From assembly GCA_947631275.1 (NCBI GenBank), contig CANRKR010000001.1, positions 1 to 64,000 of the forward strand: a DNA stretch of 64,000 nt. The letters are read 5' to 3'. Positions 1-64,000 of this stretch are shown here, one piece after another. The DNA comes from an uncultured Akkermansia sp. (GTDB lineage: Bacteria > Verrucomicrobiota > Verrucomicrobiia > Verrucomicrobiales > Akkermansiaceae). Below the pieces are notes generated by a model. The model had not been told where the DNA came from and did no database searches. It worked only from the letters and a program-made list of their open reading frames with translations. The position numbers and the translations under genes are program-made. Position 1 is the first letter of the stretch. Each line of letters opens with the position of its first letter.

Positions 1-125
1 TTAATATACCCTGCAACGAACCAACTGGCACCTTTTTTGTGCCTGCGTCGTGTTGCATTTAATTTTGCAATGCACATCATGTAATTGCTCCGTCGTTTCT
101 CCTTGCAACACGATGGGCTGACGGC

Positions 126-131
126 TATAAT
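126..131 (+). promoter_or_regulatory. Sigma70-like promoter for dynamin-like gene (TTGCAA 103-108, 17 bp, TATAAT 126-131)
   Basis: -35/-10 match with 17 bp spacing; the -10 box overlaps the ATG at 130, so translation probably starts at ATG 139. Confidence 0.6.
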
Positions 132-138
132 GGCGCGC

Positions 139-2040
139 ATGACAGAGGAGCAACTGACCACACTCTGCCGCAATGCGCGCAGTTATGCCGAAAAAATTGA
201 AGCGCACACTCAGGGTAGCCCGGATTTGCGAGCACAACTCACACGAGGGAGCCGGGAAATCCGGCGCAGCTTGGCGCGTTTTGATTCCAAGCTGTTGCTC
301 ATGGCAACCATCGGCTCGGTGAAAAGCGGTAAATCCACGCTCACAAACTGCCTGTCACGCCGCAACCTGTGCGCCACAAAGCTTGGACTGGAGACAACGC
401 GTCTTCCAATGATCATCCTGGCGAGTGACGACGGCACGGAGCGCATTGAACTCTTCTCCCCGCTGGCAGCTGATTCATTGAGTGAAAAGGAACTTTTTGA
501 ACTTGTCATCGACTACCTGCGCCACATCGCCCCGCCGGAATTCCACGAGAAAATCGCTGTGGATCGCCGCAATATCACCCGCGAAAATCTGGATGCGTGG
601 GCTCGCGGACAAACCAGTGCCAGCTGTGCCGCCATCTTCCTCGTAGAACCCGATGCCCGCCTGCTGCAAGCGGGTATCGGCATCATCGACATGCCCGGTA
701 TGGATGGTCTCACCTCCAACTGGCACGATGAAGAACTGCACGAGTGGATGAATGAAAACGCGGATTATTTCCTGCTGGTGCAAAGTTCCTTTGCTGCGCT
801 CACGCCAGACACGCGCGACTACCTGCGCAGTGCCACGGAACGTTCCAAACGTCCCATCCGCGTCGTCCAAAACCGCATTGAAGCCCAATTCTGGCTTACC
901 CCATCCGCACAGGAGGAGCAGCAAATCACCCAACAAATTGCCACCCAAAAACAGCTCGGCGACTTTATCCGCAAGGTCATCCCCGGCAGCTGGGTGAATG
1001 CCGGTCTCGCCTGGTGGCAGCAGGAAAGTAAACTCTCCCCTCAACAAGACTCCACCCCGGAAAGCGATGCCACTCCCTCCTGTCGCCAGTCGAACCTCAC
1101 GATGCTTGAAGAAGAGGTGCTCTCCGACCTCAGCCATCCTGAAGCCACTCTGCGCCGCAACTGTGCGGATTACTTACTCAAGACACTGGAAGGTTTTGAT
1201 GAGCGTCTCAAAACCTTCAGCGCTGCCTCCCGCGCACATATCTCACACGTGCATGAAATCCAGACCTCTATCCACCGTCTCATGGATGAAGCACGCCTGC
1301 GTGAGGCTATTGAAAGCAACAATTTGCGAGAAGGGCGCCAACGCTGCGGCTACCTCGCCGACCGCGCCCGTCAAGCTCTTTTCACCCGTCTGGATTCCAT
1401 TCTCGATATGGCAGTGGACGGCTATTTCCCCACCGAATGGATGGAACGCGACATGCTTGCTCAGGAACTCAACCGCATCCGAGCCAAAGTGGAGAACGAC
1501 CTCGGCGACCTCTCTGCCGAGCAGGAAACCCACGTACTCTCTCCCGCAAAAATTTGTGAGCTCACTGACCTAGAACGCGAAAAAATAGCTGAATGCGCTC
1601 GTATTCTTGACCGCCGCCGTGCGGAAGAAATTGAAAAGGACTATGTGCGCGCAGTTCTTGCAGCGTGGCAGCACGTGCCGCTGGATTGCAGTCCTATCGC
1701 ACTAGGAGCGCTGAAGGAAACGACGTTCCTTGGCATGATCAACCGTTCCTGCAGCTACAACCGAACCGCTCCGGAGTGGCGCCGCAACGGACGTGAAAAC
1801 ATAGCCAACCGTCTTGAAACATGGAAAGTGCAAGTCGGTGAAGCTCTGGATATGTTTGTCTCCCGCCGCATCGCTGCACTCAGCAAGTGCCTCACCCATG
1901 AGCTGGAATCTTTTGAACTTTCTGAGCAGGTCGGACGCAGCATCAATGAAGCCGAGTCAGATATTGAACACATCACAATCCTGCGTAAGGATCTCTCTCC
2001 TATCCTCCTCTCCGCCCGCCGACTCAAGGCTCTGCAATGA
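139..2040 (+). CDS. Dynamin-like / large GTPase family protein
   Basis: P-loop GSVKSGKSTLTN, downstream switch-like ETTRLP and G3-like DMPGMDG, long alpha-helical C-terminus; ORF 85..2040, start reassigned to 139. Confidence 0.75.
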   Translation: MTEEQLTTLCRNARSYAEKIEAHTQGSPDLRAQLTRGSREIRRSLARFDSKLLLMATIGSVKSGKSTLTNCLSRRNLCATKLGLETTRLPMIILASDDGTERIELFSPLAADSLSEKELFELVIDYLRHIAPPEFHEKIAVDRRNITRENLDAWARGQTSASCAAIFLVEPDARLLQAGIGIIDMPGMDGLTSNWHDEELHEWMNENADYFLLVQSSFAALTPDTRDYLRSATERSKRPIRVVQNRIEAQFWLTPSAQEEQQITQQIATQKQLGDFIRKVIPGSWVNAGLAWWQQESKLSPQQDSTPESDATPSCRQSNLTMLEEEVLSDLSHPEATLRRNCADYLLKTLEGFDERLKTFSAASRAHISHVHEIQTSIHRLMDEARLREAIESNNLREGRQRCGYLADRARQALFTRLDSILDMAVDGYFPTEWMERDMLAQELNRIRAKVENDLGDLSAEQETHVLSPAKICELTDLEREKIAECARILDRRRAEEIEKDYVRAVLAAWQHVPLDCSPIALGALKETTFLGMINRSCSYNRTAPEWRRNGRENIANRLETWKVQVGEALDMFVSRRIAALSKCLTHELESFELSEQVGRSINEAESDIEHITILRKDLSPILLSARRLKALQ

Positions 2041-2041
2041 A

Positions 2042-4926
2042 ATGCTCCCCCGCATCAACAAATCTGTTGTATCGCAAAATATTGAGAATGAGCTGATAGC
2101 AGCCCCCCCCCGCAAACACAACCGACTCGTTATCAATATATTGCGCATAACAGAACGAGGGACTCAGCTCGACGATTTGTCAAAAAATGGCAAAATGCTC
2201 CCGGCGGCGGAAAACAGGAGACATTGAGGTTTTGGCTCGAACTGTTACACACGGTGTATGGAGTACGGAATCCTATGGATGTGGTGCGCTTTGAAGAGCG
2301 CGTGAAGGTAAACGGTGCCACCTGCTTTATCAGCGCCCACCTGCCGGACACTCGCGTCATCATCGAACAGAGGGGCACGGACGTTGCGCTGAATGCTCCG
2401 CAAATGCAGTCCAGTAGACGTATGCTTACGCCCTACGAACAGGCCAAACAGTACTCGGACAATTTGCCGTTGGAAATGCATGCGCGCTGGATTGTGACCT
2501 GCAACTTCCGCGAGTGGCGCATCCATGATATGAATAGCGTCGCTCCTGCCACCCCAGTGAGCGTCATCGCCCTTGCCGAGTTACCCGAACAGTGGCATTT
2601 GTTACGCTTCCTTGTGGACACGCAAAGCTCCCGCGTCGAACGTGAAAAACGAGCCTCTATGCAGGCAGGCGAGCTCATCGGTCGCATCTACAACACCTTG
2701 CTTTCTCGTTGTCCGAACCCGAGTGATGCTACCGTCATGCAGAAGCTAAACAGATTTTGCGTGCGTCTCGTTTTCTGCTTCTACGCAGATGATGCCGGAC
2801 TTTTCGTCAAAGATCAATTCCTTCAATACATCTCTACTGTGGTCGTCCCCGACGCCGTACGCGAGCGCATCATGAAGCTTTTCCGCGCTCTCAGTCTACC
2901 CCCGGAAAAACGCGATCCTTTCGATGACGAGCTGCTTGCTTTCCCTTATGTGAATGGAGGGCTCTTTTCGGAAAACGATGAAGATTACATCCCCAGGCTG
3001 GATGAAGAAGCGTGTGCCCTCATCCGCCGTGAGACCGGCACCTGTTTTAACTGGAGCAATATTTCACCCACCATCCTCAGCGGGCTTTTTGAAAGTACGC
3101 TTAACCCCGAAGCGCGACACCAAGGCGGCATGCACTACACGAGTGTGGAGAATATTCATAGAGTCATCGACCCTCTCTTCCTAGATGCCCTCAAGGAGGA
3201 GCTTCGCAACATCGTAGAATCACGCCGAAACTCAACTACCACTCGCACCCGCAAGCTGGAAAGCTTCCACGCCAAACTCGCCTCACTCTCCTTTCTCGAC
3301 CCCGCTTGCGGTTCCGGCAATTTTCTCACCGAGACTTACATTTCCCTGCGGCGTCTGGAAAATGAAGTCTTGCGCTACCTCTCCAACGGGCAGGACAGCT
3401 TCGACGGCGAGTTCGCCCGTGTAAAGGTTTCCCTACAACAGTTCTTCGGCATTGAGACCAACGACTTCGCCGTATCTGTTGCAAAAGCCGCTCTCTGGAT
3501 TGCCTCTGCCCAAATGTGGAGGGAAACCAAGGAATTATCTACACAGGATGTCTCCGATTTTCTGCCACTTGAAAACTATGACAACATACGCGAAGGGGAC
3601 GCTCTCCGGTTCGACTGGCTTGGCAATATTCCCACTCGCCACGTAGACTTCATTATAGGCAATCCGCCGTTCGTGGGAGCACGCTATATGAGCAAAGAGC
3701 AAAAGACGGGGTTATTGCAAGTCTGCAAGGATATTCACGGTGCCGGAGATTTGGATTATGTTTCAGCGTGGTTTGTCAAGGCAGCGGAAATCATGCAGCG
3801 AGACCCGGCTACACGTACCTCCTTCGTAGCGACCAACTCCATCACGCAGGGGCAAACAGTAGCTCTTCTCTGGCGGCATATTCTTCAGGAATGCGGCATG
3901 AAAATCAATTTCGCTTATCGCACATTCAAATGGGCGAATAAGACCAGGAACATGGCTTCAGTTCACTGCGTCATTGTCGGATTCAGTGGGAAGAAAACAC
4001 CCTGCCGTCTGTTTGATGAGCAAGGAGTAGAACATAGCGTTTCACACCTCAATGGCTATTTGATAGACGGAGAAGACGTCTTTATTGCGAACCGAATCAG
4101 CCCCATTTGTGACGTTCCGAGAATGGGAAGCGGCAACAAGCCTATTGATGGAGGCTATTACCTCTTTACCCCAGAAGAAAAGGAAGAATTTTTGGAGGAG
4201 GAGCCGGGAGCGGCTCCGTTTTTTCATCCGTGGATGGGAGCAGAAGAACTCATCAACGGGAAAAAGCGTTTTTGCCTGTGGCTTGGGGATGCCACGCCAC
4301 ACGTTCTGCGTTCCCTGCCTCACTGCATGGAACGCATGGAAAAAGTGCGTGCTTACCGTGCAGCGAGCAAAAGCGCACCGACAAGGAAAATTGCAAACAC
4401 ACCCTACCGCTTCCACGTGGAGAATATACCGAAGCGAACGTATCTTGTCCTTCCCGTCACTTCGTCCGAGCGACGAGAGTATCTTCCCATTGCATTCTTA
4501 GGAGGAGGAACAATCGCGAGCAATCTTCTGTTACTCATCCCCGATGCCACACTCTACCATTTCGGAGTTCTCACGTCTGCCATGCACATGGCCTGGATAC
4601 GGACGGTTGTTTGCAGATTGAAAAGCGACTATCGCTACTCCAACAAAGTTGCCTACAACAATTTCCCCTGGGCAAGGCCTACGGACACGCAGCGCGCGAG
4701 AATAGAAACCTGCGCACAAGCGGTTCTGAACACTCGGGCAAAGTACCCCGAGAGCACACTGGCAGACCTCTATGACCGAGATTCTATGCCCGACGAATTG
4801 CTGAAAGCACACCGCGCCTTGGACGAGGCGGTAGATGACACTTACGGGAAGAAGTTCAACAATGATTCCGATCGCATCACGCATCTCTTCGCGCTCTACC
4901 TGGAGTTGACAGGGGAAAGGAAATAA
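2042..4926 (+). CDS. MmeI/YeeA-type single-chain (Type IIG/IIL-like) DNA methyltransferase/restriction enzyme; N-terminus frameshifted at C9 (predicted OFF)
   Basis: Adenine MTase motifs FLDPACGSGNFLTE and IIGNPPFVGARYMS; N-terminal IIEQRG...LTPYEQAKQYSDNLP...ARWIVTCNFREWRIHDM; TRD-like C-terminus. Frame is open upstream of TTG 2224 and encodes the family-like RRFVKKWQNAPGGGKQETLRFWLELL. Confidence 0.85.
2103..2111 (+). repeat. Homopolymeric C9 tract at the 5' end of the MmeI-like RM gene (putative phase-variation tract)
   Basis: gcag-CCCCCCCCC-gcaaac; ATG 2042 frame and methyltransferase frame are joined only if the tract is C10 (or C7). Confidence 0.8.
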
Positions 4927-5023
4927 CGTCGGGATTAGAACGTCCAACTTATCCATCGCGTATCGGCAGTATTATGAAAGAGGATAGGATATTCAACTCA
5001 TTTAAACATATTTTGTTAGATAG

Positions 5024-5056
5024 AGAAAAGAGCCGCCCATTCCGGACGGCTCTTTT
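5024..5056. terminator. Bidirectional intrinsic terminator between convergent RM and recombinase genes
   Basis: aaaagagccg cccattccgga cggctctttt, 10-bp stem with A/T tails. Confidence 0.75.
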
Positions 5057-5079
5057 CGAATAGATGTGGTGCTCTGTCC

Positions 5080-6102
5080 TTAACACCATTCCCGAGGCGA
5101 CCAGAAAAGCCGCGCGTGCTCCCTCGTGATGCCCCTCATATTCAGATAGCGCGTACGCAGCAAATGCGACGTCGAATGGCCCATCTCTATCTGCAACTGC
5201 GACAGATCTCGGAAATGCTTCAGATGGTAGCTTGCAAAGGTGTGCCTCAACACATCTTGTTGCCACTCAGACATCCCGGCATCCCGCCTCAGCTTCTGCC
5301 ATTTGTGATTCCAATTCTCCGGACAAATATCTCCCTGACGTCCCTTGCCGCCGCACACCTTCACCAACCACCGTTCCAGTACAGGTTGCAATGTTATGCA
5401 CCTCGCCCCTCCCGTCTTGCTGTGCCTCGCAGGCAACAGAATGTCCCCCTCTTCCCAGTTGATATCCTCCCATTGTATCCTCTGCGCCTCTGTCGGGCGT
5501 ATTCCCGCCCACAGCATTAGTCCCAACACAGGGGCCAGACTCCGATGGTTCGATTCCTGCACCGCACCCAGAAGCTTCCCTATCTCTTCCCATGGTAGTG
5601 CCTCTATTTCCGTTTCCCTCAAACGCATCTTCGGGATCGCCTTTATTGGGTTACCTTTGCACCACCCATGCCTCTCTCCGCACGCAAAAACGGAATGCAG
5701 CACCGTGCGACCCTTATTGAATTGTCGCGGCGTCGGGAAAAGAGCGGAAAGAACTCCCTGACATTCGCTCGGCTTAATGCTCCGCAACGGTTTGCTTGCT
5801 ATGCGTGTCTGACTCTGCAAAATGCGCTTGCTCACATAGTGCAACTCACGACGCGTGCTCGGTCGCCGCCCTTCCCTCTCACGCAGCGAAACTTCCACAG
5901 CCTCGCGTAACGTGACAGTCTGCTCCTCCTCCTTCACGGCACGGTCCCCTTCCTCTATAATCTTTCGACAATAGTTGAGCCGTGACACTCCTTTCTTGCT
6001 TTTGGGACATCGTTCCAACAATTCTCGAGAGAGTCTCACTGCATCTTCTAATGTAATGCCCATTGAATAAATCCATTTGTGGTCTTCATTTTTTATTATC
6101 AT
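5080..6102 (-). CDS. Tyrosine recombinase / phage-type integrase
   Basis: C-terminal LRHTFASYHLKHFRDLSQLQIEMGHSTSHLLRTRYLNMRG and upstream GLMLWAGIRPTEAQRIQWEDI (integrase Arg box). Confidence 0.85.
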   Translation of the reverse strand: MIIKNEDHKWIYSMGITLEDAVRLSRELLERCPKSKKGVSRLNYCRKIIEEGDRAVKEEEQTVTLREAVEVSLREREGRRPSTRRELHYVSKRILQSQTRIASKPLRSIKPSECQGVLSALFPTPRQFNKGRTVLHSVFACGERHGWCKGNPIKAIPKMRLRETEIEALPWEEIGKLLGAVQESNHRSLAPVLGLMLWAGIRPTEAQRIQWEDINWEEGDILLPARHSKTGGARCITLQPVLERWLVKVCGGKGRQGDICPENWNHKWQKLRRDAGMSEWQQDVLRHTFASYHLKHFRDLSQLQIEMGHSTSHLLRTRYLNMRGITREHARLFWSPREWC

Positions 6103-6598
6103 AATTTAAGCCCGGGTTGATTACCGGGTCGATTAATCTACGATTTGCTCTTCGACGCGTCAAACATAGAAAAACTTTCAATTCTCCATACCTGTCTAAA
6201 AATCCCGAAATCCGCCAGGCAACCGTCTCAAAAAAGGCAACCCACAAACTCCCCAGAAAGAGGTCGATTGCCTGTCTCCGATTATTTGGTTATAATTTGC
6301 TATGCATTGGTTATGATTTTAATACATTTTTCAAAAAGAAATCCATAGACAAAATCAAACCTTAACAACTTACATTCAATATCAAAAAAAATACAAATTT
6401 GTCAGTAAGGCGAGGCACGAATATCCTGAGGTTGAACAACAATCCCACAGTATCGTTGCAGCGGTGAGAAAATGTACGTGATAACAAAGGGGAGAGCGGG
6501 ATGGGCGTGTCGGGGTCCTTTTTTGAGAATATACGTACTGACCGTACCATATAGGGGAGTAATCCGAATTCCGACTTGCTATTTATGGTCTGCGCGAG

Positions 6599-6604
6599 TA
6601 TAAT
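6599..6604 (+). promoter_or_regulatory. purM promoter (TTGCTA 6576-6581, 17 bp, TATAAT 6599-6604)
   Basis: Consensus-like boxes 12 nt before ATG 6617. Confidence 0.6.
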
Positions 6605-6616
6605 GCGCGCGGTTCC

Positions 6617-7636
6617 ATGCCTTACCCTTCTTCACCTATGTCCGGAAATCTTACTTACAGAGAATCAGGCGTTGACACAATTGAGGCGCAATCCTTTGTT
6701 TACAGCATCAGCTCACATGTCAAGCGCACCCAAAAGAACCGTCAACTCTACAATGCCTTCGGTCTCTTCGCCGCGGCATACGACCTGTCCTCCTACAAAG
6801 AACCTGTGATCGTAACGGGGACGGACGGAGTGGGGACCAAAACCGAACTGCTCTTTGAACAAGACATGCCGGAGACGGCGGGCAAAGATCTGGTGGCGAT
6901 GAATGTAAACGACATCCTGACGACGGGCGGTGATCCCCTGCTTTTTCTGGACTATCTGGGCATCTCAAACCTCAAAACCGAGACGCCGCGCATCACTCGA
7001 TTGGTATCCGGCATGTGCGATTATTTGGAGAGCTGCAACTGCATCTTGGCCGGCGGGGAAACGGCTGAGATGCCCGGGGTAGTACCGGAAAATCTCGTGG
7101 AACTGGCCGGTTTCTGCATCGGCTGCGTGGAGAAGAGCGCGATGATTGATCCCTCGCGAGTGACGGTGGGAGATGTCCTCGTAGGTTTCAGCAGCGATGG
7201 CTTCCACGCCAACGGATGGAGCCTCATCCGCCGTATTCTCGCGCAGCAACCGGGACTTCTCACGCGGGAGGAACTGTGCAGCGCCCTCGCTCCCACACGC
7301 CTCTATCACGACATTGTGCGGGATCTACGTGCACGTGGCATCGTGCCCAAGGCATATGCCCATATCACCGGCGGAGGGCTGCCGGAGAATCTGGAGCGAT
7401 TCCTCGGCGAAAAGGGAGCGGATCTCACTATCCCGTACTGGCAAAACGACGTCGCGCAAAAGGTGCTACAATTCGTGGATACTGAAGATCGCTTTCACAC
7501 ATTCAACATGGGCATCGGCTGGGTCACCATCGTCTCGCCGGATCAGGTGGATGCCATCCTCACCGCCGGGTCCGGTGGCTGCGTCATCGGGCAGATCCGA
7601 GAAGGACGTGGCGTCCACGTGAGCGTCGCCAGGTAA
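6617..7636 (+). CDS. purM: Phosphoribosylformylglycinamidine cyclo-ligase
   Basis: LTYRESGVDTIEAQ, TGTDGVGTKTELLFE, DLVAMNVNDILTTGGDPLLFLDYL, ILAGGETAEMPGV. Confidence 0.95.
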   Translation: MPYPSSPMSGNLTYRESGVDTIEAQSFVYSISSHVKRTQKNRQLYNAFGLFAAAYDLSSYKEPVIVTGTDGVGTKTELLFEQDMPETAGKDLVAMNVNDILTTGGDPLLFLDYLGISNLKTETPRITRLVSGMCDYLESCNCILAGGETAEMPGVVPENLVELAGFCIGCVEKSAMIDPSRVTVGDVLVGFSSDGFHANGWSLIRRILAQQPGLLTREELCSALAPTRLYHDIVRDLRARGIVPKAYAHITGGGLPENLERFLGEKGADLTIPYWQNDVAQKVLQFVDTEDRFHTFNMGIGWVTIVSPDQVDAILTAGSGGCVIGQIREGRGVHVSVAR

Positions 7637-7696
7637 TTTTCATCAGATTTCGCTGTTTTTACCACCTCCTGCATCATCAGATTTCTCTCCTGCTCC

Positions 7697-9619
7697 ATGT
7701 CCGATTCTCTTCACCACGAATGCGGCGTTGCTGCGATCCGACTTCTCAAGCCCCTCTCCTATTTCGCGGATAAGTACGGCTCGCCGGAATGGGCGTTCAA
7801 CAAGCTCTTCCTCCTCATGGAAAAGCAGCATAACCGCGGGCAGGACGGTGCCGGTATCGGGTGCGTGAAACTCAACATGCCATTGGGTTCGCCGTACGTC
7901 TTCCGCGCACGCAATGCTACCTCATCGGCACTTTCGGACATCTTCACGATGCAACAGAAAAACCTGCGCACTTTGCGGGAGGAAGGGGGATGGGACGTGA
8001 AGGATACCGTAGCATACAAGAATCAATTTAACTTCGGCGGAGAAATCCTGATGGGGCACCTGCGCTACGGTACGAGCGGACAATTCGACGAGGGAAGCTG
8101 CCACCCCTTCCTGCGCAGGACAAACTGGACCACACGCACGCTCATGCTGCTGGGCAATTTCAACATGACGAACGCGGATGAGCTGAATCGCAAGCTCATC
8201 GAGCGTGGACAGCATCCCGTCTTTGACACCGATACCCAAGCCGTGCTGGAAGAGATCGGCTACTACCTCGATGAAGCGCACACGGACATCTACAGAGAGC
8301 TGCGCGACAAAAAGACACCCGGGCGTGAAATACCGCATGAAATTTCCAAACGCTTAGATCTCTACGATATTGTCGGAAAAGCCTCTCAGGGGTGGGATGG
8401 AGGTTATTGCGTAATGGGGACCGTAGGAAATGGCGACTTTTTCTGCTTGCGTGACCCGCACGGTATTCGTCCCTGCCACTACGTGCTGACGGATGAATAT
8501 CTGGCTATTGCCAGTGAGCGAGTGCCGCTCATGAGCGTAATGGAGGTAGAATGCGGGGATGTGTATGAGCTGCCGCGCGCTAACATGATCGTGGTGAAAA
8601 ACGACGGCAAAATCAGTATCAAAGAATACACCACCCCGCTGGAGCCGACTCCCTGCTCTTTTGAGGCGATCTATTTCTCTCGTGGCAATGACCCAATCAT
8701 TTACAGGGAGCGCAAAGCCCTCGGCGCTAATCTCGCTGAAAAAGTCGTCGAGTGCTTAGGTGATGAAAACTTCTCCCACGCGGCCATCACCTACATCCCC
8801 AACACGGCCGAGGTTTCTTACTACGGACTGCTGGAAGGGTTGCGAGCCTACCGTCGCGACCGCGTAACTTCAGCCGTCATTGAAGCTTTCCATGACGGCA
8901 CACTGAGCGATAGCCTCATCCGCGAACTCATCCAAAAACGCTGGCCGCGTGCAGAAAAAATCGCGCACAAGGATATCAAGCTGCGCACCTTCATCTCCGA
9001 GGAAAGCAGTCGAAAGCAACTCGCCGCGCAGGTGTATGACCTCACTTACGGCGCTGTGGGGGAAGAGGAAGTGCTCATTGCTATCGATGACTCCATCGTG
9101 CGTGGTACCACGTTACGCTCGTCACTGCTGCGTCTCCTCGCCCGCTCGAAAGCGCGCAAGATCGTGATTCTCTCAAGCGCACCACAGATTCGCTACCCGG
9201 ATTGTTACGGCATCGATATGAGCGAACTTGGAAAATTCATCGCCTTCCAGGCGGCAATCTCCTTGCTGCAAAAACGCGGGGATTACCCGTACATCTCGCA
9301 GGTGTATGAGGAGTGTTGTCGCCAGCTCACCCTCCCGCCGGAGCAGCGCATCAACCCCGTCAAAAAGATTTACGCCCCCTTCACGGCAGAGGAGATCACG
9401 AAAGAAATCTCGCACCTCGTCACGCCGGATAATTCCCCTTGCGAGGTGGAAATCATCTACCAAACTCTCGAGGGTCTGCGCTCTGCCATTGAGGGACCCT
9501 GTGGCGATTGGTACTTCAGCGGCAACTACCCCACCCCAGGCGGTTTTACCACCGCGAATGTCGCCTTCATCAACTGGTTTGAAGGACGCGACGGACGTTC
9601 CTACTCCCTGCCTGTGTAG
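7697..9619 (+). CDS. purF: Amidophosphoribosyltransferase (long class)
   Basis: HECGVAAI glutamine amidotransferase N-terminus; MGHLRYGTSG; PRTase motif VLIAIDDSIVRGTTLRSS; adjacent to purM. Confidence 0.9.
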   Translation: MSDSLHHECGVAAIRLLKPLSYFADKYGSPEWAFNKLFLLMEKQHNRGQDGAGIGCVKLNMPLGSPYVFRARNATSSALSDIFTMQQKNLRTLREEGGWDVKDTVAYKNQFNFGGEILMGHLRYGTSGQFDEGSCHPFLRRTNWTTRTLMLLGNFNMTNADELNRKLIERGQHPVFDTDTQAVLEEIGYYLDEAHTDIYRELRDKKTPGREIPHEISKRLDLYDIVGKASQGWDGGYCVMGTVGNGDFFCLRDPHGIRPCHYVLTDEYLAIASERVPLMSVMEVECGDVYELPRANMIVVKNDGKISIKEYTTPLEPTPCSFEAIYFSRGNDPIIYRERKALGANLAEKVVECLGDENFSHAAITYIPNTAEVSYYGLLEGLRAYRRDRVTSAVIEAFHDGTLSDSLIRELIQKRWPRAEKIAHKDIKLRTFISEESSRKQLAAQVYDLTYGAVGEEEVLIAIDDSIVRGTTLRSSLLRLLARSKARKIVILSSAPQIRYPDCYGIDMSELGKFIAFQAAISLLQKRGDYPYISQVYEECCRQLTLPPEQRINPVKKIYAPFTAEEITKEISHLVTPDNSPCEVEIIYQTLEGLRSAIEGPCGDWYFSGNYPTPGGFTTANVAFINWFEGRDGRSYSLPV

Positions 9620-9709
9620 AACCAAACTTTACGACGCGATCGCTGCATGTGCGCATCCCGTTCTCTCCACGCCAGGCAGCCCTCATTCACAGTCTAAGAA
9701 CAAAGTAGC

Positions 9710-10321
9710 ATGCAGAATCAAGAACGAGCTGAGAATTGGAGCGAGCAATCGGATGAAGACCTCATCCAAGCTACTCTCTCCGGAGAGACGCGTGCTTTCG
9801 ATGAGCTCATCCGTCGGCACAGCCGCAAGCTGCATGCTATGCTTCTGCAGATGCTTGGCACGGAAGCAGACGCGTACGATGTCGCGCAAGAGGCCTTCCT
9901 GCGCGCTTTCCGCTCGCTACGACACTTCAACAAGAAAAGCGCATTCTACACCTGGCTCTACACCATTGCTGCCAACCAGGCGCGCAACTTCATCCGCAGG
10001 CGCAAACGTGAACGCTCTTTCAGTATTGATGATACCGAGAATGGCGATCCGTTGGAAAAAGACTCTGAACTCGCAGATCAGGCTCTGTCTGCCGACCCTG
10101 TGCGCAGCGCCCACGTCACCGACATCAAGAAACGTCTCCGCCAGGCTCTTGATCAGCTATCCCCTTCGCATCGTGAAGTCGTAACTCTCTGCGATATCAT
10201 GGGGCTCTCTTACCAGGAAATTGCCAAGATGCTCCATGTCTCCGAAGGCACTCTTCGCTCACGCATTTTCTACGCCCATAAGCAACTCCAAAGCCTCCTG
10301 GGCGATCTCGAAAGACACTGA
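9710..10321 (+). CDS. RNA polymerase sigma factor, sigma-70/ECF family
   Basis: DAYDVAQEAFLRAFRSLRHFNKKSAFYTWLYTIAANQARNFIRRRKRE and LSPSHREVVTLCDIMGLSYQEIAKMLHVSEGTLRSRI. Confidence 0.93.
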   Translation: MQNQERAENWSEQSDEDLIQATLSGETRAFDELIRRHSRKLHAMLLQMLGTEADAYDVAQEAFLRAFRSLRHFNKKSAFYTWLYTIAANQARNFIRRRKRERSFSIDDTENGDPLEKDSELADQALSADPVRSAHVTDIKKRLRQALDQLSPSHREVVTLCDIMGLSYQEIAKMLHVSEGTLRSRIFYAHKQLQSLLGDLERH

Positions 10322-10348
10322 AAATAAAGCAATCCGCAGCATATCTTC

Positions 10349-11695
10349 TTACTGCTGACTCCCTTCACAAGCCTGGACCATAAAGCAGCGTCGAATGAGG
10401 AGACGATCATCATTCGGGGCGTCACTTGGCACAAATCGGAGTTCAAAGGCAACAGGAAAAGTTTGATGCGAAACACCGCGACGAATGGCAAACAGAGGAG
10501 CTTTCTCGGGCAGTAGTCCTGATTCATACCCGAAGGAGGCAGCACGCAGGTTGGGCGGAATGGAGCCGGGAATGTCGTGTCGAAATTGCACCCGTGGGTT
10601 TTCAGAGAACTGCGCAGGAAAAGAAAATAGGCGGAGGGAGATGTTGCTTGTGAGATCTACGATACGCAGAACGCAGGTTCCCGGTTCACCGGGATTGATA
10701 TAGGCCTCCGCCTGGTACGCGCCGAATTGAGAGGGAGGCTCAGAGAGCAGAAGTGAAGGCTCTTCCGCTTCCAATTCGCGCTTCCCGATCAGCAGTCGAC
10801 TAAGGGTCTCCTGCGTGGGAGATTCTACCAGCGGCCACACCATGTTGTCCACGGCAGCTAACGCGGCATTCAGAGCACGATGGGCGGTCTCAGCATGAGA
10901 GGTACCCCGCCATGCCAGCAAAAGGTAATGCCCCGGGCTGAGTTCCACAGCGAGATCCGGCACCTGCTCACTGCCCTCCGGAGTAGACGGCATAGGATCA
11001 CCAGGCTTGACAATTGAGTATCCGGAGGGTAAATGATCCCCTCCCACGAGACGATGAAATGCCACGTGCACTAATCCGGGGATGCCACCAGCGGCAGGAG
11101 GTCGCATCACCACGTGTCCTGGCTTGGTGTAAAAAGTGCTGTCGCCGGTGTAAAGAGCCCAGCGAGGAGAGGTTTCAATATACGCACGCAGAATGTCGCT
11201 GTGTTCGTTTTCAAGTATTTCGAGATTCGGAAGAGGATGTATGATGTCCGTGGCAAACCCCTCGGGGAAAATAGAGATGCAGAGGGCATCCGGTCCGGTA
11301 AGTTCATCTGCAGGAAGAGCAGGCATCTCTTCAATCTCTTCCTGCTCACTCGCGGCAATGACGGTCGGGACTCGAGTGATGTCCGGCACGTCAGCAAAAT
11401 AAGCTAGCACACAAAATCCTCCGGCAGTGATTCCCCATTGTGCCGTCCACACGAGGAACTGACCAAGGGCTCGCAGATTGCGCAAGCGCAGTAGCATCGT
11501 CATGGAGGCAATGATTATGAGTGTCAGGGATAACAGGAAACTGCCCAGCACAAGTGCGCCAGCAATATCAGGAGCATCTACTCGCCACGATCTCGGCAGC
11601 ATGCGAGGCCAAAGCAAAGGCAAACAGCCCAGCAACGCCGTGATACAGCAAAGCCGATGCCAGACGATGGGGCGCGTAATGATGTTTCTTTTCAT
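10349..11695 (-). CDS. Hypothetical membrane protein, N-terminal TM segments plus large soluble domain
   Basis: Hydrophobic stretches ALVLGSFLLSLTLIIIASMTMLL; ATGA overlap with upstream ankyrin lipoprotein gene. Confidence 0.55.
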   Translation of the reverse strand: MKRNIITRPIVWHRLCCITALLGCLPLLWPRMLPRSWRVDAPDIAGALVLGSFLLSLTLIIIASMTMLLRLRNLRALGQFLVWTAQWGITAGGFCVLAYFADVPDITRVPTVIAASEQEEIEEMPALPADELTGPDALCISIFPEGFATDIIHPLPNLEILENEHSDILRAYIETSPRWALYTGDSTFYTKPGHVVMRPPAAGGIPGLVHVAFHRLVGGDHLPSGYSIVKPGDPMPSTPEGSEQVPDLAVELSPGHYLLLAWRGTSHAETAHRALNAALAAVDNMVWPLVESPTQETLSRLLIGKRELEAEEPSLLLSEPPSQFGAYQAEAYINPGEPGTCVLRIVDLTSNISLRLFSFPAQFSENPRVQFRHDIPGSIPPNLRAASFGYESGLLPEKAPLFAIRRGVSHQTFPVAFELRFVPSDAPNDDRLLIRRCFMVQACEGSQQ

Positions 11696-13554
11696 AGAAT
11701 GAAGGAGGGTGAAAATTGCGCTTTGTTTGCGAGAAAATGACGAGCAACGGCGATTTCTGCCTCATACTTCCAATCGTCGCCCTGTGCCATGACGGCATCC
11801 AACTCCTCCGGATCATCCAGCGCCGCGGCAATTTTTTCGTAAGCGTCTGCCGCGTGAGAAGCACCTAACCGCCGCAGAGTTGCGGTAAATTTGCGAATAT
11901 CCGCTTTCTCCATATTTCCGGACCACAGCCGTTCCGGGGAGGTAAGCAGCACAGCTTCCCTAAGAAAATCGGTGTCTGCCTCACGACCGTACTCCGTGAG
12001 CCAGGCAGCCACGCCGCCATTACGCGCATCCGGGAGTCCGTCAGAATGCAGTCGTGCAGCATATGCCCCGGCACGGATAGGAAGACGAGAATCTTCCATA
12101 CAGAGGAGAAGCAACTCTGCTCCGTCATCGCTACGCCCCATAAGCTCGACGAGAACGGACGCCTCTTCCCCACGCCCCTCTCTTTGCGCACGCTCAGCCT
12201 GATGGTAGAGAAAATCTGCGGGGAGTTTGATGCTCGGTGTATCCTGCAGAGCAGCTAGAAGAGACGTCATAACAATTTCTGCATCCTGCGTTCCCAGCGC
12301 TTGTTGCCACAACGGCATTTCTGTAATTCGCTGAGCTGCACGCTCAGCATCAATATCCCCCAGCAAATGCACCCCTTTTTCCAGCGCCTGCGCATATATT
12401 TCCGCACCCAGCATTTCCGGAGTCGGACGCAGCACTCCTGCGATCGTTTCGAAGAAAGGTGCGACTTCCTTTTCCGATGGTTTGTACAGTGCCGCGCGGC
12501 AGATGTCTGCTGACAAATTTTTCCCTCCGTTGATACGCAGGGCCGGGGGTTGCAGTGTAATTCCCTTATCCTTCAGCGCAGCAAGGAGCTTCGGTCGTCG
12601 CGCTAAAAAATCATAAGGAGCAAAACCGGGGTAACTCTCATCTTCCTCTGCGCGCAGGTAAGGGTCTGCACCTCGCTGCACAAGGTAAGCAAAAACATCT
12701 ACAGCCTGCGGCAAATGCAGATCATTTTCTTCCAGCGCGCTCATCTCTGCTGCTATGCGGAAAAGCGCCGTGCTGCCGGGATCATCCGGAGTTTCAGGGG
12801 CGTGGATATCCGCTCCCTTCTCCAGCAAAATATGGAGACAGCGCAGATAATCTCCTTCAAACTGACAGCAACCCGTCGCCACAGCATGTAACAGGCCTTC
12901 CGTTCGGTTCCCCACCATCGGCAGTAATCGTTTTAATGCTTCTGCCCAGCCATGCAGCGCCGGCGGAAGAACAGTCTGCGCATCCGGCTTTGCTCCCTTG
13001 TCAAGAAGATGCAGCAGCACTTCTTCCCGCTCGCAGGCAAATGCCGCTTGGGTAAGAAAATCATCTGAATTCGTACCTGATTTTTTAAAGTCCGCGCCAC
13101 CTGCCAGCAAAGTATCCACCACCGGGATGATTTCCTCCGTCGTTGTTTCCGGCAACAGATAAGTCCCCACCGCCAACAGCAGCGGCGATTCATCATCCGG
13201 TGCGTGCGCATTCGGATCTGCTCCTTGCTCCAGCAAACTCCGCACGAGTTCACGTTTTTTAAAAAGACAGGCAAGTTGCAATATATCCGGCTCTCCCCGT
13301 TTTTTCCCCGCCACGAGATCTCCGGTTTTTTTATAACGCTCCGCAACTCGCCGAAAAATGTCGATAAACTCCGCCTCAACGAGATTTTCTTTCTCGAGCG
13401 TCGGCAAACCCACTTCGCTGATCTCCTCCAACTGCCGCAACGCCACCCCTGTCAGCTTTTTTGTCTCTCTCTCCACGCAGGAAACCAACAGCGCAGCCAC
13501 AGCCAAAAAAGCCCCCAACAGACTCGCACCCCACCCAGTGATTTTCATCTCCAT
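11692..13554 (-). CDS. Ankyrin-repeat lipoprotein
   Basis: Lipobox-like LLVSC; ankyrin repeats DILQLACLFKKRELVRSLLEQGADPNAHAPDDESPLLLAV, ILLEKGADIHAPE. Confidence 0.8.
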   Translation of the reverse strand: MEMKITGWGASLLGAFLAVAALLVSCVERETKKLTGVALRQLEEISEVGLPTLEKENLVEAEFIDIFRRVAERYKKTGDLVAGKKRGEPDILQLACLFKKRELVRSLLEQGADPNAHAPDDESPLLLAVGTYLLPETTTEEIIPVVDTLLAGGADFKKSGTNSDDFLTQAAFACEREEVLLHLLDKGAKPDAQTVLPPALHGWAEALKRLLPMVGNRTEGLLHAVATGCCQFEGDYLRCLHILLEKGADIHAPETPDDPGSTALFRIAAEMSALEENDLHLPQAVDVFAYLVQRGADPYLRAEEDESYPGFAPYDFLARRPKLLAALKDKGITLQPPALRINGGKNLSADICRAALYKPSEKEVAPFFETIAGVLRPTPEMLGAEIYAQALEKGVHLLGDIDAERAAQRITEMPLWQQALGTQDAEIVMTSLLAALQDTPSIKLPADFLYHQAERAQREGRGEEASVLVELMGRSDDGAELLLLCMEDSRLPIRAGAYAARLHSDGLPDARNGGVAAWLTEYGREADTDFLREAVLLTSPERLWSGNMEKADIRKFTATLRRLGASHAADAYEKIAAALDDPEELDAVMAQGDDWKYEAEIAVARHFLANKAQFSPSFIL

Positions 13555-13560
13555 GTGCCT

Positions 13561-13566
13561 ATTATA
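13561..13566 (-). promoter_or_regulatory. Promoter of ankyrin lipoprotein gene (TTGCCT, 16 bp, TATAAT)
   Basis: Minus-strand TATAAT 6 nt before ATG at 13554. Confidence 0.6.
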
Positions 13567-13964
13567 CCTTCCTTGTTTCGCCAGGCAAGAAAATGTAACT
13601 GATCCTCAGGTTAAACACATTTGTTTTGAGCCGACAAGCCAGGGATGCTGTTTAGTCCACCAAAAAGATTCATAACCAATTACCACTCAAGTTCCAAAAC
13701 CTATCGCCCACATCAGCGGAACGCTCCCTCGCAAAGCGCGCTAACCTAAAAGCTTCGTAATTCATAACTCGTACTTGGCTACTCTCCGTATACTACAATT
13801 CATAGTTCGCTAGTAATAATGATTTAAATACTTTTGTCCCAAGCTACCGCCGACGAGGTATTATGCAAGCCATTGTGTCGTTGGATAGTAAACCGTAGAA
13901 AATTGCTCATGTATTGGACGCAAAAGATTGGGAATTCGCGCTTGAAAAAACAACCAGGCGGGTG

Positions 13965-13970
13965 TATAAG
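13965..13970 (+). promoter_or_regulatory. gltX promoter (TTGAAA 13942-13947, 17 bp, TATAAG 13965-13970)
   Basis: -10 is 7 nt before ATG 13978. Confidence 0.6.
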
Positions 13971-13977
13971 AACGCGC

Positions 13978-15333
13978 ATGGAAACGAAGGTACGCACAAG
14001 ATTTGCGCCATCTCCGACAGGATATCTGCACATTGGCGGCGCACGCACGGCGCTGTTCAACTATCTCTTCACGCGCAAAATGGGAGGTACGTTTGTGCTG
14101 CGCATTGAGGATACGGATCAGCAGCGGCATGTAGAAGAAGCCATGCAAGCGATCTTTATGGGGATGCGGTGGTTGGGACTGGATTGGGACGAAGGTGAAG
14201 GAATAGGTGGACCTTATGAGCCTTATTACCAAAGCAAACGCGGAAAAATTTACGACCGCTACTTCCAGCGGCTTGTGGACGCCGGGAAGGTGTACGAGTG
14301 TCCCGCCCCAAACAAGCGGGATGCAGATGGCAACGAGATCCCCGATACGAGCGAGGGAACCGTTTGGCGCTTCCGCTTCCGACGGGATGGGATCATCACC
14401 CTGCACGATGCCGTATGCGGCGATATCAGCGTGGATTACACGAACGAGGAAAACACGCCGGACATGGTGCTCAAGCGCACGGATGGGTCGTACATCTTCC
14501 ACCTAGTCAATGTGGTGGATGACATTGAGATGAAGATTACACACGTCATCCGCGGCGAGGACCATATCATGAACACCTTCAAGCACCTGCAGCTCTTTGA
14601 GGCATTCGGCGAGAAACCGCCGGTGTATGCCCACATCCCACTCATCCAGAACCCGGACGGGTCAAAAATGAGCAAGCGAGATGTGGGGGCGCAATTGGGC
14701 TGCTACCCGGAGGAGGGCTTTCTGCCGGAAGCCGTCGTGAACTTCATAGCCCTGCTGGGCTGGAATCCAAAAAATGAGCGCGAGATCTTCTCCATGCAGG
14801 AGCTTATCGACCTCTTCTCCCTGGAACACGTGAACCGCGCTGCGGCCAAGTTCGATATCACCAAGTGCAAGTGGATGAACCAGCAGCATATCCAGCGGCT
14901 CTCGCCGGAGGATTTTGTCCAGCGCGCGCTCCCCTTCTGCACTGCCGCCGGATTGGAAGATACCCCCGCTCTGCGCGAAGCCATCGCGGGAGTACAGGAG
15001 AAGGTGCAGCTGCTCTCCGAAGTACCGGCCTGGGTGCGCTGGGTACAGGGGCCGGTGTACGAAAAAGAAGCCATGGAGAAACTCCAGGACAACGCACGGG
15101 AGATGCTTGATCTCATTGCCGACGCCTTTCGCGACCTACCGGAATGGGATGCGCAAACCGCCTTTGCCCTCATCAAACCCCTCTGCAAAGAACACGGTGT
15201 AAAGGTCGGCGCCGGCATGTATCCGCTGCGTCTCGCACTCACCGGCAGCCATGTGGGTCCCGGCATGGATGTGCTCCTCTCCGTGCTGGGGAAGGAGGAG
15301 ACCCTGCGCCGCATGGAGATTTTCCCATGCTGA
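13978..15333 (+). CDS. gltX: Glutamyl-tRNA synthetase
   Basis: METKVRTRFAPSPTGYLHIGGARTALFNYLF; KMSKRD signature; ORF start corrected from 13834. Confidence 0.95.
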   Translation: METKVRTRFAPSPTGYLHIGGARTALFNYLFTRKMGGTFVLRIEDTDQQRHVEEAMQAIFMGMRWLGLDWDEGEGIGGPYEPYYQSKRGKIYDRYFQRLVDAGKVYECPAPNKRDADGNEIPDTSEGTVWRFRFRRDGIITLHDAVCGDISVDYTNEENTPDMVLKRTDGSYIFHLVNVVDDIEMKITHVIRGEDHIMNTFKHLQLFEAFGEKPPVYAHIPLIQNPDGSKMSKRDVGAQLGCYPEEGFLPEAVVNFIALLGWNPKNEREIFSMQELIDLFSLEHVNRAAAKFDITKCKWMNQQHIQRLSPEDFVQRALPFCTAAGLEDTPALREAIAGVQEKVQLLSEVPAWVRWVQGPVYEKEAMEKLQDNAREMLDLIADAFRDLPEWDAQTAFALIKPLCKEHGVKVGAGMYPLRLALTGSHVGPGMDVLLSVLGKEETLRRMEIFPC

Positions 15334-15359
15334 TATCGTAAGATTCGGTCATTTTCCAT

Positions 15360-16337
15360 ATGCGCACGGCAGATTTCGACTACACCCTGCCTCCGGAGCT
15401 CATCGCAGATCGTCCCCTGCCGGAACGCACCGCCTCGCGCATGATGGTGGTGCATCGCGACACAGGACTCATTGAACATCGCCACTTTCGCGACTTGCCG
15501 AGCTATATACATACCGGCGACATGCTCGTGCTCAACGATACCAGGGTCGTGCCTGCCCGTTTTTTCTCGAATGACGGCAGCATTGAACTCGTGCGCGCCG
15601 GTATGATGGGCGAGCTCGTCTGGAAATGCCTTGTTCGCCCCGGGCGTAAAATGAAAATCGGACGCAGCGTGCAGATCGGCTCCTCGACGGGCATCGTCGA
15701 AAGCATCGATGCCGAAGGCTACCGCTTCATCCGCTGGGATCAGCCGGTGGATGCCGAAACCTTCGGTCGTCTCGCCCTTCCTCACTACATGAACCGCGAG
15801 AGCGATCCCGCCGACAGAGAACGTTACCAAACCGTCTACGCCGCACACGAGGGAGCCATCGCCGCGCCTACCGCCGGTCTGCACTTCGACCGGGAGCTGC
15901 TCGACTCTCTGCCGCACTGCTTTCTCACCCTGCACGTCGGCGTCGGCACTTTCCGCCCGGTGAAAGTCGATCGTGTGGAAGAACACCACATGCACACCGA
16001 ATCCTTCTACCTCCCGCCATCCACGGCGGATGCCATCAACGCCGCCGGGCGTGTGGTCGCCGTGGGCACCACCAGTGTGCGCGTGCTGGAGACGCAGGCC
16101 GCACGACATGGTCTGCCGCTGCAGCCCGGCCGGGGCGAGACGGATATCTTCATCTACCCCGGCTTCCGTTATCAGGTTACCGGCGCTTTGCTCACCAACT
16201 TTCATCTGCCGCAGAGCACTCTCATCATGCTCGTGAGCGCCTTTGCAGGACGCGAGCTCATTCTGGAAGCTTACCGTCGCGCCGTAGAAGAGCGCTACCG
16301 CTTCTTCTCTTACGGCGACTGCATGATGATCCTATGA
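15360..16337 (+). CDS. queA: S-adenosylmethionine:tRNA ribosyltransferase-isomerase
   Basis: FDYTLPPELIADRPLPERTASRMMVV; APTAGLHFD; GVGTFRPV; HMHTESF. Confidence 0.95.
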   Translation: MRTADFDYTLPPELIADRPLPERTASRMMVVHRDTGLIEHRHFRDLPSYIHTGDMLVLNDTRVVPARFFSNDGSIELVRAGMMGELVWKCLVRPGRKMKIGRSVQIGSSTGIVESIDAEGYRFIRWDQPVDAETFGRLALPHYMNRESDPADRERYQTVYAAHEGAIAAPTAGLHFDRELLDSLPHCFLTLHVGVGTFRPVKVDRVEEHHMHTESFYLPPSTADAINAAGRVVAVGTTSVRVLETQAARHGLPLQPGRGETDIFIYPGFRYQVTGALLTNFHLPQSTLIMLVSAFAGRELILEAYRRAVEERYRFFSYGDCMMIL

Positions 16338-16461
16338 TACACGGCGCTTTTCTTCCCTTCCCTCTGCCATTGTCCCGGCAGAATCAACCGCCGACTCTAC
16401 ACTTGGCAGGGCACAGATTAATTTCTCATTTTAAACTACCAGTCTTTCCTCACGTGTTTGT

Positions 16462-16971
16462 CTAATCTTGCAAATAAGGCATTTCCCGGAGGGCGGACCA
16501 GCCTCCCTCCAGCACAAACACTGGGGCGGAAATGAGGCCTGTGCGCCGTAATTCATCAGCAACTTCCTCCGAAGAAGTGCAGGAGGACGTGCAGAAGACA
16601 ACGATGCATTCGTTATTTTGTTCTGCCCGGATAAGACGTTCGATGGCGGCGTCCAAAAGGTGCGACAAATTGGCGCCGGGGCGAATGGGAAAAACACAGT
16701 TGCCCTGGCGCAGGAAATGGTTGAGTTCGTAATCACTCTCACTACGCGCGTCCACCCAGACGACTCTGTAGTGGGAGGGATCCCGAGCATCCCGCCAATG
16801 ATCCACGAGTTCCTGCGGACAGATGCGGCCTTCTGGCAAATTCTTCTGCACGCAGGGCGGCACCCGGTGCGGCTCAAAATACAGCTTCTCGAGGCCATAG
16901 AACGCACCACTGAGCAAGAGGATGCACACCCCAAGCCCTACAATTTGCGAAAGCATTTTCCTCAACATCAT
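16462..16971 (-). CDS. Rhodanese-like domain protein, membrane-anchored
   Basis: VVWVDARSESDYELNHF, IVVFCTSSCTSSEEVADELRRTG; N-terminal hydrophobic segment. Confidence 0.75.
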   Translation of the reverse strand: MMLRKMLSQIVGLGVCILLLSGAFYGLEKLYFEPHRVPPCVQKNLPEGRICPQELVDHWRDARDPSHYRVVWVDARSESDYELNHFLRQGNCVFPIRPGANLSHLLDAAIERLIRAEQNNECIVVFCTSSCTSSEEVADELRRTGLISAPVFVLEGGWSALREMPYLQD

Positions 16972-17004
16972 GGCGCGTGTCGCATCACGGGAAAAGTGAA
17001 CGCC

Positions 17005-18543
17005 TCAGCACAGGGCGCAAAAGGTGTCCTGATCTGCCGTGTCAGCAGGAATCCACTGAGCCTTGCCGGACTCAGCCAAGTGCACGAGAGCATGATAGGT
17101 ATCCTCCTCATTTGCTTGTATCTTCGCCGCAAGTTGAACGGCGGTCGTGGCATTGTGCTCAAGAGAGCCGTACACCTGCGCCAGCAGCTTGAGGAAAGCG
17201 CCGGCAGCTTTCTTGCCGGCCTGTACGCCGGGCTGGTGGTAAGCATTGATGTGCACCAGCGAGGCATAAAAACCAACGGTTCGCTCAAAGAGGGCAATGA
17301 GCGCACCAAGGCTGTACGCGTCCACCTGAGGGATAGAAATGGTGATACTGGGGCGACCGCTTTCCGCCAGCGCCTTGCGAGTACCTCTCAGAAAACCTTG
17401 CAGGTAATCCCCAGCAGTAAAACCCGGCTCCACCTCCACGATGTCACATGCGCAGCGGCGCACTTCGATAAAAGTGACGAAGAAATTGTTCAACCCATCA
17501 CGCAATTGCTGCACGTAGGCATGCTGATCCGTAGATCCTTTGTTGCCATACACCGAGATCCCCTGATTCACCACCTTTCCGTCCAAATCCAGTTCCTTTC
17601 CAATGGATTCCATGATGAGTTGTTGCAAGTATTTGGAAAAGAGCACAAGACTGTCCTTATACGGCAGCACGACCATATCTTTCTTACCATGACCATCCCC
17701 GGCAGCATACCATGCGAGCGCTAACCTCATGGCGGCATTTGAGGAAGCGTTGGGCTCTCGGGTACGGGCATCCATCTCCGCCGCGCCACGCAGCAGGGCG
17801 TCAATATCCACCCCTTGCAAAGCTGCCGGCAGCAAACCAACAACCGAGGTCTCGGAGGTACGACCGCCTACCCAATCTTCCATAGGGAAGCGAGTGATCC
17901 ATCCTTCCTCTGCCGCAACTTTGTCGAGATGCGAGTCGACGCCGGTAATCGCCACGGCGTGATGCGCAAACGAGCACCCAGCAGTTCGGAAAAAATTCTG
18001 CGCGCAGACCATTCCGTTGCGTGTCTCCGGTGTACCCCCGCTTTTGGAAATCACGACCACGAGCGTGCGTGCAACGGGGAGTCCCTCCAACACGCGCTGC
18101 ATGCCGTCAGGATCCGTATTGTCCATAAAATGCATCCGTAAACCGTGTGCTGGCAGGGCATCTGCCACGAGCTCCGGTCCTAGCGCCGATCCACCGATAC
18201 CGATGACAAGACAATCGCTGAAAGTCTCCCCACTCGGGGCGAGAACACGACCACTAAGCACATCCGAAGCAAAGGCCTTCAAACTAATGAGCGTCTCATC
18301 AATCTTTGCCTTGAGTTCAGAAGTGGGGGCCAGGGCGCTATTGCGCAGCCAATAATGCCCCACCATGCGATTTTCATCAGGATTGGAAATGGCTCCGCAT
18401 TCCAGCTCATTCATATCAACGAAAGCCTGTTTCACGGTAGGAGCAAGACGTTCCTCTAAAAGCGATGGAACTTCCATTTTTGAAAAATCCAGGGAAATCC
18501 CCATCTCACCGTAGCGCACAAGCGCATCTGCATACTTCTTCAT
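17005..18543 (-). CDS. pgi: Glucose-6-phosphate isomerase
   Basis: [52 protein letters not shown]; start set to MKKYADAL at 18543. Confidence 0.93.
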
Positions 18544-18553
18544 AACGAGGGGC

Positions 18554-18559
18554 ATTATA
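18554..18559 (-). promoter_or_regulatory. pgi promoter (TTGCGC, 17 bp, TATAAT on minus strand)
   Basis: -10 is 10 nt before ATG at 18543. Confidence 0.6.
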
Positions 18560-18643
18560 CGCCCGACTCCTACACCGCGCAAGCGATTTTCAAATTCTGA
18601 AAATAGGGTTATTTTCCGTCTTGAAAAGAGAAAAGGAAAAGGA

Positions 18644-18649
18644 TAGAAT
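18644..18649 (+). promoter_or_regulatory. Promoter of AI-2E family transporter gene (TTGAAA 18621-18626, 17 bp, TAGAAT 18644-18649)
   Basis: -10 is 7 nt before ATG 18657. Confidence 0.6.
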
Positions 18650-18656
18650 CCCACCG

Positions 18657-19775
18657 ATGCAACCGCAAGACTCAGCGCAACAACGGCTCAGGAAGAGCTC
18701 GGGATTCGCCGCCGGCGAAGGAGCTCGAGCCTTGTTAACTGCCGCAGCGGCTTTTGTTGTGCTCTTCGGGTTGAAATACACTAGCGAAATCACGATTCCG
18801 ATCGTCCTCGCCTCCTTTCTGGCCATTATTAGCTACCCCATAACGTCGGCGCTGCGCCGCTACATTCGACTCCCGCACTGGCTGGCGGTAGCATGCACGG
18901 TGATATTGGACATGGGGGTGATCTACGGGTTGATCAACCTGATCAAATTCCTGGCAGCAGATGTGAAGAGTACGCTGCAGGGAGATTTTCTGAAGCACGT
19001 CGGGGAAAAATACGACGCATTTCTGCAATGGATGGATCAACTGGGCGTTGGGGAACATGCGCGCACTTTGTTGGATTCGCCACTGACTCTGATCAACCCC
19101 CAACAACTTATCTCCTTCTCCCAGTCCCTCACCGGGCGTGTGCTTTCTTTCATGTCGATCGCCACGCTCGTGCTCATTCTCATGACCTTCATCCTCGGCG
19201 AAGCTCCTCTCTTTCGCCGTAATTTTGAGCGCCTGCCAAACAGCATCCAAGGCAAAGGCAAGGTCATTGATGCTTTGCGCGGCATGCAAAAATATCTTAT
19301 CATCAAAACCCTGGCAAGCGTGAGCACCGGACTGCTGGCATGGTGGCTCTGCCATGCCATGCAGGTGCCTTTTGCCTTCCTCTGGGGCTTTGTGGCATGT
19401 GTGCTCAACTACATCCCGACCATCGGGTCTATCGTGGCCGCAGTGCCACCCATCCTGCTGGCATTGGTGCTGAAGGATTGGGGTGGCATGTTGATTGTGG
19501 CAGGGGGATATCTGGCGATTAACTTCGCTATCGGCAACGGCATTGAACCCCTCTTCCTCGGCAAACAATTTGGGATAGCGACGACAGTGGTGCTCTTCTC
19601 GGTACTCATCTGGGGCTGGGTGTGGGGACCTATCGGCATGCTGCTGGCGGTTCCCCTCACCGTGCTCACGAAGCTTGCCCTGGAAAATTCCGTGGATCTC
19701 TACTGGGTGGCCACCTTTGTCGATGACAACCCCGGAAACTCCTCTCCCCCCTCTTCAAAAATATCGAACAATTGA
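18657..19775 (+). CDS. AI-2E family transporter / PerM-like permease
   Basis: Polytopic; [67 protein letters not shown]. Confidence 0.88.
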
Positions 19776-19779
19776 GCCT

Positions 19780-21069
19780 ATGCATCGCTTCGCCTACCGA
19801 AACGGATCCCTCCATTGCGAACAAGTCGACCTGCAGGAAATCGCCGCTGCCTACGGCACGCCGACGTTCGTGTACAGCAAAAACACTATCCTCTCTGATC
19901 TTGAAGAGCTGCAACTCGCCTTCGCCCCCATTGATGCTCACGTTGCGTTCGCCGTAAAAGCTTGCAGCAACGGCGCCATCTTGAAACTCATGGCTCAGCG
20001 AGGGGTGGGCTTCGACATTGTCTCCGGGGGCGAGCTCTGGCGCGTCATTCGCGCCGGTGGAGACCCGGCGCTGTGCACCTACGCGGGTGTAGGCAAAAGC
20101 GAAGCAGAAATTCGCTATGCCCTTTCTTCGGGCATCTATTGTTTTATTTGCGAAAGCGAGGGTGAGTTACTGACAATCGACCGCCTCGCTGCCGAGATGG
20201 GCAACGTGGCCCCGGTAGCTGTGCGAGTGAATCCGAATGTAGATGCTCACACGCACAAGTATATCACTACAGGCACCCAGGAAAACAAGTTCGGTGTGGA
20301 TGCCTCACGCATTGAGATGCTGTATGCCGCCGTGGCTAAGGAGATGCCTCACCTGAAATTACGCGGAATACAGATGCACATCGGCTCGCAGATCACCGAG
20401 ACCGAACCCTTCGTGCAAGCGGTGAAAAAACTCACCCCCCTGGTGAAAAAGCTCAAGGCGGACTACGGCATTGAATTCTGGAGTATCGGTGGTGGCGTGG
20501 GAATCGTCTACGATGGCTGTCTGGCATCCGGCTCGCCGGAGTGGTGGGAGAAACACCCCGGACAGATCACGCTTAAGAGCTACGCAGAAGTTCTCATCCC
20601 CTTGCTCAAACCATTGGGATTGCGTATCCTTCTGGAGCCGGGACGTCGTCTGACAGGTAACGCTGCCGTGATGCTCACTCGCTGCCTCTATGAGAAAAAA
20701 GGTGAGAAAAAAATCTTCAAAATCATCGATGCAGGCATGAACGACATCATCCGTCCGGCTCTCTACGAAGGGCACCACGAGATATGGCCCGTGCGAGAGC
20801 ATGTGGAGGGGACCTCCGTGGTGGCGGATGTCGTTGGTCCCATCTGCGAATCCGGCGACTTTCAGGCTCAGAACCGTAATTTGCCGGATGTGCAACCCGG
20901 CGAACTCCTCGCCGAAATGAGCGCAGGTGCCTACGGCTTTTCCATGTCTTCCACTTACAATTCACGTCCGCTTGCAGCAGAGGTTCTGGTGGACGGCGCG
21001 CGGGCACAGCTTATCCGCCGTCGCCAGACTCTGGCGGAGTTGGTTGAAGACGAAATTCTCCCGGAATAA
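19780..21069 (+). CDS. lysA: Diaminopimelate decarboxylase
   Basis: YGTPTFVYS, HVAFAVKACSNGAIL, RVNPNVDAHTHKYITTG, EPGRRLTGNAAVML. Confidence 0.93.
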   Translation: MHRFAYRNGSLHCEQVDLQEIAAAYGTPTFVYSKNTILSDLEELQLAFAPIDAHVAFAVKACSNGAILKLMAQRGVGFDIVSGGELWRVIRAGGDPALCTYAGVGKSEAEIRYALSSGIYCFICESEGELLTIDRLAAEMGNVAPVAVRVNPNVDAHTHKYITTGTQENKFGVDASRIEMLYAAVAKEMPHLKLRGIQMHIGSQITETEPFVQAVKKLTPLVKKLKADYGIEFWSIGGGVGIVYDGCLASGSPEWWEKHPGQITLKSYAEVLIPLLKPLGLRILLEPGRRLTGNAAVMLTRCLYEKKGEKKIFKIIDAGMNDIIRPALYEGHHEIWPVREHVEGTSVVADVVGPICESGDFQAQNRNLPDVQPGELLAEMSAGAYGFSMSSTYNSRPLAAEVLVDGARAQLIRRRQTLAELVEDEILPE

Positions 21070-21092
21070 TTTCTACCCCACCCCCACGACAA

Positions 21093-21554
21093 ATGGCACG
21101 ACTCACGATACCGCAGTATGTGATGTCGCTGGCGCATGTGGCTGCCCTGCGTTCCGAAGATCCGTATCGCAAGGTGGGTGCTGCCGCATTGGATGCTGAT
21201 AATCGCGTTATCGGAACGGCATACAATGGCCTCTTCCCAAAATTCACCGCCCCTCCCGGATTCTGGGATTCCCGCGATGAACGGCAGAAGTACATGCTCC
21301 ACGCCGAAATCAATCTATGCAGTCTCTTCAAACGAGGAGAGGCGCGCATCGTCGCCTGCACCACCATGCCCTGCACCTCGTGCATGCAGGCGCTCTGCGC
21401 ACACGGGGTCAGGACGATTTACTACGGTCTGGATTACAAAAAATCGGAGGCTCCGGCCATTGCGAAAATGTATAGGGTAGAGCTCATCCAGGTGCCGGAG
21501 TATCCGCTTTCAGACATTCCCCTGCGCCTGATCGAAAATAACGAGTGCTGCTGA
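21093..21554 (+). CDS. dCMP/cytidine deaminase family protein
   Basis: HAEINLCSLFKRGEARIVACTTMPCTSCMQALCAHGV (HAE...PCxxC zinc motif). Confidence 0.85.
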   Translation: MARLTIPQYVMSLAHVAALRSEDPYRKVGAAALDADNRVIGTAYNGLFPKFTAPPGFWDSRDERQKYMLHAEINLCSLFKRGEARIVACTTMPCTSCMQALCAHGVRTIYYGLDYKKSEAPAIAKMYRVELIQVPEYPLSDIPLRLIENNECC

Positions 21555-21655
21555 TTTTCCTTTCCTCCATTTTCCCCGGGTTCTGTCTCCCCGGGTGCGC
21601 GTTATTTAGCGCATTTTGCCTCTTTTGCGAAGCTTTACAAACGAGAGAGATGTGG

Positions 21656-21661
21656 TATACT
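21656..21661 (+). promoter_or_regulatory. argF promoter (TTTACA 21634-21639, 16 bp, TATACT)
   Basis: -10 is 11 nt before ATG 21673. Confidence 0.6.
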
Positions 21662-21672
21662 TTGTGCTTCCC

Positions 21673-22581
21673 ATGAAGAACCTATTATCTATTGAATCCC
21701 TGAGCGGAGAGGAAATTGCAGAACTGTTGGAGCTGGGGCACCAGCTTAAGGCCCTGCGTGGGGAACCCCAGAAACAACCGCTGTCGGGGCAGAGCTGGGG
21801 ACTTATCTTTTCCAAATCGTCCACGCGCACGCGCGTCTCGTTTGAGGTGGGCATCGGCGAATTGGGAGGACATACCCTGTTTTTATCTACTCGGGATATG
21901 CAGCTGGGACGGGGTGAGCCAATCAAGGATACGGCCCGCGTCCTGGGTCGTATGCTGCACGGAGCAGTGATACGCACGTATGCGCAGCAGGATGTAGAAG
22001 ACTTTGCGACCTATTCCGAAATACCGACGATCAATGCGCTGACGGATCAGGAACATCCATGCCAGATCCTGGCGGACCTGCTGACACTGGAGGAAATCTA
22101 CGGACGCGGAGCCTGGAAGAACATGAAAATTGCCTTCCTGGGCGACGTAGATAACAATATGGGACGCTCATGGATGTGGGCAGCGAAAAAGCTGGGCTTC
22201 AACTTAGCCCTGGCTGGCCCGCAGCAAGCGCTGCCCAATCAGAAAATCCTTGCAAAACTTGATGCCCCGAACATCACTTGCACCACCGACGCCGTAGAAG
22301 CTGTGCGTTGCGCAACAGTCATTAATACCGACACGTGGATATCCATGGGACAGGAAGACCAAAAAGGCTCCAAGGAGAGAGCTTTTTTCCCTTACCAAGT
22401 GAATCGTGAGCTGCTTAGCGTGGCAGAGCCGGGACATAGTGTATTCCACTGCCTGCCCGCCTACCGCGGCTACGAAATTACCGAGGACGTGCTTGAGGCT
22501 CACGCCTCAGCCATCTTCCGCGAAGCTGAGAACCGGTTGCACGCGCAAAAAGCCGTCCTTTCCATCCTCTCGCGCTCATGA
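21673..22581 (+). CDS. argF: Ornithine carbamoyltransferase family
   Basis: FSKSSTRTRVSFEVGI, HGAVIRTYAQQDVEDFA, HPCQILADLLTLEE, VFHCLPAYRGYEIT. Confidence 0.9.
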   Translation: MKNLLSIESLSGEEIAELLELGHQLKALRGEPQKQPLSGQSWGLIFSKSSTRTRVSFEVGIGELGGHTLFLSTRDMQLGRGEPIKDTARVLGRMLHGAVIRTYAQQDVEDFATYSEIPTINALTDQEHPCQILADLLTLEEIYGRGAWKNMKIAFLGDVDNNMGRSWMWAAKKLGFNLALAGPQQALPNQKILAKLDAPNITCTTDAVEAVRCATVINTDTWISMGQEDQKGSKERAFFPYQVNRELLSVAEPGHSVFHCLPAYRGYEITEDVLEAHASAIFREAENRLHAQKAVLSILSRS

Positions 22582-23015
22582 ATTACGACCGACGCATCAA
22601 GGAATTGCTGGACGAGTTCGCCGTCTTTGATGATTGGACGGAACGCTACGAGTACATCATCTCGTTGGGCAGACAGCTCCCTCCGTTGCCGGATCAATAC
22701 CGGAAGGATGAAAACCTCATACGCGGCTGCCAGAGCCGAGTGTGGGTGGGAACCGAGCTGCGGGAAGGACGCTTCATCATCCACGCCGACAGCGACTCCC
22801 TCATTACCAAAGGGCTTATTGCCATCTTCATTCGCCTGCTCTCCGGTCTCACCCGGGAGGAAGTACTCCATGCCGATTTGCAACTTCTCAACACCTCTGG
22901 TCTGAAGGAACATCTGGCCAGTACACGCGCCAACGCCCTCACCACGATGGCAGAAACCATCCGGCAAAAAGCCGAAGCCGGCGCAAGTGAGGAAGGTTTG
23001 GAAGCGAAAAGCTAG
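22578..23015 (+). CDS. SufE family Fe-S cluster assembly protein
   Basis: DWTERYEYIISLGRQLPPLPDQYRKDENLIRGCQSRVWVGTE. Confidence 0.9.
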   Translation: MNYDRRIKELLDEFAVFDDWTERYEYIISLGRQLPPLPDQYRKDENLIRGCQSRVWVGTELREGRFIIHADSDSLITKGLIAIFIRLLSGLTREEVLHADLQLLNTSGLKEHLASTRANALTTMAETIRQKAEAGASEEGLEAKS

Positions 23016-23037
23016 CCTGATCACCCCTCCCGGAATC

Positions 23038-23931
23038 ATGAAGGCAGAACTCGACAGGATGCAAGGGGAAAAAGCAGGGAAACTGGGACAGGGGACAAAT
23101 GCATACCGCCTGCTGGCTGAGGACACATTATGTCGCGGTGTAGCAATTGATTCTCTCGCCGGCCGCTTTCTTGTTTCACTCCGCAACGCAGAACTGCCGG
23201 AAGAAATTGAAGAATGGTTACGCGCACGGGAGGAAGATATTTTCATTAAGCGACTCGAAAAAGGAGAAAAGCATCCTCCTCGACCACTTCGCAACCCGAA
23301 ACTGCCATTGAAATTTAACATTTGTGAGAATGGCGTGCGCTTCATGATGGATATGGAATCCGGCTACTCCCAGGGAATTTTCATCGATCAGCGCGACAAC
23401 CGTCTTGAACTGCGACGAAAATGCCGACGAGGCATGACTGTACTGAACCTTTTTGCCTACACCGGCGCTTTCTCTGTATGCGCAGCGCTGGGAGGAGCCA
23501 CAACAACCACGCTGGACCTGGCAGCAAGCTGCCTGACCCGTTGTAAGGAGAACATGCAGATGAACGACCTCGACCCGGTCGCGCATTATTTTTGCCGCGG
23601 AGACGCCATGCACTGGCTGCGCCGCTTCGCTCGACAGGGACGCCGCTTCGACTGCATCGTGTTAGATCCTCCGACTTTCTCGCGCGACTCAAGTACCGGA
23701 ACCATCTGGCGGGCAGAACACAACTACTCGGAACTCGTAGCTCTCGCTGTGCGCTGTCTATCTCCCGGCGGCACCATGCTCTGCACCACCAATAGTCGGC
23801 GCCTGTCCCCGGGAGCTTTCCACGCCGTCGTAACCGCTGGCGTCGGTTCTGCCGCCACCCTGCGCAGTGTTCCCATGCCCTTCGACTTCTCCCCGGAAGA
23901 CTACCTTAAATCCATCTGGGTAACAATTTAA
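23038..23931 (+). CDS. Class I SAM-dependent (RlmI-like) rRNA methyltransferase
   Basis: VLNLFAYTGAFSVCAALGGA, FDCIVLDPPTFSRDS. Confidence 0.85.
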   Translation: MKAELDRMQGEKAGKLGQGTNAYRLLAEDTLCRGVAIDSLAGRFLVSLRNAELPEEIEEWLRAREEDIFIKRLEKGEKHPPRPLRNPKLPLKFNICENGVRFMMDMESGYSQGIFIDQRDNRLELRRKCRRGMTVLNLFAYTGAFSVCAALGGATTTTLDLAASCLTRCKENMQMNDLDPVAHYFCRGDAMHWLRRFARQGRRFDCIVLDPPTFSRDSSTGTIWRAEHNYSELVALAVRCLSPGGTMLCTTNSRRLSPGAFHAVVTAGVGSAATLRSVPMPFDFSPEDYLKSIWVTI

Positions 23932-23945
23932 AAATCAACATAATA

Positions 23946-24257
23946 ATGACAAGAGAAGAATATGCCCTCTCCATCTTTCGCCAACCTCCGCGCCACCTTA
24001 ATTGCGCTCAAACTGTCTGCGCTGCTATGGGACGGGAAGATCTTGTGGATGCCATGAAGAACTGCAATGTTGGAAAAGCGCCTGGCGGAACCTGTGGCGC
24101 GCTCTACGCGGCTATCACGATCTCTCCGGACCGCAAAGAAACTCTGTGCTCCGCGTTTTCGGAAACACTCGGCGCCACCACTTGCATGCAACTCAAAGCC
24201 ACCCACGGCGTGCCGTGTCCGCGCTGTGTGGCTACAGCTATTCGTGCGCTCTGCTGA
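23946..24257 (+). CDS. Small Cys-rich protein resembling C_GCAxxG_C_C family
   Basis: NCAQTVCAAMG, GTCGALYAAI, conserved Cys spacing. Confidence 0.6.
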   Translation: MTREEYALSIFRQPPRHLNCAQTVCAAMGREDLVDAMKNCNVGKAPGGTCGALYAAITISPDRKETLCSAFSETLGATTCMQLKATHGVPCPRCVATAIRALC

Positions 24258-24282
24258 ATATTCGACACCCTCCCATCCGCCT

Positions 24283-24819
24283 ATGGAGAAAGCATCTCGC
24301 ATCGAAGTTATTTTTTACGGCACGGAGCCAACAGGGGTACGCGCGGAAGAACAAAGACACTCTATCTGTGCATCCGGGCGTATCTTCACCGGACAGCTGC
24401 GCCTGCGAGAAATGGGGAGTGACCGGCTGCTTCTGGAGTTCGGAGTGCAGACCGGAGGTTGGATGAGTCGGCAAAGCCCCTTTGCCGAGCGCGGTAATTA
24501 TCCGCCGGACACCGGTTGGGGAAACTATGCACCGGAGGATTACCCGGACACCGCCTTCCCGGCTCTGTCGGAGGAAACAACACTCTGCACGAAGCGAACG
24601 GGAAAATTGCGTGGGTTTCGTGTACCGGATCCACCGGGCACGGGGCGCACATGCCTCATGCTGCATTTCGCGGAGAGAAAAGGGTCGGAGGGCTGCCTCT
24701 CCACCCGGGATGCAGCGGCGTGGAACGCCTTTTGCACGGAAATGGAACGGCTGCACGATGCTGGTATCGCGTCTGTACCCCTGAGGGTTATATACAGCGG
24801 AGAAAAACCGAACAGTTAA
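24283..24819 (+). CDS. Hypothetical protein
   Basis: ORF 24067..24819, likely start ATG 24283 (MEKASRIEVIFYG). Confidence 0.5.
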   Translation: MEKASRIEVIFYGTEPTGVRAEEQRHSICASGRIFTGQLRLREMGSDRLLLEFGVQTGGWMSRQSPFAERGNYPPDTGWGNYAPEDYPDTAFPALSEETTLCTKRTGKLRGFRVPDPPGTGRTCLMLHFAERKGSEGCLSTRDAAAWNAFCTEMERLHDAGIASVPLRVIYSGEKPNS

Positions 24820-24921
24820 AAACAGACACATTACGGGATTGCTACATCGTAATTGAGACAAGTATAGCTTCTTTTCAACGAGAAGGGACAGAATTCATTT
24901 GCTTTTCGTCACGTAGTCAGG

Positions 24922-24927
24922 TAGAAT
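24922..24927 (+). promoter_or_regulatory. parB promoter (TTGCTT 24899-24904, 17 bp, TAGAAT)
   Basis: -10 is 6 nt before ATG 24934. Confidence 0.6.
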
Positions 24928-24933
24928 GCGCCC

Positions 24934-25815
24934 ATGGCACGCCGAGTAATAGGAACCGGACTCAACGCACTGCTTCAGAAAAACACAACGACCGCAATGG
25001 CGGCTGACGACAAGAGGATCATTCTTGCCGGTGTGGCAGACATTCACTCCTCTCCCTTCCAACCTCGGCGCATCTTCAAGCAAGAACAGATCGACGAACT
25101 CGCTGCTTCTATCCGTGAGCGCGGTTTGGTTCAGCCCCTCGTAGTTCGCCGTGTAAATGGGCACTTTGAGCTTATTGCCGGGGAGCGACGCCTGCGAGCT
25201 GTCGCCGCTTTAGGACATAAAGAGGTGAAAGTGGTTGTGATGGAAGCTACCGACCAGGAGGTCGCAGAGATCACCCTCATTGAAAACTTGCAACGCGAGG
25301 ATCTTTCCCCATTGGAGGAAGCCGAGCAATATCGCCTGCTCAAAACCCGTTTTCACATGAAGCAGGAAATTATCGCTCAGCACGTGGGAAAATCCCGCGC
25401 TGTGGTAGCCAACACCATGCGCTTGCTGGATCTTTGTCCGGACGTACGCGAGCTGCTGGAGGCAGAAAAGATCACAGTTGGACATGCGAAAGTACTGCTG
25501 CAGCTGCACAACGAAAGGCAACAAAAAGCCGCGGCCGACCGCGTGGTGCAACGATCAATGACGGTGCGTCAGACTGAAAAACACGTTCGGGACTTACTGG
25601 CAGCCCCACAGGAGGAGCCTCAGGATCAGGCCGAGGTCAGAGAGAGAGCAGAAGCGCCGTACGGGAATATCTGCCGAGAGCTCTCCAGGAGCCTCTCTGC
25701 GCGCGTCGAAATCGTCCCGAAAGGAAAGTGCAGCGGCGTTATTGAGATATCCTTTGCAGGGCAGAATGAGCTCATTCGTCTACTTGAAATTTTCGGTATC
25801 ACCGCCCGTCCATGA
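24934..25815 (+). CDS. parB: ParB/Spo0J chromosome partition protein
   Basis: GLVQPLVVRRVNGHFELIAGERRLRAVAALG, TLIENLQREDLSPLEEAEQYR, HVGKSRAVVANTMRLL. Confidence 0.93.
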   Translation: MARRVIGTGLNALLQKNTTTAMAADDKRIILAGVADIHSSPFQPRRIFKQEQIDELAASIRERGLVQPLVVRRVNGHFELIAGERRLRAVAALGHKEVKVVVMEATDQEVAEITLIENLQREDLSPLEEAEQYRLLKTRFHMKQEIIAQHVGKSRAVVANTMRLLDLCPDVRELLEAEKITVGHAKVLLQLHNERQQKAAADRVVQRSMTVRQTEKHVRDLLAAPQEEPQDQAEVRERAEAPYGNICRELSRSLSARVEIVPKGKCSGVIEISFAGQNELIRLLEIFGITARP

Positions 25816-26759
25816 GTCGGATTGGTCAGTGGTTTTCAATTCCTGCGATGGTGGCGTGTTGCGTGCTGCTCTCCTGCGAACGAGACGAAACTCCGATTGT
25901 TGCTGAACCATCGCAACTTCCGTCCTCTGAGAAGCAAGAACCTCTTCATACGGAGGATTTTTCAGCTGTTCGAGCCTACGAACACTGCGCGGCTCTCTGT
26001 GCGCTCGGTCCACGTCCCACCGGTTCCGACGCCTACCGAAAACAGGTGGAAATGATCAACTCACAGCTCACTGCAATCGGCTGGCATGTGCAGTCGATTA
26101 TTTTTTCACCTCCCTCTCTCCCCCGGCAGCGCATGCAGAATCTTTGCGCCACCTTCGGAGAAGCAAATACCCCACGTGAACTCGTCCTCAGTTGCCACAT
26201 CGACACAAAAGGAAGTGGAGAGAATGCTATTCTCGGTGCGGATGACGGCGCCAGTGGCGCCGCTGTACTCCTGGAACTGGCACGAGTGCTCACTCTGCAA
26301 CCGGATCTCGCCCGACGTATCGAGCTCGTCTTCTTTGACGGAGAAGAATCTTTCGGGCCCCACATCACGCCGCAGGATGGACTTTTCGGTTCACGCCACG
26401 AAGTGCAGCGCCGCATAGGATGTCTCCCTCGCTACCTCATCAATCTCGATATGGTTGGAGGGGCCGGTAAAACTATCGCCGTACCATTGCTGGATACCAC
26501 AGAAGACATGATGGAGCAGTACCTGAATGCTCTTCATACCCTGGGACTTCCTGAGACTCGTTGGACAATTCTCCCCGGAAGCATGCTGGATGACCATCGC
26601 CCTTTTGCTGAAGCAGGCGTACACACCCTGAATCTCATCGCCTCATTCTGCCGCTCTACCTGGTGGCACACGAAAGCAGATAACATGGATCGCATCAGCC
26701 ATGAATCCCTCGGTGAGACCGGTCGTATGGTTCTGCAGCTTTTGCGCCAAATCCTGTAG
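25812..26759 (+). CDS. M28-family peptidase / glutaminyl cyclase-like lipoprotein
   Basis: CCVLLSC lipobox-like; LVLSCHIDTKG, ILGADDGASGAAVLLELARVL, ELVFFDGEES, YLINLDMVGG. Confidence 0.8.
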   Translation: MSRIGQWFSIPAMVACCVLLSCERDETPIVAEPSQLPSSEKQEPLHTEDFSAVRAYEHCAALCALGPRPTGSDAYRKQVEMINSQLTAIGWHVQSIIFSPPSLPRQRMQNLCATFGEANTPRELVLSCHIDTKGSGENAILGADDGASGAAVLLELARVLTLQPDLARRIELVFFDGEESFGPHITPQDGLFGSRHEVQRRIGCLPRYLINLDMVGGAGKTIAVPLLDTTEDMMEQYLNALHTLGLPETRWTILPGSMLDDHRPFAEAGVHTLNLIASFCRSTWWHTKADNMDRISHESLGETGRMVLQLLRQIL

Positions 26760-26844
26760 CGTCGCTCCCTGTCGGACAAAGTGGCTCGATCGTTATCCTC
26801 CTCCCTCCTACAGGTCGTAAACTTTCTCTCCGACAGAAAGGGGG

Positions 26845-26861
26845 ATACCTGAAATAGGTAT
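26845..26861. promoter_or_regulatory. Perfect palindrome ATACCT-gaaat-AGGTAT upstream of M50 protease gene (possible operator)
   Basis: Read directly in the intergenic region. Confidence 0.4.
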
Positions 26862-26898
26862 TGAATCGAGGATGATTTTCCTGTAAAAACGAGAAGGC

Positions 26899-27669
26899 AT
26901 GACTGGTTCCTCGCGCTTCACACTTTCGTTTTCTTTTGCCGGAATTCCCACGACTATTCGCCCTTCAATTTGGATTGTTCTGCTGATCCTCGGCAGTGCA
27001 GGAAGCGGTCCGCCTGACCTTGTTTACTCGCTGTCTTTTATGATCTTAGGCGTCATAAGCTTGCTGATACATGAATACGGGCATGCTTTCTGTGCCAAGG
27101 CATTTGGCATCCGAGTCCTGAATGTTGAACTCGGTAATCTCGGTGGGGTAACGCACACGGAGGGGAGGCAATCTCTCACACGGTGGCAAGACCTCCTCAT
27201 CGTGCTGGCAGGAGCGGGCGCCGCCCTGGCGTCGGCGGCAGTCGTCGGAGCGTTTCTTGGACTCTTGTCCGGAGATGTTCTCGGCGGGGTTCTCTCTGCC
27301 CTGCTTCTTCCGCTCCTCTCTCTCGCACCGGAGGGGCAGGATTTACTCATCCCGATAATCCAACCGTTTCTGCGCGGTGTTGAGATTCTCGATCCCTCCC
27401 TTCACCTTTTGCTGGGCTTCTCCCTTTTCACCTTCATCAGCGTAATTTGGAGCATTTTCAACCTACTGCCCATCCTACCGCTGGATGGAGGAAGGGCTCT
27501 TGCGCTGCTGCTCAACGATCCTAAACGCGCAAGTCTCATCGGGGTAATAACCGCCTCTCTGATCTTCATCTGGGCGCTCACACAGACGTGGATCTTCACA
27601 GCCTTCATCACCGCCTGGTTCCTCTTCGTAAACTGGCGCTGCTACCGCGATTTTCCGCGCGGGTCATGA
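26899..27669 (+). CDS. Site-2 protease family (M50) metalloprotease
   Basis: LIHEYGHAFCAKAFG (HExxH) and LPILPLDGGRAL. Confidence 0.88.
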   Translation: MTGSSRFTLSFSFAGIPTTIRPSIWIVLLILGSAGSGPPDLVYSLSFMILGVISLLIHEYGHAFCAKAFGIRVLNVELGNLGGVTHTEGRQSLTRWQDLLIVLAGAGAALASAAVVGAFLGLLSGDVLGGVLSALLLPLLSLAPEGQDLLIPIIQPFLRGVEILDPSLHLLLGFSLFTFISVIWSIFNLLPILPLDGGRALALLLNDPKRASLIGVITASLIFIWALTQTWIFTAFITAWFLFVNWRCYRDFPRGS

Positions 27670-27805
27670 GTCCCCCACTTCTTCCCCGCGAAAACGATTC
27701 ATGCAGCGTTGCACCGCCCACCTCCGCAACTGCCAGCAATCCATTTCCGGCGAATATATTGGTGCTTGACATTAGATGTGAGATAAGGCATCCTTTGCGG
27801 CGTTT

Positions 27806-29605
27806 ATGACATTTGCTGAGCTAGGAATATGCCCTGAAATTTTGGAGGCGATCGATATGCTTGGATTTGAGACGCCGTCTCCGATTCAGGAACAGGCGAT
27901 ACCCCCAGCCTTGGCGGGAGCGGATATCGTGGGCAGGTCGCATACGGGATCTGGTAAAACACTGGCATTCACCATCCCCGCATTGGAGAAAATTGATGCA
28001 ACCGCAGCTCAGGTGCAAGTCCTTTGCCTCGCACCGACGCGGGAACTTGCCGTACAAATCAGCAAGGAAGTGGATAAACTGGCGATCTTCCTGGACAATA
28101 TTTCGGCAGCGGCCATCTATGGAGGCACATCGTACGCGCCACAACTGGCAGCTCTCCGCCGTGGAGTTCCTTTTGTAGCCGGTACTCCGGGAAGGATTCT
28201 CGACCTTATCGAAAAAAACGAATTGCACACGGGGGGCATCAGTATGCTCATCCTGGATGAAGCGGACGAAATGCTCGACATGGGATTTGCAGAGGAAATT
28301 GACCGCATCGTGGCTCTGCTGCCAACAGAACGGCAAACGCTGTTTTTCTCTGCCACGATTTCTCCGGCTATCCGATCACTCATCGATCGCATCTCGCGGG
28401 ATCCAGTGGAAATTACCATTCATCGCCCGGAATTGACGGTGCCAACCTGCGAGCAAAGTGTGTACGAGGTCCTTTTCTCCTCACGCATTGAGGTGCTCAG
28501 TCGCCTCATCGAGATGGGACGCATGAAACGGGGTCTCGTGTTCGCTAACACAAAGCGAGTTGTGGACGACATTGTGGACGGCCTGCTTTCGCGCGGGTAC
28601 TCGGTGGATCGCCTGCACGGCGACATGCCGCAAACCCTGCGCGAACGTGTGCTTGCCTCTTACCGTCAGGGAAATCTGAACGTGCTCGTGGCAACGGATG
28701 TGGCCGCACGCGGATTGGACATCGAAGATGTGGATATCGTCGTGAATTTCGAGTTGCCGCGCGAACCGGAAGATTATGTACACCGCATCGGTCGCACGGC
28801 TCGCGCCGGGCACAAGGGCAAGGCTGTCACTTTTATCGGACGGCGTGATTTCTCTTTGCTGGGTCGCATCGAGCGCTTCACCGGCGTGCGCATGCAGCGG
28901 GAAAAGGTGATGACGGCGGAGATGGTGGAGCAAGCGCGTCGCGAGGCTCTCGTGGATGATGTGCTGGAACTCGCCACAACGGGTAGCCTGGACTTGCCGG
29001 AGGAGCTGCAGGATATCGAATTGCCGGCAGAGCAAATTGCTTCAGCCATGTTTGAACTGCTGATTCGAAGACTGAGCCGCGAACTGCACCCTATTCCGGA
29101 AGATATGCCGAACCGTAGCGGCATGGCGCACGAGGCTCGGCCAAAGCGCTCATTCGATGAGAAAGGAGACAGCATGACCCTTTTCATCAATGCCGGCAAG
29201 ATGCTTCGCATCCGTCCGAAAGATGTAGCGGGACTGCTGTACAACGAGGGCGGCGCACCGAAAGGGAGCGTAGGGGATATCCGTATCTTTCTGAAGCACA
29301 CTCTGGTAGATGTTTCACCGGATGTGGGGCCTCTGCTCATAGAACGCCTTTCAGTGTGCAGCCTTTGCGGGTACGAGGTAAACGTGCGTGAAGATAAAGG
29401 ACACCCGGACGGCCACGCGCTGACATTTTCGCCATATCCTCGCAGTTCTCGCGAACGCCGCAACAACGGGGACAAAAACAATGGACGCCGCAACCGCCGC
29501 AGCCGCGAGTTCGATGAACTTCGCAGGGGACGATATTCCCGCAATAACGGCGGCGCCAATGGCAAAGGCGACTTCTTCTCCCGCCGAAGGAAGCGTGCGA
29601 AATAA
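27806..29605 (+). CDS. DEAD-box RNA helicase with C-terminal DbpA/CsdA-like RNA-binding domain
   Basis: SHTGSGKTLAF, LDEADEMLDMGF, SATISPAIRSL, HRIGRTARAG; basic NNGRRNRRSR tail. Confidence 0.93.
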   Translation: MTFAELGICPEILEAIDMLGFETPSPIQEQAIPPALAGADIVGRSHTGSGKTLAFTIPALEKIDATAAQVQVLCLAPTRELAVQISKEVDKLAIFLDNISAAAIYGGTSYAPQLAALRRGVPFVAGTPGRILDLIEKNELHTGGISMLILDEADEMLDMGFAEEIDRIVALLPTERQTLFFSATISPAIRSLIDRISRDPVEITIHRPELTVPTCEQSVYEVLFSSRIEVLSRLIEMGRMKRGLVFANTKRVVDDIVDGLLSRGYSVDRLHGDMPQTLRERVLASYRQGNLNVLVATDVAARGLDIEDVDIVVNFELPREPEDYVHRIGRTARAGHKGKAVTFIGRRDFSLLGRIERFTGVRMQREKVMTAEMVEQARREALVDDVLELATTGSLDLPEELQDIELPAEQIASAMFELLIRRLSRELHPIPEDMPNRSGMAHEARPKRSFDEKGDSMTLFINAGKMLRIRPKDVAGLLYNEGGAPKGSVGDIRIFLKHTLVDVSPDVGPLLIERLSVCSLCGYEVNVREDKGHPDGHALTFSPYPRSSRERRNNGDKNNGRRNRRSREFDELRRGRYSRNNGGANGKGDFFSRRRKRAK

Positions 29606-29723
29606 GTAACATTCCGCACGAAGTTTAACCTTCGCACGGCGATGTGGAAATTCCACTTTAAATCGCCTCAATCTTTCGGGGTCAACCCAGATTTTGCGGA
29701 AAGAGAGATCTTTGCTGACCTCT

Positions 29724-30835
29724 TTATTTCATCAAATGTTGGACAGTTTTGTGAAGCCAGAATCGTGAATCGCGAACCATAACAATAAGCGCTTTGTCCA
29801 GCAGCCTCAAAGCTTCCGAGAAGATGATGGCAAGCGCTAGGTTGATAGCGAACATGATAGGCAGTTTGATGCCCCACTCCAAGCGAATATACGGGGAAAT
29901 GAGGTGGGAACAGGAAGTGGACACCCCCTGACCGGCGTAGTAGAAAATGGCGTTGCGACCGATATGTTCAAAGAAGCGGTTGCGCAGGGTGTCACTGGCG
30001 AAGAAAATAATAGCAGCCATGGAGAGGCAGGAAGCGGCTATGTAAGGAAGTTTGGTGGGGAATTTATTAATTTGCAGGTTATAAACACTGCTGCCCTCGC
30101 ACAGATAACAGAGGCGGAAAACAATGAAAGCCACGAATGCCAGGAGCACGGCAAATTTTCTTCGCCTGTGAATCTCCACGGGGATGATGTGCTGCTGGCA
30201 CCAGTAGCCAAACAAGTAACTCGCCACCGGGAAGAGCAACATTTGCAAGTCCACACCAAGGAATCGGTACCCCGCAAAATTCAGCACCCCTCCGAACGCC
30301 AGCACGTAGCTGAGTACGATGAGTAAGATGACTTTCGCAAGATACCCCCCCCCGTACTCTTAATGATCACCCCGCCGAGGATGATGGTGCAGGCATAGAC
30401 AGGAACAAACCAGTAGGAACCCGCTGCGGCCCTGAATAGGGGAGAAACGTCGAGCCTTATGAGAAACAGCGGTCTGAAAATCGATGCCCACGTAACTCCT
30501 CCATCAATCAGATTGCATAAGAGCCCCAATAGCACAAATATCATTGAAAGCTTAAAGAGCTGGGTCAGAATGGTGTCCTTCTGAATGTACGCCCTGGTCA
30601 TGCCTGCGATGAAGAAAAACGCCGGCACATCCAACAGCAGCGAGATGGACTTCATCGGCATGGGAACGTATGCCCCACCCGACCAAAAGCATGTGTGAAT
30701 AAACACGATGCTCAAGGCACAGATGCCGCGTACCAGATCAATGTAGTGCGCACGCGGCTTTCTTACGGTTGCGACTGCGGATGCGGGTGCGACGTTTGCC
30801 TCTCCTTCGGGGCTTTCAGAATCCGTTTGTTTCAT
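29724..30835 (-). CDS. Acyltransferase-3-like membrane acyltransferase, frameshifted at G9 (predicted phase OFF)
   Basis: N-terminal YIDLVRGICALSIVFIHTCFW in ORF 30281..31111 (start MKQTDS at 30835) and remainder in ORF 29724..30305; one added G joins them as KSTGGGYLAKVILLIVLSYVLAFGGVLNFAGY. Confidence 0.75.
30345..30353 (-). repeat. Homopolymeric G9 tract (minus strand) in acyltransferase gene
   Basis: Plus strand gata-CCCCCCCCC-gtac. Confidence 0.85.
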
Positions 30836-31212
30836 GGTGCAGAATCTTTGCTGTAAGTTAAAATGATCACTCCCAGGCAAATGACCGCTATCCCGATGCA
30901 TTTTTGAGGAGTGAGCGGCTCGTTCAGGAAGAAATAGGCCAGGACAGCGGTGATGATAAACCCGACACAGGAAAAGGGATAAGCCAGCGATACATTGACC
31001 TTCGAAAGTACCACCATCCACAAAACAAGGGATACGGCGTAGCACAGCATCCCGCCCCAAAGGTACAGATTCGTAAAGAAACTCAAAAGCATGTTCCAGA
31101 GCTGATCCCATTTCAACGTGACCACACCGACTTTGAGCATCCCCTGTCGGACGAATAATTGCGCCAGGGCATTCAGTGCTACACTGGACAAGATCAGCAG
31201 GATGTTTTTCAT
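30832..31212 (-). CDS. Small DMT/EamA-like (ArnE/EmrE-type) four-TM protein, possible lipid-sugar flippase
   Basis: MKNILLILSSVALNALAQLFVRQGML; VNVSLAYPFSCVGFIITAVLAYFFLNEPLTPQKCIGIAVICLGVIIL. Confidence 0.8.
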   Translation of the reverse strand: MKNILLILSSVALNALAQLFVRQGMLKVGVVTLKWDQLWNMLLSFFTNLYLWGGMLCYAVSLVLWMVVLSKVNVSLAYPFSCVGFIITAVLAYFFLNEPLTPQKCIGIAVICLGVIILTYSKDSAP

Positions 31213-31231
31213 GTCTCTCTTTTCTCCCTGT

Positions 31232-32098
31232 TTATGCGACGTTGAGGAAGAGCAACAGCACGTAGCCGACAAAGGTGCAGCACGTCAGCAACAGAGCCTT
31301 ATCCTTGTACAGGTTCTCCGTCGGATCCTCCGAACCGTTATACTTGTCCAAAATGTACACGTACCAGAACATCCCGAACACCACAAACACGATGCTGTAG
31401 ACCATGCGGTGCGTGCCAAGGTTAGCCTTTGTATTGGTCTCCATGGTCCAGAGGGCGTAGGACATGATGGTGAGAGCCATCGTGACTGCCAGATAGGCAT
31501 TGAGCATTTCTTTCCCGTACTTTTTGAGCACGGTACGCGATGCCGTTCCATGCCGAAGCAGTTCCCCCTTGCGTTTCGCAAATCCCAAAAAGAGCGATAA
31601 AAACAGCGTCGTCATGAAGATAAAGCTCGATACCGGTTCATGGATGGCATAGGCGCCGGCATACACCCGCAGTACAAATCCTATGGCGATGACAAACACA
31701 TCCAATAGGACGATGTTCTTCAGCTTCCCGGAATAGAGGACGTTGATGAGCAGATAAAGCCCGATGACTCCCGCAACCTTGATATCGCCCAACAGCCAAA
31801 TGAATACCCCCCCCCCGTACAAAAGAAGGAGGGCTGCCACAAGACCTTTTTTCACCGAGATGACTCCGCTGGCTATCGGGCGATATTTCTTTTGAGGATG
31901 CAGGGCATCCTTTTCCCGATCCTGAATATCGTTGACGATGTAGTGGGCGCTGGCGATAAGGCTGAACGCGAGGAAGGCGTAGAGAGCCGACAGGACGGAG
32001 GGGATGTCCGTAAACTGAAAGGAGAACAAGAGAGGCGCAAGGACAAAGGCGTTCTTGACCCACTGCTTGATACGGATAAGTTTCAACCAAGCATTCAT
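31232..32098 (-). CDS. UbiA-family prenyltransferase, decaprenyl-phosphate phosphoribosyltransferase-like
   Basis: RIKQWVKNAFVLAPLLFS, SAHYIVNDIQDREKDALHPQKKYRPIASG; ORF intact with G10 tract. Confidence 0.85.
   Translation of the reverse strand: MNAWLKLIRIKQWVKNAFVLAPLLFSFQFTDIPSVLSALYAFLAFSLIASAHYIVNDIQDREKDALHPQKKYRPIASGVISVKKGLVAALLLLYGGGVFIWLLGDIKVAGVIGLYLLINVLYSGKLKNIVLLDVFVIAIGFVLRVYAGAYAIHEPVSSFIFMTTLFLSLFLGFAKRKGELLRHGTASRTVLKKYGKEMLNAYLAVTMALTIMSYALWTMETNTKANLGTHRMVYSIVFVVFGMFWYVYILDKYNGSEDPTENLYKDKALLLTCCTFVGYVLLLFLNVA
31807..31816 (-). repeat. Homopolymeric G10 tract (minus strand) in UbiA-like gene
   Basis: Plus strand aata-CCCCCCCCCC-gtac; encodes YGGGV. Confidence 0.9.
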
Positions 32099-32586
32099 GA
32101 GACGAGATAGAAATTGATGAGGAGGAGACAGAGACCGGCGTAGATCCCGGCAAAGACGTCATCAAGCATCACGCCCCAGGCGTTGAGCAGCTTTTGATCC
32201 GCCCACTTGGCGGGTTGGGGTTTAACGATGTCGAAGAGCCGGAACAGGAAGAAGCCGGCGATGTACGTCCACCAGGCGTGCAGGTTTTCAACCAGGCAGG
32301 AGCCGACAAAGGCCAAGGTGACCAACTGTCCCACGACCTCATCGATGATGATGAGAGAGGGGTCGTGCTTGGTGTATTTGAGGATTTCTTTGGATGCGAT
32401 GACGCCTATGAAGAAGGTGACAACAGCGGTGAGCAGCAGCCCCCACGTCCCGTAGAAGTAAGCGATGCCGAAGGCGACGGGCAGAGTGGCTGCAGAGCCC
32501 GCGGTTCCGGAGGCAAGGGGGAAAAAGCCAACGCCGAATCCGCTACCGGCTGTGTAACACAGGAAACGATAGATTTTGTTGTTCAT
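32095..32586 (-). CDS. pgpA: Phosphatidylglycerophosphatase A-like protein
   Basis: GSGFGVGFFPLASGTAGSAATLPVAF, SLIIIDEVVGQLVTLAF; ATGA overlaps with both neighbours. Confidence 0.85.
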   Translation of the reverse strand: MNNKIYRFLCYTAGSGFGVGFFPLASGTAGSAATLPVAFGIAYFYGTWGLLLTAVVTFFIGVIASKEILKYTKHDPSLIIIDEVVGQLVTLAFVGSCLVENLHAWWTYIAGFFLFRLFDIVKPQPAKWADQKLLNAWGVMLDDVFAGIYAGLCLLLINFYLVS

Positions 32587-34892
32587 GGCATTTTCTGAAG
32601 TTGTCGGGGAAATTCTTTGGCAAGTTGCTTCTTGCAATTTTCAAGCGCCTTTGCGTCGGTGATGAAAAGGATGATATCTTTCCATACGATGAGCCCGTTC
32701 TCACGGGGCCACACCTGGGCTTTATCCAGGATGCCCGCTTCCCACAGTCGCTTAAGTTGAGTCCTGTACTTGGGATCATTAGGCCGGGTGGGACGAGGGT
32801 ACTCACCTCTAAACTCTGTTTGATAATAAAACTCGTAGGCATGAAACACATCCCAAGTAGCATCATAGCTATATGACAATAGACTGTCTTCACGACCATA
32901 GGACTTTTTTGAATATCCCATTTTCTTATAAAAGTGAGAGCGCAAAGAAATCGGCATACCAATCTGAATAATCTTGTATTTTCGATTCACGTCAAAATCT
33001 TTCTGGATTTCCATGCGTGCCAGCACTCTGTTCCAAAGCATCTTTTCCGCATCGAATCCCAATTTCCAGACACGAAGACAGTCCAAATCATTGATGATAG
33101 ACACCCACACAACTCCTGTCGCCGCAAGAATACTTAAATTGTGCATCTTTTGAAGATTGGTAAATACCAGAACTGTTACAAGTGTTTCAAAAACAACCAA
33201 CCCAAATAATTCTATTCGTGCGACTATAAGGTGCTCATTAGCAATTATCATGACAGTCTGCGTCGCGAAGAGTGCTCCTCCTAGTAAAATTAGTCTGGCA
33301 ATTTTTTGCCTGAAGTTTCCCGTTAGACAAATGTACAGAGTTACAAGAATTGTAAAACCCAAAAAGACCCACAAAACACCTTGAGAGATGAAGGGAAAGC
33401 GATATTCACAAAGTTGATGAAAGCATTGCTTGAATAACGTCCATAATCGATTCGGCAATTGTTCCAAAGGCAGTGTTTGTGTGTTATAATCATTCTTGCT
33501 CATTGGAAAGACAAAAGTGATCATGAACTTGTACAAACCAATGCCTAGGGCGATGCAAATCGCTGGTATTGAAAACGGAATAAAACGAGATTTAAAGTGT
33601 CTCCACGAACCATCCCACTCAAATGATTGGACCAACAACCTACCGATGAAAGCTACGGCAATGGTGTTAAGCAGAACAGGATACATGGCCAACGAAAGAT
33701 TAATTAGGACAATGGAGAAAACAGCAAGGGCAACCTTTCTCGTACGAGAACTTTTATCAAAAGCAACTTTCTCGCCCAAAATAAGAGCAACCAGAGCGAA
33801 GGTAACACCAATGAAAGTCTCGGGAAGCATATGAACATAATACATCATGCTCAATGTGAACGGCTGAGCCGTCAGAATGAGCCCACAGAGGATAAAATAA
33901 GCGACTCGCTTTTCCAGCTTCCAGTAAGTACAAAGCAATACCGCATTCAGTGCGAGGAAGAGGAAAGAGACAACATCGTAGATAAGGGGTAAATAGATGC
34001 CACCAAGAACGCTGTTCTTAATGCCGTACAATGCATACCTCCCGCACCATACAAAAGCCTTCGCACTCCGAAAAGCCAACGCATCTTTCCAGTCATGATT
34101 CCCCCACATGAATTGAATAGCGTGGAACCCGAAGGCAAAGCAGAGCACACCAAAGATAATCCAAAAGGAACGCCGATGAACTACGTCAATATTTCTGTAG
34201 GTTTCCGCGATTACTTGAACGATATCCTTTTTGTTGAGTTCGGTGACTAGTCGTTTTAGAATATCAAAACAGGAGGCAAAACCGAATTTAAGGCGTATGA
34301 GCAAAATAAGCAACAAGAAGCAAGCCATGAATAACCCAATAACACGCTCCCATCTGATGTCTATGAAGGCGAACGGCTTCCGAATGTCAAAGCTCAATGT
34401 GACCATCGAGTTGTCAGAAATGTTCTTTGCGCAGTACCGGAACGGCTTGTCATGCCAAACTGTTTGTTCCTCTGCAATAGTTTTCCCATTAACTCGTATA
34501 TTTTCAAAACAGACGTAGGCAGGCTTCCTCTGGTTATGAATCCGTAAATCAGGCCCGCGAAAATTCATTTCCAAAGACATTTCTCGAGCATCCCCTCGAG
34601 GCTTCAGTGTTATTTTGTATGTCTTTTTCAGGTAGGAAACAGGGAATGAAACCATGGCCCCCTGGTTGTGGCGGTTATCCAACAACCATATGGGCTCATA
34701 CGCTCGAACGTTATCACCACGAACCTCCAAACATCCATCTTGGACATCCCCGGAAAAGGCAACGTCCACTCGACCAACATTACCTTGAAACGTCCACAGG
34801 GCATCGCCTTTCAAAAAGGCGCTCGGGAATAGGGAGCAGAGCACAACACTAATACCCAAACCTCCCAACAATGCTTTTATCATCTTTTTCAT
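32583..34892 (-). CDS. GtrII-type polytopic glycosyltransferase with N-terminal RGPD...WHDKP domain
   Basis: AIQFMWGNHDWKDALAF followed by many TM segments; N-terminal domain shared with two GT C-termini. Confidence 0.7.
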   Translation of the reverse strand: MKKMIKALLGGLGISVVLCSLFPSAFLKGDALWTFQGNVGRVDVAFSGDVQDGCLEVRGDNVRAYEPIWLLDNRHNQGAMVSFPVSYLKKTYKITLKPRGDAREMSLEMNFRGPDLRIHNQRKPAYVCFENIRVNGKTIAEEQTVWHDKPFRYCAKNISDNSMVTLSFDIRKPFAFIDIRWERVIGLFMACFLLLILLIRLKFGFASCFDILKRLVTELNKKDIVQVIAETYRNIDVVHRRSFWIIFGVLCFAFGFHAIQFMWGNHDWKDALAFRSAKAFVWCGRYALYGIKNSVLGGIYLPLIYDVVSFLFLALNAVLLCTYWKLEKRVAYFILCGLILTAQPFTLSMMYYVHMLPETFIGVTFALVALILGEKVAFDKSSRTRKVALAVFSIVLINLSLAMYPVLLNTIAVAFIGRLLVQSFEWDGSWRHFKSRFIPFSIPAICIALGIGLYKFMITFVFPMSKNDYNTQTLPLEQLPNRLWTLFKQCFHQLCEYRFPFISQGVLWVFLGFTILVTLYICLTGNFRQKIARLILLGGALFATQTVMIIANEHLIVARIELFGLVVFETLVTVLVFTNLQKMHNLSILAATGVVWVSIINDLDCLRVWKLGFDAEKMLWNRVLARMEIQKDFDVNRKYKIIQIGMPISLRSHFYKKMGYSKKSYGREDSLLSYSYDATWDVFHAYEFYYQTEFRGEYPRPTRPNDPKYRTQLKRLWEAGILDKAQVWPRENGLIVWKDIILFITDAKALENCKKQLAKEFPRQLQKMP

Positions 34893-34916
34893 TTTTTAGT
34901 GTATAATTATTATTGT

Positions 34917-37712
34917 TCATAAATGGAAGGAGACTGCCCTGCGGTTCGCGTTTACGGACGTTTCCTCTCCCACAAAATTACCTGTCAAACCACGAAAAGC
35001 ATACCTCTCACCACTCTGATTCACACGGATGAGACTCTCCAGTGCTTCCTGAGCATTAACTCCCCTTTTGCACAAAGACGTAAAGAGATGATAAAACTCA
35101 CCCTTGATATCCGTGGCGAAAACGCCTGGGTCATCCGTTCCTAGTACGACAAGAGGAGGAGCGTCCCCTTCGCACGGGTTGACTCCAAGCCACCTCAGTG
35201 AATGATGCTGTCCCATCTCCTTATATTGCCCAATACGTAAATTACTCGTGGGGAGAGTCTCCACCACAATTGATTTTTCTACCAGCTTGCACATCGCTAG
35301 TTGCTGCAGTATCGTCAAGATATCTTCAGAGAAATAATTGGAGGGAACTTCAATACGCACCTGACTTCTTTCCCAAGTTTCTCTGTCACGCTGCCATTTG
35401 ATGAGCAGCTCTATCACCTTCGGAGCCTCTCGGCAAAGGGCTTGGCAGATTCGAATTTCCTCTATCCGTTGAGGATCGACATGCCTTGTAGAAGATAAAA
35501 TCCTTCGAATGACTTCTTTTGTTAGCTGAGATTCATCGATTTTTTCCACAGGTTGTGTGTCTCTCGTGCGAGAATCATTGGTTCTCCATAAAGCTTCCTC
35601 ATACATATCCCTCAACAACAGGGGATCTAGGCAACGGAGAGCAAAAATTCGTTTCAAGAGATGAGGAGAAGGATTCAGCTCCCGAAAAATTTGATAGCCA
35701 AGCTCTCGGATATCGTTACTGAGGCGATTCACCACATGCCCCATACCCTCTCGTTGCTGCAGGATGTCCCAAGCGAAAAGCAGATTCAGCAGCCACTCCT
35801 CACGCGAGGGGGCAATTTGCATAGGCATGCTGTTGAGCCACAGCGTGGGATTCACACCCAGAGCCGTGGCGTGCCCGATGCGATCTCCTCCGCGCAGTTC
35901 GAGAAAATCTACGGCTTCGCATACGGCGCGAATACCGCTGACAAGATGACAGAAATCTTCTCCGGCATGATAGGTAGCGTGTGGAAGATTCAACTCGTAG
36001 CGTGCCTTCCTATAAGCCGGAGCAAACACATCGGGCGGCGTGTCCAGTTCATAAGCGGCGGCATCCACACCGCGAATCCATTTTAAAAGTTTAGGGTGCG
36101 CTTCCAACAGCATACGCACATTTTCTAAATCCCTTTCGTATCTTTTTCTCTGGCAATCAAAACGGATTTGATCTACTCCGGTCTTGTTGTGTTCAGCCGG
36201 TTTCCAGGAACGTTTAATGAAATGTACAACAATCGAAGGTCGTACGAGTCGGTTGCGAGTTTGCAACAACTCATCATCAATTTCTTTCAAAACTGTGTCC
36301 AACTCAGCCCTCAATCTTACATCCGGTTCTTTTCCATGATGATCATATCGGCGTGCTTCCATGCATCGAAGTAACTGCTCCTCCTCCGCTACATGATTCT
36401 CGTCTTTATAGTGACGAACATATTCCAAGTACCCCCATAGGATCGTAAGAATTTTGCGCTGAAGCTCATTTATATTGGATGTCGGCGATATTCTCAACTC
36501 AACGTAGTTGGTGACACTCTCTCTTTCGGAACCGTGCATACGCTCAAAAATTCCCCTGAAATAGCATGGCTGGGAAACGAGGAGTTTTTGCACCGAGGAG
36601 TAACGTTGGAACTGCCTGAAACCCACAAAATTGTCCCGCTGCACACAGAGCATGTAAAATTCGTTCGTAAGGAGAATGTAAAGCAGGAGCGCCCTATCGA
36701 TGAGATGATGCGGGGAGCATCTCTGCTTCTCAAGCACTTTCATCATCCATTGCAATTCTCTCATCGTATTCGGCAGCCTCTCCTTATCTCCTCCATCCCC
36801 GAGTGGTATTTCAAATAATTTCTGTGCCTTCGTCTTCTTCCACGCTTGTGGCGGTATCCTACTTAACGCAGCCAAAACTCCCTCAGGCTCTATACAAGAA
36901 GATTCCTCCTTTTCCGTCTCACTATCGCTCCATGGGATCTTTTCTTCTCGGGCATAATTGATCAAAATGTACCTAAGAGCCTTTGCTATCTCCATGTGAT
37001 CCTCCATTGCTTCCGGTGTCAGATCGCTATGAATGAACCTGTAAAGACGAGGGATCTCATCACCTTCTCTAAAATTCTCACTTTGAAGTTTCCATTCTTC
37101 ATCGGTATGATCCAAGGCGTGCAACCAACATTCTTCGGCATACGCACATAAGTTGGCGTGTACGTGCGAATCGTTCAACCCATGTCGCATGATGTAATTT
37201 TCGACTCCTTCATCGTAGGGATAAAGTTGTTTGAACTTTCGTTGTATCGGCGGGGTCGGTTGGGTATATTTTGCTTCCAGTTTCAGGTACGCCCATGCCA
37301 AGACCGGCAGTGGGGACAAGCGGCTGAGCATATTCTGCCACCAGCCGAACTTCTCCGTTTTAATGTACAACTCGTTATTGCGCACAGTGAGGTACTCATC
37401 CATTAAGCATTGCAACGACGCCAACACAATACTCGGTTTCCTATCGCTCCCTTCAGGTGCTACATATTCCCACTCGTATCGCAATTCACGGTTCTTCTGC
37501 TTTATGTAATCGTACTCGAATTTTTCCCACCTATGCTGGAACACATGGTCCGGACGTGTGCTGTTCCACCTATGAAAGTCCAGATGCACAAATTCCAGTA
37601 GAAAGTTTCTCTTCCCCAAGGTAAGCTCCGTATTTAAGGACTGCTTAAGCAACCACATAAGTAGATGCTCATTGGCTAATACGTACGCTGGTATGGTCGA
37701 AACCTCAGCCAT
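34917..37712 (-). CDS. rdrB: RADAR adenosine deaminase RdrB-like protein
   Basis: 931 aa with dispersed ADA active-site motifs DSHVHANL (HxH), ATYHAGED, DRIGHATALG, VLGTDDPGVFATDIKGEF; next to RdrA-like ATPase. Confidence 0.85.
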   Translation of the reverse strand: MAEVSTIPAYVLANEHLLMWLLKQSLNTELTLGKRNFLLEFVHLDFHRWNSTRPDHVFQHRWEKFEYDYIKQKNRELRYEWEYVAPEGSDRKPSIVLASLQCLMDEYLTVRNNELYIKTEKFGWWQNMLSRLSPLPVLAWAYLKLEAKYTQPTPPIQRKFKQLYPYDEGVENYIMRHGLNDSHVHANLCAYAEECWLHALDHTDEEWKLQSENFREGDEIPRLYRFIHSDLTPEAMEDHMEIAKALRYILINYAREEKIPWSDSETEKEESSCIEPEGVLAALSRIPPQAWKKTKAQKLFEIPLGDGGDKERLPNTMRELQWMMKVLEKQRCSPHHLIDRALLLYILLTNEFYMLCVQRDNFVGFRQFQRYSSVQKLLVSQPCYFRGIFERMHGSERESVTNYVELRISPTSNINELQRKILTILWGYLEYVRHYKDENHVAEEEQLLRCMEARRYDHHGKEPDVRLRAELDTVLKEIDDELLQTRNRLVRPSIVVHFIKRSWKPAEHNKTGVDQIRFDCQRKRYERDLENVRMLLEAHPKLLKWIRGVDAAAYELDTPPDVFAPAYRKARYELNLPHATYHAGEDFCHLVSGIRAVCEAVDFLELRGGDRIGHATALGVNPTLWLNSMPMQIAPSREEWLLNLLFAWDILQQREGMGHVVNRLSNDIRELGYQIFRELNPSPHLLKRIFALRCLDPLLLRDMYEEALWRTNDSRTRDTQPVEKIDESQLTKEVIRRILSSTRHVDPQRIEEIRICQALCREAPKVIELLIKWQRDRETWERSQVRIEVPSNYFSEDILTILQQLAMCKLVEKSIVVETLPTSNLRIGQYKEMGQHHSLRWLGVNPCEGDAPPLVVLGTDDPGVFATDIKGEFYHLFTSLCKRGVNAQEALESLIRVNQSGERYAFRGLTGNFVGEETSVNANRRAVSFHL

Positions 37713-37723
37713 AAATGCTTAAT

Positions 37724-40471
37724 CTACGAGATGAGTTCCTTTGCGGGTGTAGGCTTTTTTGTGTGTGCAGCATTCTTTGTAGATGTAGCCTTCTTTGTAG
37801 ATGTAGCCTTCTTTGTAGATGTAGACTTCTTTGTAGATGTAGACTTCTTTGTAGATGTAGACTTCTTTGTAGATGTAGCCTTCTTTGTAGATGCAGCCTT
37901 CTTTGTAGATGCAGCCTTCTTCGCGGGTGTAGCTTTCCCTGCGGGAGTGGACCCGATATCTATACCGAAATCCTCAGTCAGAGGGAATTTGCCAATCTTT
38001 TGTATAAAAAAGCGAGTCGCACTAGTACGTGAATTTTTTTTACTTTCTGTATATTCCACAAATTTTTTTATTGCTTTCTGAAAAACTTGCAAATACGATT
38101 TCGGTTTTATTTTCCCCGAAAAACCATGAGGAGGAAAACTAGTTTGCTGGGCAATCTTCTCAGTTACTATGTTACTAATCGCACGTAATTGATTATAAAA
38201 ATTGGACCATATTTCTGCCATTACGTGAGGACCGATATTATCATTCCTTTGCATAGTCTGTCCTTCGTCTTTTTTCATAGTTAGATACCATTCTGTTATA
38301 TCCTTCATTATAGATAGAATGGTCGTGGACTTGACCCCTTTTGGCCAGAAAAATTCGTTATCTATTTCTATTATTTCATCATTTTCAATGTTTTTGGTCC
38401 TATCCTCGATTTGCCATTCTGGACAGCTACACGATTTAATAGGTGTGTATGATTTGGTTAAATCAAAGAGCTCATTGATGGCCTTTTTTTTGAACTCGTT
38501 TTCATTATTTTTGCATGACTTCATCGTCCGATCGCAACATTCAACGCTGCGGAGTATGTATGCCAGATAGCTATAAATAGATATGTAGTAACTGTTGTCG
38601 CGCGTGTCTGATTTATTCATGCTGACAATCAGAGACAAGGATTTTTTATATTCGGAAACAGACTTGTCTTTTTTTGATATGTACATATTGATTTTTTTTA
38701 TTAGTTTTGAATTGTGTATTCTAATGATGCCCGAATGAACATGATATCCATCTGAGTCCCGACACCAAATCATATTAGCATGTCGAGCCCAACGCGAAGG
38801 ACTTTGCCAATTTCCAACACGAAGGTATTCTTCGAAGCTTTTTCGCAAATCCTTTTGAGTTTCGAATACAGAATCGCCACTGTTCCCTGCGCTTTTAAAT
38901 TGTGCCAAAGCCTTCGCATATAGAGCCACTGAAGCGGGTCCATAAAATAAATAGGATAAAAAACCTTTGAGATCCTTAACATACCTCTTAAAATTTGCTG
39001 CTAGGACAAGCGTTAAAAATCTATACCTGGAATCTTTATCAACATCATTAGACAAATAAAACCCATGTTCCAAGTCTCCCGTATCTTGGCAAAGACGCAG
39101 AAGCAAAGCGTAATAAGCCCGTCCATCATCCGAGTCTAGGGCTTCATAATTGTAGGACCAGTCCGGCAATTGATCACGTAAAGAGCGATTTAAAGCTGTC
39201 CTAACAAGGAACTGTATATGCTCCTTACTCTTTCTTATTCTCTCAATGTCACTTTTTGTCGTGCGTTGTTTTTGCCCTTTTTGAAGATTAATTTCCTTCA
39301 ACCTTTCCCATATTTCTTCTCGTATCCAATAGTCTAAAATCTGAATAATGTTACGGAGAGGAAGAGATAAAAATGTATTTGCATATGCCTCCGCTTCATC
39401 ATATTCTATACTTATGGCATTATGAAATATGTCTTCTAGTTTGTCTTTCAAAAGAGTAGTGTCATTCCTACTCTTTAGTTTTATATTGACGGGGTTCCTC
39501 TTATGTGATAGAGTATACAGACTCCTTAATTCAAACTGCTGTTTCAAAGGAAAAAGTTTTGCAAAGTACTGAGCCGCATGAGACACGATATAACTGAGTC
39601 GTTCCTCCTTCCCTTGCTCGTCACATTTGTGATATTTGTAATCATACTCTTTAAAAAATCGCTCTCGCACACGCTCAATATTAATAGTCCGATCCCCTGC
39701 CATCAAGACAGTCAAATACTCGTTGGATATAAAAAGTCTCAAATTTTCAAGCACATTGTAACATTGCTCAGTTCGTATATCGATATCGTCAACAACAAGA
39801 ACGAAGGCATCAACGCCATACAATCCGCATAGAAGCTTCATACACTCCTCGAAATTTTTCTTAATCTCCTTGTTCATCTCCGGATCATCGATGCGTAAAT
39901 TGGCAGCTCTATGTTCACTCAACCCGCTCAACGCCTCGCGTTCCTGCGAAAATCGCACGATGGCCTTGTCAAGCTTCTGCATTACACTTTGAAGCATCAA
40001 TACATCATCATATTTGGGAGAGTACCGCTTGGTATTCTCAGAAAACTCTTCCACCTTTGTCTTGATCGCAGCTACAACCTCAATGAAAAAATCTGCAGGG
40101 ACACCGAAGGATTCGGAAGGGTCGTACCAGTGTAGAAATTTGATATTCATGCCATTACGATCACCATTCTCCAATTTTTTCACCACTTGTCTCAGGAAGG
40201 TCGTTTTCCCGCTTCCTCGTTTTCCAGTGATTAAATAATTGATTGGGAACTCATCATTCTCTATGAGCCCTTTGATAACCGAGTCAGACCTTTTCCCTTC
40301 TCTCCTCTGTTTTGCTAGTGATACACCTTCGTGTATCAGGTTGACAATTTTGTTAAGGAGCTGTTTATGAATCACTCCAAGAATTTCTTCTTTATTTACT
40401 ATGCTCGAAGTCAAATCTTCACAGTCCAGTATGACTACGTTTTCGGTTTCTTGTCTTTTGGTATTCATCAT
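37724..40471 (-). CDS. rdrA: RADAR ATPase RdrA-like protein with Lys-rich repeat tail
   Basis: 915 aa; Walker A ITGKRGSGKTTFLRQ, Walker B FVLVVDDIDI, MAGDRTIN; 11 bp upstream of rdrB-like gene. Confidence 0.85.
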   Translation of the reverse strand: MMNTKRQETENVVILDCEDLTSSIVNKEEILGVIHKQLLNKIVNLIHEGVSLAKQRREGKRSDSVIKGLIENDEFPINYLITGKRGSGKTTFLRQVVKKLENGDRNGMNIKFLHWYDPSESFGVPADFFIEVVAAIKTKVEEFSENTKRYSPKYDDVLMLQSVMQKLDKAIVRFSQEREALSGLSEHRAANLRIDDPEMNKEIKKNFEECMKLLCGLYGVDAFVLVVDDIDIRTEQCYNVLENLRLFISNEYLTVLMAGDRTINIERVRERFFKEYDYKYHKCDEQGKEERLSYIVSHAAQYFAKLFPLKQQFELRSLYTLSHKRNPVNIKLKSRNDTTLLKDKLEDIFHNAISIEYDEAEAYANTFLSLPLRNIIQILDYWIREEIWERLKEINLQKGQKQRTTKSDIERIRKSKEHIQFLVRTALNRSLRDQLPDWSYNYEALDSDDGRAYYALLLRLCQDTGDLEHGFYLSNDVDKDSRYRFLTLVLAANFKRYVKDLKGFLSYLFYGPASVALYAKALAQFKSAGNSGDSVFETQKDLRKSFEEYLRVGNWQSPSRWARHANMIWCRDSDGYHVHSGIIRIHNSKLIKKINMYISKKDKSVSEYKKSLSLIVSMNKSDTRDNSYYISIYSYLAYILRSVECCDRTMKSCKNNENEFKKKAINELFDLTKSYTPIKSCSCPEWQIEDRTKNIENDEIIEIDNEFFWPKGVKSTTILSIMKDITEWYLTMKKDEGQTMQRNDNIGPHVMAEIWSNFYNQLRAISNIVTEKIAQQTSFPPHGFSGKIKPKSYLQVFQKAIKKFVEYTESKKNSRTSATRFFIQKIGKFPLTEDFGIDIGSTPAGKATPAKKAASTKKAASTKKATSTKKSTSTKKSTSTKKSTSTKKATSTKKATSTKNAAHTKKPTPAKELIS
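37771..37932 (-). repeat. 18-bp in-frame tandem repeat (8 near-perfect units plus degenerate edges) encoding (A/S)TSTKK at the RdrA C-terminus
   Basis: Plus-strand unit [c/a][c/a]ttctttgtagatg[t/c]ag repeated from 37771. Confidence 0.95.
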
Positions 40472-40506
40472 TTCTTGAGGGATGTTAAGGTTTCGTCTGT
40501 ATCAAC

Positions 40507-42090
40507 TCAGCGTTTTGTGTTCGTTTCAATGCTATGGAAATGGGGAGAGGGAAGAGTTATTGCTATCAATTTCACATCCATGAAAGCACGTCCGTTTCGG
40601 AGGGAATCCCATAATACTTTTGTCAAGTCGGAGCCTGATTCAACGTGCAGAAGGGAAGCAATCCGCCCTGCGGGGACGTGCTCTCTTATCAACGTTTCCT
40701 GTGTCGCATTTTGAACGACAAAATGCACTTTGGAGGCTTCCTCCTGAACAATTTCCTGTAACCGTTGTTTGCCGGAATCCCGGGAAGCCGTCAGGTCAAA
40801 AACGCAGCACACCCGCTGGGAGTCTCGCATCGAAATCTTGTTCCTGATGTAACTCAAATAGAATAACACAGAATCTGATAATGAAGGCTCTGCGGATATG
40901 GGAATCCCCATGATAGAACGCCTTTTGTATCCCCCTGTAAATTTGATTTTCTCATACGGGATGCCCAGGATCTGCTTCACTTCCCGCTCCGAAGAATAAC
41001 GATGCTTCCACAAAGGAACTCCCAGAAAGCGGAATTGTATCGCGTTAGAGCTTATCCGCATACCAGACAGGCGTTTCGCTTGCAGAATCCGGCAGACCGC
41101 CTCGTAGTTGTGATTGCTGATAAAGTGTGCGATAAAATAATACGGAGGGGAATACCTTTTCAGGAATTCCTGCACAGCAGGGTCGTTGTCAAAGTGATTC
41201 TTGATATATTGCTTGATGAAATCGAAGAAAAAGCGCTTCTTTTCTTCACCCGTGACGCCATACGTCTTCAGGTGCCATATATAGGAAAACAGGATCACAG
41301 CTCTGAAGCCTGTCTCGCAGGAGGAAAACGCCGGGTATTGCCGACATCTCTCGAAGGAGTATTCGTACGCTTGGATGACACAGGACAAATCTTCCCCTTT
41401 CGTCAACCTCGTGTTTCCCCTGCGGTTGTAACGATAGGAATAGTAAGCCTTGTTATGCACCATCATCCGATCAGCAGCTATAGCAACCTCATAGGCAAAG
41501 CTCGCATCGTTTGTGTTTTGAATCGTCTGGAAACGAATCTGGTTTTTGATCAAAAATTCTCTTCGATATATTTTGTTGAAAGGATAAACAATCAAGCCCC
41601 ATATAAAATCTCCTAAATCTCTCGCATTGAAAATTTTACCCCTAAGGAAATCATTAACAAACAACTTCGAAAAAGGTCCCTCATAACTCTTTCTTTGTCC
41701 GGAATCGTTATAAAAGCCGCAGAGGAGGACATCTAATCCGTACTCTTGAGCAAGAGCGTAGAGTTCCTCGAGCATGGTCGCATCACAGTAATCGTCCGGG
41801 TCGAAAAACACAACCCATTCGCCCACGGCATGGTCAAACCCTGTATTACGTGCGGAGCCGGCAAATGAATGCTCATCCTGGAAGAGCCGGATGCGAGCAT
41901 CTTTTGCCATGAACTCGCGGATAATGCCCACCGATGCATCCGAAGAGCCATCATCCACACAAATAACCTCAAACTCCCGCAGGGTCTGGTTCAGCAGACA
42001 AGACAGCGAATGCTTCAGGTAAGCTGCCACATTGTAAACGGGCAGAATAATTGAAACTTTCGGAGTAGATGGAAGATTATTCGGAATCAT
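40507..42090 (-). CDS. Glycosyltransferase family 2
   Basis: PKVSIILPVYNVAAYLKHSLSCLLNQTLREFEVICVDDGSSDASVGI, FFDPDD. Confidence 0.9.
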   Translation of the reverse strand: MIPNNLPSTPKVSIILPVYNVAAYLKHSLSCLLNQTLREFEVICVDDGSSDASVGIIREFMAKDARIRLFQDEHSFAGSARNTGFDHAVGEWVVFFDPDDYCDATMLEELYALAQEYGLDVLLCGFYNDSGQRKSYEGPFSKLFVNDFLRGKIFNARDLGDFIWGLIVYPFNKIYRREFLIKNQIRFQTIQNTNDASFAYEVAIAADRMMVHNKAYYSYRYNRRGNTRLTKGEDLSCVIQAYEYSFERCRQYPAFSSCETGFRAVILFSYIWHLKTYGVTGEEKKRFFFDFIKQYIKNHFDNDPAVQEFLKRYSPPYYFIAHFISNHNYEAVCRILQAKRLSGMRISSNAIQFRFLGVPLWKHRYSSEREVKQILGIPYEKIKFTGGYKRRSIMGIPISAEPSLSDSVLFYLSYIRNKISMRDSQRVCCVFDLTASRDSGKQRLQEIVQEEASKVHFVVQNATQETLIREHVPAGRIASLLHVESGSDLTKVLWDSLRNGRAFMDVKLIAITLPSPHFHSIETNTKR

Positions 42091-42160
42091 GCCGTACGGA
42101 TGTTTGCCTCGTCGATGTTTATTTCTTTACATTCTGCGGAAGCTTCGTTCCTATCAGGGT

Positions 42161-42955
42161 TCACAGGTAGCCAGCAAAGGAGCGGCTCGCACTCACGATG
42201 TAGGCTTGTCTCTTAATGCCAAAGCGTTCAAAGGTTTGAAAAGCGATCGATTTTTTCCTCAATGCTGCTTGTGTCCTTTTGATTGTATTTTTCTCTCCCA
42301 CACGCTCAGCATCGTCAAAAATAATCACGAAATCCTCTGCCAAATTCCCATGTCCGATCAAATCCACCACGTTGGAGCGCGGCAGATTCTTTCCTCCTCC
42401 CACAGGACCATCCACAATAATCAAATCAAACTTTTGGTCTCCCACCAGTTCCAACAAGCCTGCATATTTGTCATTCCTCTTGCGTCGGTACTCAAAATAT
42501 TCTAAATCGAGGTGGTTGACACAGATGTGCTCATGCTTCGGCAACTCCGGCTGATAAATCTTGATCCAATCGAGGCTGTGCTCGCATACGTTGAGGTAAG
42601 CCTCGGGATTTTTGTACGCAATGTACTGCGTCGTCAACTTCGTCGTCTGCCCCAAACCGAACTCAAGGATGTTTCGTGGCTCAATCTTGTCCAGGATGCG
42701 GAACAACAGGTAGATAAAGCTGTAATTGGCTGCCCAGTTGTGCAAGTCAAAAGTCCGGTTCTTCACCCATGAGCTTTCCTCCATACCGTCATGCAAGAGA
42801 TGAGCGTAATTCAATTCCTTCAGCTCGTTGTAGCAAAGATCCAGCTTCTGCTCCACGGCAGCGAGCCGTTGCTCGTGCCGGCGAGCTAACTCCAGCAAAG
42901 TTGCCTGTTTTTCCTCGGAAGAGCTGATGCTTCCTTTTAATGGATTATTTTGCAT
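42161..42955 (-). CDS. SAM-dependent methyltransferase-like protein
   Basis: NILEFGLGQTTKLTTQYIAYKNP, KFDLIIVDGPVGGGKNLPRSNVVDLI. Confidence 0.6.
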   Translation of the reverse strand: MQNNPLKGSISSSEEKQATLLELARRHEQRLAAVEQKLDLCYNELKELNYAHLLHDGMEESSWVKNRTFDLHNWAANYSFIYLLFRILDKIEPRNILEFGLGQTTKLTTQYIAYKNPEAYLNVCEHSLDWIKIYQPELPKHEHICVNHLDLEYFEYRRKRNDKYAGLLELVGDQKFDLIIVDGPVGGGKNLPRSNVVDLIGHGNLAEDFVIIFDDAERVGEKNTIKRTQAALRKKSIAFQTFERFGIKRQAYIVSASRSFAGYL

Positions 42956-45900
42956 GGTAGATTATTTTCTCAATTATGTCTGTTAGCACATCAATATTCT
43001 CTGAAATCACTTCCGAAGTCGGGTTGAGTTTCAAGATTATTCCCTTCAATTCTTCTCGAGAGTAGGGATGCGTCTGTCGTTCATATTCGACCCATACCTC
43101 TTGTCCGTCTTTCACGGGCATTTCATAGTACCACGGTTTGTCGTGCCACACCGCAATAGGTGAGGAGAGAATCTCCTTTCCGTCAATTTTGATGGATTTA
43201 TAGTCAATCCATACCGGGAACCTGTTGCCTTCAAATCGCATGTCAGGTCCCCGAAAATTAATTGAAAGCTTTCCGTTTTGAATGACAGAAATCTTTATTT
43301 TTCCCTCGCTCGCTGCGCTTGTCAGAACTCTCCCCTCGCCCTGTGTATTCCTGAACCAGCTTGGGGAGGTGATCTTACTACCCTGAGCTTCAATTGTAAC
43401 GGTGTTATCCTTATTCCCTAGGTTCTTTATATCTACGCGCAAGACATCCATTCTTGCCCAAATATATCGACCGAGACGACGAGTCAAGGCTTTGTAATTA
43501 AGCAAAACACGAGGTAACGATAGGAAAGCTATAAGGAGATGGGCATCTAAGTAACTCGAAAAATGACAAGAAGTCTTACCGTATTTAGCAATTAATTTCT
43601 TTATTGCCAAATCATATGTCTTCTCTTCTGTTTCTCTCCTATGAGCATGGTACATATTTAGGCACCGTACCAGATAATCTTTTTTGTAGTTGTTGTAAAT
43701 TAGTCCATCAATATGAATATTTTTTAAATATCCCAACACTATATCCGTTACCTCAAAGAAATCCACAAAATGTTTGTTCAAATTCTGCGATGTAGAATCC
43801 TTACGAATCCTTCGTCTGTAATACTCTTCGGAATCAATAGAAACCCGAGCAGCCTTCGTCAAAGATTTCACCAAAAACACATCGTCTCCATAATGTAAAC
43901 TGGGAGGAAATTCGACGTTATATTTTTTGAGGAAGGCGTTCCGATACAGCGTTAAACATGGACTCACCGGTATTTTGCATGCGTTCTCTTTAAGACTTCG
44001 CAAACTAAATATCTTTTTTCCTTTCAAGGACGATAATATTGCTCCATGTGTCCAGTAGGAATTTTCCTGCCTGACTCGGGGCGTCTCTGTAAAATCGTAC
44101 CCTGAAAAACACAGCATGTCTAAATCATTTCCTCTTGCATTTTTATATAATTTCTCGCAAGTATCTTCCCTGATTAAGTCATCGGAATCGACGAACTGAA
44201 CGTACTCCCCGCGTGCTAATTTCAACGCCGTATTCCGAGAGCAGGCCAGTCCCTGATTTTTCTGATTCATCAGGATAACTCGCCTATCTTTTTGGGCATA
44301 CTCCTCCAAAATCTCCAAGGAGCCATCGGTAGAACCGTCGTTGACACAAATAATTTCTATCTCTTTGAGAGTTTGATGGACAATGCTATCCATACAATCT
44401 TGCAAATACTTTTCAGCATTGAAGACACATACAATAATTGAGATTTTTTTCTTGTTAAATCTGTCCAGAAAAAAGTTGAGCGGTTTGTTGTCGGTGTTGT
44501 ACAAGTTTCCACTATGGCTCAATTGTGAGAAGTGGAAATAGTCATCGGGTGTGTAATTTTCAACAAAAGAATATAACAAATTAAGGACGGCTTCTTTATC
44601 CAAGAGCACGTCGTCCTCGGGAAAATGTTGAGCAAACTTCTTGGCGAACCCTAAAATGCCCCCTGCCATTTTTGAATAAATGTCACATCTTTCCCGTTCG
44701 AGAGTAGAACAATCTGTAAATACCGGTCGGTTATTGCTCAGCATGTTAACAGGGGCTGTGGGCGCAGAGATTAATGTTTCCACTAAGAAATTAATTCCCT
44801 CCACTCGATGAGGACGACCCCAAATTGCATGATACGGGATTTTGTCATCTTCTGTCTTGTTGGCCAACCAATATATTCCTCTCAGCGTTTTTCCGTTGAG
44901 CAGGTTCGTCAAATACTTTTGTGCCGTACAATTTATTGTTGTTAAATCAACAAGACCTATGACTTTACCGCGTATACCTTGGTTGTCTAAGTATGATCGA
45001 TACTGTTCACTTGCATCCGATGCATTTAAGTTTTTAATCAACCCTCTTGAAGCATAGATGTAATGCGTTTTTACAGGCTTCTCTGAAAGGAGATTGTAAA
45101 CTTTTTCTAAAATGTATCCGTCTCTGGCGATAAATAACAATTCTTCGATGCCGTGTTCCTTTATGTTTCTCTCGACAAATTGAGTCATCAGAACAGCTAT
45201 CGGACCGCCAAGAGCGTATCCTATATTATACCAATAATCTCTCGGGGATATGCACCTGAGCAGAGATAGTAAAACTGAAACGGATAATGAGTTTTTTCTA
45301 TTTGCATAGCTTGTTATATATGGCTCAATTGCATTGCTTTTATATCTTCTTAGAAAAAAAGCCTTAATGCCTAACCCTTTCGGCACAAGCCAATCTGATT
45401 GTTCGTTGTCACCGACATGAAACAATTCACTTGGTTTAATTTTTAAATCATCACATACATATTTAAACAGGTTCCCGGTTCTCTTTGTCTTCTTGACTTC
45501 ACTTGACAAGTAAATTTTATCGTAGCCTTCAATCCCCCTTTCACTTAAAATGTCAGAAATAACAGACCTGCTCAAATACATATCTGACGTCAGCACGATT
45601 TTTGTCCCGGCTTTTCTAAAATAATCAAAAAGGTACTTAGTTTTTTCGTTTACAAAGAGCTTTTCTTTTTCTAGCTCTACTTCTTTTTGCATCAAAAATT
45701 GCACATCTGAAGGCATCAAGGCATATATATCGCCCAATGTGATTTCTTCTCCTTCTTTAATTTTTGTACGTGCAAGCTTTTCCGCGTTCATTCTTATTCC
45801 TGCAAAATCCTTCTTGACATACTTTTCCTCCAGATGCAGGAATAAGTCAGAAGGCTTATTGTAAGGTCTGAACAACAACGTGTCAAATATGTCAAAAGAA

Positions 45901-47030
45901 ACCACCTTACACGCAGACTCATCATATGCCTTAATAATCTGAGTGACATCATCTTCTACGGGAAACAAGTGAACTAATTCTTTATACTTTTCTGCTAAAT
46001 CCTGGCTGAGAAAGTAACTATCAGGTAAATTTAGAGGAAGATCAAAAAGGTTTGCCTTGACGACAGCATCCACCAACTGTTTCTTTGAATCAGGATTGTC
46101 TATAATCCTGATATTCCAGGCAAGATGATTACAGCATAAATTGACAAAACTTCGCTTATATACCTCGTATATTTTTTCTTCCTTTAACCTGTTTTGGAGC
46201 CCTTGAAGGACGTAATAGATGTTGAGAGACGCCGAATTACGAGTCTCCTTCGCCGTTAATGTGCTTCCTGAATTGGTTCTGTAATGCAGCAGCACCCTTT
46301 TTATCACCGATATGCGCCGTGCTAAGGCCAAACTAACACAGACAAAATAAGTGTCATTGGTGTGCTTTATACTCTGGTAGCGTATATGGAATTGATTAAC
46401 GAACTCTCTCCTGAATAATTTGTTCCATGGCCAATTGTTGGTTATGTTGAAAATACAATCACACACTTCCCGTGGGCTAAATTCATTCTTCCTGGGAAGG
46501 AGATGTTCATTGAGTATCCATCGTGGAGATTCAAATTTTTTCGTTTGATTGTTATAGAAATTGACATTATATATCACGACATCAGAATCGCTTTTCCTTG
46601 CCGTGCGATATGCCTCCTCCAACATATCTTTTTCGAAGAAATCGTCAGCATCCAAAAAACTTAAGTACTCTCCTCTTGCAACCGCGAGTCCTGCGTTACG
46701 TGCCACGCCCGCATACAAATTGCTCTGGGTTAAAATCGTGATTCTCCTATCTTTCCTTGCGTATTCCTTTAAAATTTCCAACGAGGCATCCGTGGATCCA
46801 TCATTGACGCAAATAATTTCTATTTCCTTGAGAGTTTGTCCGATAAGACTTCCCAAGCATTCTCGCAAATAGTCCCCCGCATTATACACGGGTATAATGA
46901 TGGACACCTTTGGCACATACCCAATCTCATTTTGCACAATGATTCGTGTCGTCGTGACTGCTTCTCCCCTCGCATTTTGAACCTGAATGGTTCCAGCCTC
47001 TGTAGTCTGTGGTTTTATATTATGATCCAT
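42945..47030 (-). CDS. Multidomain glycosyltransferase: GT2 - HAD-like - GT2 - RGPD/WHDKP C-terminal domain
   Basis: Two GT2 domains (PKVSIIIPVYN..., KISIIVCVFN...), HAD-like VVSFDIFDTLLFRP and LFHVGDNEQSDWLVPKGLGIKAFFL, shared C-terminal module. Confidence 0.85.
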   Translation of the reverse strand: MDHNIKPQTTEAGTIQVQNARGEAVTTTRIIVQNEIGYVPKVSIIIPVYNAGDYLRECLGSLIGQTLKEIEIICVNDGSTDASLEILKEYARKDRRITILTQSNLYAGVARNAGLAVARGEYLSFLDADDFFEKDMLEEAYRTARKSDSDVVIYNVNFYNNQTKKFESPRWILNEHLLPRKNEFSPREVCDCIFNITNNWPWNKLFRREFVNQFHIRYQSIKHTNDTYFVCVSLALARRISVIKRVLLHYRTNSGSTLTAKETRNSASLNIYYVLQGLQNRLKEEKIYEVYKRSFVNLCCNHLAWNIRIIDNPDSKKQLVDAVVKANLFDLPLNLPDSYFLSQDLAEKYKELVHLFPVEDDVTQIIKAYDESACKVVSFDIFDTLLFRPYNKPSDLFLHLEEKYVKKDFAGIRMNAEKLARTKIKEGEEITLGDIYALMPSDVQFLMQKEVELEKEKLFVNEKTKYLFDYFRKAGTKIVLTSDMYLSRSVISDILSERGIEGYDKIYLSSEVKKTKRTGNLFKYVCDDLKIKPSELFHVGDNEQSDWLVPKGLGIKAFFLRRYKSNAIEPYITSYANRKNSLSVSVLLSLLRCISPRDYWYNIGYALGGPIAVLMTQFVERNIKEHGIEELLFIARDGYILEKVYNLLSEKPVKTHYIYASRGLIKNLNASDASEQYRSYLDNQGIRGKVIGLVDLTTINCTAQKYLTNLLNGKTLRGIYWLANKTEDDKIPYHAIWGRPHRVEGINFLVETLISAPTAPVNMLSNNRPVFTDCSTLERERCDIYSKMAGGILGFAKKFAQHFPEDDVLLDKEAVLNLLYSFVENYTPDDYFHFSQLSHSGNLYNTDNKPLNFFLDRFNKKKISIIVCVFNAEKYLQDCMDSIVHQTLKEIEIICVNDGSTDGSLEILEEYAQKDRRVILMNQKNQGLACSRNTALKLARGEYVQFVDSDDLIREDTCEKLYKNARGNDLDMLCFSGYDFTETPRVRQENSYWTHGAILSSLKGKKIFSLRSLKENACKIPVSPCLTLYRNAFLKKYNVEFPPSLHYGDDVFLVKSLTKAARVSIDSEEYYRRRIRKDSTSQNLNKHFVDFFEVTDIVLGYLKNIHIDGLIYNNYKKDYLVRCLNMYHAHRRETEEKTYDLAIKKLIAKYGKTSCHFSSYLDAHLLIAFLSLPRVLLNYKALTRRLGRYIWARMDVLRVDIKNLGNKDNTVTIEAQGSKITSPSWFRNTQGEGRVLTSAASEGKIKISVIQNGKLSINFRGPDMRFEGNRFPVWIDYKSIKIDGKEILSSPIAVWHDKPWYYEMPVKDGQEVWVEYERQTHPYSREELKGIILKLNPTSEVISENIDVLTDIIEKIIYHAK

Positions 47031-47084
47031 CTCTTCTGTTCCCTTCTGCTACGCTATGCTCATCTCTCCCTTCGCCCTCTTTTG

Positions 47085-49619
47085 CTAGACAGGGTATTTT
47101 GCATGGCTGATTATTTGTTCGATTTCATCTGTTAGCATATCAATGTTTTTCCTGACTACTTTTGATCCAGAATTTAGTTTCAGGATGGTTTCCTTCAATT
47201 CTTTTCGTGAGTAGAGATGGGGCCGCTGCTCGTACTCAACCCATACATTCTGTCCATCTTTTACGGGCATTTCATAGCGCAATGGCTTATCATGCCATGT
47301 TTCAACAGGGGAGGATAGTATCTCTTCCCCATCAATCTTGATGGATTTATAGTCAATCCATGCAGAGAACCGCTCGCCTTCAAAACGTCTGTCAGGTCCC
47401 ATAAAACTTATGGTAAGCTTTCCAGCACGGATAATTAAAATTTTTAATTTCCCCTTGACAGCTGAGTTTAATAAAACGGTTCCTGCTCCCTGTGTATTCC
47501 TGAACCAGCTAGGCGTTGAAACCGTACCATCTTGCGTTTCAACAACAACGGCATTTTCCTCTATGCCGATATTCTTAATATCAATGCGTGCCAAGTGTAA
47601 TTGATTTTGAATGGAATTAGTATATAGTGACATAGTAATCTTCGATAGACAATGTCTCCTATGCCAATTCGATAATAAGCACATATAGGGTGCCAGTCTT
47701 GATTTCTTTTCGAGTTTATAATATTCACCCGTATCTATGTCGTAGGCTAACTCGGGAAGATTGATGAATCTTCCCATCATGAGATTATATTTTTCATTAT
47801 TCCAACGCCCACTCCCACTTGAACGAGTGAAAGTCATTTCGCCAAATTTAATTGTCCCATCATTTAAGCGATATAAATCAACACATACGAAAGGAAAACC
47901 TTGGCAACACGTTTTAGCAATCCACACCATCTCATCGAAATTGTCCGGTTTTGCTAACGCATGCTCGTAGAGTGGATGATCATAATAAAATGGCTGACGT
48001 TTCCAGCTCAAATCGTAAAAGACCATTTTTAAATTGGCAGAGAAATCATCCCGAAACTGCATATATTTAACCTCTCCGTTAAAGCACCAAAATTTGTAAT
48101 CATATAAATTCTGTCCATCATTAGTAACGTACTGCTCAATTATTATCTTGGGAACAATATCTCGATAATGGAGCTCAAACCCGACCCTAGAAGCATAATT
48201 CTCATGCATCCATCTATCCACCTTCTGCTTAGCATCTGCGAGATCAAGCTGAGATTTGTCTTTGACTACAATATTATAACCAGAGCCATGGTTACATTTG
48301 ATGACGAATTGATCGGGTAGCTTATCAAAGTCTATATCTTCAAATCGATCATAAACACCCAGCAATGGAATAAGATATTTCTCGCCAATTTTTTCTTTGA
48401 CCCATTCGCGTACAAGATATTTATCCGACAGCCTTGTCTTGGTGGGAGTTGAGTCGTAAAGCTTAAGCCACTGTATTTTATCATTAAAAGTCTCAGGATT
48501 GTCAAGATTGAGGAATCGACCGGTTGTTTCTAAATACCACCCTCTTAAACAGCGAGGATAAAAATCATGCAATTTAACTTCCTTTAGAAAATCTTTGCTC
48601 TCTCTAGGTAATCTAAAATCATTTGATAACTCCTCGTGCAACCTATATAGTCTGCGTCTATACCTGCATTGATGTACAACGGGGAGTGCTTTAAATATAT
48701 TCACAGACCACGTCAAATAATTACTAAGAATATAGTGTGATGTTGTTTGAAAAAAAGCTTGAGAGCTTACTAATTTTGCCACATGACGTATAATTTCTAT
48801 ATAATCGTTAAAGAAAAGGCTCCAATTCTGTGTTATTGATGTACCGCGCACAGTACGATTATAGAGCACTTTTCTAATGATTCCATATCTCTTTATTGAA
48901 GATAAAGCCTTTAGCACAAATAAATTATCTTCATAAAATAAACCTTCAGGAAAAACCAAAGAGTTTTCAATTAAGAATTCCGTTTTGTAAAAAAATCGGC
49001 AGGATGAAATTGGAATTTTGTGGACAATATGACTGATATCATCTGACGTGTAATACTCTTTTTCTTCTGATATATAACTTATTATTTGTGCCGACAATTG
49101 AAAAAATCGACCATTTGACTCATCATAGTTGCGCCCCTCGAAATTAACCATATCCAAATCGAAGCGGATTGAATACTCATAAAGGAGCTCAAGAGCGTTT
49201 TCTGTCAACCAATCGTCAGAATCTAAGAAAGAAATATATTTTCCTCGAGCGATTTTGAGAGCGTTGTTTCTTGTGCGGGAAAGTCCCTGATTTTTCTGAG
49301 TAGCAACAACAATCCTAGAGTCTTTCTCGGCGTATTCCGACAAAATTTCCAAGGAGTTATCGGTGGAACCATCATTAACACAGATAATTTCTATTTCTTT
49401 GAGAGTTTGATTTACAACAGAATCCAAGCACTTCCTCAAGTATTTATCAGTGTTATACACCGGAATGATGACCGACACCTTGGGTATATAATCTACTTTA
49501 TTTCCTTTTTGAACAACGACATGTGCCGTTGCATCTTGCTCTCCCTCCGTATTCTGGACCTGAGTGGTTTTGTAATGATGAGGTGTGTCCTCCGTGGGCT
49601 GTGCTCTCGTATTATCCAT
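47085..49619 (-). CDS. GT2 - TupA-like ATP-grasp fusion with RGPD/WHDKP C-terminal domain
   Basis: PKVSVIIPVYNTDKYLRKCLDS; FNDKIQWLKLYDSTPTKTRLSDKYLVREWV...FVIKCNHGSGYNIVV; C-terminal module. Confidence 0.85.
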   Translation of the reverse strand: MDNTRAQPTEDTPHHYKTTQVQNTEGEQDATAHVVVQKGNKVDYIPKVSVIIPVYNTDKYLRKCLDSVVNQTLKEIEIICVNDGSTDNSLEILSEYAEKDSRIVVATQKNQGLSRTRNNALKIARGKYISFLDSDDWLTENALELLYEYSIRFDLDMVNFEGRNYDESNGRFFQLSAQIISYISEEKEYYTSDDISHIVHKIPISSCRFFYKTEFLIENSLVFPEGLFYEDNLFVLKALSSIKRYGIIRKVLYNRTVRGTSITQNWSLFFNDYIEIIRHVAKLVSSQAFFQTTSHYILSNYLTWSVNIFKALPVVHQCRYRRRLYRLHEELSNDFRLPRESKDFLKEVKLHDFYPRCLRGWYLETTGRFLNLDNPETFNDKIQWLKLYDSTPTKTRLSDKYLVREWVKEKIGEKYLIPLLGVYDRFEDIDFDKLPDQFVIKCNHGSGYNIVVKDKSQLDLADAKQKVDRWMHENYASRVGFELHYRDIVPKIIIEQYVTNDGQNLYDYKFWCFNGEVKYMQFRDDFSANLKMVFYDLSWKRQPFYYDHPLYEHALAKPDNFDEMVWIAKTCCQGFPFVCVDLYRLNDGTIKFGEMTFTRSSGSGRWNNEKYNLMMGRFINLPELAYDIDTGEYYKLEKKSRLAPYMCLLSNWHRRHCLSKITMSLYTNSIQNQLHLARIDIKNIGIEENAVVVETQDGTVSTPSWFRNTQGAGTVLLNSAVKGKLKILIIRAGKLTISFMGPDRRFEGERFSAWIDYKSIKIDGEEILSSPVETWHDKPLRYEMPVKDGQNVWVEYEQRPHLYSRKELKETILKLNSGSKVVRKNIDMLTDEIEQIISHAKYPV

Positions 49620-49681
49620 CTCTTTTTGATCCGATCCCTCCTATTTCGCAATACCTGTCCTTTCCTTCACGTTTTTCTCTA

Positions 49682-49948
49682 TCATAAGTCTTTTTTCAGT
49701 CTTTCAATCTCTGCCTCCAAGCGCTCGCATTCTTCCTGCAAGCGTATCGGATACTCCAGCACGTATTTTATCCTCTCTCCCAGCCCCATTTTCGCACCGC
49801 GTTTCTCGATTTCAGCGGGACAAGGCATGCCCCATCTTACCAGCTTTTTCGCGTACTTGTGTCCACTAATAAGGCGCAATTTGTAGAGCAGCCAATACCT
49901 GAGTCGCCTAGCTTTGCTGATTTTTTTCGTTTTTTTGTTTGTATCCAT
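49682..49948 (-). CDS. Small coiled-coil hypothetical protein
   Basis: 88 aa ending RLQEECERLEAEIERLKKDL. Confidence 0.45.
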   Translation of the reverse strand: MDTNKKTKKISKARRLRYWLLYKLRLISGHKYAKKLVRWGMPCPAEIEKRGAKMGLGERIKYVLEYPIRLQEECERLEAEIERLKKDL

Positions 49949-50010
49949 GGTTCTCGTTCTCTGTAAAATGTCAACTGGGGAACTTCTTCAGACTGTCTGC
50001 TCCTCCTTCA

Positions 50011-51264
50011 TCATCGTTTCTTGAAAAAGCGGAAGTCTAATATGTGGTGCGAGCGCAGCCCACTTGCCACTCGTTTCCAATCCGCTGCATCAAACTGCGG
50101 CCATTCCGTGAGAATAACCAATACATCGGCTCCAAGCGCTGCGCTGTACATATCCGGCGCGTATTGAACGCTGTCGCCCAAGATGCGCCGCGCCGTTGTC
50201 ATGGCTTGCGGGTCGTAGACGCACACGTCCACGTGGTGACTCGCCAGTCGCTGCACAATCTCCACGGCGGGACTTTCCCGGCAGTCGTCCGTCCCCTCCT
50301 TGAAGGCCAGTCCCCAGATGGCGATCTTCGGAGAGGGCACATCTTCCACCTCTTTCAGGATGCGCTGCGCCATGTGTTCACGGCGCTTTTTGTTCCCCTT
50401 GATGGCAGCACGGATAAGCGAGAGCTCCACCCCCAGTTTGCGCGCCATGTGTTCGATGGCCTTTGTGTCCTTCGGGAAGCAGGATCCGCCGTAGCCCGGT
50501 CCGGGTTTGAGGAAAGCCGGGCCGATGCGCGAGTCCAGACCCATGCCCTGCGCCACCTCGTGGATGTTGGCTCCCGCCGCTTCGCAGAAGTCCGCCATCT
50601 CGTTGATGTAATGGATCTTCACCGCCAGGAAAGCATTGGAGGCGTATTTGATGGCCTCCGAGGAACGGCGCGCCACGAAGAGAAATCTGGGAGCATTGGG
50701 CAGAGGGGCGTAGAGCTCGCGAATCAGCTCGCGGGCTTTCTGCGATTGCGTACCCACCACGATGCGCACCGGATGAAAAAAGTCATGCACAGCGTAGCCT
50801 TCTCTCAGAAACTCCGGCAGGGAGATTACCTCGACCCGCGCCTTCGGGTTGCTCTTACGGATGAGTTTTTCGACTTCATCCCCCGTCCCCACCGGTACCG
50901 TGGACTTGACCGCTACAACGGCATCCGTCGGCAAAAAGGGCGCCATCTCCCTCACCGCTCCGAACAGGTAGGAGAGATTGGCTTCACCCGTGGCAGGATT
51001 CTCGGGCGTCCCGACCGCCAACATCACGATTCGCGCTCCGCTCACGCCTTCTTTCATGTCATCCGTGAAAGTCAGTCGTCCGGACTCCAGCTCGGTCTTC
51101 AAAAACTCCTCGAGTCCCTCTTCAAACAGCGTCGTCTGCCCGGCTCGCAGCTTCTCCACCTTCTCGTGGTCGCAATCAATGCAGCTGACATCGTGACCAA
51201 GCCTCGCCAGTCCCGCTCCCGTGGGAAGCCCCACATATCCTGTCCCAATTACAGATATTTTCAT
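50011..51264 (-). CDS. UDP-glucose 6-dehydrogenase family
   Basis: MKISVIGTGYVGLPTGAGLARLGHDV, LPEFLREGYAVHDFFHPVRIVVG, GPGYGGSCFPKDTKA. Confidence 0.93.
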   Translation of the reverse strand: MKISVIGTGYVGLPTGAGLARLGHDVSCIDCDHEKVEKLRAGQTTLFEEGLEEFLKTELESGRLTFTDDMKEGVSGARIVMLAVGTPENPATGEANLSYLFGAVREMAPFLPTDAVVAVKSTVPVGTGDEVEKLIRKSNPKARVEVISLPEFLREGYAVHDFFHPVRIVVGTQSQKARELIRELYAPLPNAPRFLFVARRSSEAIKYASNAFLAVKIHYINEMADFCEAAGANIHEVAQGMGLDSRIGPAFLKPGPGYGGSCFPKDTKAIEHMARKLGVELSLIRAAIKGNKKRREHMAQRILKEVEDVPSPKIAIWGLAFKEGTDDCRESPAVEIVQRLASHHVDVCVYDPQAMTTARRILGDSVQYAPDMYSAALGADVLVILTEWPQFDAADWKRVASGLRSHHILDFRFFKKR

Positions 51265-51276
51265 AATAATTAGCCA

Positions 51277-52215
51277 CTAAATATGAGAAAAGATTGAAGA
51301 AGAAATACCTATGCTGTCCTGTTTCAGTACGTTGTATTCATGGATCAATTCTTCGGTGACCCATGGGAAGAGTTTGAGGCTGTACATGGGCTGCAGGTCG
51401 TTGTGGAATTTGTTGTGGGAATAAATAATAAATTGAGGGATGGGAAGGTCGCAAAGGACATCGCACAGTCCGCTGCGCAGAGCGATGATTGCCCTGGCGT
51501 GTGAGGCGAGGGCGTACGCTTCCGAAATGGAGAACAGCGGGGAGTTATAGAACACATCGTAGCCTCTGGCTCGCAGAGAAGTCTCAATCTCATCCCAGAA
51601 AGCGGGAGGCAAAGCCTCGCAGGAGCGGGCGACGGGTGAGAGAAAAACGAAATTATCCAGGTTGAGCCGCAACGCCTGTGCTTTAGCGAGAGCGCTGCGC
51701 TCGACCTCCGGGGGAATAACGGCGCGGGAGTATGAGAGAGACGACACATCGGCATGCATGTACTCTGCCCACGATTGCAGGAAGGGCTTTCCCCGGTTAT
51801 TCATCGCGAGGAGTCGTGAACTCGTGAGAAGGGGTTCCACATGATTCCCATTGATGCATTGGGGCTCCTTGAGTTCCGCCGCGTCGCCGCAATAGAAGAC
51901 CGGAATATGCGGAGCAAACAGGCGGAAGATATCGGCATGCTGGAAACGGCTGCCGAAGACGAGTTCATCGGGTTTGTACCATAGGGCGTGGGTGCGCGCG
52001 TACGTGACCGCCTCGCCCGTGTTGTTGATGATCACTTTGACACGGCGGTTGTGCACGCCTCGCGCATTGGCGGCAAAGGCCTCTGCAAAGCTGTCGTACC
52101 GCTGCGCGTATTTCTTCACTCTGTACTGAATGCCCAGGAAGTAGCGCTTTTCGCAGAACTCCATTTTCACGACGCGAATAACAGGCAACCCAAACAGATG
52201 AACTTCTCGCTGCAT
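51277..52215 (-). CDS. Putative glycosyltransferase (GT-B/heptosyltransferase-like)
   Basis: NFVFLSPVARSCEALPPAFWDEI, ARAIIALRSGLCDVLCDLPIPQFIIY; context. Confidence 0.45.
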   Translation of the reverse strand: MQREVHLFGLPVIRVVKMEFCEKRYFLGIQYRVKKYAQRYDSFAEAFAANARGVHNRRVKVIINNTGEAVTYARTHALWYKPDELVFGSRFQHADIFRLFAPHIPVFYCGDAAELKEPQCINGNHVEPLLTSSRLLAMNNRGKPFLQSWAEYMHADVSSLSYSRAVIPPEVERSALAKAQALRLNLDNFVFLSPVARSCEALPPAFWDEIETSLRARGYDVFYNSPLFSISEAYALASHARAIIALRSGLCDVLCDLPIPQFIIYSHNKFHNDLQPMYSLKLFPWVTEELIHEYNVLKQDSIGISSSIFSHI

Positions 52216-52218
52216 AAC

Positions 52219-52596
52219 TCACACCTCCTCATCAATGCTCCAATGAATGTCCCACGTTCCGTCGCGCTGTTGCCTCAACGCATACGCCATGCACAAACCG
52301 CTCGGCTTGTCGTCGTTGATGAGGATACGCTCTCCCACGGGCGCTCCGCAGATGAGCCAATCGTAGCGGATTCCTTCTCGATGCAAAAAGTCTTCCAATG
52401 CTGCCCTGTGTTCCTCCTTGCGACTCGTGATGAGCACCACCATGTCCCCCTCCGGCAATTGAGCAAAAAACTCCTTCACCCCCGGCAGCAGGGTGTCTCC
52501 GCCGTGCAGGTGCCCGTTGTGCACGCAGAGCGTACCGTCCACATCCAGAATCCAGGTGTGGGGCAGAGGAGAGAGGGTGAGAGAGTCGGGGGTCAT
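52219..52596 (-). CDS. HAD-like hydrolase of the capsule-biosynthesis phosphatase type
   Basis: WILDVDGTLCVHNGH, VVLITSRKEEHR, ILINDDKPSG; ATGA overlap with upstream gene. Confidence 0.75.
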   Translation of the reverse strand: MTPDSLTLSPLPHTWILDVDGTLCVHNGHLHGGDTLLPGVKEFFAQLPEGDMVVLITSRKEEHRAALEDFLHREGIRYDWLICGAPVGERILINDDKPSGLCMAYALRQQRDGTWDIHWSIDEEV

Positions 52597-54158
52597 GCGC
52601 GGGGTTGTTCTTCGTCGAGGTATTTCTGCAGCTCCAGCAGCCCTTTGTAGAAGGCGCCGCAGATGGCGTCGTAGTCCTCCCATGCGTAGGTGGTGAGGCT
52701 CAGCCAGATGATGGCGTGCAGCAGCTTGATCTTTCGGCGATCGGCGCCGCACAATTCAAAAAAGTCCTCTTCCAGCGCACTCCATCCATTGGAGACGATT
52801 TCCAGCTCCACGCCGTCTTCGCCGATCTCCAGAGAAAAGTTTTTACGGTTGAACTGGTCGTAGTCGCCCACCACGCTGTAGTAGAGCTTCGCCCAGTCGT
52901 AATCTGCATCGCCGAAGAGAGCAGTTTTGCCGAAGTAGCCGCGCGGGTCGATGAGCACGGGGCGCACCCCCTCCGTTTCCAGCAGCATGTTGTGGAACGT
53001 GCAGTCCCCGTGGATGAAGTGGAACTCACTCGGGAACATACGGCGCATCTGCGCCATGATTTCATCCTTGACGGCGTAGATGTTGCGGCACCGCTTGCCG
53101 TTGACCTCCACCCACTCCTCCTGCGCAAAGGGGACGAGCTGCTGCACTTTAGCGAGGCGGTCGAAGGTTTTCGTGATGTAGTTGTTCTCGCAGTCTGCCT
53201 GATTCGCCGGGGTAGTCGGAGCGAGGGCATGCAGCTGCTTGAGGGCATCCACGATCTTCACCAGCAGGGCTCGCTTGAACCCACGCGTCAGGAAGGCGTA
53301 TTCGTACACATTCCTGCCGCGAACCTTCTCCATCACCAGCGGGGTGTAGCCGTAGATCTGCGGGATGTTCTCGTAGCCCAACTCTTTGGCCTTGCGGTAC
53401 CAGTTCGCCTCATCCGCGGCAAGTCGCTCACCCTGCTCGTTGATGGGGTATTTGATCACCACATCTCCCTTGAAGTCCACCTTATTGAACGGACGGCATT
53501 TCGGACGGTTCAACTCGTTCTGGAAGTAGGAGAGCATGGTGCCTACCTCCAGCCCGCCGTACATATCCAGCCGCCGGAAGGATAATCCTTTCCCCGCGAG
53601 ATAACGCACAAACTCCCCTTCCTGCGGCACATCGGAGATCTGGTTCTTATCCCGGAAAATGAACAGCCCCGCCACGCCGTTCTCAGCGGAAGATTCTTCC
53701 GCAAGCTTCCCGTCGCGATACGACCAGCGGCACGGGAAGTCCCTGGAGATGCCAAGATAGTTGTCCTCCACCTTCTCGGGAATGCTTGTGACATCCGACA
53801 GGATGAGATCGCACCAGATGAGCATGAAGGGGACACCGCCCGGCACTCGCTGCAGAGCTTCTTCAATCCCGGAACAGGTGCCTTTCTTTGCCGCGTCGAT
53901 CACCTCGTAATCGACTTCGCAAAATGCCGCCAGATAACGTTTGAAGGTTTCCTTCTGGTAGTCCGCAATGATGAGGAACTTCGCCTGCGGATAGCGCTCA
54001 AACAGGTGGAAAATCATCGGACGATTGTCCACGGGCACCAGAGCCTTGGGCTTGTTGGTGGTGAGCGTTTCCAGCCGCGACCCCCTTCCGCCCGCCTGCA
54101 CGATGATGTAGGGGAGACGCCCTCCCGATCCGGACTCAACTGTTGTCGTTTCTCTCAT
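52593..54158 (-). CDS. Bifunctional sugar nucleotidyltransferase - APH/choline-kinase-like phosphotransferase
   Basis: N-terminal IIVQAGGRGSRLETLTTNKPKALVPVDNRPMI; C-terminal FHFIHGDCTFHNMLLETEGVRPVLIDPRG. Confidence 0.85.
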   Translation of the reverse strand: MRETTTVESGSGGRLPYIIVQAGGRGSRLETLTTNKPKALVPVDNRPMIFHLFERYPQAKFLIIADYQKETFKRYLAAFCEVDYEVIDAAKKGTCSGIEEALQRVPGGVPFMLIWCDLILSDVTSIPEKVEDNYLGISRDFPCRWSYRDGKLAEESSAENGVAGLFIFRDKNQISDVPQEGEFVRYLAGKGLSFRRLDMYGGLEVGTMLSYFQNELNRPKCRPFNKVDFKGDVVIKYPINEQGERLAADEANWYRKAKELGYENIPQIYGYTPLVMEKVRGRNVYEYAFLTRGFKRALLVKIVDALKQLHALAPTTPANQADCENNYITKTFDRLAKVQQLVPFAQEEWVEVNGKRCRNIYAVKDEIMAQMRRMFPSEFHFIHGDCTFHNMLLETEGVRPVLIDPRGYFGKTALFGDADYDWAKLYYSVVGDYDQFNRKNFSLEIGEDGVELEIVSNGWSALEEDFFELCGADRRKIKLLHAIIWLSLTTYAWEDYDAICGAFYKGLLELQKYLDEEQPRA

Positions 54159-54183
54159 AACCTATCTCTGATAGCTTCTCTTC

Positions 54184-54957
54184 TCAGCCTGTGATCGTTT
54201 CCTCCTCACTCACCCACGGAAAGAAATAGGGTGATAATTTGTTCTCTACCGCTGCCGAGAGTTTCCGAACCCGGTACACGCCCCTCTCCCACGTGTCCGC
54301 CTGCAGGCACGTCTCGGGAATGACACTCTGCGCCGTCCCATCGTGCGGGATGATGTACCAGCCACGATTCGTCGGATCGGCTATGGCCATGTAAAGGTCT
54401 CTCCCCCGGCGCTCGTCCGCCCTCTCCCCGGTCGCTCTCCCCTTGATCTGCAGCAGCATCACCTCGTTGCCTCCCTCCGGACTCTCTCTCGTTGCGATCA
54501 CATCCACCCCCCATGCATCATTCATCACTCGCTGGCATTCGAATCCGTAGTCCGCCAGCAGCGACATCAGCTTCTGGATGCTGTACGCCTCCTTCCCACG
54601 TTCACTCAGCTCCTCGTACCTCACCGGCTCAAAGCGCCGCCCGCGCGGCAGCATCGTCCCTTCTCCCTGCACCGCTGTCTCCTCCCCCTGCGGTTCCCTC
54701 ATCAGACTGAACACCATCTGCGTGTCCCTCTGCGTCACCGCCGAGAAGATTTCTCCCCTCTTGTAGTCCGTGTAGAGCGAATACTTCTCGCTCGCCGCTC
54801 CACGGTCGATCACGTTGATGGCATGCTCGTGAAAGGCTTTCTCTAGCTCCGCCGCCGGGGCCGAAAAGACGCGCCTGTCTCCGTTGATCGCACACACAAA
54901 CCAGTACCTCGCGTTGTTGCGCGCCGCCTCGCTCAACTTCTTCGTCCGTATGTTCAT
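54184..54957 (-). CDS. Putative PD-(D/E)XK nuclease-fold protein
   Basis: GFECQRVMNDAWGVDVIATRESPEGGNEVMLLQIKGRAT (D...QxK core); ORF extends to 55080, start uncertain. Confidence 0.55.
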   Translation of the reverse strand: MNIRTKKLSEAARNNARYWFVCAINGDRRVFSAPAAELEKAFHEHAINVIDRGAASEKYSLYTDYKRGEIFSAVTQRDTQMVFSLMREPQGEETAVQGEGTMLPRGRRFEPVRYEELSERGKEAYSIQKLMSLLADYGFECQRVMNDAWGVDVIATRESPEGGNEVMLLQIKGRATGERADERRGRDLYMAIADPTNRGWYIIPHDGTAQSVIPETCLQADTWERGVYRVRKLSAAVENKLSPYFFPWVSEEETITG

Positions 54958-55090
54958 CCAACACCTCTCCTCGTTCGCCACGCAGGGCTTGGCGGCGTAG
55001 ACGGCATATCGGTAGGGTAATTTAATCTTCACGGTTGATTTCACCTTGATTACCTGTCGATGCACCCTCGGATGGCGCACGACCGCCGCA

Positions 55091-55287
55091 GTATATCTCT
55101 TTCCAAATGCGATGCGCTGGCAACCTTATGATGACTATCTCTCAATCAATAAGTTACCCTATGGAACTTATTTCGGTTTTCGCAGACCCCTCCTTTCTTT
55201 CCGAATGCTTACAGTGTCCCGGAATCCTCATCACTGCGCGTTTTTTTGATTATTTTGACTGGACATCGCATTTGGAAAGAGATATAC
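55091..55287. repeat. Perfect 24-bp inverted repeat flanking 149 bp (putative invertible element or MITE-like element)
   Basis: gtatatctctttccaaatgcgatg (55091-55114) and its exact reverse complement catcgcatttggaaagagatatac (55264-55287). Confidence 0.85.
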
Positions 55288-55882
55288 ACCCAAAAATAGA
55301 CGCTATGAACTTGTCATCAACAATTAATATGATTCATCGTCGACAAGACGAGTAGTCAAAAAGGATCGATCATATCCCGCGAAAAATGAGCGAATTTGAG
55401 ACCTAACAGGCTGACCAGCAAACGTAAAAATCAATCATTCTTCACCGATCCCCAAAAATTCCGCCTCGCTCAAGCCCCACATCCCTGCGGCTTTACCGCA
55501 CGATCTTCCAAATTTGTGACCCGAAAATTCCAAATCTCAAAATTCGGGCATCCTCCGTGATCGGACAAAAATAGTGCAATCTATAATCCTTGCTTTCTTG
55601 CATCGAGAGGCCAGCGAGGCATATTTTTCTCTCCAGACAGAAAGCGGCCCTATTCCTGCTTGTTTACTTATCTTAAGTGGTATATGCTTGATATTAACTC
55701 TCTATTTTTGAGGCATCAAGCTTTCAGGAAATCCTCTTTTCCCGTTTTTAGCCATCCTTCGGCGACTTTATTTTGAGGCAATGCGCGATGCATCTACGCA
55801 AGGTTCAGACTTGAAAGAAGAAGAATTTAGCGTAGAATGAGCGGTGTCAGCGTAACCACTTTTTAATCATCCAGTCCATTTT

Positions 55883-57652
55883 ATGACCATCCTAGAATTC
55901 ATCCGCAAGAACTCCCTCATGGTACTCATCGTCATCGTCGCTGTCGGTGCGGGGCTCGTGATGATGGATTACAGCGGCAAAGGGAGCGCCTTCTCTCGCG
56001 ACTTTTACATCCGAGTGAATGATGTCGGCTATAGCTACCCGGAGACTGCTGCCATGGGCGAAAATGGCAAGCAATTCCTCTCTTCCCTCATCTCCGCTAC
56101 CGGCGAACTCACTGAGCACCTGGATGCCGATGGCAACGGCGCCATCGATCCCTCAGAACAACCTGCTGCCATCGCATGGCAACAGGAGCACCCGGAAGTC
56201 TTCCGATCCCTTAACGATCTTCGTTCCGTGTACGCTGCCTGGCATTATGGTGTGGCGAAAGACGGGGAGGTGAATGTGGCGATTAATCGTGCGATGCTGC
56301 AGGCTGAGGCAGATAAGCTGGGCCTGCACCCCAGCGAGGAGCAAATCGATGCTTACCTGCGAGCCTTGCCCGCTTTCAAAAAGGAAGATGGCTCCTTCGA
56401 CCTCGACCTCTATCGTCGCCTCGCCGGCTACCGCCATGGCAACACCAACCGCGTGCACGAGGAAGCTTTCCGCGGCGTGGTGTCAGATCTCATTATCTGG
56501 GACGCTCTACGGAAGATGGTGGGCGATGGAGTAGCGTTCAACACAAAAGCGCAGGTGGCCTACCTTGACGCCATCTCCCAGAGCATCTCCGGCATCACCG
56601 CGTTCATCCCCTCCTCGGCCGCCCCCGCCGCTCCGGATCCCACGGAAGACGAACTAAAGGCCTACTGGGAGCAGCACAAAGAAAACTACAAGAGCGACGA
56701 GCGCCGCATCATCTCCGTCTATACCCTCACCCCGGGGGAAGGGGGTAATTCTGAAAATCTGCTGGCTACAGCGGACGAGATTTTGCAGGAACTTTCTCTC
56801 GCAAACGGTCAGGGGCTGGATGGCATCCTGGATCGTGCCTCGAAAAACCCTCAATACGAGCCTTTCTCCTACCTGCAAGCGGATGGTTCCGCTCTGCAAA
56901 GCTATGAACTCTCCACGCAGCAAGAGTTGGCTGAACTCCTGCGGGATACCGTGAATGATAACGGAAAGGATACCCCGCTGGCAACCATTGCCTTCTCTGA
57001 GGTAGAAAACGTCGCAACACCGGAGGTGTATCTGGCCGCCAAAACCAACGGCACGGCGGATCGTCTGGTAGCCATCCGCCAGATCCGTGGTTTCTACACC
57101 ACGCCGGACGGAAAACTTAAGCTCGTGCGCATCGAGGCCGTGGAACCTCCCACCGTGCTGAGCTATGAGAAGGCGAAAGAACGAGCTCTCGTTGATTGTC
57201 GTAAGGAGCGTGCCGATCATGCCTTGCGACAGTACGCGCAAAAAATTTACGACCAAATACAGTCCGCCCTTGCTGAGAAGGGGCTGCGCGATGCTTTTGA
57301 AATCGCCACGACTGCCGGCAGTACAGTGGAAGATTTCGGCCCTCTTGCCATGGGACAGCTCAACACCGTCCTGCCAAGCGGTGTATCAGATGCCGACCTC
57401 ATCGGCACACCGAGCGGAAAACTTGCACCTCTCGCTATTCTGCCGGACGGCGCACGCATTACGGCCGTGAGCCGCCGCACTGTTGAAAACTCCCCATCCG
57501 CAACAATTCGCCGGCAGCTCATGGAACTGCCCATGCAGAACGAGCAGCTACGCGCTGAAATGATGCAGGAATGGCAGCACGACGGGTTCACACGCTTCAA
57601 AGTGCAGCTCTCCACAAGCGTGCGCACTACGCGGGATTCCGGCGAGGAATAA
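55883..57652 (+). CDS. SurA/PpiD-like N-terminal domain periplasmic chaperone
   Basis: MTILEFIRKNSLMVLIVIVAVGAGLVMMDY anchor; SurA_N-like AINRAMLQAEADKLGLHPSEEQIDAYLRALPAFKKEDGSFDLDLYR. Confidence 0.75.
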   Translation: MTILEFIRKNSLMVLIVIVAVGAGLVMMDYSGKGSAFSRDFYIRVNDVGYSYPETAAMGENGKQFLSSLISATGELTEHLDADGNGAIDPSEQPAAIAWQQEHPEVFRSLNDLRSVYAAWHYGVAKDGEVNVAINRAMLQAEADKLGLHPSEEQIDAYLRALPAFKKEDGSFDLDLYRRLAGYRHGNTNRVHEEAFRGVVSDLIIWDALRKMVGDGVAFNTKAQVAYLDAISQSISGITAFIPSSAAPAAPDPTEDELKAYWEQHKENYKSDERRIISVYTLTPGEGGNSENLLATADEILQELSLANGQGLDGILDRASKNPQYEPFSYLQADGSALQSYELSTQQELAELLRDTVNDNGKDTPLATIAFSEVENVATPEVYLAAKTNGTADRLVAIRQIRGFYTTPDGKLKLVRIEAVEPPTVLSYEKAKERALVDCRKERADHALRQYAQKIYDQIQSALAEKGLRDAFEIATTAGSTVEDFGPLAMGQLNTVLPSGVSDADLIGTPSGKLAPLAILPDGARITAVSRRTVENSPSATIRRQLMELPMQNEQLRAEMMQEWQHDGFTRFKVQLSTSVRTTRDSGEE

Positions 57653-57686
57653 AATATCCTCAGTAGCCCGCCTCCTCCCTTCCCTT

Positions 57687-59315
57687 ATGCCCCTGCCCCC
57701 ACAGACGAAGTATATCGTGGGCAATGAGGCCTGCGAGCGTTTCAGCTTTTACGGCATGCGCAGTATTCTCACCCTTTACATGGTGAGTGTGCTGACGATG
57801 AAAGAAAGTGAAGCAGTGGTCGTGAGCCACCTCTTCAATGCCTGTATCTACATTCTTCCCCTGCTGGGCGCCTGGGTGGCGGATCGCTTCATCGGGCGCT
57901 ACAAGATGATTTTGTTTGTTTCGCTCTTCTACTGCTTGGGGCATGGCGTTCTTTCGATGTCCGACTGTTTCCAAAGCATCGTGGCTCGACGGTCGATTCT
58001 CTTTGTGGGCTTGCTCATCATCGCCCTCGGCGCTGGTGGAATCAAACCCTGCGTTTCCGCCTTCGTGGGCGACCAGGCAGACGGCACGGACTCCGCGACC
58101 ATGACGCGCCTCTACGCTGCCTTCTACTGGTCCATCAACCTGGGTTCCTTCTTCTCCTTCCTCGTGATCCCATGGGTGCGTCAAAATTGGGGTTATGGCT
58201 GGGCATTCGGCATCCCGGGCATCTTCATGGCTCTTGCCACTTTTATCTTCTGGCACGGCAGGAAACTCTACCGTCACCGCGCCCCGTCACAACCGGAGTT
58301 TGTGCCTGCCCTCGCTTCGCGATTCTTGTACGGCAAGAAATGCGCTGAAGAACGCTGGGGCGCGCAGACCATGCAGAGTGTCGCAAACACTCTTCGCGGA
58401 ATCGGTCGTTTCTTGCTTATTTTTCCTTGCGTCATCATCGTGGCGCTCGTCACTGCGTGGGGAGGATACGCTCTGGCGCAACTCTGCGGCGCCGATGGAA
58501 TACTCCCCTCTCTTTTCGCTCTATCTGCGGCTCTTCTCTGCCTGATTACCATCCTTATTTCCTTGATACGACGTGCAGTGCGCCTCGGTTTGCAAAATTT
58601 CCTGGGTCGAATCGGAGTCCTCTTCTTTCCGACTCTGAGCAACTCCTCCACCTGGGATGCAGGGCAACTTTGTGAGACGCGCGGGCTCCTGCGCGTGTTA
58701 ACCGTCTTCCTCATGATCATCCCCTTCTGGAGCCTCTTTGACCAAACGATGTCCAGCTGGGTGCTCCAGGGCGAAAAGATGCAGCCCCTCGTTCTCGCCG
58801 ATTCTGCCGCAATGCACTTCTCCTTCGGCGCCGAAGAAATGCAGAGCGTGAATCCGCTCATCATCATGATCTCTGTACCCATCGTCACTCTGCTCATCTA
58901 CCCGCGCATCGGTCGTTGGGCGGCGCCTTTGTGCCGCATGGGCTGCGGAATCATCCTCGCCGGTTTCTCCTACGCCTGTGTCGCCGCTATCCAATTCTTC
59001 CTCGATACCGGCCACCAACTCTCCATCCTCTGGCAGTGCATTCCTTACCTTGTTCTCACCTTTTCCGAAATTCTCGTCAGTACAACCGGTCTCGAATATG
59101 CCTACACCGCTGCCGGCAAAAACCTCAAAAGCATCGTCTCCGGTTTTTGGTTCCTTACAAGCACTCTTGGCAATTTCCTCATCATCTTCCTGACTGCCCT
59201 TGTCTCCAATCCAGCCTCCACTTCTACCTTTCTTATCTATGCTTTTCTGAGTGTCGGCGTCGGTCTGCTCTTTTTCTTCGTCACCTCCCGCAAGTTTTTC
59301 AAGACAACCGCCTGA
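57687..59315 (+). CDS. POT family peptide MFS transporter
   Basis: NEACERFSFYGMRSILTLYM, GAGGIKPCVSAFVGDQ, YAAFYWSINLGSFFSFLVIPWVR. Confidence 0.92.
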   Translation: MPLPPQTKYIVGNEACERFSFYGMRSILTLYMVSVLTMKESEAVVVSHLFNACIYILPLLGAWVADRFIGRYKMILFVSLFYCLGHGVLSMSDCFQSIVARRSILFVGLLIIALGAGGIKPCVSAFVGDQADGTDSATMTRLYAAFYWSINLGSFFSFLVIPWVRQNWGYGWAFGIPGIFMALATFIFWHGRKLYRHRAPSQPEFVPALASRFLYGKKCAEERWGAQTMQSVANTLRGIGRFLLIFPCVIIVALVTAWGGYALAQLCGADGILPSLFALSAALLCLITILISLIRRAVRLGLQNFLGRIGVLFFPTLSNSSTWDAGQLCETRGLLRVLTVFLMIIPFWSLFDQTMSSWVLQGEKMQPLVLADSAAMHFSFGAEEMQSVNPLIIMISVPIVTLLIYPRIGRWAAPLCRMGCGIILAGFSYACVAAIQFFLDTGHQLSILWQCIPYLVLTFSEILVSTTGLEYAYTAAGKNLKSIVSGFWFLTSTLGNFLIIFLTALVSNPASTSTFLIYAFLSVGVGLLFFFVTSRKFFKTTA

Positions 59316-59425
59316 GTCACCCATCATGAAGAGCGGACGAGAGCGTGAGGGGAGGAAGGGCACAGGGGACACGCCACGACCCTCCCGTTCTGAGTCGTTA
59401 TTCTCGCCACACGAAGAGGCAAAAG

Positions 59426-62404
59426 CTATTTCTCCTGTGGCGCCACAACTTGAATATGCTCCTGAACAGTCGGCAAATTTTCCGCGCAGATACTCACGGT
59501 GACTGAACCTGTCTCGCCTCGTTTGGAGCGCACAATAGCGAGGATGCGACCGTTAAAGAAAGACTGATGCGGATCCTGCATACAGGTCTGATCAATGGGG
59601 TTACCATTGCAGAACCCGATGAGTGTCGCCGGTCCCTCAATGGAGAAGCTTACCTTCCGGCAATCCGTCGGCACCACATGCCCCTCCTCATCCACCACTG
59701 ACAACTCAATAAAGCTCAGATCATGCCCATCTGCAGCAATGGTGGAACCATCCACCGAAGCCTGCACTCCGACAGCCTCCCCTGTAGTCACCACCCTGTC
59801 CTCTGCCCAGAATTTGCCGCCCTTTTTCACCACCACGTGGATCTCGCCCGGTTCATAAACCACATTTTCCCACACAAAGCGGTAGGCGGTGCGGGACGTG
59901 TCACGAACGCCCTGAGGGATCTTCTCGCCCTCGTTTTTCTCATCCTTGCGGCAAACTCCCTGACTCTTACCGTTCACAAACAACTCTGCCTCGTCGCCGG
60001 AACTGAAGCACATCACCGGCGTCACTTTTCCCTCCCTGCCCCTCCAATTCCAGTGCGGGAGAAGATGCGCAAAGCGCTCATCCGGTGACCAGCGGCTTTT
60101 GTAAAGATAGAAGGCATCTTTCGGAAAACCCGCAAGGTCAATCAGTCCGAAATACGAGCTGCGGCTGGGAGCCTTATTGCCCATGGCCTGAAGCTGGTCC
60201 ATAATCGACTGTTTCTCAGCATCGGATAATTCCTGCAGATTTCCAACATTAGAGGCGTCTTGATTGTATGGTGTAGGTTCACCGAGATAATCAAAGCCGG
60301 TCCACACATATTCCCCTGCCATGTTTGGCTCATCATCCTGCGCCTTGAACTCCACATCCCCACAATTGCCCCAGGCCACAGCCGCCACGCCATACGCACT
60401 CACCTGGAAGGCGCTTGTGCCACCGCTTCCACCCCAGCGAAGCGGGAAAACGTAAAACCCGCGTGTGCCGATGCCGGAAGCAGTTTCAGACCCGTAAACA
60501 GGTTTATTGGGCCGCCGCCTGACGTACTCGCGGTAGGTCCACGGCTTGTAGTTGAAGCCCATGACATCCAGCACATCTCCAAAGCCGTTCCATGCACCCT
60601 CGACGTTATTCACCCCCACGGTGAAGGGTCGGGTGGTATCGTACTTACGAAATTCATCGCGAAGATTGCGACAAATCTCAACACCTGTCGCCGATGTGAT
60701 TTCCGAAATTTCATTACCGCCGCTCCACATAATCACACAGGGATGATTGCGATCACGCCGCACGAAATTCTCCACATCCCGCTTCCACCATTGATCCCAG
60801 TCCCGATGATAGCCGTTCAATTTATCGTATTTCTGCGCCTTCCAGATATCAAAGAGTTCATCAAGCACGAGTACTCCCTGTTCATCGCAAACATCAAGCG
60901 CCTCCGGCGCAGGCGGATTATGAGAAGTCCGAATGGAATTGCAACCCATATCCTTAAGTTTACGAACTTTACGCTCCCATGCTCTCCGGTGGAAAGCGGA
61001 ACCTAGCGCTCCCAAGTCGTGATGTTCGCAAACGCCATTCAGCTGTACACGCTTGCCGTTGAGGTAAAAGCCATCCGGCTTCCACTCAATACGTCGCACA
61101 CCGAACCGTGTATTGCGCACCTCGGACGCGACCCCCTTTTGGGAGAGCGTCGTCGTGAGCGAGTACAGGTTCGGCTCTTCACAGCTCCACAACCTCGGAC
61201 TGGGGAGGAAAAGCTGCTGCTCCACGGTACAGGATGTCCCTGGCGCCAACGTAACCCACACGGGCTTCGCTACCGCCTCTCCCACTTTCTGTTCTACGGC
61301 AAATTCCGCCGGCGAGTCCCCGGTATTTTCGACAAACGTCTCAACCCGAACTGTGGCGTTATCGGGGGAAATCTCCGGTGTAGTCACGTAAATGCCGTTA
61401 TAGGCGATGTGCGCAGGAGCAACATGCTCCAACCAGACGTGTCGGTAGATGCCGGCTCCAGGATACCAGCGGGTAGATAGAGGTTCATTGCTTGCACGCA
61501 CCGCCACCAGGTTATCTTTCCCCGGGTGGAGATACGGGGTAATATCCACGCGGAAGGAAGAGTAACCGTACGCCCATTCTCCCGCCTTCCTGCCGTTCAC
61601 GTACACCAGCGGATGCGACATCACACCATCAAAGTCTATGTAATAGCGATCCTTTCCCGGAGAGAAATCCTCCGCCACCTCAAAATGCTTGCGGTACCAG
61701 CCATAGCCATTCCATGGAAGCTTTCCCGTCTCATTCGGTTCATCGCGCAGGAATGGACTCTCAATCGCCCAATCGTGTGGCAGTTGCACAGGTTTGAAGG
61801 CACTCTCGTCATACCCCGGCATGGCCGGTTCCGTGGGGTCCTCCACCTTGATGGGAGAAACAAGCTTTCCATCCATTCCCGACAGCTCAATCTCACGAAC
61901 ACTCGCCCACGCGCTCCGAGAAGTTCCGGGAAAAATCAATCGAAGTCTTTCAAGAGGTCGTCCTTTCATGTCAATCTGCGACGATCCCTCGTTCTCGGAC
62001 ACAATCAGCTTTTCTACCACTCCCCCGGGAAAACCGAGCTCAACCTCCACTTCCTGCCTGTCTGCTTTTTCCCAGTATATCTTCAGTTCCTTCAGGGGAG
62101 TCTTTCCGTCCAGATTCAGCAGGAGAGAGTGACCCGCCTTCGCGTCGAGCGCGCACCAGCGAGTTTCCCTGTCACCATCGATAGCATGCGTCGCAGGATT
62201 TCCCTCCTGAGACCCTCCGGGAGCGTAAATCCCAACGGCCGCCCCCTCCGGGGAGAACGGGCCAAAGTAGTGGAAAGACCAACCAAAATCGAAACATTTG
62301 CGTTCGGGTAAAACTCTTCCATCAACGGCCTCGTCCGCCGCGGAGACAATAGGAAGAGAACTCACGCAGAGTAGCACGACGAATAATAACTTCACCAATT
62401 TCAT
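59426..62404 (-). CDS. Secreted glycoside hydrolase family 2 (beta-galactosidase-like) with inserted discoidin-like domain
   Basis: Signal peptide; VQLPHDWAIESPF, NGVCEHHDLGALGSAF, IRTSHNPPAPEALDVCDEQGVLVLDE, MWSGGNEIS; insert GGSQEGNPATHAIDGDRETRWCA. Confidence 0.92.
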   Translation of the reverse strand: MKLVKLLFVVLLCVSSLPIVSAADEAVDGRVLPERKCFDFGWSFHYFGPFSPEGAAVGIYAPGGSQEGNPATHAIDGDRETRWCALDAKAGHSLLLNLDGKTPLKELKIYWEKADRQEVEVELGFPGGVVEKLIVSENEGSSQIDMKGRPLERLRLIFPGTSRSAWASVREIELSGMDGKLVSPIKVEDPTEPAMPGYDESAFKPVQLPHDWAIESPFLRDEPNETGKLPWNGYGWYRKHFEVAEDFSPGKDRYYIDFDGVMSHPLVYVNGRKAGEWAYGYSSFRVDITPYLHPGKDNLVAVRASNEPLSTRWYPGAGIYRHVWLEHVAPAHIAYNGIYVTTPEISPDNATVRVETFVENTGDSPAEFAVEQKVGEAVAKPVWVTLAPGTSCTVEQQLFLPSPRLWSCEEPNLYSLTTTLSQKGVASEVRNTRFGVRRIEWKPDGFYLNGKRVQLNGVCEHHDLGALGSAFHRRAWERKVRKLKDMGCNSIRTSHNPPAPEALDVCDEQGVLVLDELFDIWKAQKYDKLNGYHRDWDQWWKRDVENFVRRDRNHPCVIMWSGGNEISEITSATGVEICRNLRDEFRKYDTTRPFTVGVNNVEGAWNGFGDVLDVMGFNYKPWTYREYVRRRPNKPVYGSETASGIGTRGFYVFPLRWGGSGGTSAFQVSAYGVAAVAWGNCGDVEFKAQDDEPNMAGEYVWTGFDYLGEPTPYNQDASNVGNLQELSDAEKQSIMDQLQAMGNKAPSRSSYFGLIDLAGFPKDAFYLYKSRWSPDERFAHLLPHWNWRGREGKVTPVMCFSSGDEAELFVNGKSQGVCRKDEKNEGEKIPQGVRDTSRTAYRFVWENVVYEPGEIHVVVKKGGKFWAEDRVVTTGEAVGVQASVDGSTIAADGHDLSFIELSVVDEEGHVVPTDCRKVSFSIEGPATLIGFCNGNPIDQTCMQDPHQSFFNGRILAIVRSKRGETGSVTVSICAENLPTVQEHIQVVAPQEK

Positions 62405-62494
62405 AATGAGGAGACTGTGTTGTCCAACGGGACAGGTTCGGCATTCTTCCTTACTGTAAATACGTACTCAGGCAGACTTTTCTGTCAAAGAAAA

Positions 62495-64000
62495 TTATGC
62501 ACGAAGTTCTGATTCAAACTGCCGAAATTGAATTGCCTCAAGCAAATCGCCATCTTCCGGAGCTTCTCGACCGGCCAGATCCGCTATTGTGCGCGTCACG
62601 CGCAGGATGCGATCAAATGCTCGTGCTGAAAGTCCGAACTGTTCCACTGCTGCCAATAGCAGAGTCTGTTGATTCTCTGTAAGAGGACAATACTTGCGCA
62701 ACTGCTTGCCGGAGAGTCGAGCATTGCAGCGGACACGAGTGTCGGCATACCGCTGCTGCTGCAAAACTCGGGCCGCTGCCACCCGAGCGCGAATGACAGC
62801 GCTGCTCTCCCCATCCGGTCGGTTCAACAGACTGGCAGGATCCACCGCTGGTATCTCAATGAGCATGTCAAAGCGATCCAGCAATGGCCCGGAAATTTTC
62901 TTGCGGTAGCGCGCCACGTCCGCCGGTCTGCAATGGCAGGCGTGCTTCGGATCGCCCAGATAACCACAAGGACACGGGTTCATCGCCGCAACCAGCATGA
63001 ATTGGCAGGGAAAATCCATAGATCCGCTTGCACGCGATATCGTCACCACCCCATCCTCCAACGGTTGCCGCAGGGTCTCAAGCGTGCGACGACTGAACTC
63101 CGGAAACTCATCTAAAAACAGCACACCGTGGTGAGCCAGTGTGATCTCCCCGGGAGAGATCGAGCTTCCGCCACCCATCAGACCAACATCCGATATCGTA
63201 TGATGCGGCGAGCGAAAAGGGCGTGTCTTCAGCAAACCACCCGTCTTCGGCAACAATCCGCAGACGGAGTGAATAGTGCTGATTTCCAATGCCTCTTCAT
63301 GCGTCATCGGTGGCAAAATGCTCGGCAGACGCGCTGCCAGCATGCTCTTGCCACTGCCCGGACTGCCGCACATCAGCAGATTGTGCCCACCCGCCGCCGC
63401 AATCTCCATCGCACGCCGGGCGTAAGGCTGACCTTTAATCTCATCGAAGTCCGGCCCGTCCACAAACGCTCCTTCCTCCGGAGGAAGATCCATCGATCGG
63501 CATCGCTCCGGACCCTCCAGCAACACCTCCCATGCCTCCTGTAAATTCTCCACCGGGCAGACGCGCAATCCCTCCACGACAGCAGCTTCCCGCGCATTCT
63601 CCGGAGAAAGCATGAGAAACTTCTTCCCGGCTTCCCGCGCTGCCACAGCCTGCGGCAACACACCGCGCACACCGCGCACCGTCCCGTCCAGCGCCAGCTC
63701 CCCCACAATACACCAATTCTCTACCCCTACCGGCACGCGCCGACGGAAAGCCTCCGGCATGCCGCCATAGTTGTTCTGCAGCGCCATCTCGAGCCCCAGA
63801 GCGATCGGCAAGTCAAACCCCGGCCCCTGCTTTTTCACATCCGCCGGGGCCAAATTCACAGTAGCAAGAATCTGCCCGGGGCAGAAGAAGTGGCTATTCT
63901 GCAAAGCGGCGGTGACGCGTTGCACACTCTCGCGCACGGCAGTGTCCGGCAAGCCTACCACCATAAAGCGCCCGGTATCCTCCACCTTCTGCACGTTCAC
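62495..64000 (-). CDS. comM: YifB/ComM family Mg-chelatase-like AAA ATPase (truncated by window edge)
   Basis: VEDTGRFMVVGLPDTAVRESVQRV, LMCGSPGSGKSMLAARLPSILPPM, FRSPHHTISDVGLMGG, HHGVLFLDEFPEF. Confidence 0.92.
   Translation of the reverse strand: MNVQKVEDTGRFMVVGLPDTAVRESVQRVTAALQNSHFFCPGQILATVNLAPADVKKQGPGFDLPIALGLEMALQNNYGGMPEAFRRRVPVGVENWCIVGELALDGTVRGVRGVLPQAVAAREAGKKFLMLSPENAREAAVVEGLRVCPVENLQEAWEVLLEGPERCRSMDLPPEEGAFVDGPDFDEIKGQPYARRAMEIAAAGGHNLLMCGSPGSGKSMLAARLPSILPPMTHEEALEISTIHSVCGLLPKTGGLLKTRPFRSPHHTISDVGLMGGGSSISPGEITLAHHGVLFLDEFPEFSRRTLETLRQPLEDGVVTISRASGSMDFPCQFMLVAAMNPCPCGYLGDPKHACHCRPADVARYRKKISGPLLDRFDMLIEIPAVDPASLLNRPDGESSAVIRARVAAARVLQQQRYADTRVRCNARLSGKQLRKYCPLTENQQTLLLAAVEQFGLSARAFDRILRVTRTIADLAGREAPEDGDLLEAIQFRQFESELRA

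Follow-up and report, generated by a model that had tools for sequence, protein, structure and literature searches.

Most known phase-variable methyltransferases come from pathogens. An established poly-G phase-variable type IIG enzyme is Cj0031c of Campylobacter jejuni, which restricts phage and carries its tract in the middle of the gene, at position 2573 of 3732 (PMC4889913). MmeI, whose structure is known (5hr4), is tract-free and has an active PD-ExK nuclease with residues D70, E80 and K82, and alanine substitution at any of the three abolishes cleavage (PMC4833311). Its homolog DnmA of Bacillus subtilis lacks a working endonuclease motif and acts as an m6A methyltransferase (PMC7261158). 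Within Akkermansia, random switching has been described for genes with invertons (PMC13343947, PMC11892184), their repeats carrying the motif CGGATT..AATCCG (PMC13343947), and in A. muciniphila culture the gain of a base has been seen at the G9 tract of Amuc_1413, a gene of polysaccharide-export type linked to mucin binding (PMC13055324).

We analysed a window of 64 kb, the whole stretch of DNA considered here, from the draft metagenome-type assembly (128 contigs, about 2.1 Mb) of an uncultured gut Akkermansia. The window contains an MmeI-type gene that resembles Cj0031c in encoding a single-chain type IIG protein, in having a C/G tract of 9–10 bases in the reading frame, in having many tract-free relatives and, as far as the reading frames tell, in being ON at one tract length and OFF at the next. 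It differs from Cj0031c in having its tract at the extreme N terminus, a degenerate nuclease site and a verrucomicrobial commensal as host. The gene matches MmeI along its entire length, with all five domains, but has lost the D and K of the nuclease and has a tract. Judged from its residues, it resembles DnmA in being homologous to MmeI yet lacking a functional endonuclease motif; the DnmA subgroup as a whole is without the motif, while the loss here is recent, with close relatives keeping the site, and a tract is present. The DnmA neighbours yeeB and yeeC (helicase and nuclease) are absent, the genes alongside being a dynamin-like GTPase and a tyrosine recombinase. With Amuc_1413 the gene shares a nine-base G/C tract in an Akkermansia gene where one added base shifts the frame, although the gene itself is MmeI-type, and it differs from the inverton genes of the genus in carrying a homopolymer instead of an inverton. 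We consider it probable that the gene encodes an MmeI-type adenine methyltransferase subject to phase variation, with C9 as the OFF and C10 as the ON state, and that its nuclease has been lost.

Reading frames and start codons at the C9 tract

The features of the locus, in window coordinates, are as follows.

85..2040, forward strand: dynamin-like GTPase gene (Pfam Dynamin_N, 1.5e-9); start uncertain, TTG 85 or ATG 130/139
2042..2102, forward strand: leader, ATG 2042 and about 20 codons (MLPRINKSVVSQNIENELIA) as far as the tract; open frame
2042..2227, forward strand: frame read at C9, a 61-aa peptide whose TGA 2225–2227 overlaps TTG 2224
2103..2111, forward strand: C9 tract, proposed slippage site; C10 (or C7, C13) would fuse the leader and enzyme frames
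2092..4926, forward strand: MmeI-type enzyme frame, 944 codons and stop
2155..2223, forward strand: conserved codons (RTRDSARRFVKKWQNAPGGGKQET) upstream of TTG 2224 (alignment, pS/pN); evidence for an upstream start
2216..2227, forward strand: AGGAG-ACA-TTGA, possible reinitiation site, from the sequence
2314..2373, forward strand: degenerate PD-ExK site (CFISAHLPDTRVIIEQRG) with S at MmeI D70, E80 kept and R at K82, from alignments
5080..6102, reverse strand: tyrosine recombinase (Pfam Phage_integrase, 1.5e-13)

The initial annotation had described an ATG-started frame that enters the C9 tract and leaves it out of frame with the enzyme, and on rereading the sequence we found this geometry and all of its coordinates to be correct. 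The frame from ATG 2042 translates as MLPRINKSVVSQNIENELIAAPPRKHN... and ends at TGA 2225–2227; the tract length at 2103–2111 was read from one assembled allele. The enzyme frame is open upstream of TTG 2224, from 2092 through to 4923, with TGA 2089–2091 just 5' of it and TAA 4924–4926 at its end. The claim that it has no ATG before TTG 2224 can be extended to GTG and TTG, ATT 2140 being the sole unusual start codon in that part of the frame. One extra C (C10) does give a single continuous protein, of 961 aa from ATG 2042 to 4923, and a one-unit change of the tract toggles the gene between an interrupted frame (C9) and an open one (C10), as read at both lengths.

The dynamin-like gene ends with TGA 2038–2040, 1 nt before ATG 2042, and no promoter was found on this strand between it and the MmeI-type gene; a promoter-like TTGCAA-17-TATAAT is present at 103–131. 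The pair probably shares a transcript and is coupled. The Shine–Dalgarno sequence of ATG 2042 is poor (AAGG at 12 nt), which counts against the switch. Within a comparison set of 76 species of the genus, orthologs of the dynamin-like gene occur in 24 other species at 68–90% identity, and in one of these (G068, 90% identical) the recombinase follows it directly with no MmeI gene between, so the MmeI gene was either inserted here or lost there. Farther along the window, G+C drops to 0.40–0.48 between 32000 and 52000, against 0.52–0.56 around it, and this segment is possibly an acquired island.

The codons 5' of TTG 2224 had been called family-typical, and the alignment bears this out, the relatives reading FADKWTAAPGDEKQETQSFW and the window FVKKWQNAPGGGKQETLRFW. 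Among the 19 residues before TTG 2224, 11 are identical to those of the relatives, with pS of 0.96 and pN of 0.32, and the relatives in G072, G074 and G064 (69–71% identity) start at an ATG about 23 residues before FADKW, a place equivalent to the tract region of the window. As these codons are conserved and pS far exceeds pN, the natural start should lie at or before the tract; since no in-frame standard start exists there, this supports the switch, and translation is unlikely to begin chiefly at TTG 2224. Among 386 genomes from the order that were searched, there was no relative closer than 71% over the full length, and none was found when the enzyme protein was searched against genome contigs. 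For the leader at 2042–2102 no homolog was found, including in the sequence upstream of relatives, and it shows no similarity to the intergenic region of G068 (score 18 vs. a shuffle 95% point of 19). An exact DNA search of viral contigs for the leader and tract gave no match, and no MmeI relative of the genus was found to have poly-C near its start. The lack of a leader homolog and of a tract in relatives also speaks against the switch.

A feature absent from the initial annotation is the overlap of the leader-frame stop with TTG 2224 (TTGA) behind an AGGAG, which raises the alternative that the tract chooses between a long and a short enzyme: at C9, ribosomes ending at TGA 2225–2227 would reinitiate at TTG 2224 and make a 900-aa methyltransferase without the first part of the N-terminal domain, whereas C10 would give the 961-aa form. 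The AGGAG stands 3 nt upstream of the TTG, the leader frame is open exactly as far as the enzyme's first in-frame start, relatives have no TTG at the corresponding place, and the methyltransferase and recognition domains lie entirely downstream of it. The AGGAG is, however, also explained by conserved KQE codons, its spacing to the TTG is short, and the residues before the TTG are under purifying selection, so that a form containing them must be made at times. We regard this alternative as rather unlikely.

The enzyme and its nuclease site

The frame matches all five Pfam MmeI domains above cut-off (MmeI_N, hel, Mtase, TRD and C) and scores 1037 bits with the PADLOC type IIG model, and the sole sequence match among solved structures is MmeI itself, over its full length (E 1.4e-181). 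The architecture is that of the MmeI family (type IIL/IIG), with an N-terminal domain, a helical spacer, a gamma m6A methyltransferase, a TRD and a C-terminal bundle in one chain. The methyltransferase motifs DPACGSGNF (family DPACGxGNF) and GNPPF are kept. The PD-ExK site of a type IIG restriction–modification enzyme is not, as D is changed to S and K to R with only the E retained (FIDAY to FISAH, IEQK to IEQR), substitutions that the initial annotation did not mention. Close relatives, including those in G069 and G071, read IDAYLPDTRVLIEQK in the nuclease motif, against ISAHLPDTRVIIEQR in the window.

Lineage-specific changes within the nuclease domain numbered 32 in the window lineage and 4 in the sister clade, compared with 56 and 30 in the other domains (Fisher P = 0.008); the excess persisted against the methyltransferase and TRD alone (P = 0.03). 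The enzyme frame has no stop in 944 codons and its dN/dS is 0.05–0.16 where synonymous sites are unsaturated, the nuclease domain included, which by these sequence measures places it under purifying selection. With D and K gone from the nuclease, the methyltransferase preserved and selection purifying, the ON state would methylate without restricting, and the enzyme is most likely a phase-variable methyltransferase and not a restriction enzyme. Of the earlier description as a phase-variable restriction–modification gene, the phase-variable geometry is supported by the frames, the upstream conservation, the genome-wide excess of long C/G tracts at frame junctions and the invertons of sister species, and the restriction part is not supported, D and K being replaced.

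The same changes could belong to a dead or dying allele that lost its start and nuclease after insertion, the C9 being incidental and the body still intact as the loss is recent. Consistent with this, the gene is missing from the sister species G068, the nuclease residues are gone, the natural start of the relatives is missing here, and lineage-specific changes are in excess in the N-terminal domain. Against it, all 944 codons are free of stops with dN/dS in the low range given above even in the nuclease domain, the methyltransferase motifs are preserved, and the one-base-off ATG frame enters a tract of a class that is over-represented in the genome. Decay of this kind is unlikely, and slightly more so than reinitiation at the TTG.

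Long C/G tracts in the window and the genome

Among the C/G runs of the window, 55 are 5 bases long and 4 are 6 bases long; lengths 7 and 8 are missing, and then come two runs of 9 and one of 10. Under an order-3 Markov model, 0.38 runs of at least 9 are expected per 64 kb, against the 3 present. The whole genome has 71 C7, 20 C8 and 31 runs of at least 9, while geometric decay from C7:C8 would give about 7.8 of at least 9 and 2.2 of at least 10, of which 14 were seen. About 5.6 C9 runs are expected by chance and 17 are seen in the genome; on length alone, perhaps a third of the C9 runs are attributable to chance. Further evidence comes from where the tract stands, at the beginning of a gene that lacks any other start. 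As is expected of phase variation, a homopolymer longer than chance stands at the start of a reading frame. Among the readable tract genes, the frame is broken in about 13 and kept in 11, a split compatible with random registers. Represented among the tract genes are an acyltransferase-like gene, AlgX-type acetyltransferases, outer-membrane barrels and a secreted ankyrin family, and many of the long-tract genes are surface, glycan-modification and secreted-repeat genes.

With an assembly miscount, the true tract would be C10 and the enzyme constitutive. Indel errors usually fall in homopolymers, and the assembly is a metagenome-type draft of 128 contigs in which contig ends coincide with poly-C runs (contig C52 ends in C21). 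Nine bases are manageable for short reads, though, other tracts of 9–11 bases in the genome are in frame, and a real C10 would itself be prone to slippage; we find a miscount improbable. Very improbable is a fixed C9 at which transcriptional or ribosomal slippage yields a constant low level of full-length enzyme: homopolymer slippage is established in principle and the leader and enzyme frames overlap by more than 100 nt, but such slippage is best known on A/T runs, no stimulatory element was identified, and slippage at the DNA level is the simpler route for a C9.

An acyltransferase-like membrane gene on the minus strand (window 29724–31111) is split into two frames exactly at a G9 (30345–30353) and is a candidate for a further phase-variable gene; a UbiA-family prenyltransferase gene (31232–32098, minus strand) carries a G10 at 31807–31816 and is in frame. 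Two AlgX-type SGNH acetyltransferase genes of G000 with a G9 (L052 3061 and L055 2680) are one in frame and one frame-broken. About 11 genes have a common promoter and leader consisting of ATG and 5–7 codons, C9–C14 (C21 at a contig end) and a signal-peptide-like segment. Most encode secreted ankyrin repeats (L047 has Sel1 instead). The frame is broken in nearly all of them but intact in L047, and together they look like a phase-variable secreted multigene family. Their positions in G000 are as follows.

L033 3004, L043 3076, L044 3065, L046 2483, L047 1144, L048 3053: shared-leader genes
L050 274, L053 1343, L054 2561 and 5881, L056 3788: further shared-leader genes

The shared leader of the ankyrin-type genes is present in 4 other species of the genus, and in a scan of named genomes the leader motif of the tract-bearing ankyrin genes turned up in the 'Lapin' (rabbit) series of Akkermansia MAGs and nowhere else. 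A C11 run (L034 3000; G000:C7:5449–5459) lies 5' of the gene for the alpha subunit of RNA polymerase and shares an open frame with it; the run probably sits in the leader and not in the coding part.

Proposed switch and other MmeI genes

In the switch that we propose for the window gene, the gene would be transcribed behind the dynamin-like GTPase gene and translation would start at ATG 2042. At C9, the assembled state, ribosomes would leave the frame and stop at 2227, leaving the enzyme OFF. If strand slippage added one C (C10; or gave a tract of C7 or C13), the leader would be joined to the 940-codon body and the 961-aa enzyme turned ON. The ON state would then methylate its target site without cleaving DNA and could serve as an epigenetic switch, with a possible effect on gene expression. 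With the nuclease lost, such a switch would alter DNA marking and not phage defence. Gene callers would begin the protein at TTG 2224 and overlook it. If the proposal is true, methylation may be switched at random in a major genus of gut commensals, and the locus offers a testable case, as two clones one C apart should differ in methylome.

The same genome contains a second MmeI gene, apparently split by an assembly gap (contigs C22 and C14), in which D, E and K are all kept. The two copies are 63% identical in the C-terminal half of the target-recognition domain, and from this difference we infer that they probably have different targets.

In the sister species G069 and G071, an MmeI gene is split by intragenic inverted repeats carrying GGATATGTAATCC, which match the inverton motif of the genus cited above, and flipping the inverted segment in silico restores open frames of 934 and 959 codons. 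One G072 contig begins exactly at the inverton repeat. The intragenic invertons and the repeat are located as follows.

L059 3125–4086: inverton, G069
L060 3923–4946: inverton, G071
L061 1–30: inverton repeat, G072

We rejected an inverton in the window gene itself, the equivalent position, 2824, being without the CGGATT motif. With poly-C here and invertons in sister species, variable MmeI expression would recur by two routes. It is quite possible, if somewhat less likely than not, that the MmeI family of gut Akkermansia has repeatedly come under stochastic control by unrelated devices, the window copy being a nuclease-dead phasevarion in the Verrucomicrobiota. Switching by such a mechanism is already known; what is new is the nuclease-dead enzyme, the group of hosts and the inverton that parallels the tract in sister species.

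Elsewhere in the family, G072:C43 (L062) carries two MmeI genes in tandem whose target-recognition domains differ, and halves of this domain have seemingly been shuffled among the MmeI relatives.

Follow-up and report, generated by a model that had tools for sequence, protein, structure and literature searches.

A poly-G tract as a candidate phase-variation switch of a UbiA-type phosphoribosyltransferase gene in a glycan-decoration cassette of rabbit-gut Akkermansia

Can a run of ten guanines inside one gene turn a surface sugar on and off in an uncultured Akkermansia of the rabbit gut? The question was raised by the 64,000-nucleotide stretch of DNA analyzed here (the window), in which an initial annotation had placed a poly-G(10) run inside a UbiA-family gene, predicted the gene to be ON, and proposed that slippage in the run switches it. 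We consider it probable that the run is a contingency (phase-variation) tract acting by slipped-strand mispairing on a committed donor-making step.

Position of the tract and identity of the enzyme

The ubiA gene occupies positions 31232..32098 of the minus strand and encodes an intact protein of 288 aa. The tract was found at 31807..31816 on the minus strand (C10 on the plus strand), where it spans codons 95-97 and reaches one base into codon 98, encoding Gly95-Gly97 and opening the Val98 codon. As assembled, the repeat lies in frame within the ORF, which bears out the predicted ON state. Translation of length variants gave 288 aa for G10, 125 aa for G9, and 153 aa for G11; gain or loss of one G thus leads to a frameshift and truncation, as the annotation had expected. 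It had also taken an alternate ORF at 31638..32165 for the truncated outcome. This was correct only for the part running from the tract to the stop at 31638, which is the tail read after a +1 shift (G11); the whole ORF, with its TTG start, was rejected as a truncated UbiA product. A genome search returned one match only, and ubiA is therefore single-copy in its own assembly.

The assignment of the protein as decaprenyl-phosphate phosphoribosyltransferase-like was upheld by profile, sequence, and fold. UbiA matched PF01040 and scored 254.3 bits against NCBIfam NF008977 (decaprenyl-phosphate phosphoribosyltransferase; cut-off 234), and its best solved structure by sequence was Mycobacterium tuberculosis Rv3806c (PDB 8j8j, E 2.7e-28). 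The AlphaFold2 model (pLDDT 88, pTM 0.84) had the same structure as its top Foldseek match (TM 0.82). The NDxxDxxxD motif and residues N56, D57, D60, D64, K127, D133, R144, K175, and R176 were invariant across 28 UbiA homologues. According to the homologue alignment and the model, the tract falls in TM3 (helix 82-103), where conservation is low; K127, D133, R144, K175, and R176 are all C-terminal of it and would be lost or out of frame when the gene is OFF. We infer that UbiA is a polyprenyl-phosphate 5-phosphoribosyltransferase (PPPRS/DPPRS-like) with PRPP-dependent activity. A PF01565 search of its own genome, a MAG consensus that is 95.66% complete, retrieved only a GlcD-like protein and MurC/MurB, and no DprE1; arabinose was rejected as the product for this MAG on these grounds, and ribose or an SDR-derived pentose would be expected.

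The surrounding cassette and its predicted pathway

On the minus strand, ubiA is the third of five genes, in the order GtrII-family GT-C, PgpA-family phosphatase, UbiA, SMR/ArnEF-like protein, and Acyl_transf_3 acyltransferase. The GT-C glycosyltransferase (32583..34892, minus strand; PF14264, 56 bits), encoded in a gene order that is kept in relatives, is a candidate pentofuranosyltransferase. The PgpA-family protein (32095..32586, minus strand; PF04608, 132 bits) is a candidate 5'-phosphatase of lipid-linked phosphoribose, and its stop overlaps the ubiA start codon (ATGA). The small SMR/EamA membrane protein (30832..31212, minus strand, with its start at 31212) is, from profile matches, ArnE/ArnF-like and a candidate flippase of lipid-linked pentose. 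The acyltransferase gene (29724..30835, minus strand) is frameshifted at a tract of its own and is predicted to be OFF. Four-base overlaps link PgpA to UbiA and, judging from coordinates, GT-C to PgpA and SMR to acyltransferase, and about 20 nt separate UbiA from SMR. A lipid-linked donor synthase, a flippase candidate, and a GT-C enzyme are thus encoded in one tightly spaced row, and this spacing suggests that UbiA truncation may be polar on the downstream SMR and acyltransferase genes.

The same cassette order is common to Akkermansia relatives and gut Alphaproteobacteria. The relatives carry one to three copies at different sites, ending in an acyltransferase or an SDR epimerase, and the three alphaproteobacterial loci (L042-L044) contain PgpA-UbiA-SMR clusters without the tract, at least two of them with a GT-C gene before and an SDR-like gene after. 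This distribution bears on the phosphatase step. The PgpA protein might instead be a housekeeping phosphatidylglycerophosphatase outside the pentose pathway, a reading that concerns this step alone and that we regard as rather unlikely; it is the sole PgpA found in its own genome, as such a role would predict, but PgpA is encoded together with UbiA and SMR across the cassettes, also where a genome has several copies of them, and in Alphaproteobacteria as well.

Directly upstream of the cassette, PADLOC matched RdrA/RdrB (RADAR anti-phage defence), a KAP-type ATPase and adenosine-deaminase pair at 34917-40471 (minus strand). A glycan gene cluster at 40507-54158 (minus strand) encodes several GT2 proteins, a TupA-like ATP-grasp protein, a UDP-glucose dehydrogenase, and a nucleotidyltransferase/phosphotransferase; a domain of two of these GT2 proteins is also found in the N-terminal region of the GT-C encoded by the cassette.

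In the three-component pentofuranose pathway (Kelly 2024; PMC11127046), PRPP is used to form lipid-linked ribose, which is dephosphorylated, flipped, and transferred by a GT-C enzyme to an already polymerised glycan, with optional SDR epimerisation. The Citrobacter youngae O1/O2 systems described there share with the cassette a UbiA-type polyprenyl phosphoribose synthase, a flippase, a GT-C, and an optional SDR epimerase. In the prototype, however, a fused HAD domain serves as phosphatase, a MATE protein as flippase, and a GT136 enzyme as GT-C, whereas the window offers PgpA, SMR, and GtrII-family GT-C candidates together with a putatively phase-variable acyltransferase; Pfam returned GtrII and SMR/EamA matches in place of GT136 GT-C and MATE. 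The arabinan donor pathway of M. tuberculosis (Rv3806c/Rv3807c/Rv3789) is similar in its UbiA-type PRTase, separate phosphatase, and SMR transporter, and differs in the DprE1 step that has no match in the MAG. By analogy, the cassette is best read as a gene set for a three-component system of pentofuranose side-chain addition, not of the Citrobacter subtype, and a pentofuranose side chain is predicted.

According to the proposed mechanism, slipped-strand mispairing during replication would add or remove G's in the ubiA tract. The gene would be ON at G10 or at lengths differing by 3, and OFF when the product is cut short to about 125 or 153 aa, ahead of most of the conserved residues. In ON cells, UbiA would make a lipid-linked ribose donor, PgpA would probably remove the 5'-phosphate, the SMR protein would flip the polyprenyl-P-pentose, and the GT-C enzyme would transfer a pentofuranose onto a glycan of the cell surface. 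In OFF cells the pentose side chain would be missing, and expression of the SMR and acyltransferase genes may suffer. The annotation went too far in expecting switching to alter the entire downstream glycan; in the pathway that the cassette resembles, the lipid-linked pentose decorates a glycan that is already polymerised (PMC11127046), so only the side-chain sugar would be expected to be lost.

The acyltransferase is predicted from sequence to be a second, independently switched gene of the cassette. Its poly-G(9) tract (30345..30353, minus strand) is out of frame, leaving a product of 184 aa as assembled, compared to 380-394 aa for intact homologues in relatives; the tract is in frame, as G10 or CG9, in L032, L033, L034, L037, and L038. 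Outside the rabbit species, the acyltransferase had no match at E 1e-10. The acyltransferase gene of L041 is frameshifted elsewhere, at about position 1070, where a CG dinucleotide repeat and not the poly-G tract is changed.

A further locus of the genome, on contig C4, carries an SDR epimerase gene (81% identical) beside a second SMR gene, with no UbiA, PgpA, GT-C, or tract. With ubiA single-copy in the assembly, any pentose donor for this locus would come from the window's UbiA. We tentatively suggest, as a possibility that is more doubtful than the switch itself, that the two tracts form a combinatorial, two-bit switch within a glycan-decoration cassette that is spreading: the ubiA tract would gate the lipid-linked pentose and the acyltransferase tract its acylation, and the single ubiA would also supply the tract-free SMR-SDR-epimerase locus in trans, such that one poly-G run would gate two branches of surface pentose chemistry.

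Tract excess, tract maintenance, and alternative explanations

The ubiA tract is longer than chance predicts. The length distribution of C/G runs in the window contained none longer than 6 until three of 9, 9, and 10, and none of 100 dinucleotide shuffles of the window matched the observed number of 9-mers. G/C runs in the 2.115-Mb genome numbered 73 at length 7, 20 at length 8, and 31 at length 9 or longer (inventory from pattern searches and fetched regions); extrapolating the 7-to-8 ratio gave an expectation of ~7.5 runs of at least 9, an about fourfold excess genome-wide. Runs of this length occurred in all 59 sampled genus members, at 2 to 49 per genome. Very probably, this genome has several switches of the kind, the ubiA tract among them.

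Other genes with tracts were observed. An MmeI-like type IIG/IIL restriction-modification gene (2038-4923, plus strand) contains a C9 tract at 2103-2111 that puts the upstream ATG (2038 or 2043) out of frame with the long MmeI-like ORF; it is predicted to be OFF and is a candidate phase-variable R-M enzyme. In a repeated family, the members share an N-terminus that resembles a signal peptide (PPPxxLLLAYxK...) and carries a poly-C tract ranging from C9 to C21, the scanned members being ankyrin-repeat or Sel1-repeat proteins; the family looks from these features like a phase-variable secreted-protein family (contigs C6, C31, C32, C44, C46, C52, C59, C72, C79, with two loci, and C101 of the same genome, G000; L095, L104, L105, L107-L109, L111, L114, L115, and L117), and contig C52 ends inside its C21 tract. 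G9 tracts were also noted in two genes for AlgX-like SGNH acetyltransferases (L113:1345-3042 and L116:1325-3233, on contigs C70 and C99 of G000); the reading frame is kept in one of them, and the other looks split at its tract.

The ubiA gene is present in 7 of 77 Akkermansia species genomes. Within the named collection, UbiA relatives at 95-98% protein identity were found only in rabbit ('Lapin') Akkermansia MAGs; the next relatives, at 57-60% identity, belong to gut Alphaproteobacteria. An exact G10 was present in nine UbiA copies of five MAGs, namely the window and eight sister copies (L032, L034, and L040 of G077; L033 of G076; L035 and L038 of G063; L036 and L037 of G015). In these nine genes, GGG accounts for 27 of 27 Gly codons within the tract versus 32 of 142 other Gly codons, and the third base varies at 11 of 14 other invariant Gly positions, although the copies are related and the counts not independent. 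Synonymous positions flanking the tract also differ among the nine copies while G10 stays constant. In other phyla, UbiA homologues have no GGG motif at this position, which indicates that protein function does not demand the tract. The idea that the tract is an ancestral feature of the enzyme was rejected, the alphaproteobacterial and more distant homologues being tract-free.

Two further copies depart from G10. The UbiA copy of MAG G024 (L041/L074) has G9, out of frame; it lies 20 nt from the start of its contig and may reflect a misassembly. It is the only one of ten tract-bearing copies that is not in frame. The copy of MAG G008 (L039/L073) has no tract and shows a ~60-nt patch at 58% identity versus about 92% around it. 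The tree places it among tract-bearing copies, with weak support, and loss of the tract by segment replacement is likely from the alignment. The replaced segment (nt about 241-310 of this copy) is sharply bounded, and the allele is possibly locked ON.

The tract could be a passive run of three GGG Gly codons, inherited among recent duplicates and never selected as a switch. The close relationship of the copies, which would hold the tract in common by descent, and the fact that nearly all are ON fit this explanation, but the tract is constant where synonymous sites nearby and elsewhere vary, homologues do without GGG there, runs of at least 9 are in excess across the genome, and the same operon contains a second tract with an OFF allele. 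We therefore judge a passive origin improbable. Two points nevertheless count against a switch: with nine of ten copies ON, switching may be rare or the OFF state selected against, and in several relatives with two or three cassettes one OFF ubiA would be masked.

Sequencing or assembly errors at homopolymers would account for the length differences, that is, the G9 of G024 and the frameshifted acyltransferase of the window. All data are MAG consensus sequences and the G9 copy lies at a contig start; against this, G10 recurs exactly in nine ubiA copies, and acyltransferase alleles differ at flanking bases too (CG9 versus G10) yet keep the frame. Errors would moreover touch only the polymorphism and not the tract itself, and we consider this explanation quite improbable. 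Long homopolymers can also slip during transcription, and a tract that causes RNA-polymerase or ribosomal slippage would yield both frames in every cell, giving tuning and not switching. The G9/G10 difference sits at the DNA level, as does the proven precedent in the genus (PMC13055324), which makes such slippage very improbable here. Slipped-strand switching at the DNA level, as the annotation proposed, is supported by the excess of tracts, the retention of G10 in paralogues despite synonymous change, the one G9 allele, and the adjoining acyltransferase tract that is OFF here and ON in relatives.

Relation to known phase variation and significance

In 2011, Amuc_1413 and Amuc_2098 were put forward as Akkermansia genes subject to homopolymer phase variation (PMC3048395). 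For Amuc_1413 of A. muciniphila, a change from G9 to G10 was reported in 2026 to go with loss of mucin binding, and mixed read fractions were measured (PMC13055324). Like the ubiA tract, that of Amuc_1413 is a poly-G run in an Akkermansia gene concerned with surface glycans, and a one-G change truncates the protein; the species and the gene, which acts in exopolysaccharide export/biosynthesis, are different. Amuc_2098 (C10 tract; PMC3048395, PMC13343947) is, like the second tract of the window, a glycan-locus acyltransferase with a poly-G/C run, but it belongs to the cps1 capsule locus and its phase variation has only been proposed; the cps1 capsule relies on an invertible element (PMC13343947). 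The literature searched yielded no report of a UbiA or PPPRS that is phase-variable, which is not proof of absence. Poly-G phase variation is thus already known in Akkermansia, and the finding is moderately novel in that a committed donor step and an acyltransferase appear to be separately switchable in one small cassette.

With this locus, poly-G phase variation in Akkermansia, so far reported for single genes, would extend to an entire pathway of sugar decoration. The switched point would be the committed donor-making step, which appears single-copy in its own genome, and not a glycosyltransferase. Akkermansia surface glycans affect mucus binding (PMC13055324, PMC13343947), and altered targeting by phages or by the immune system would be a plausible result.
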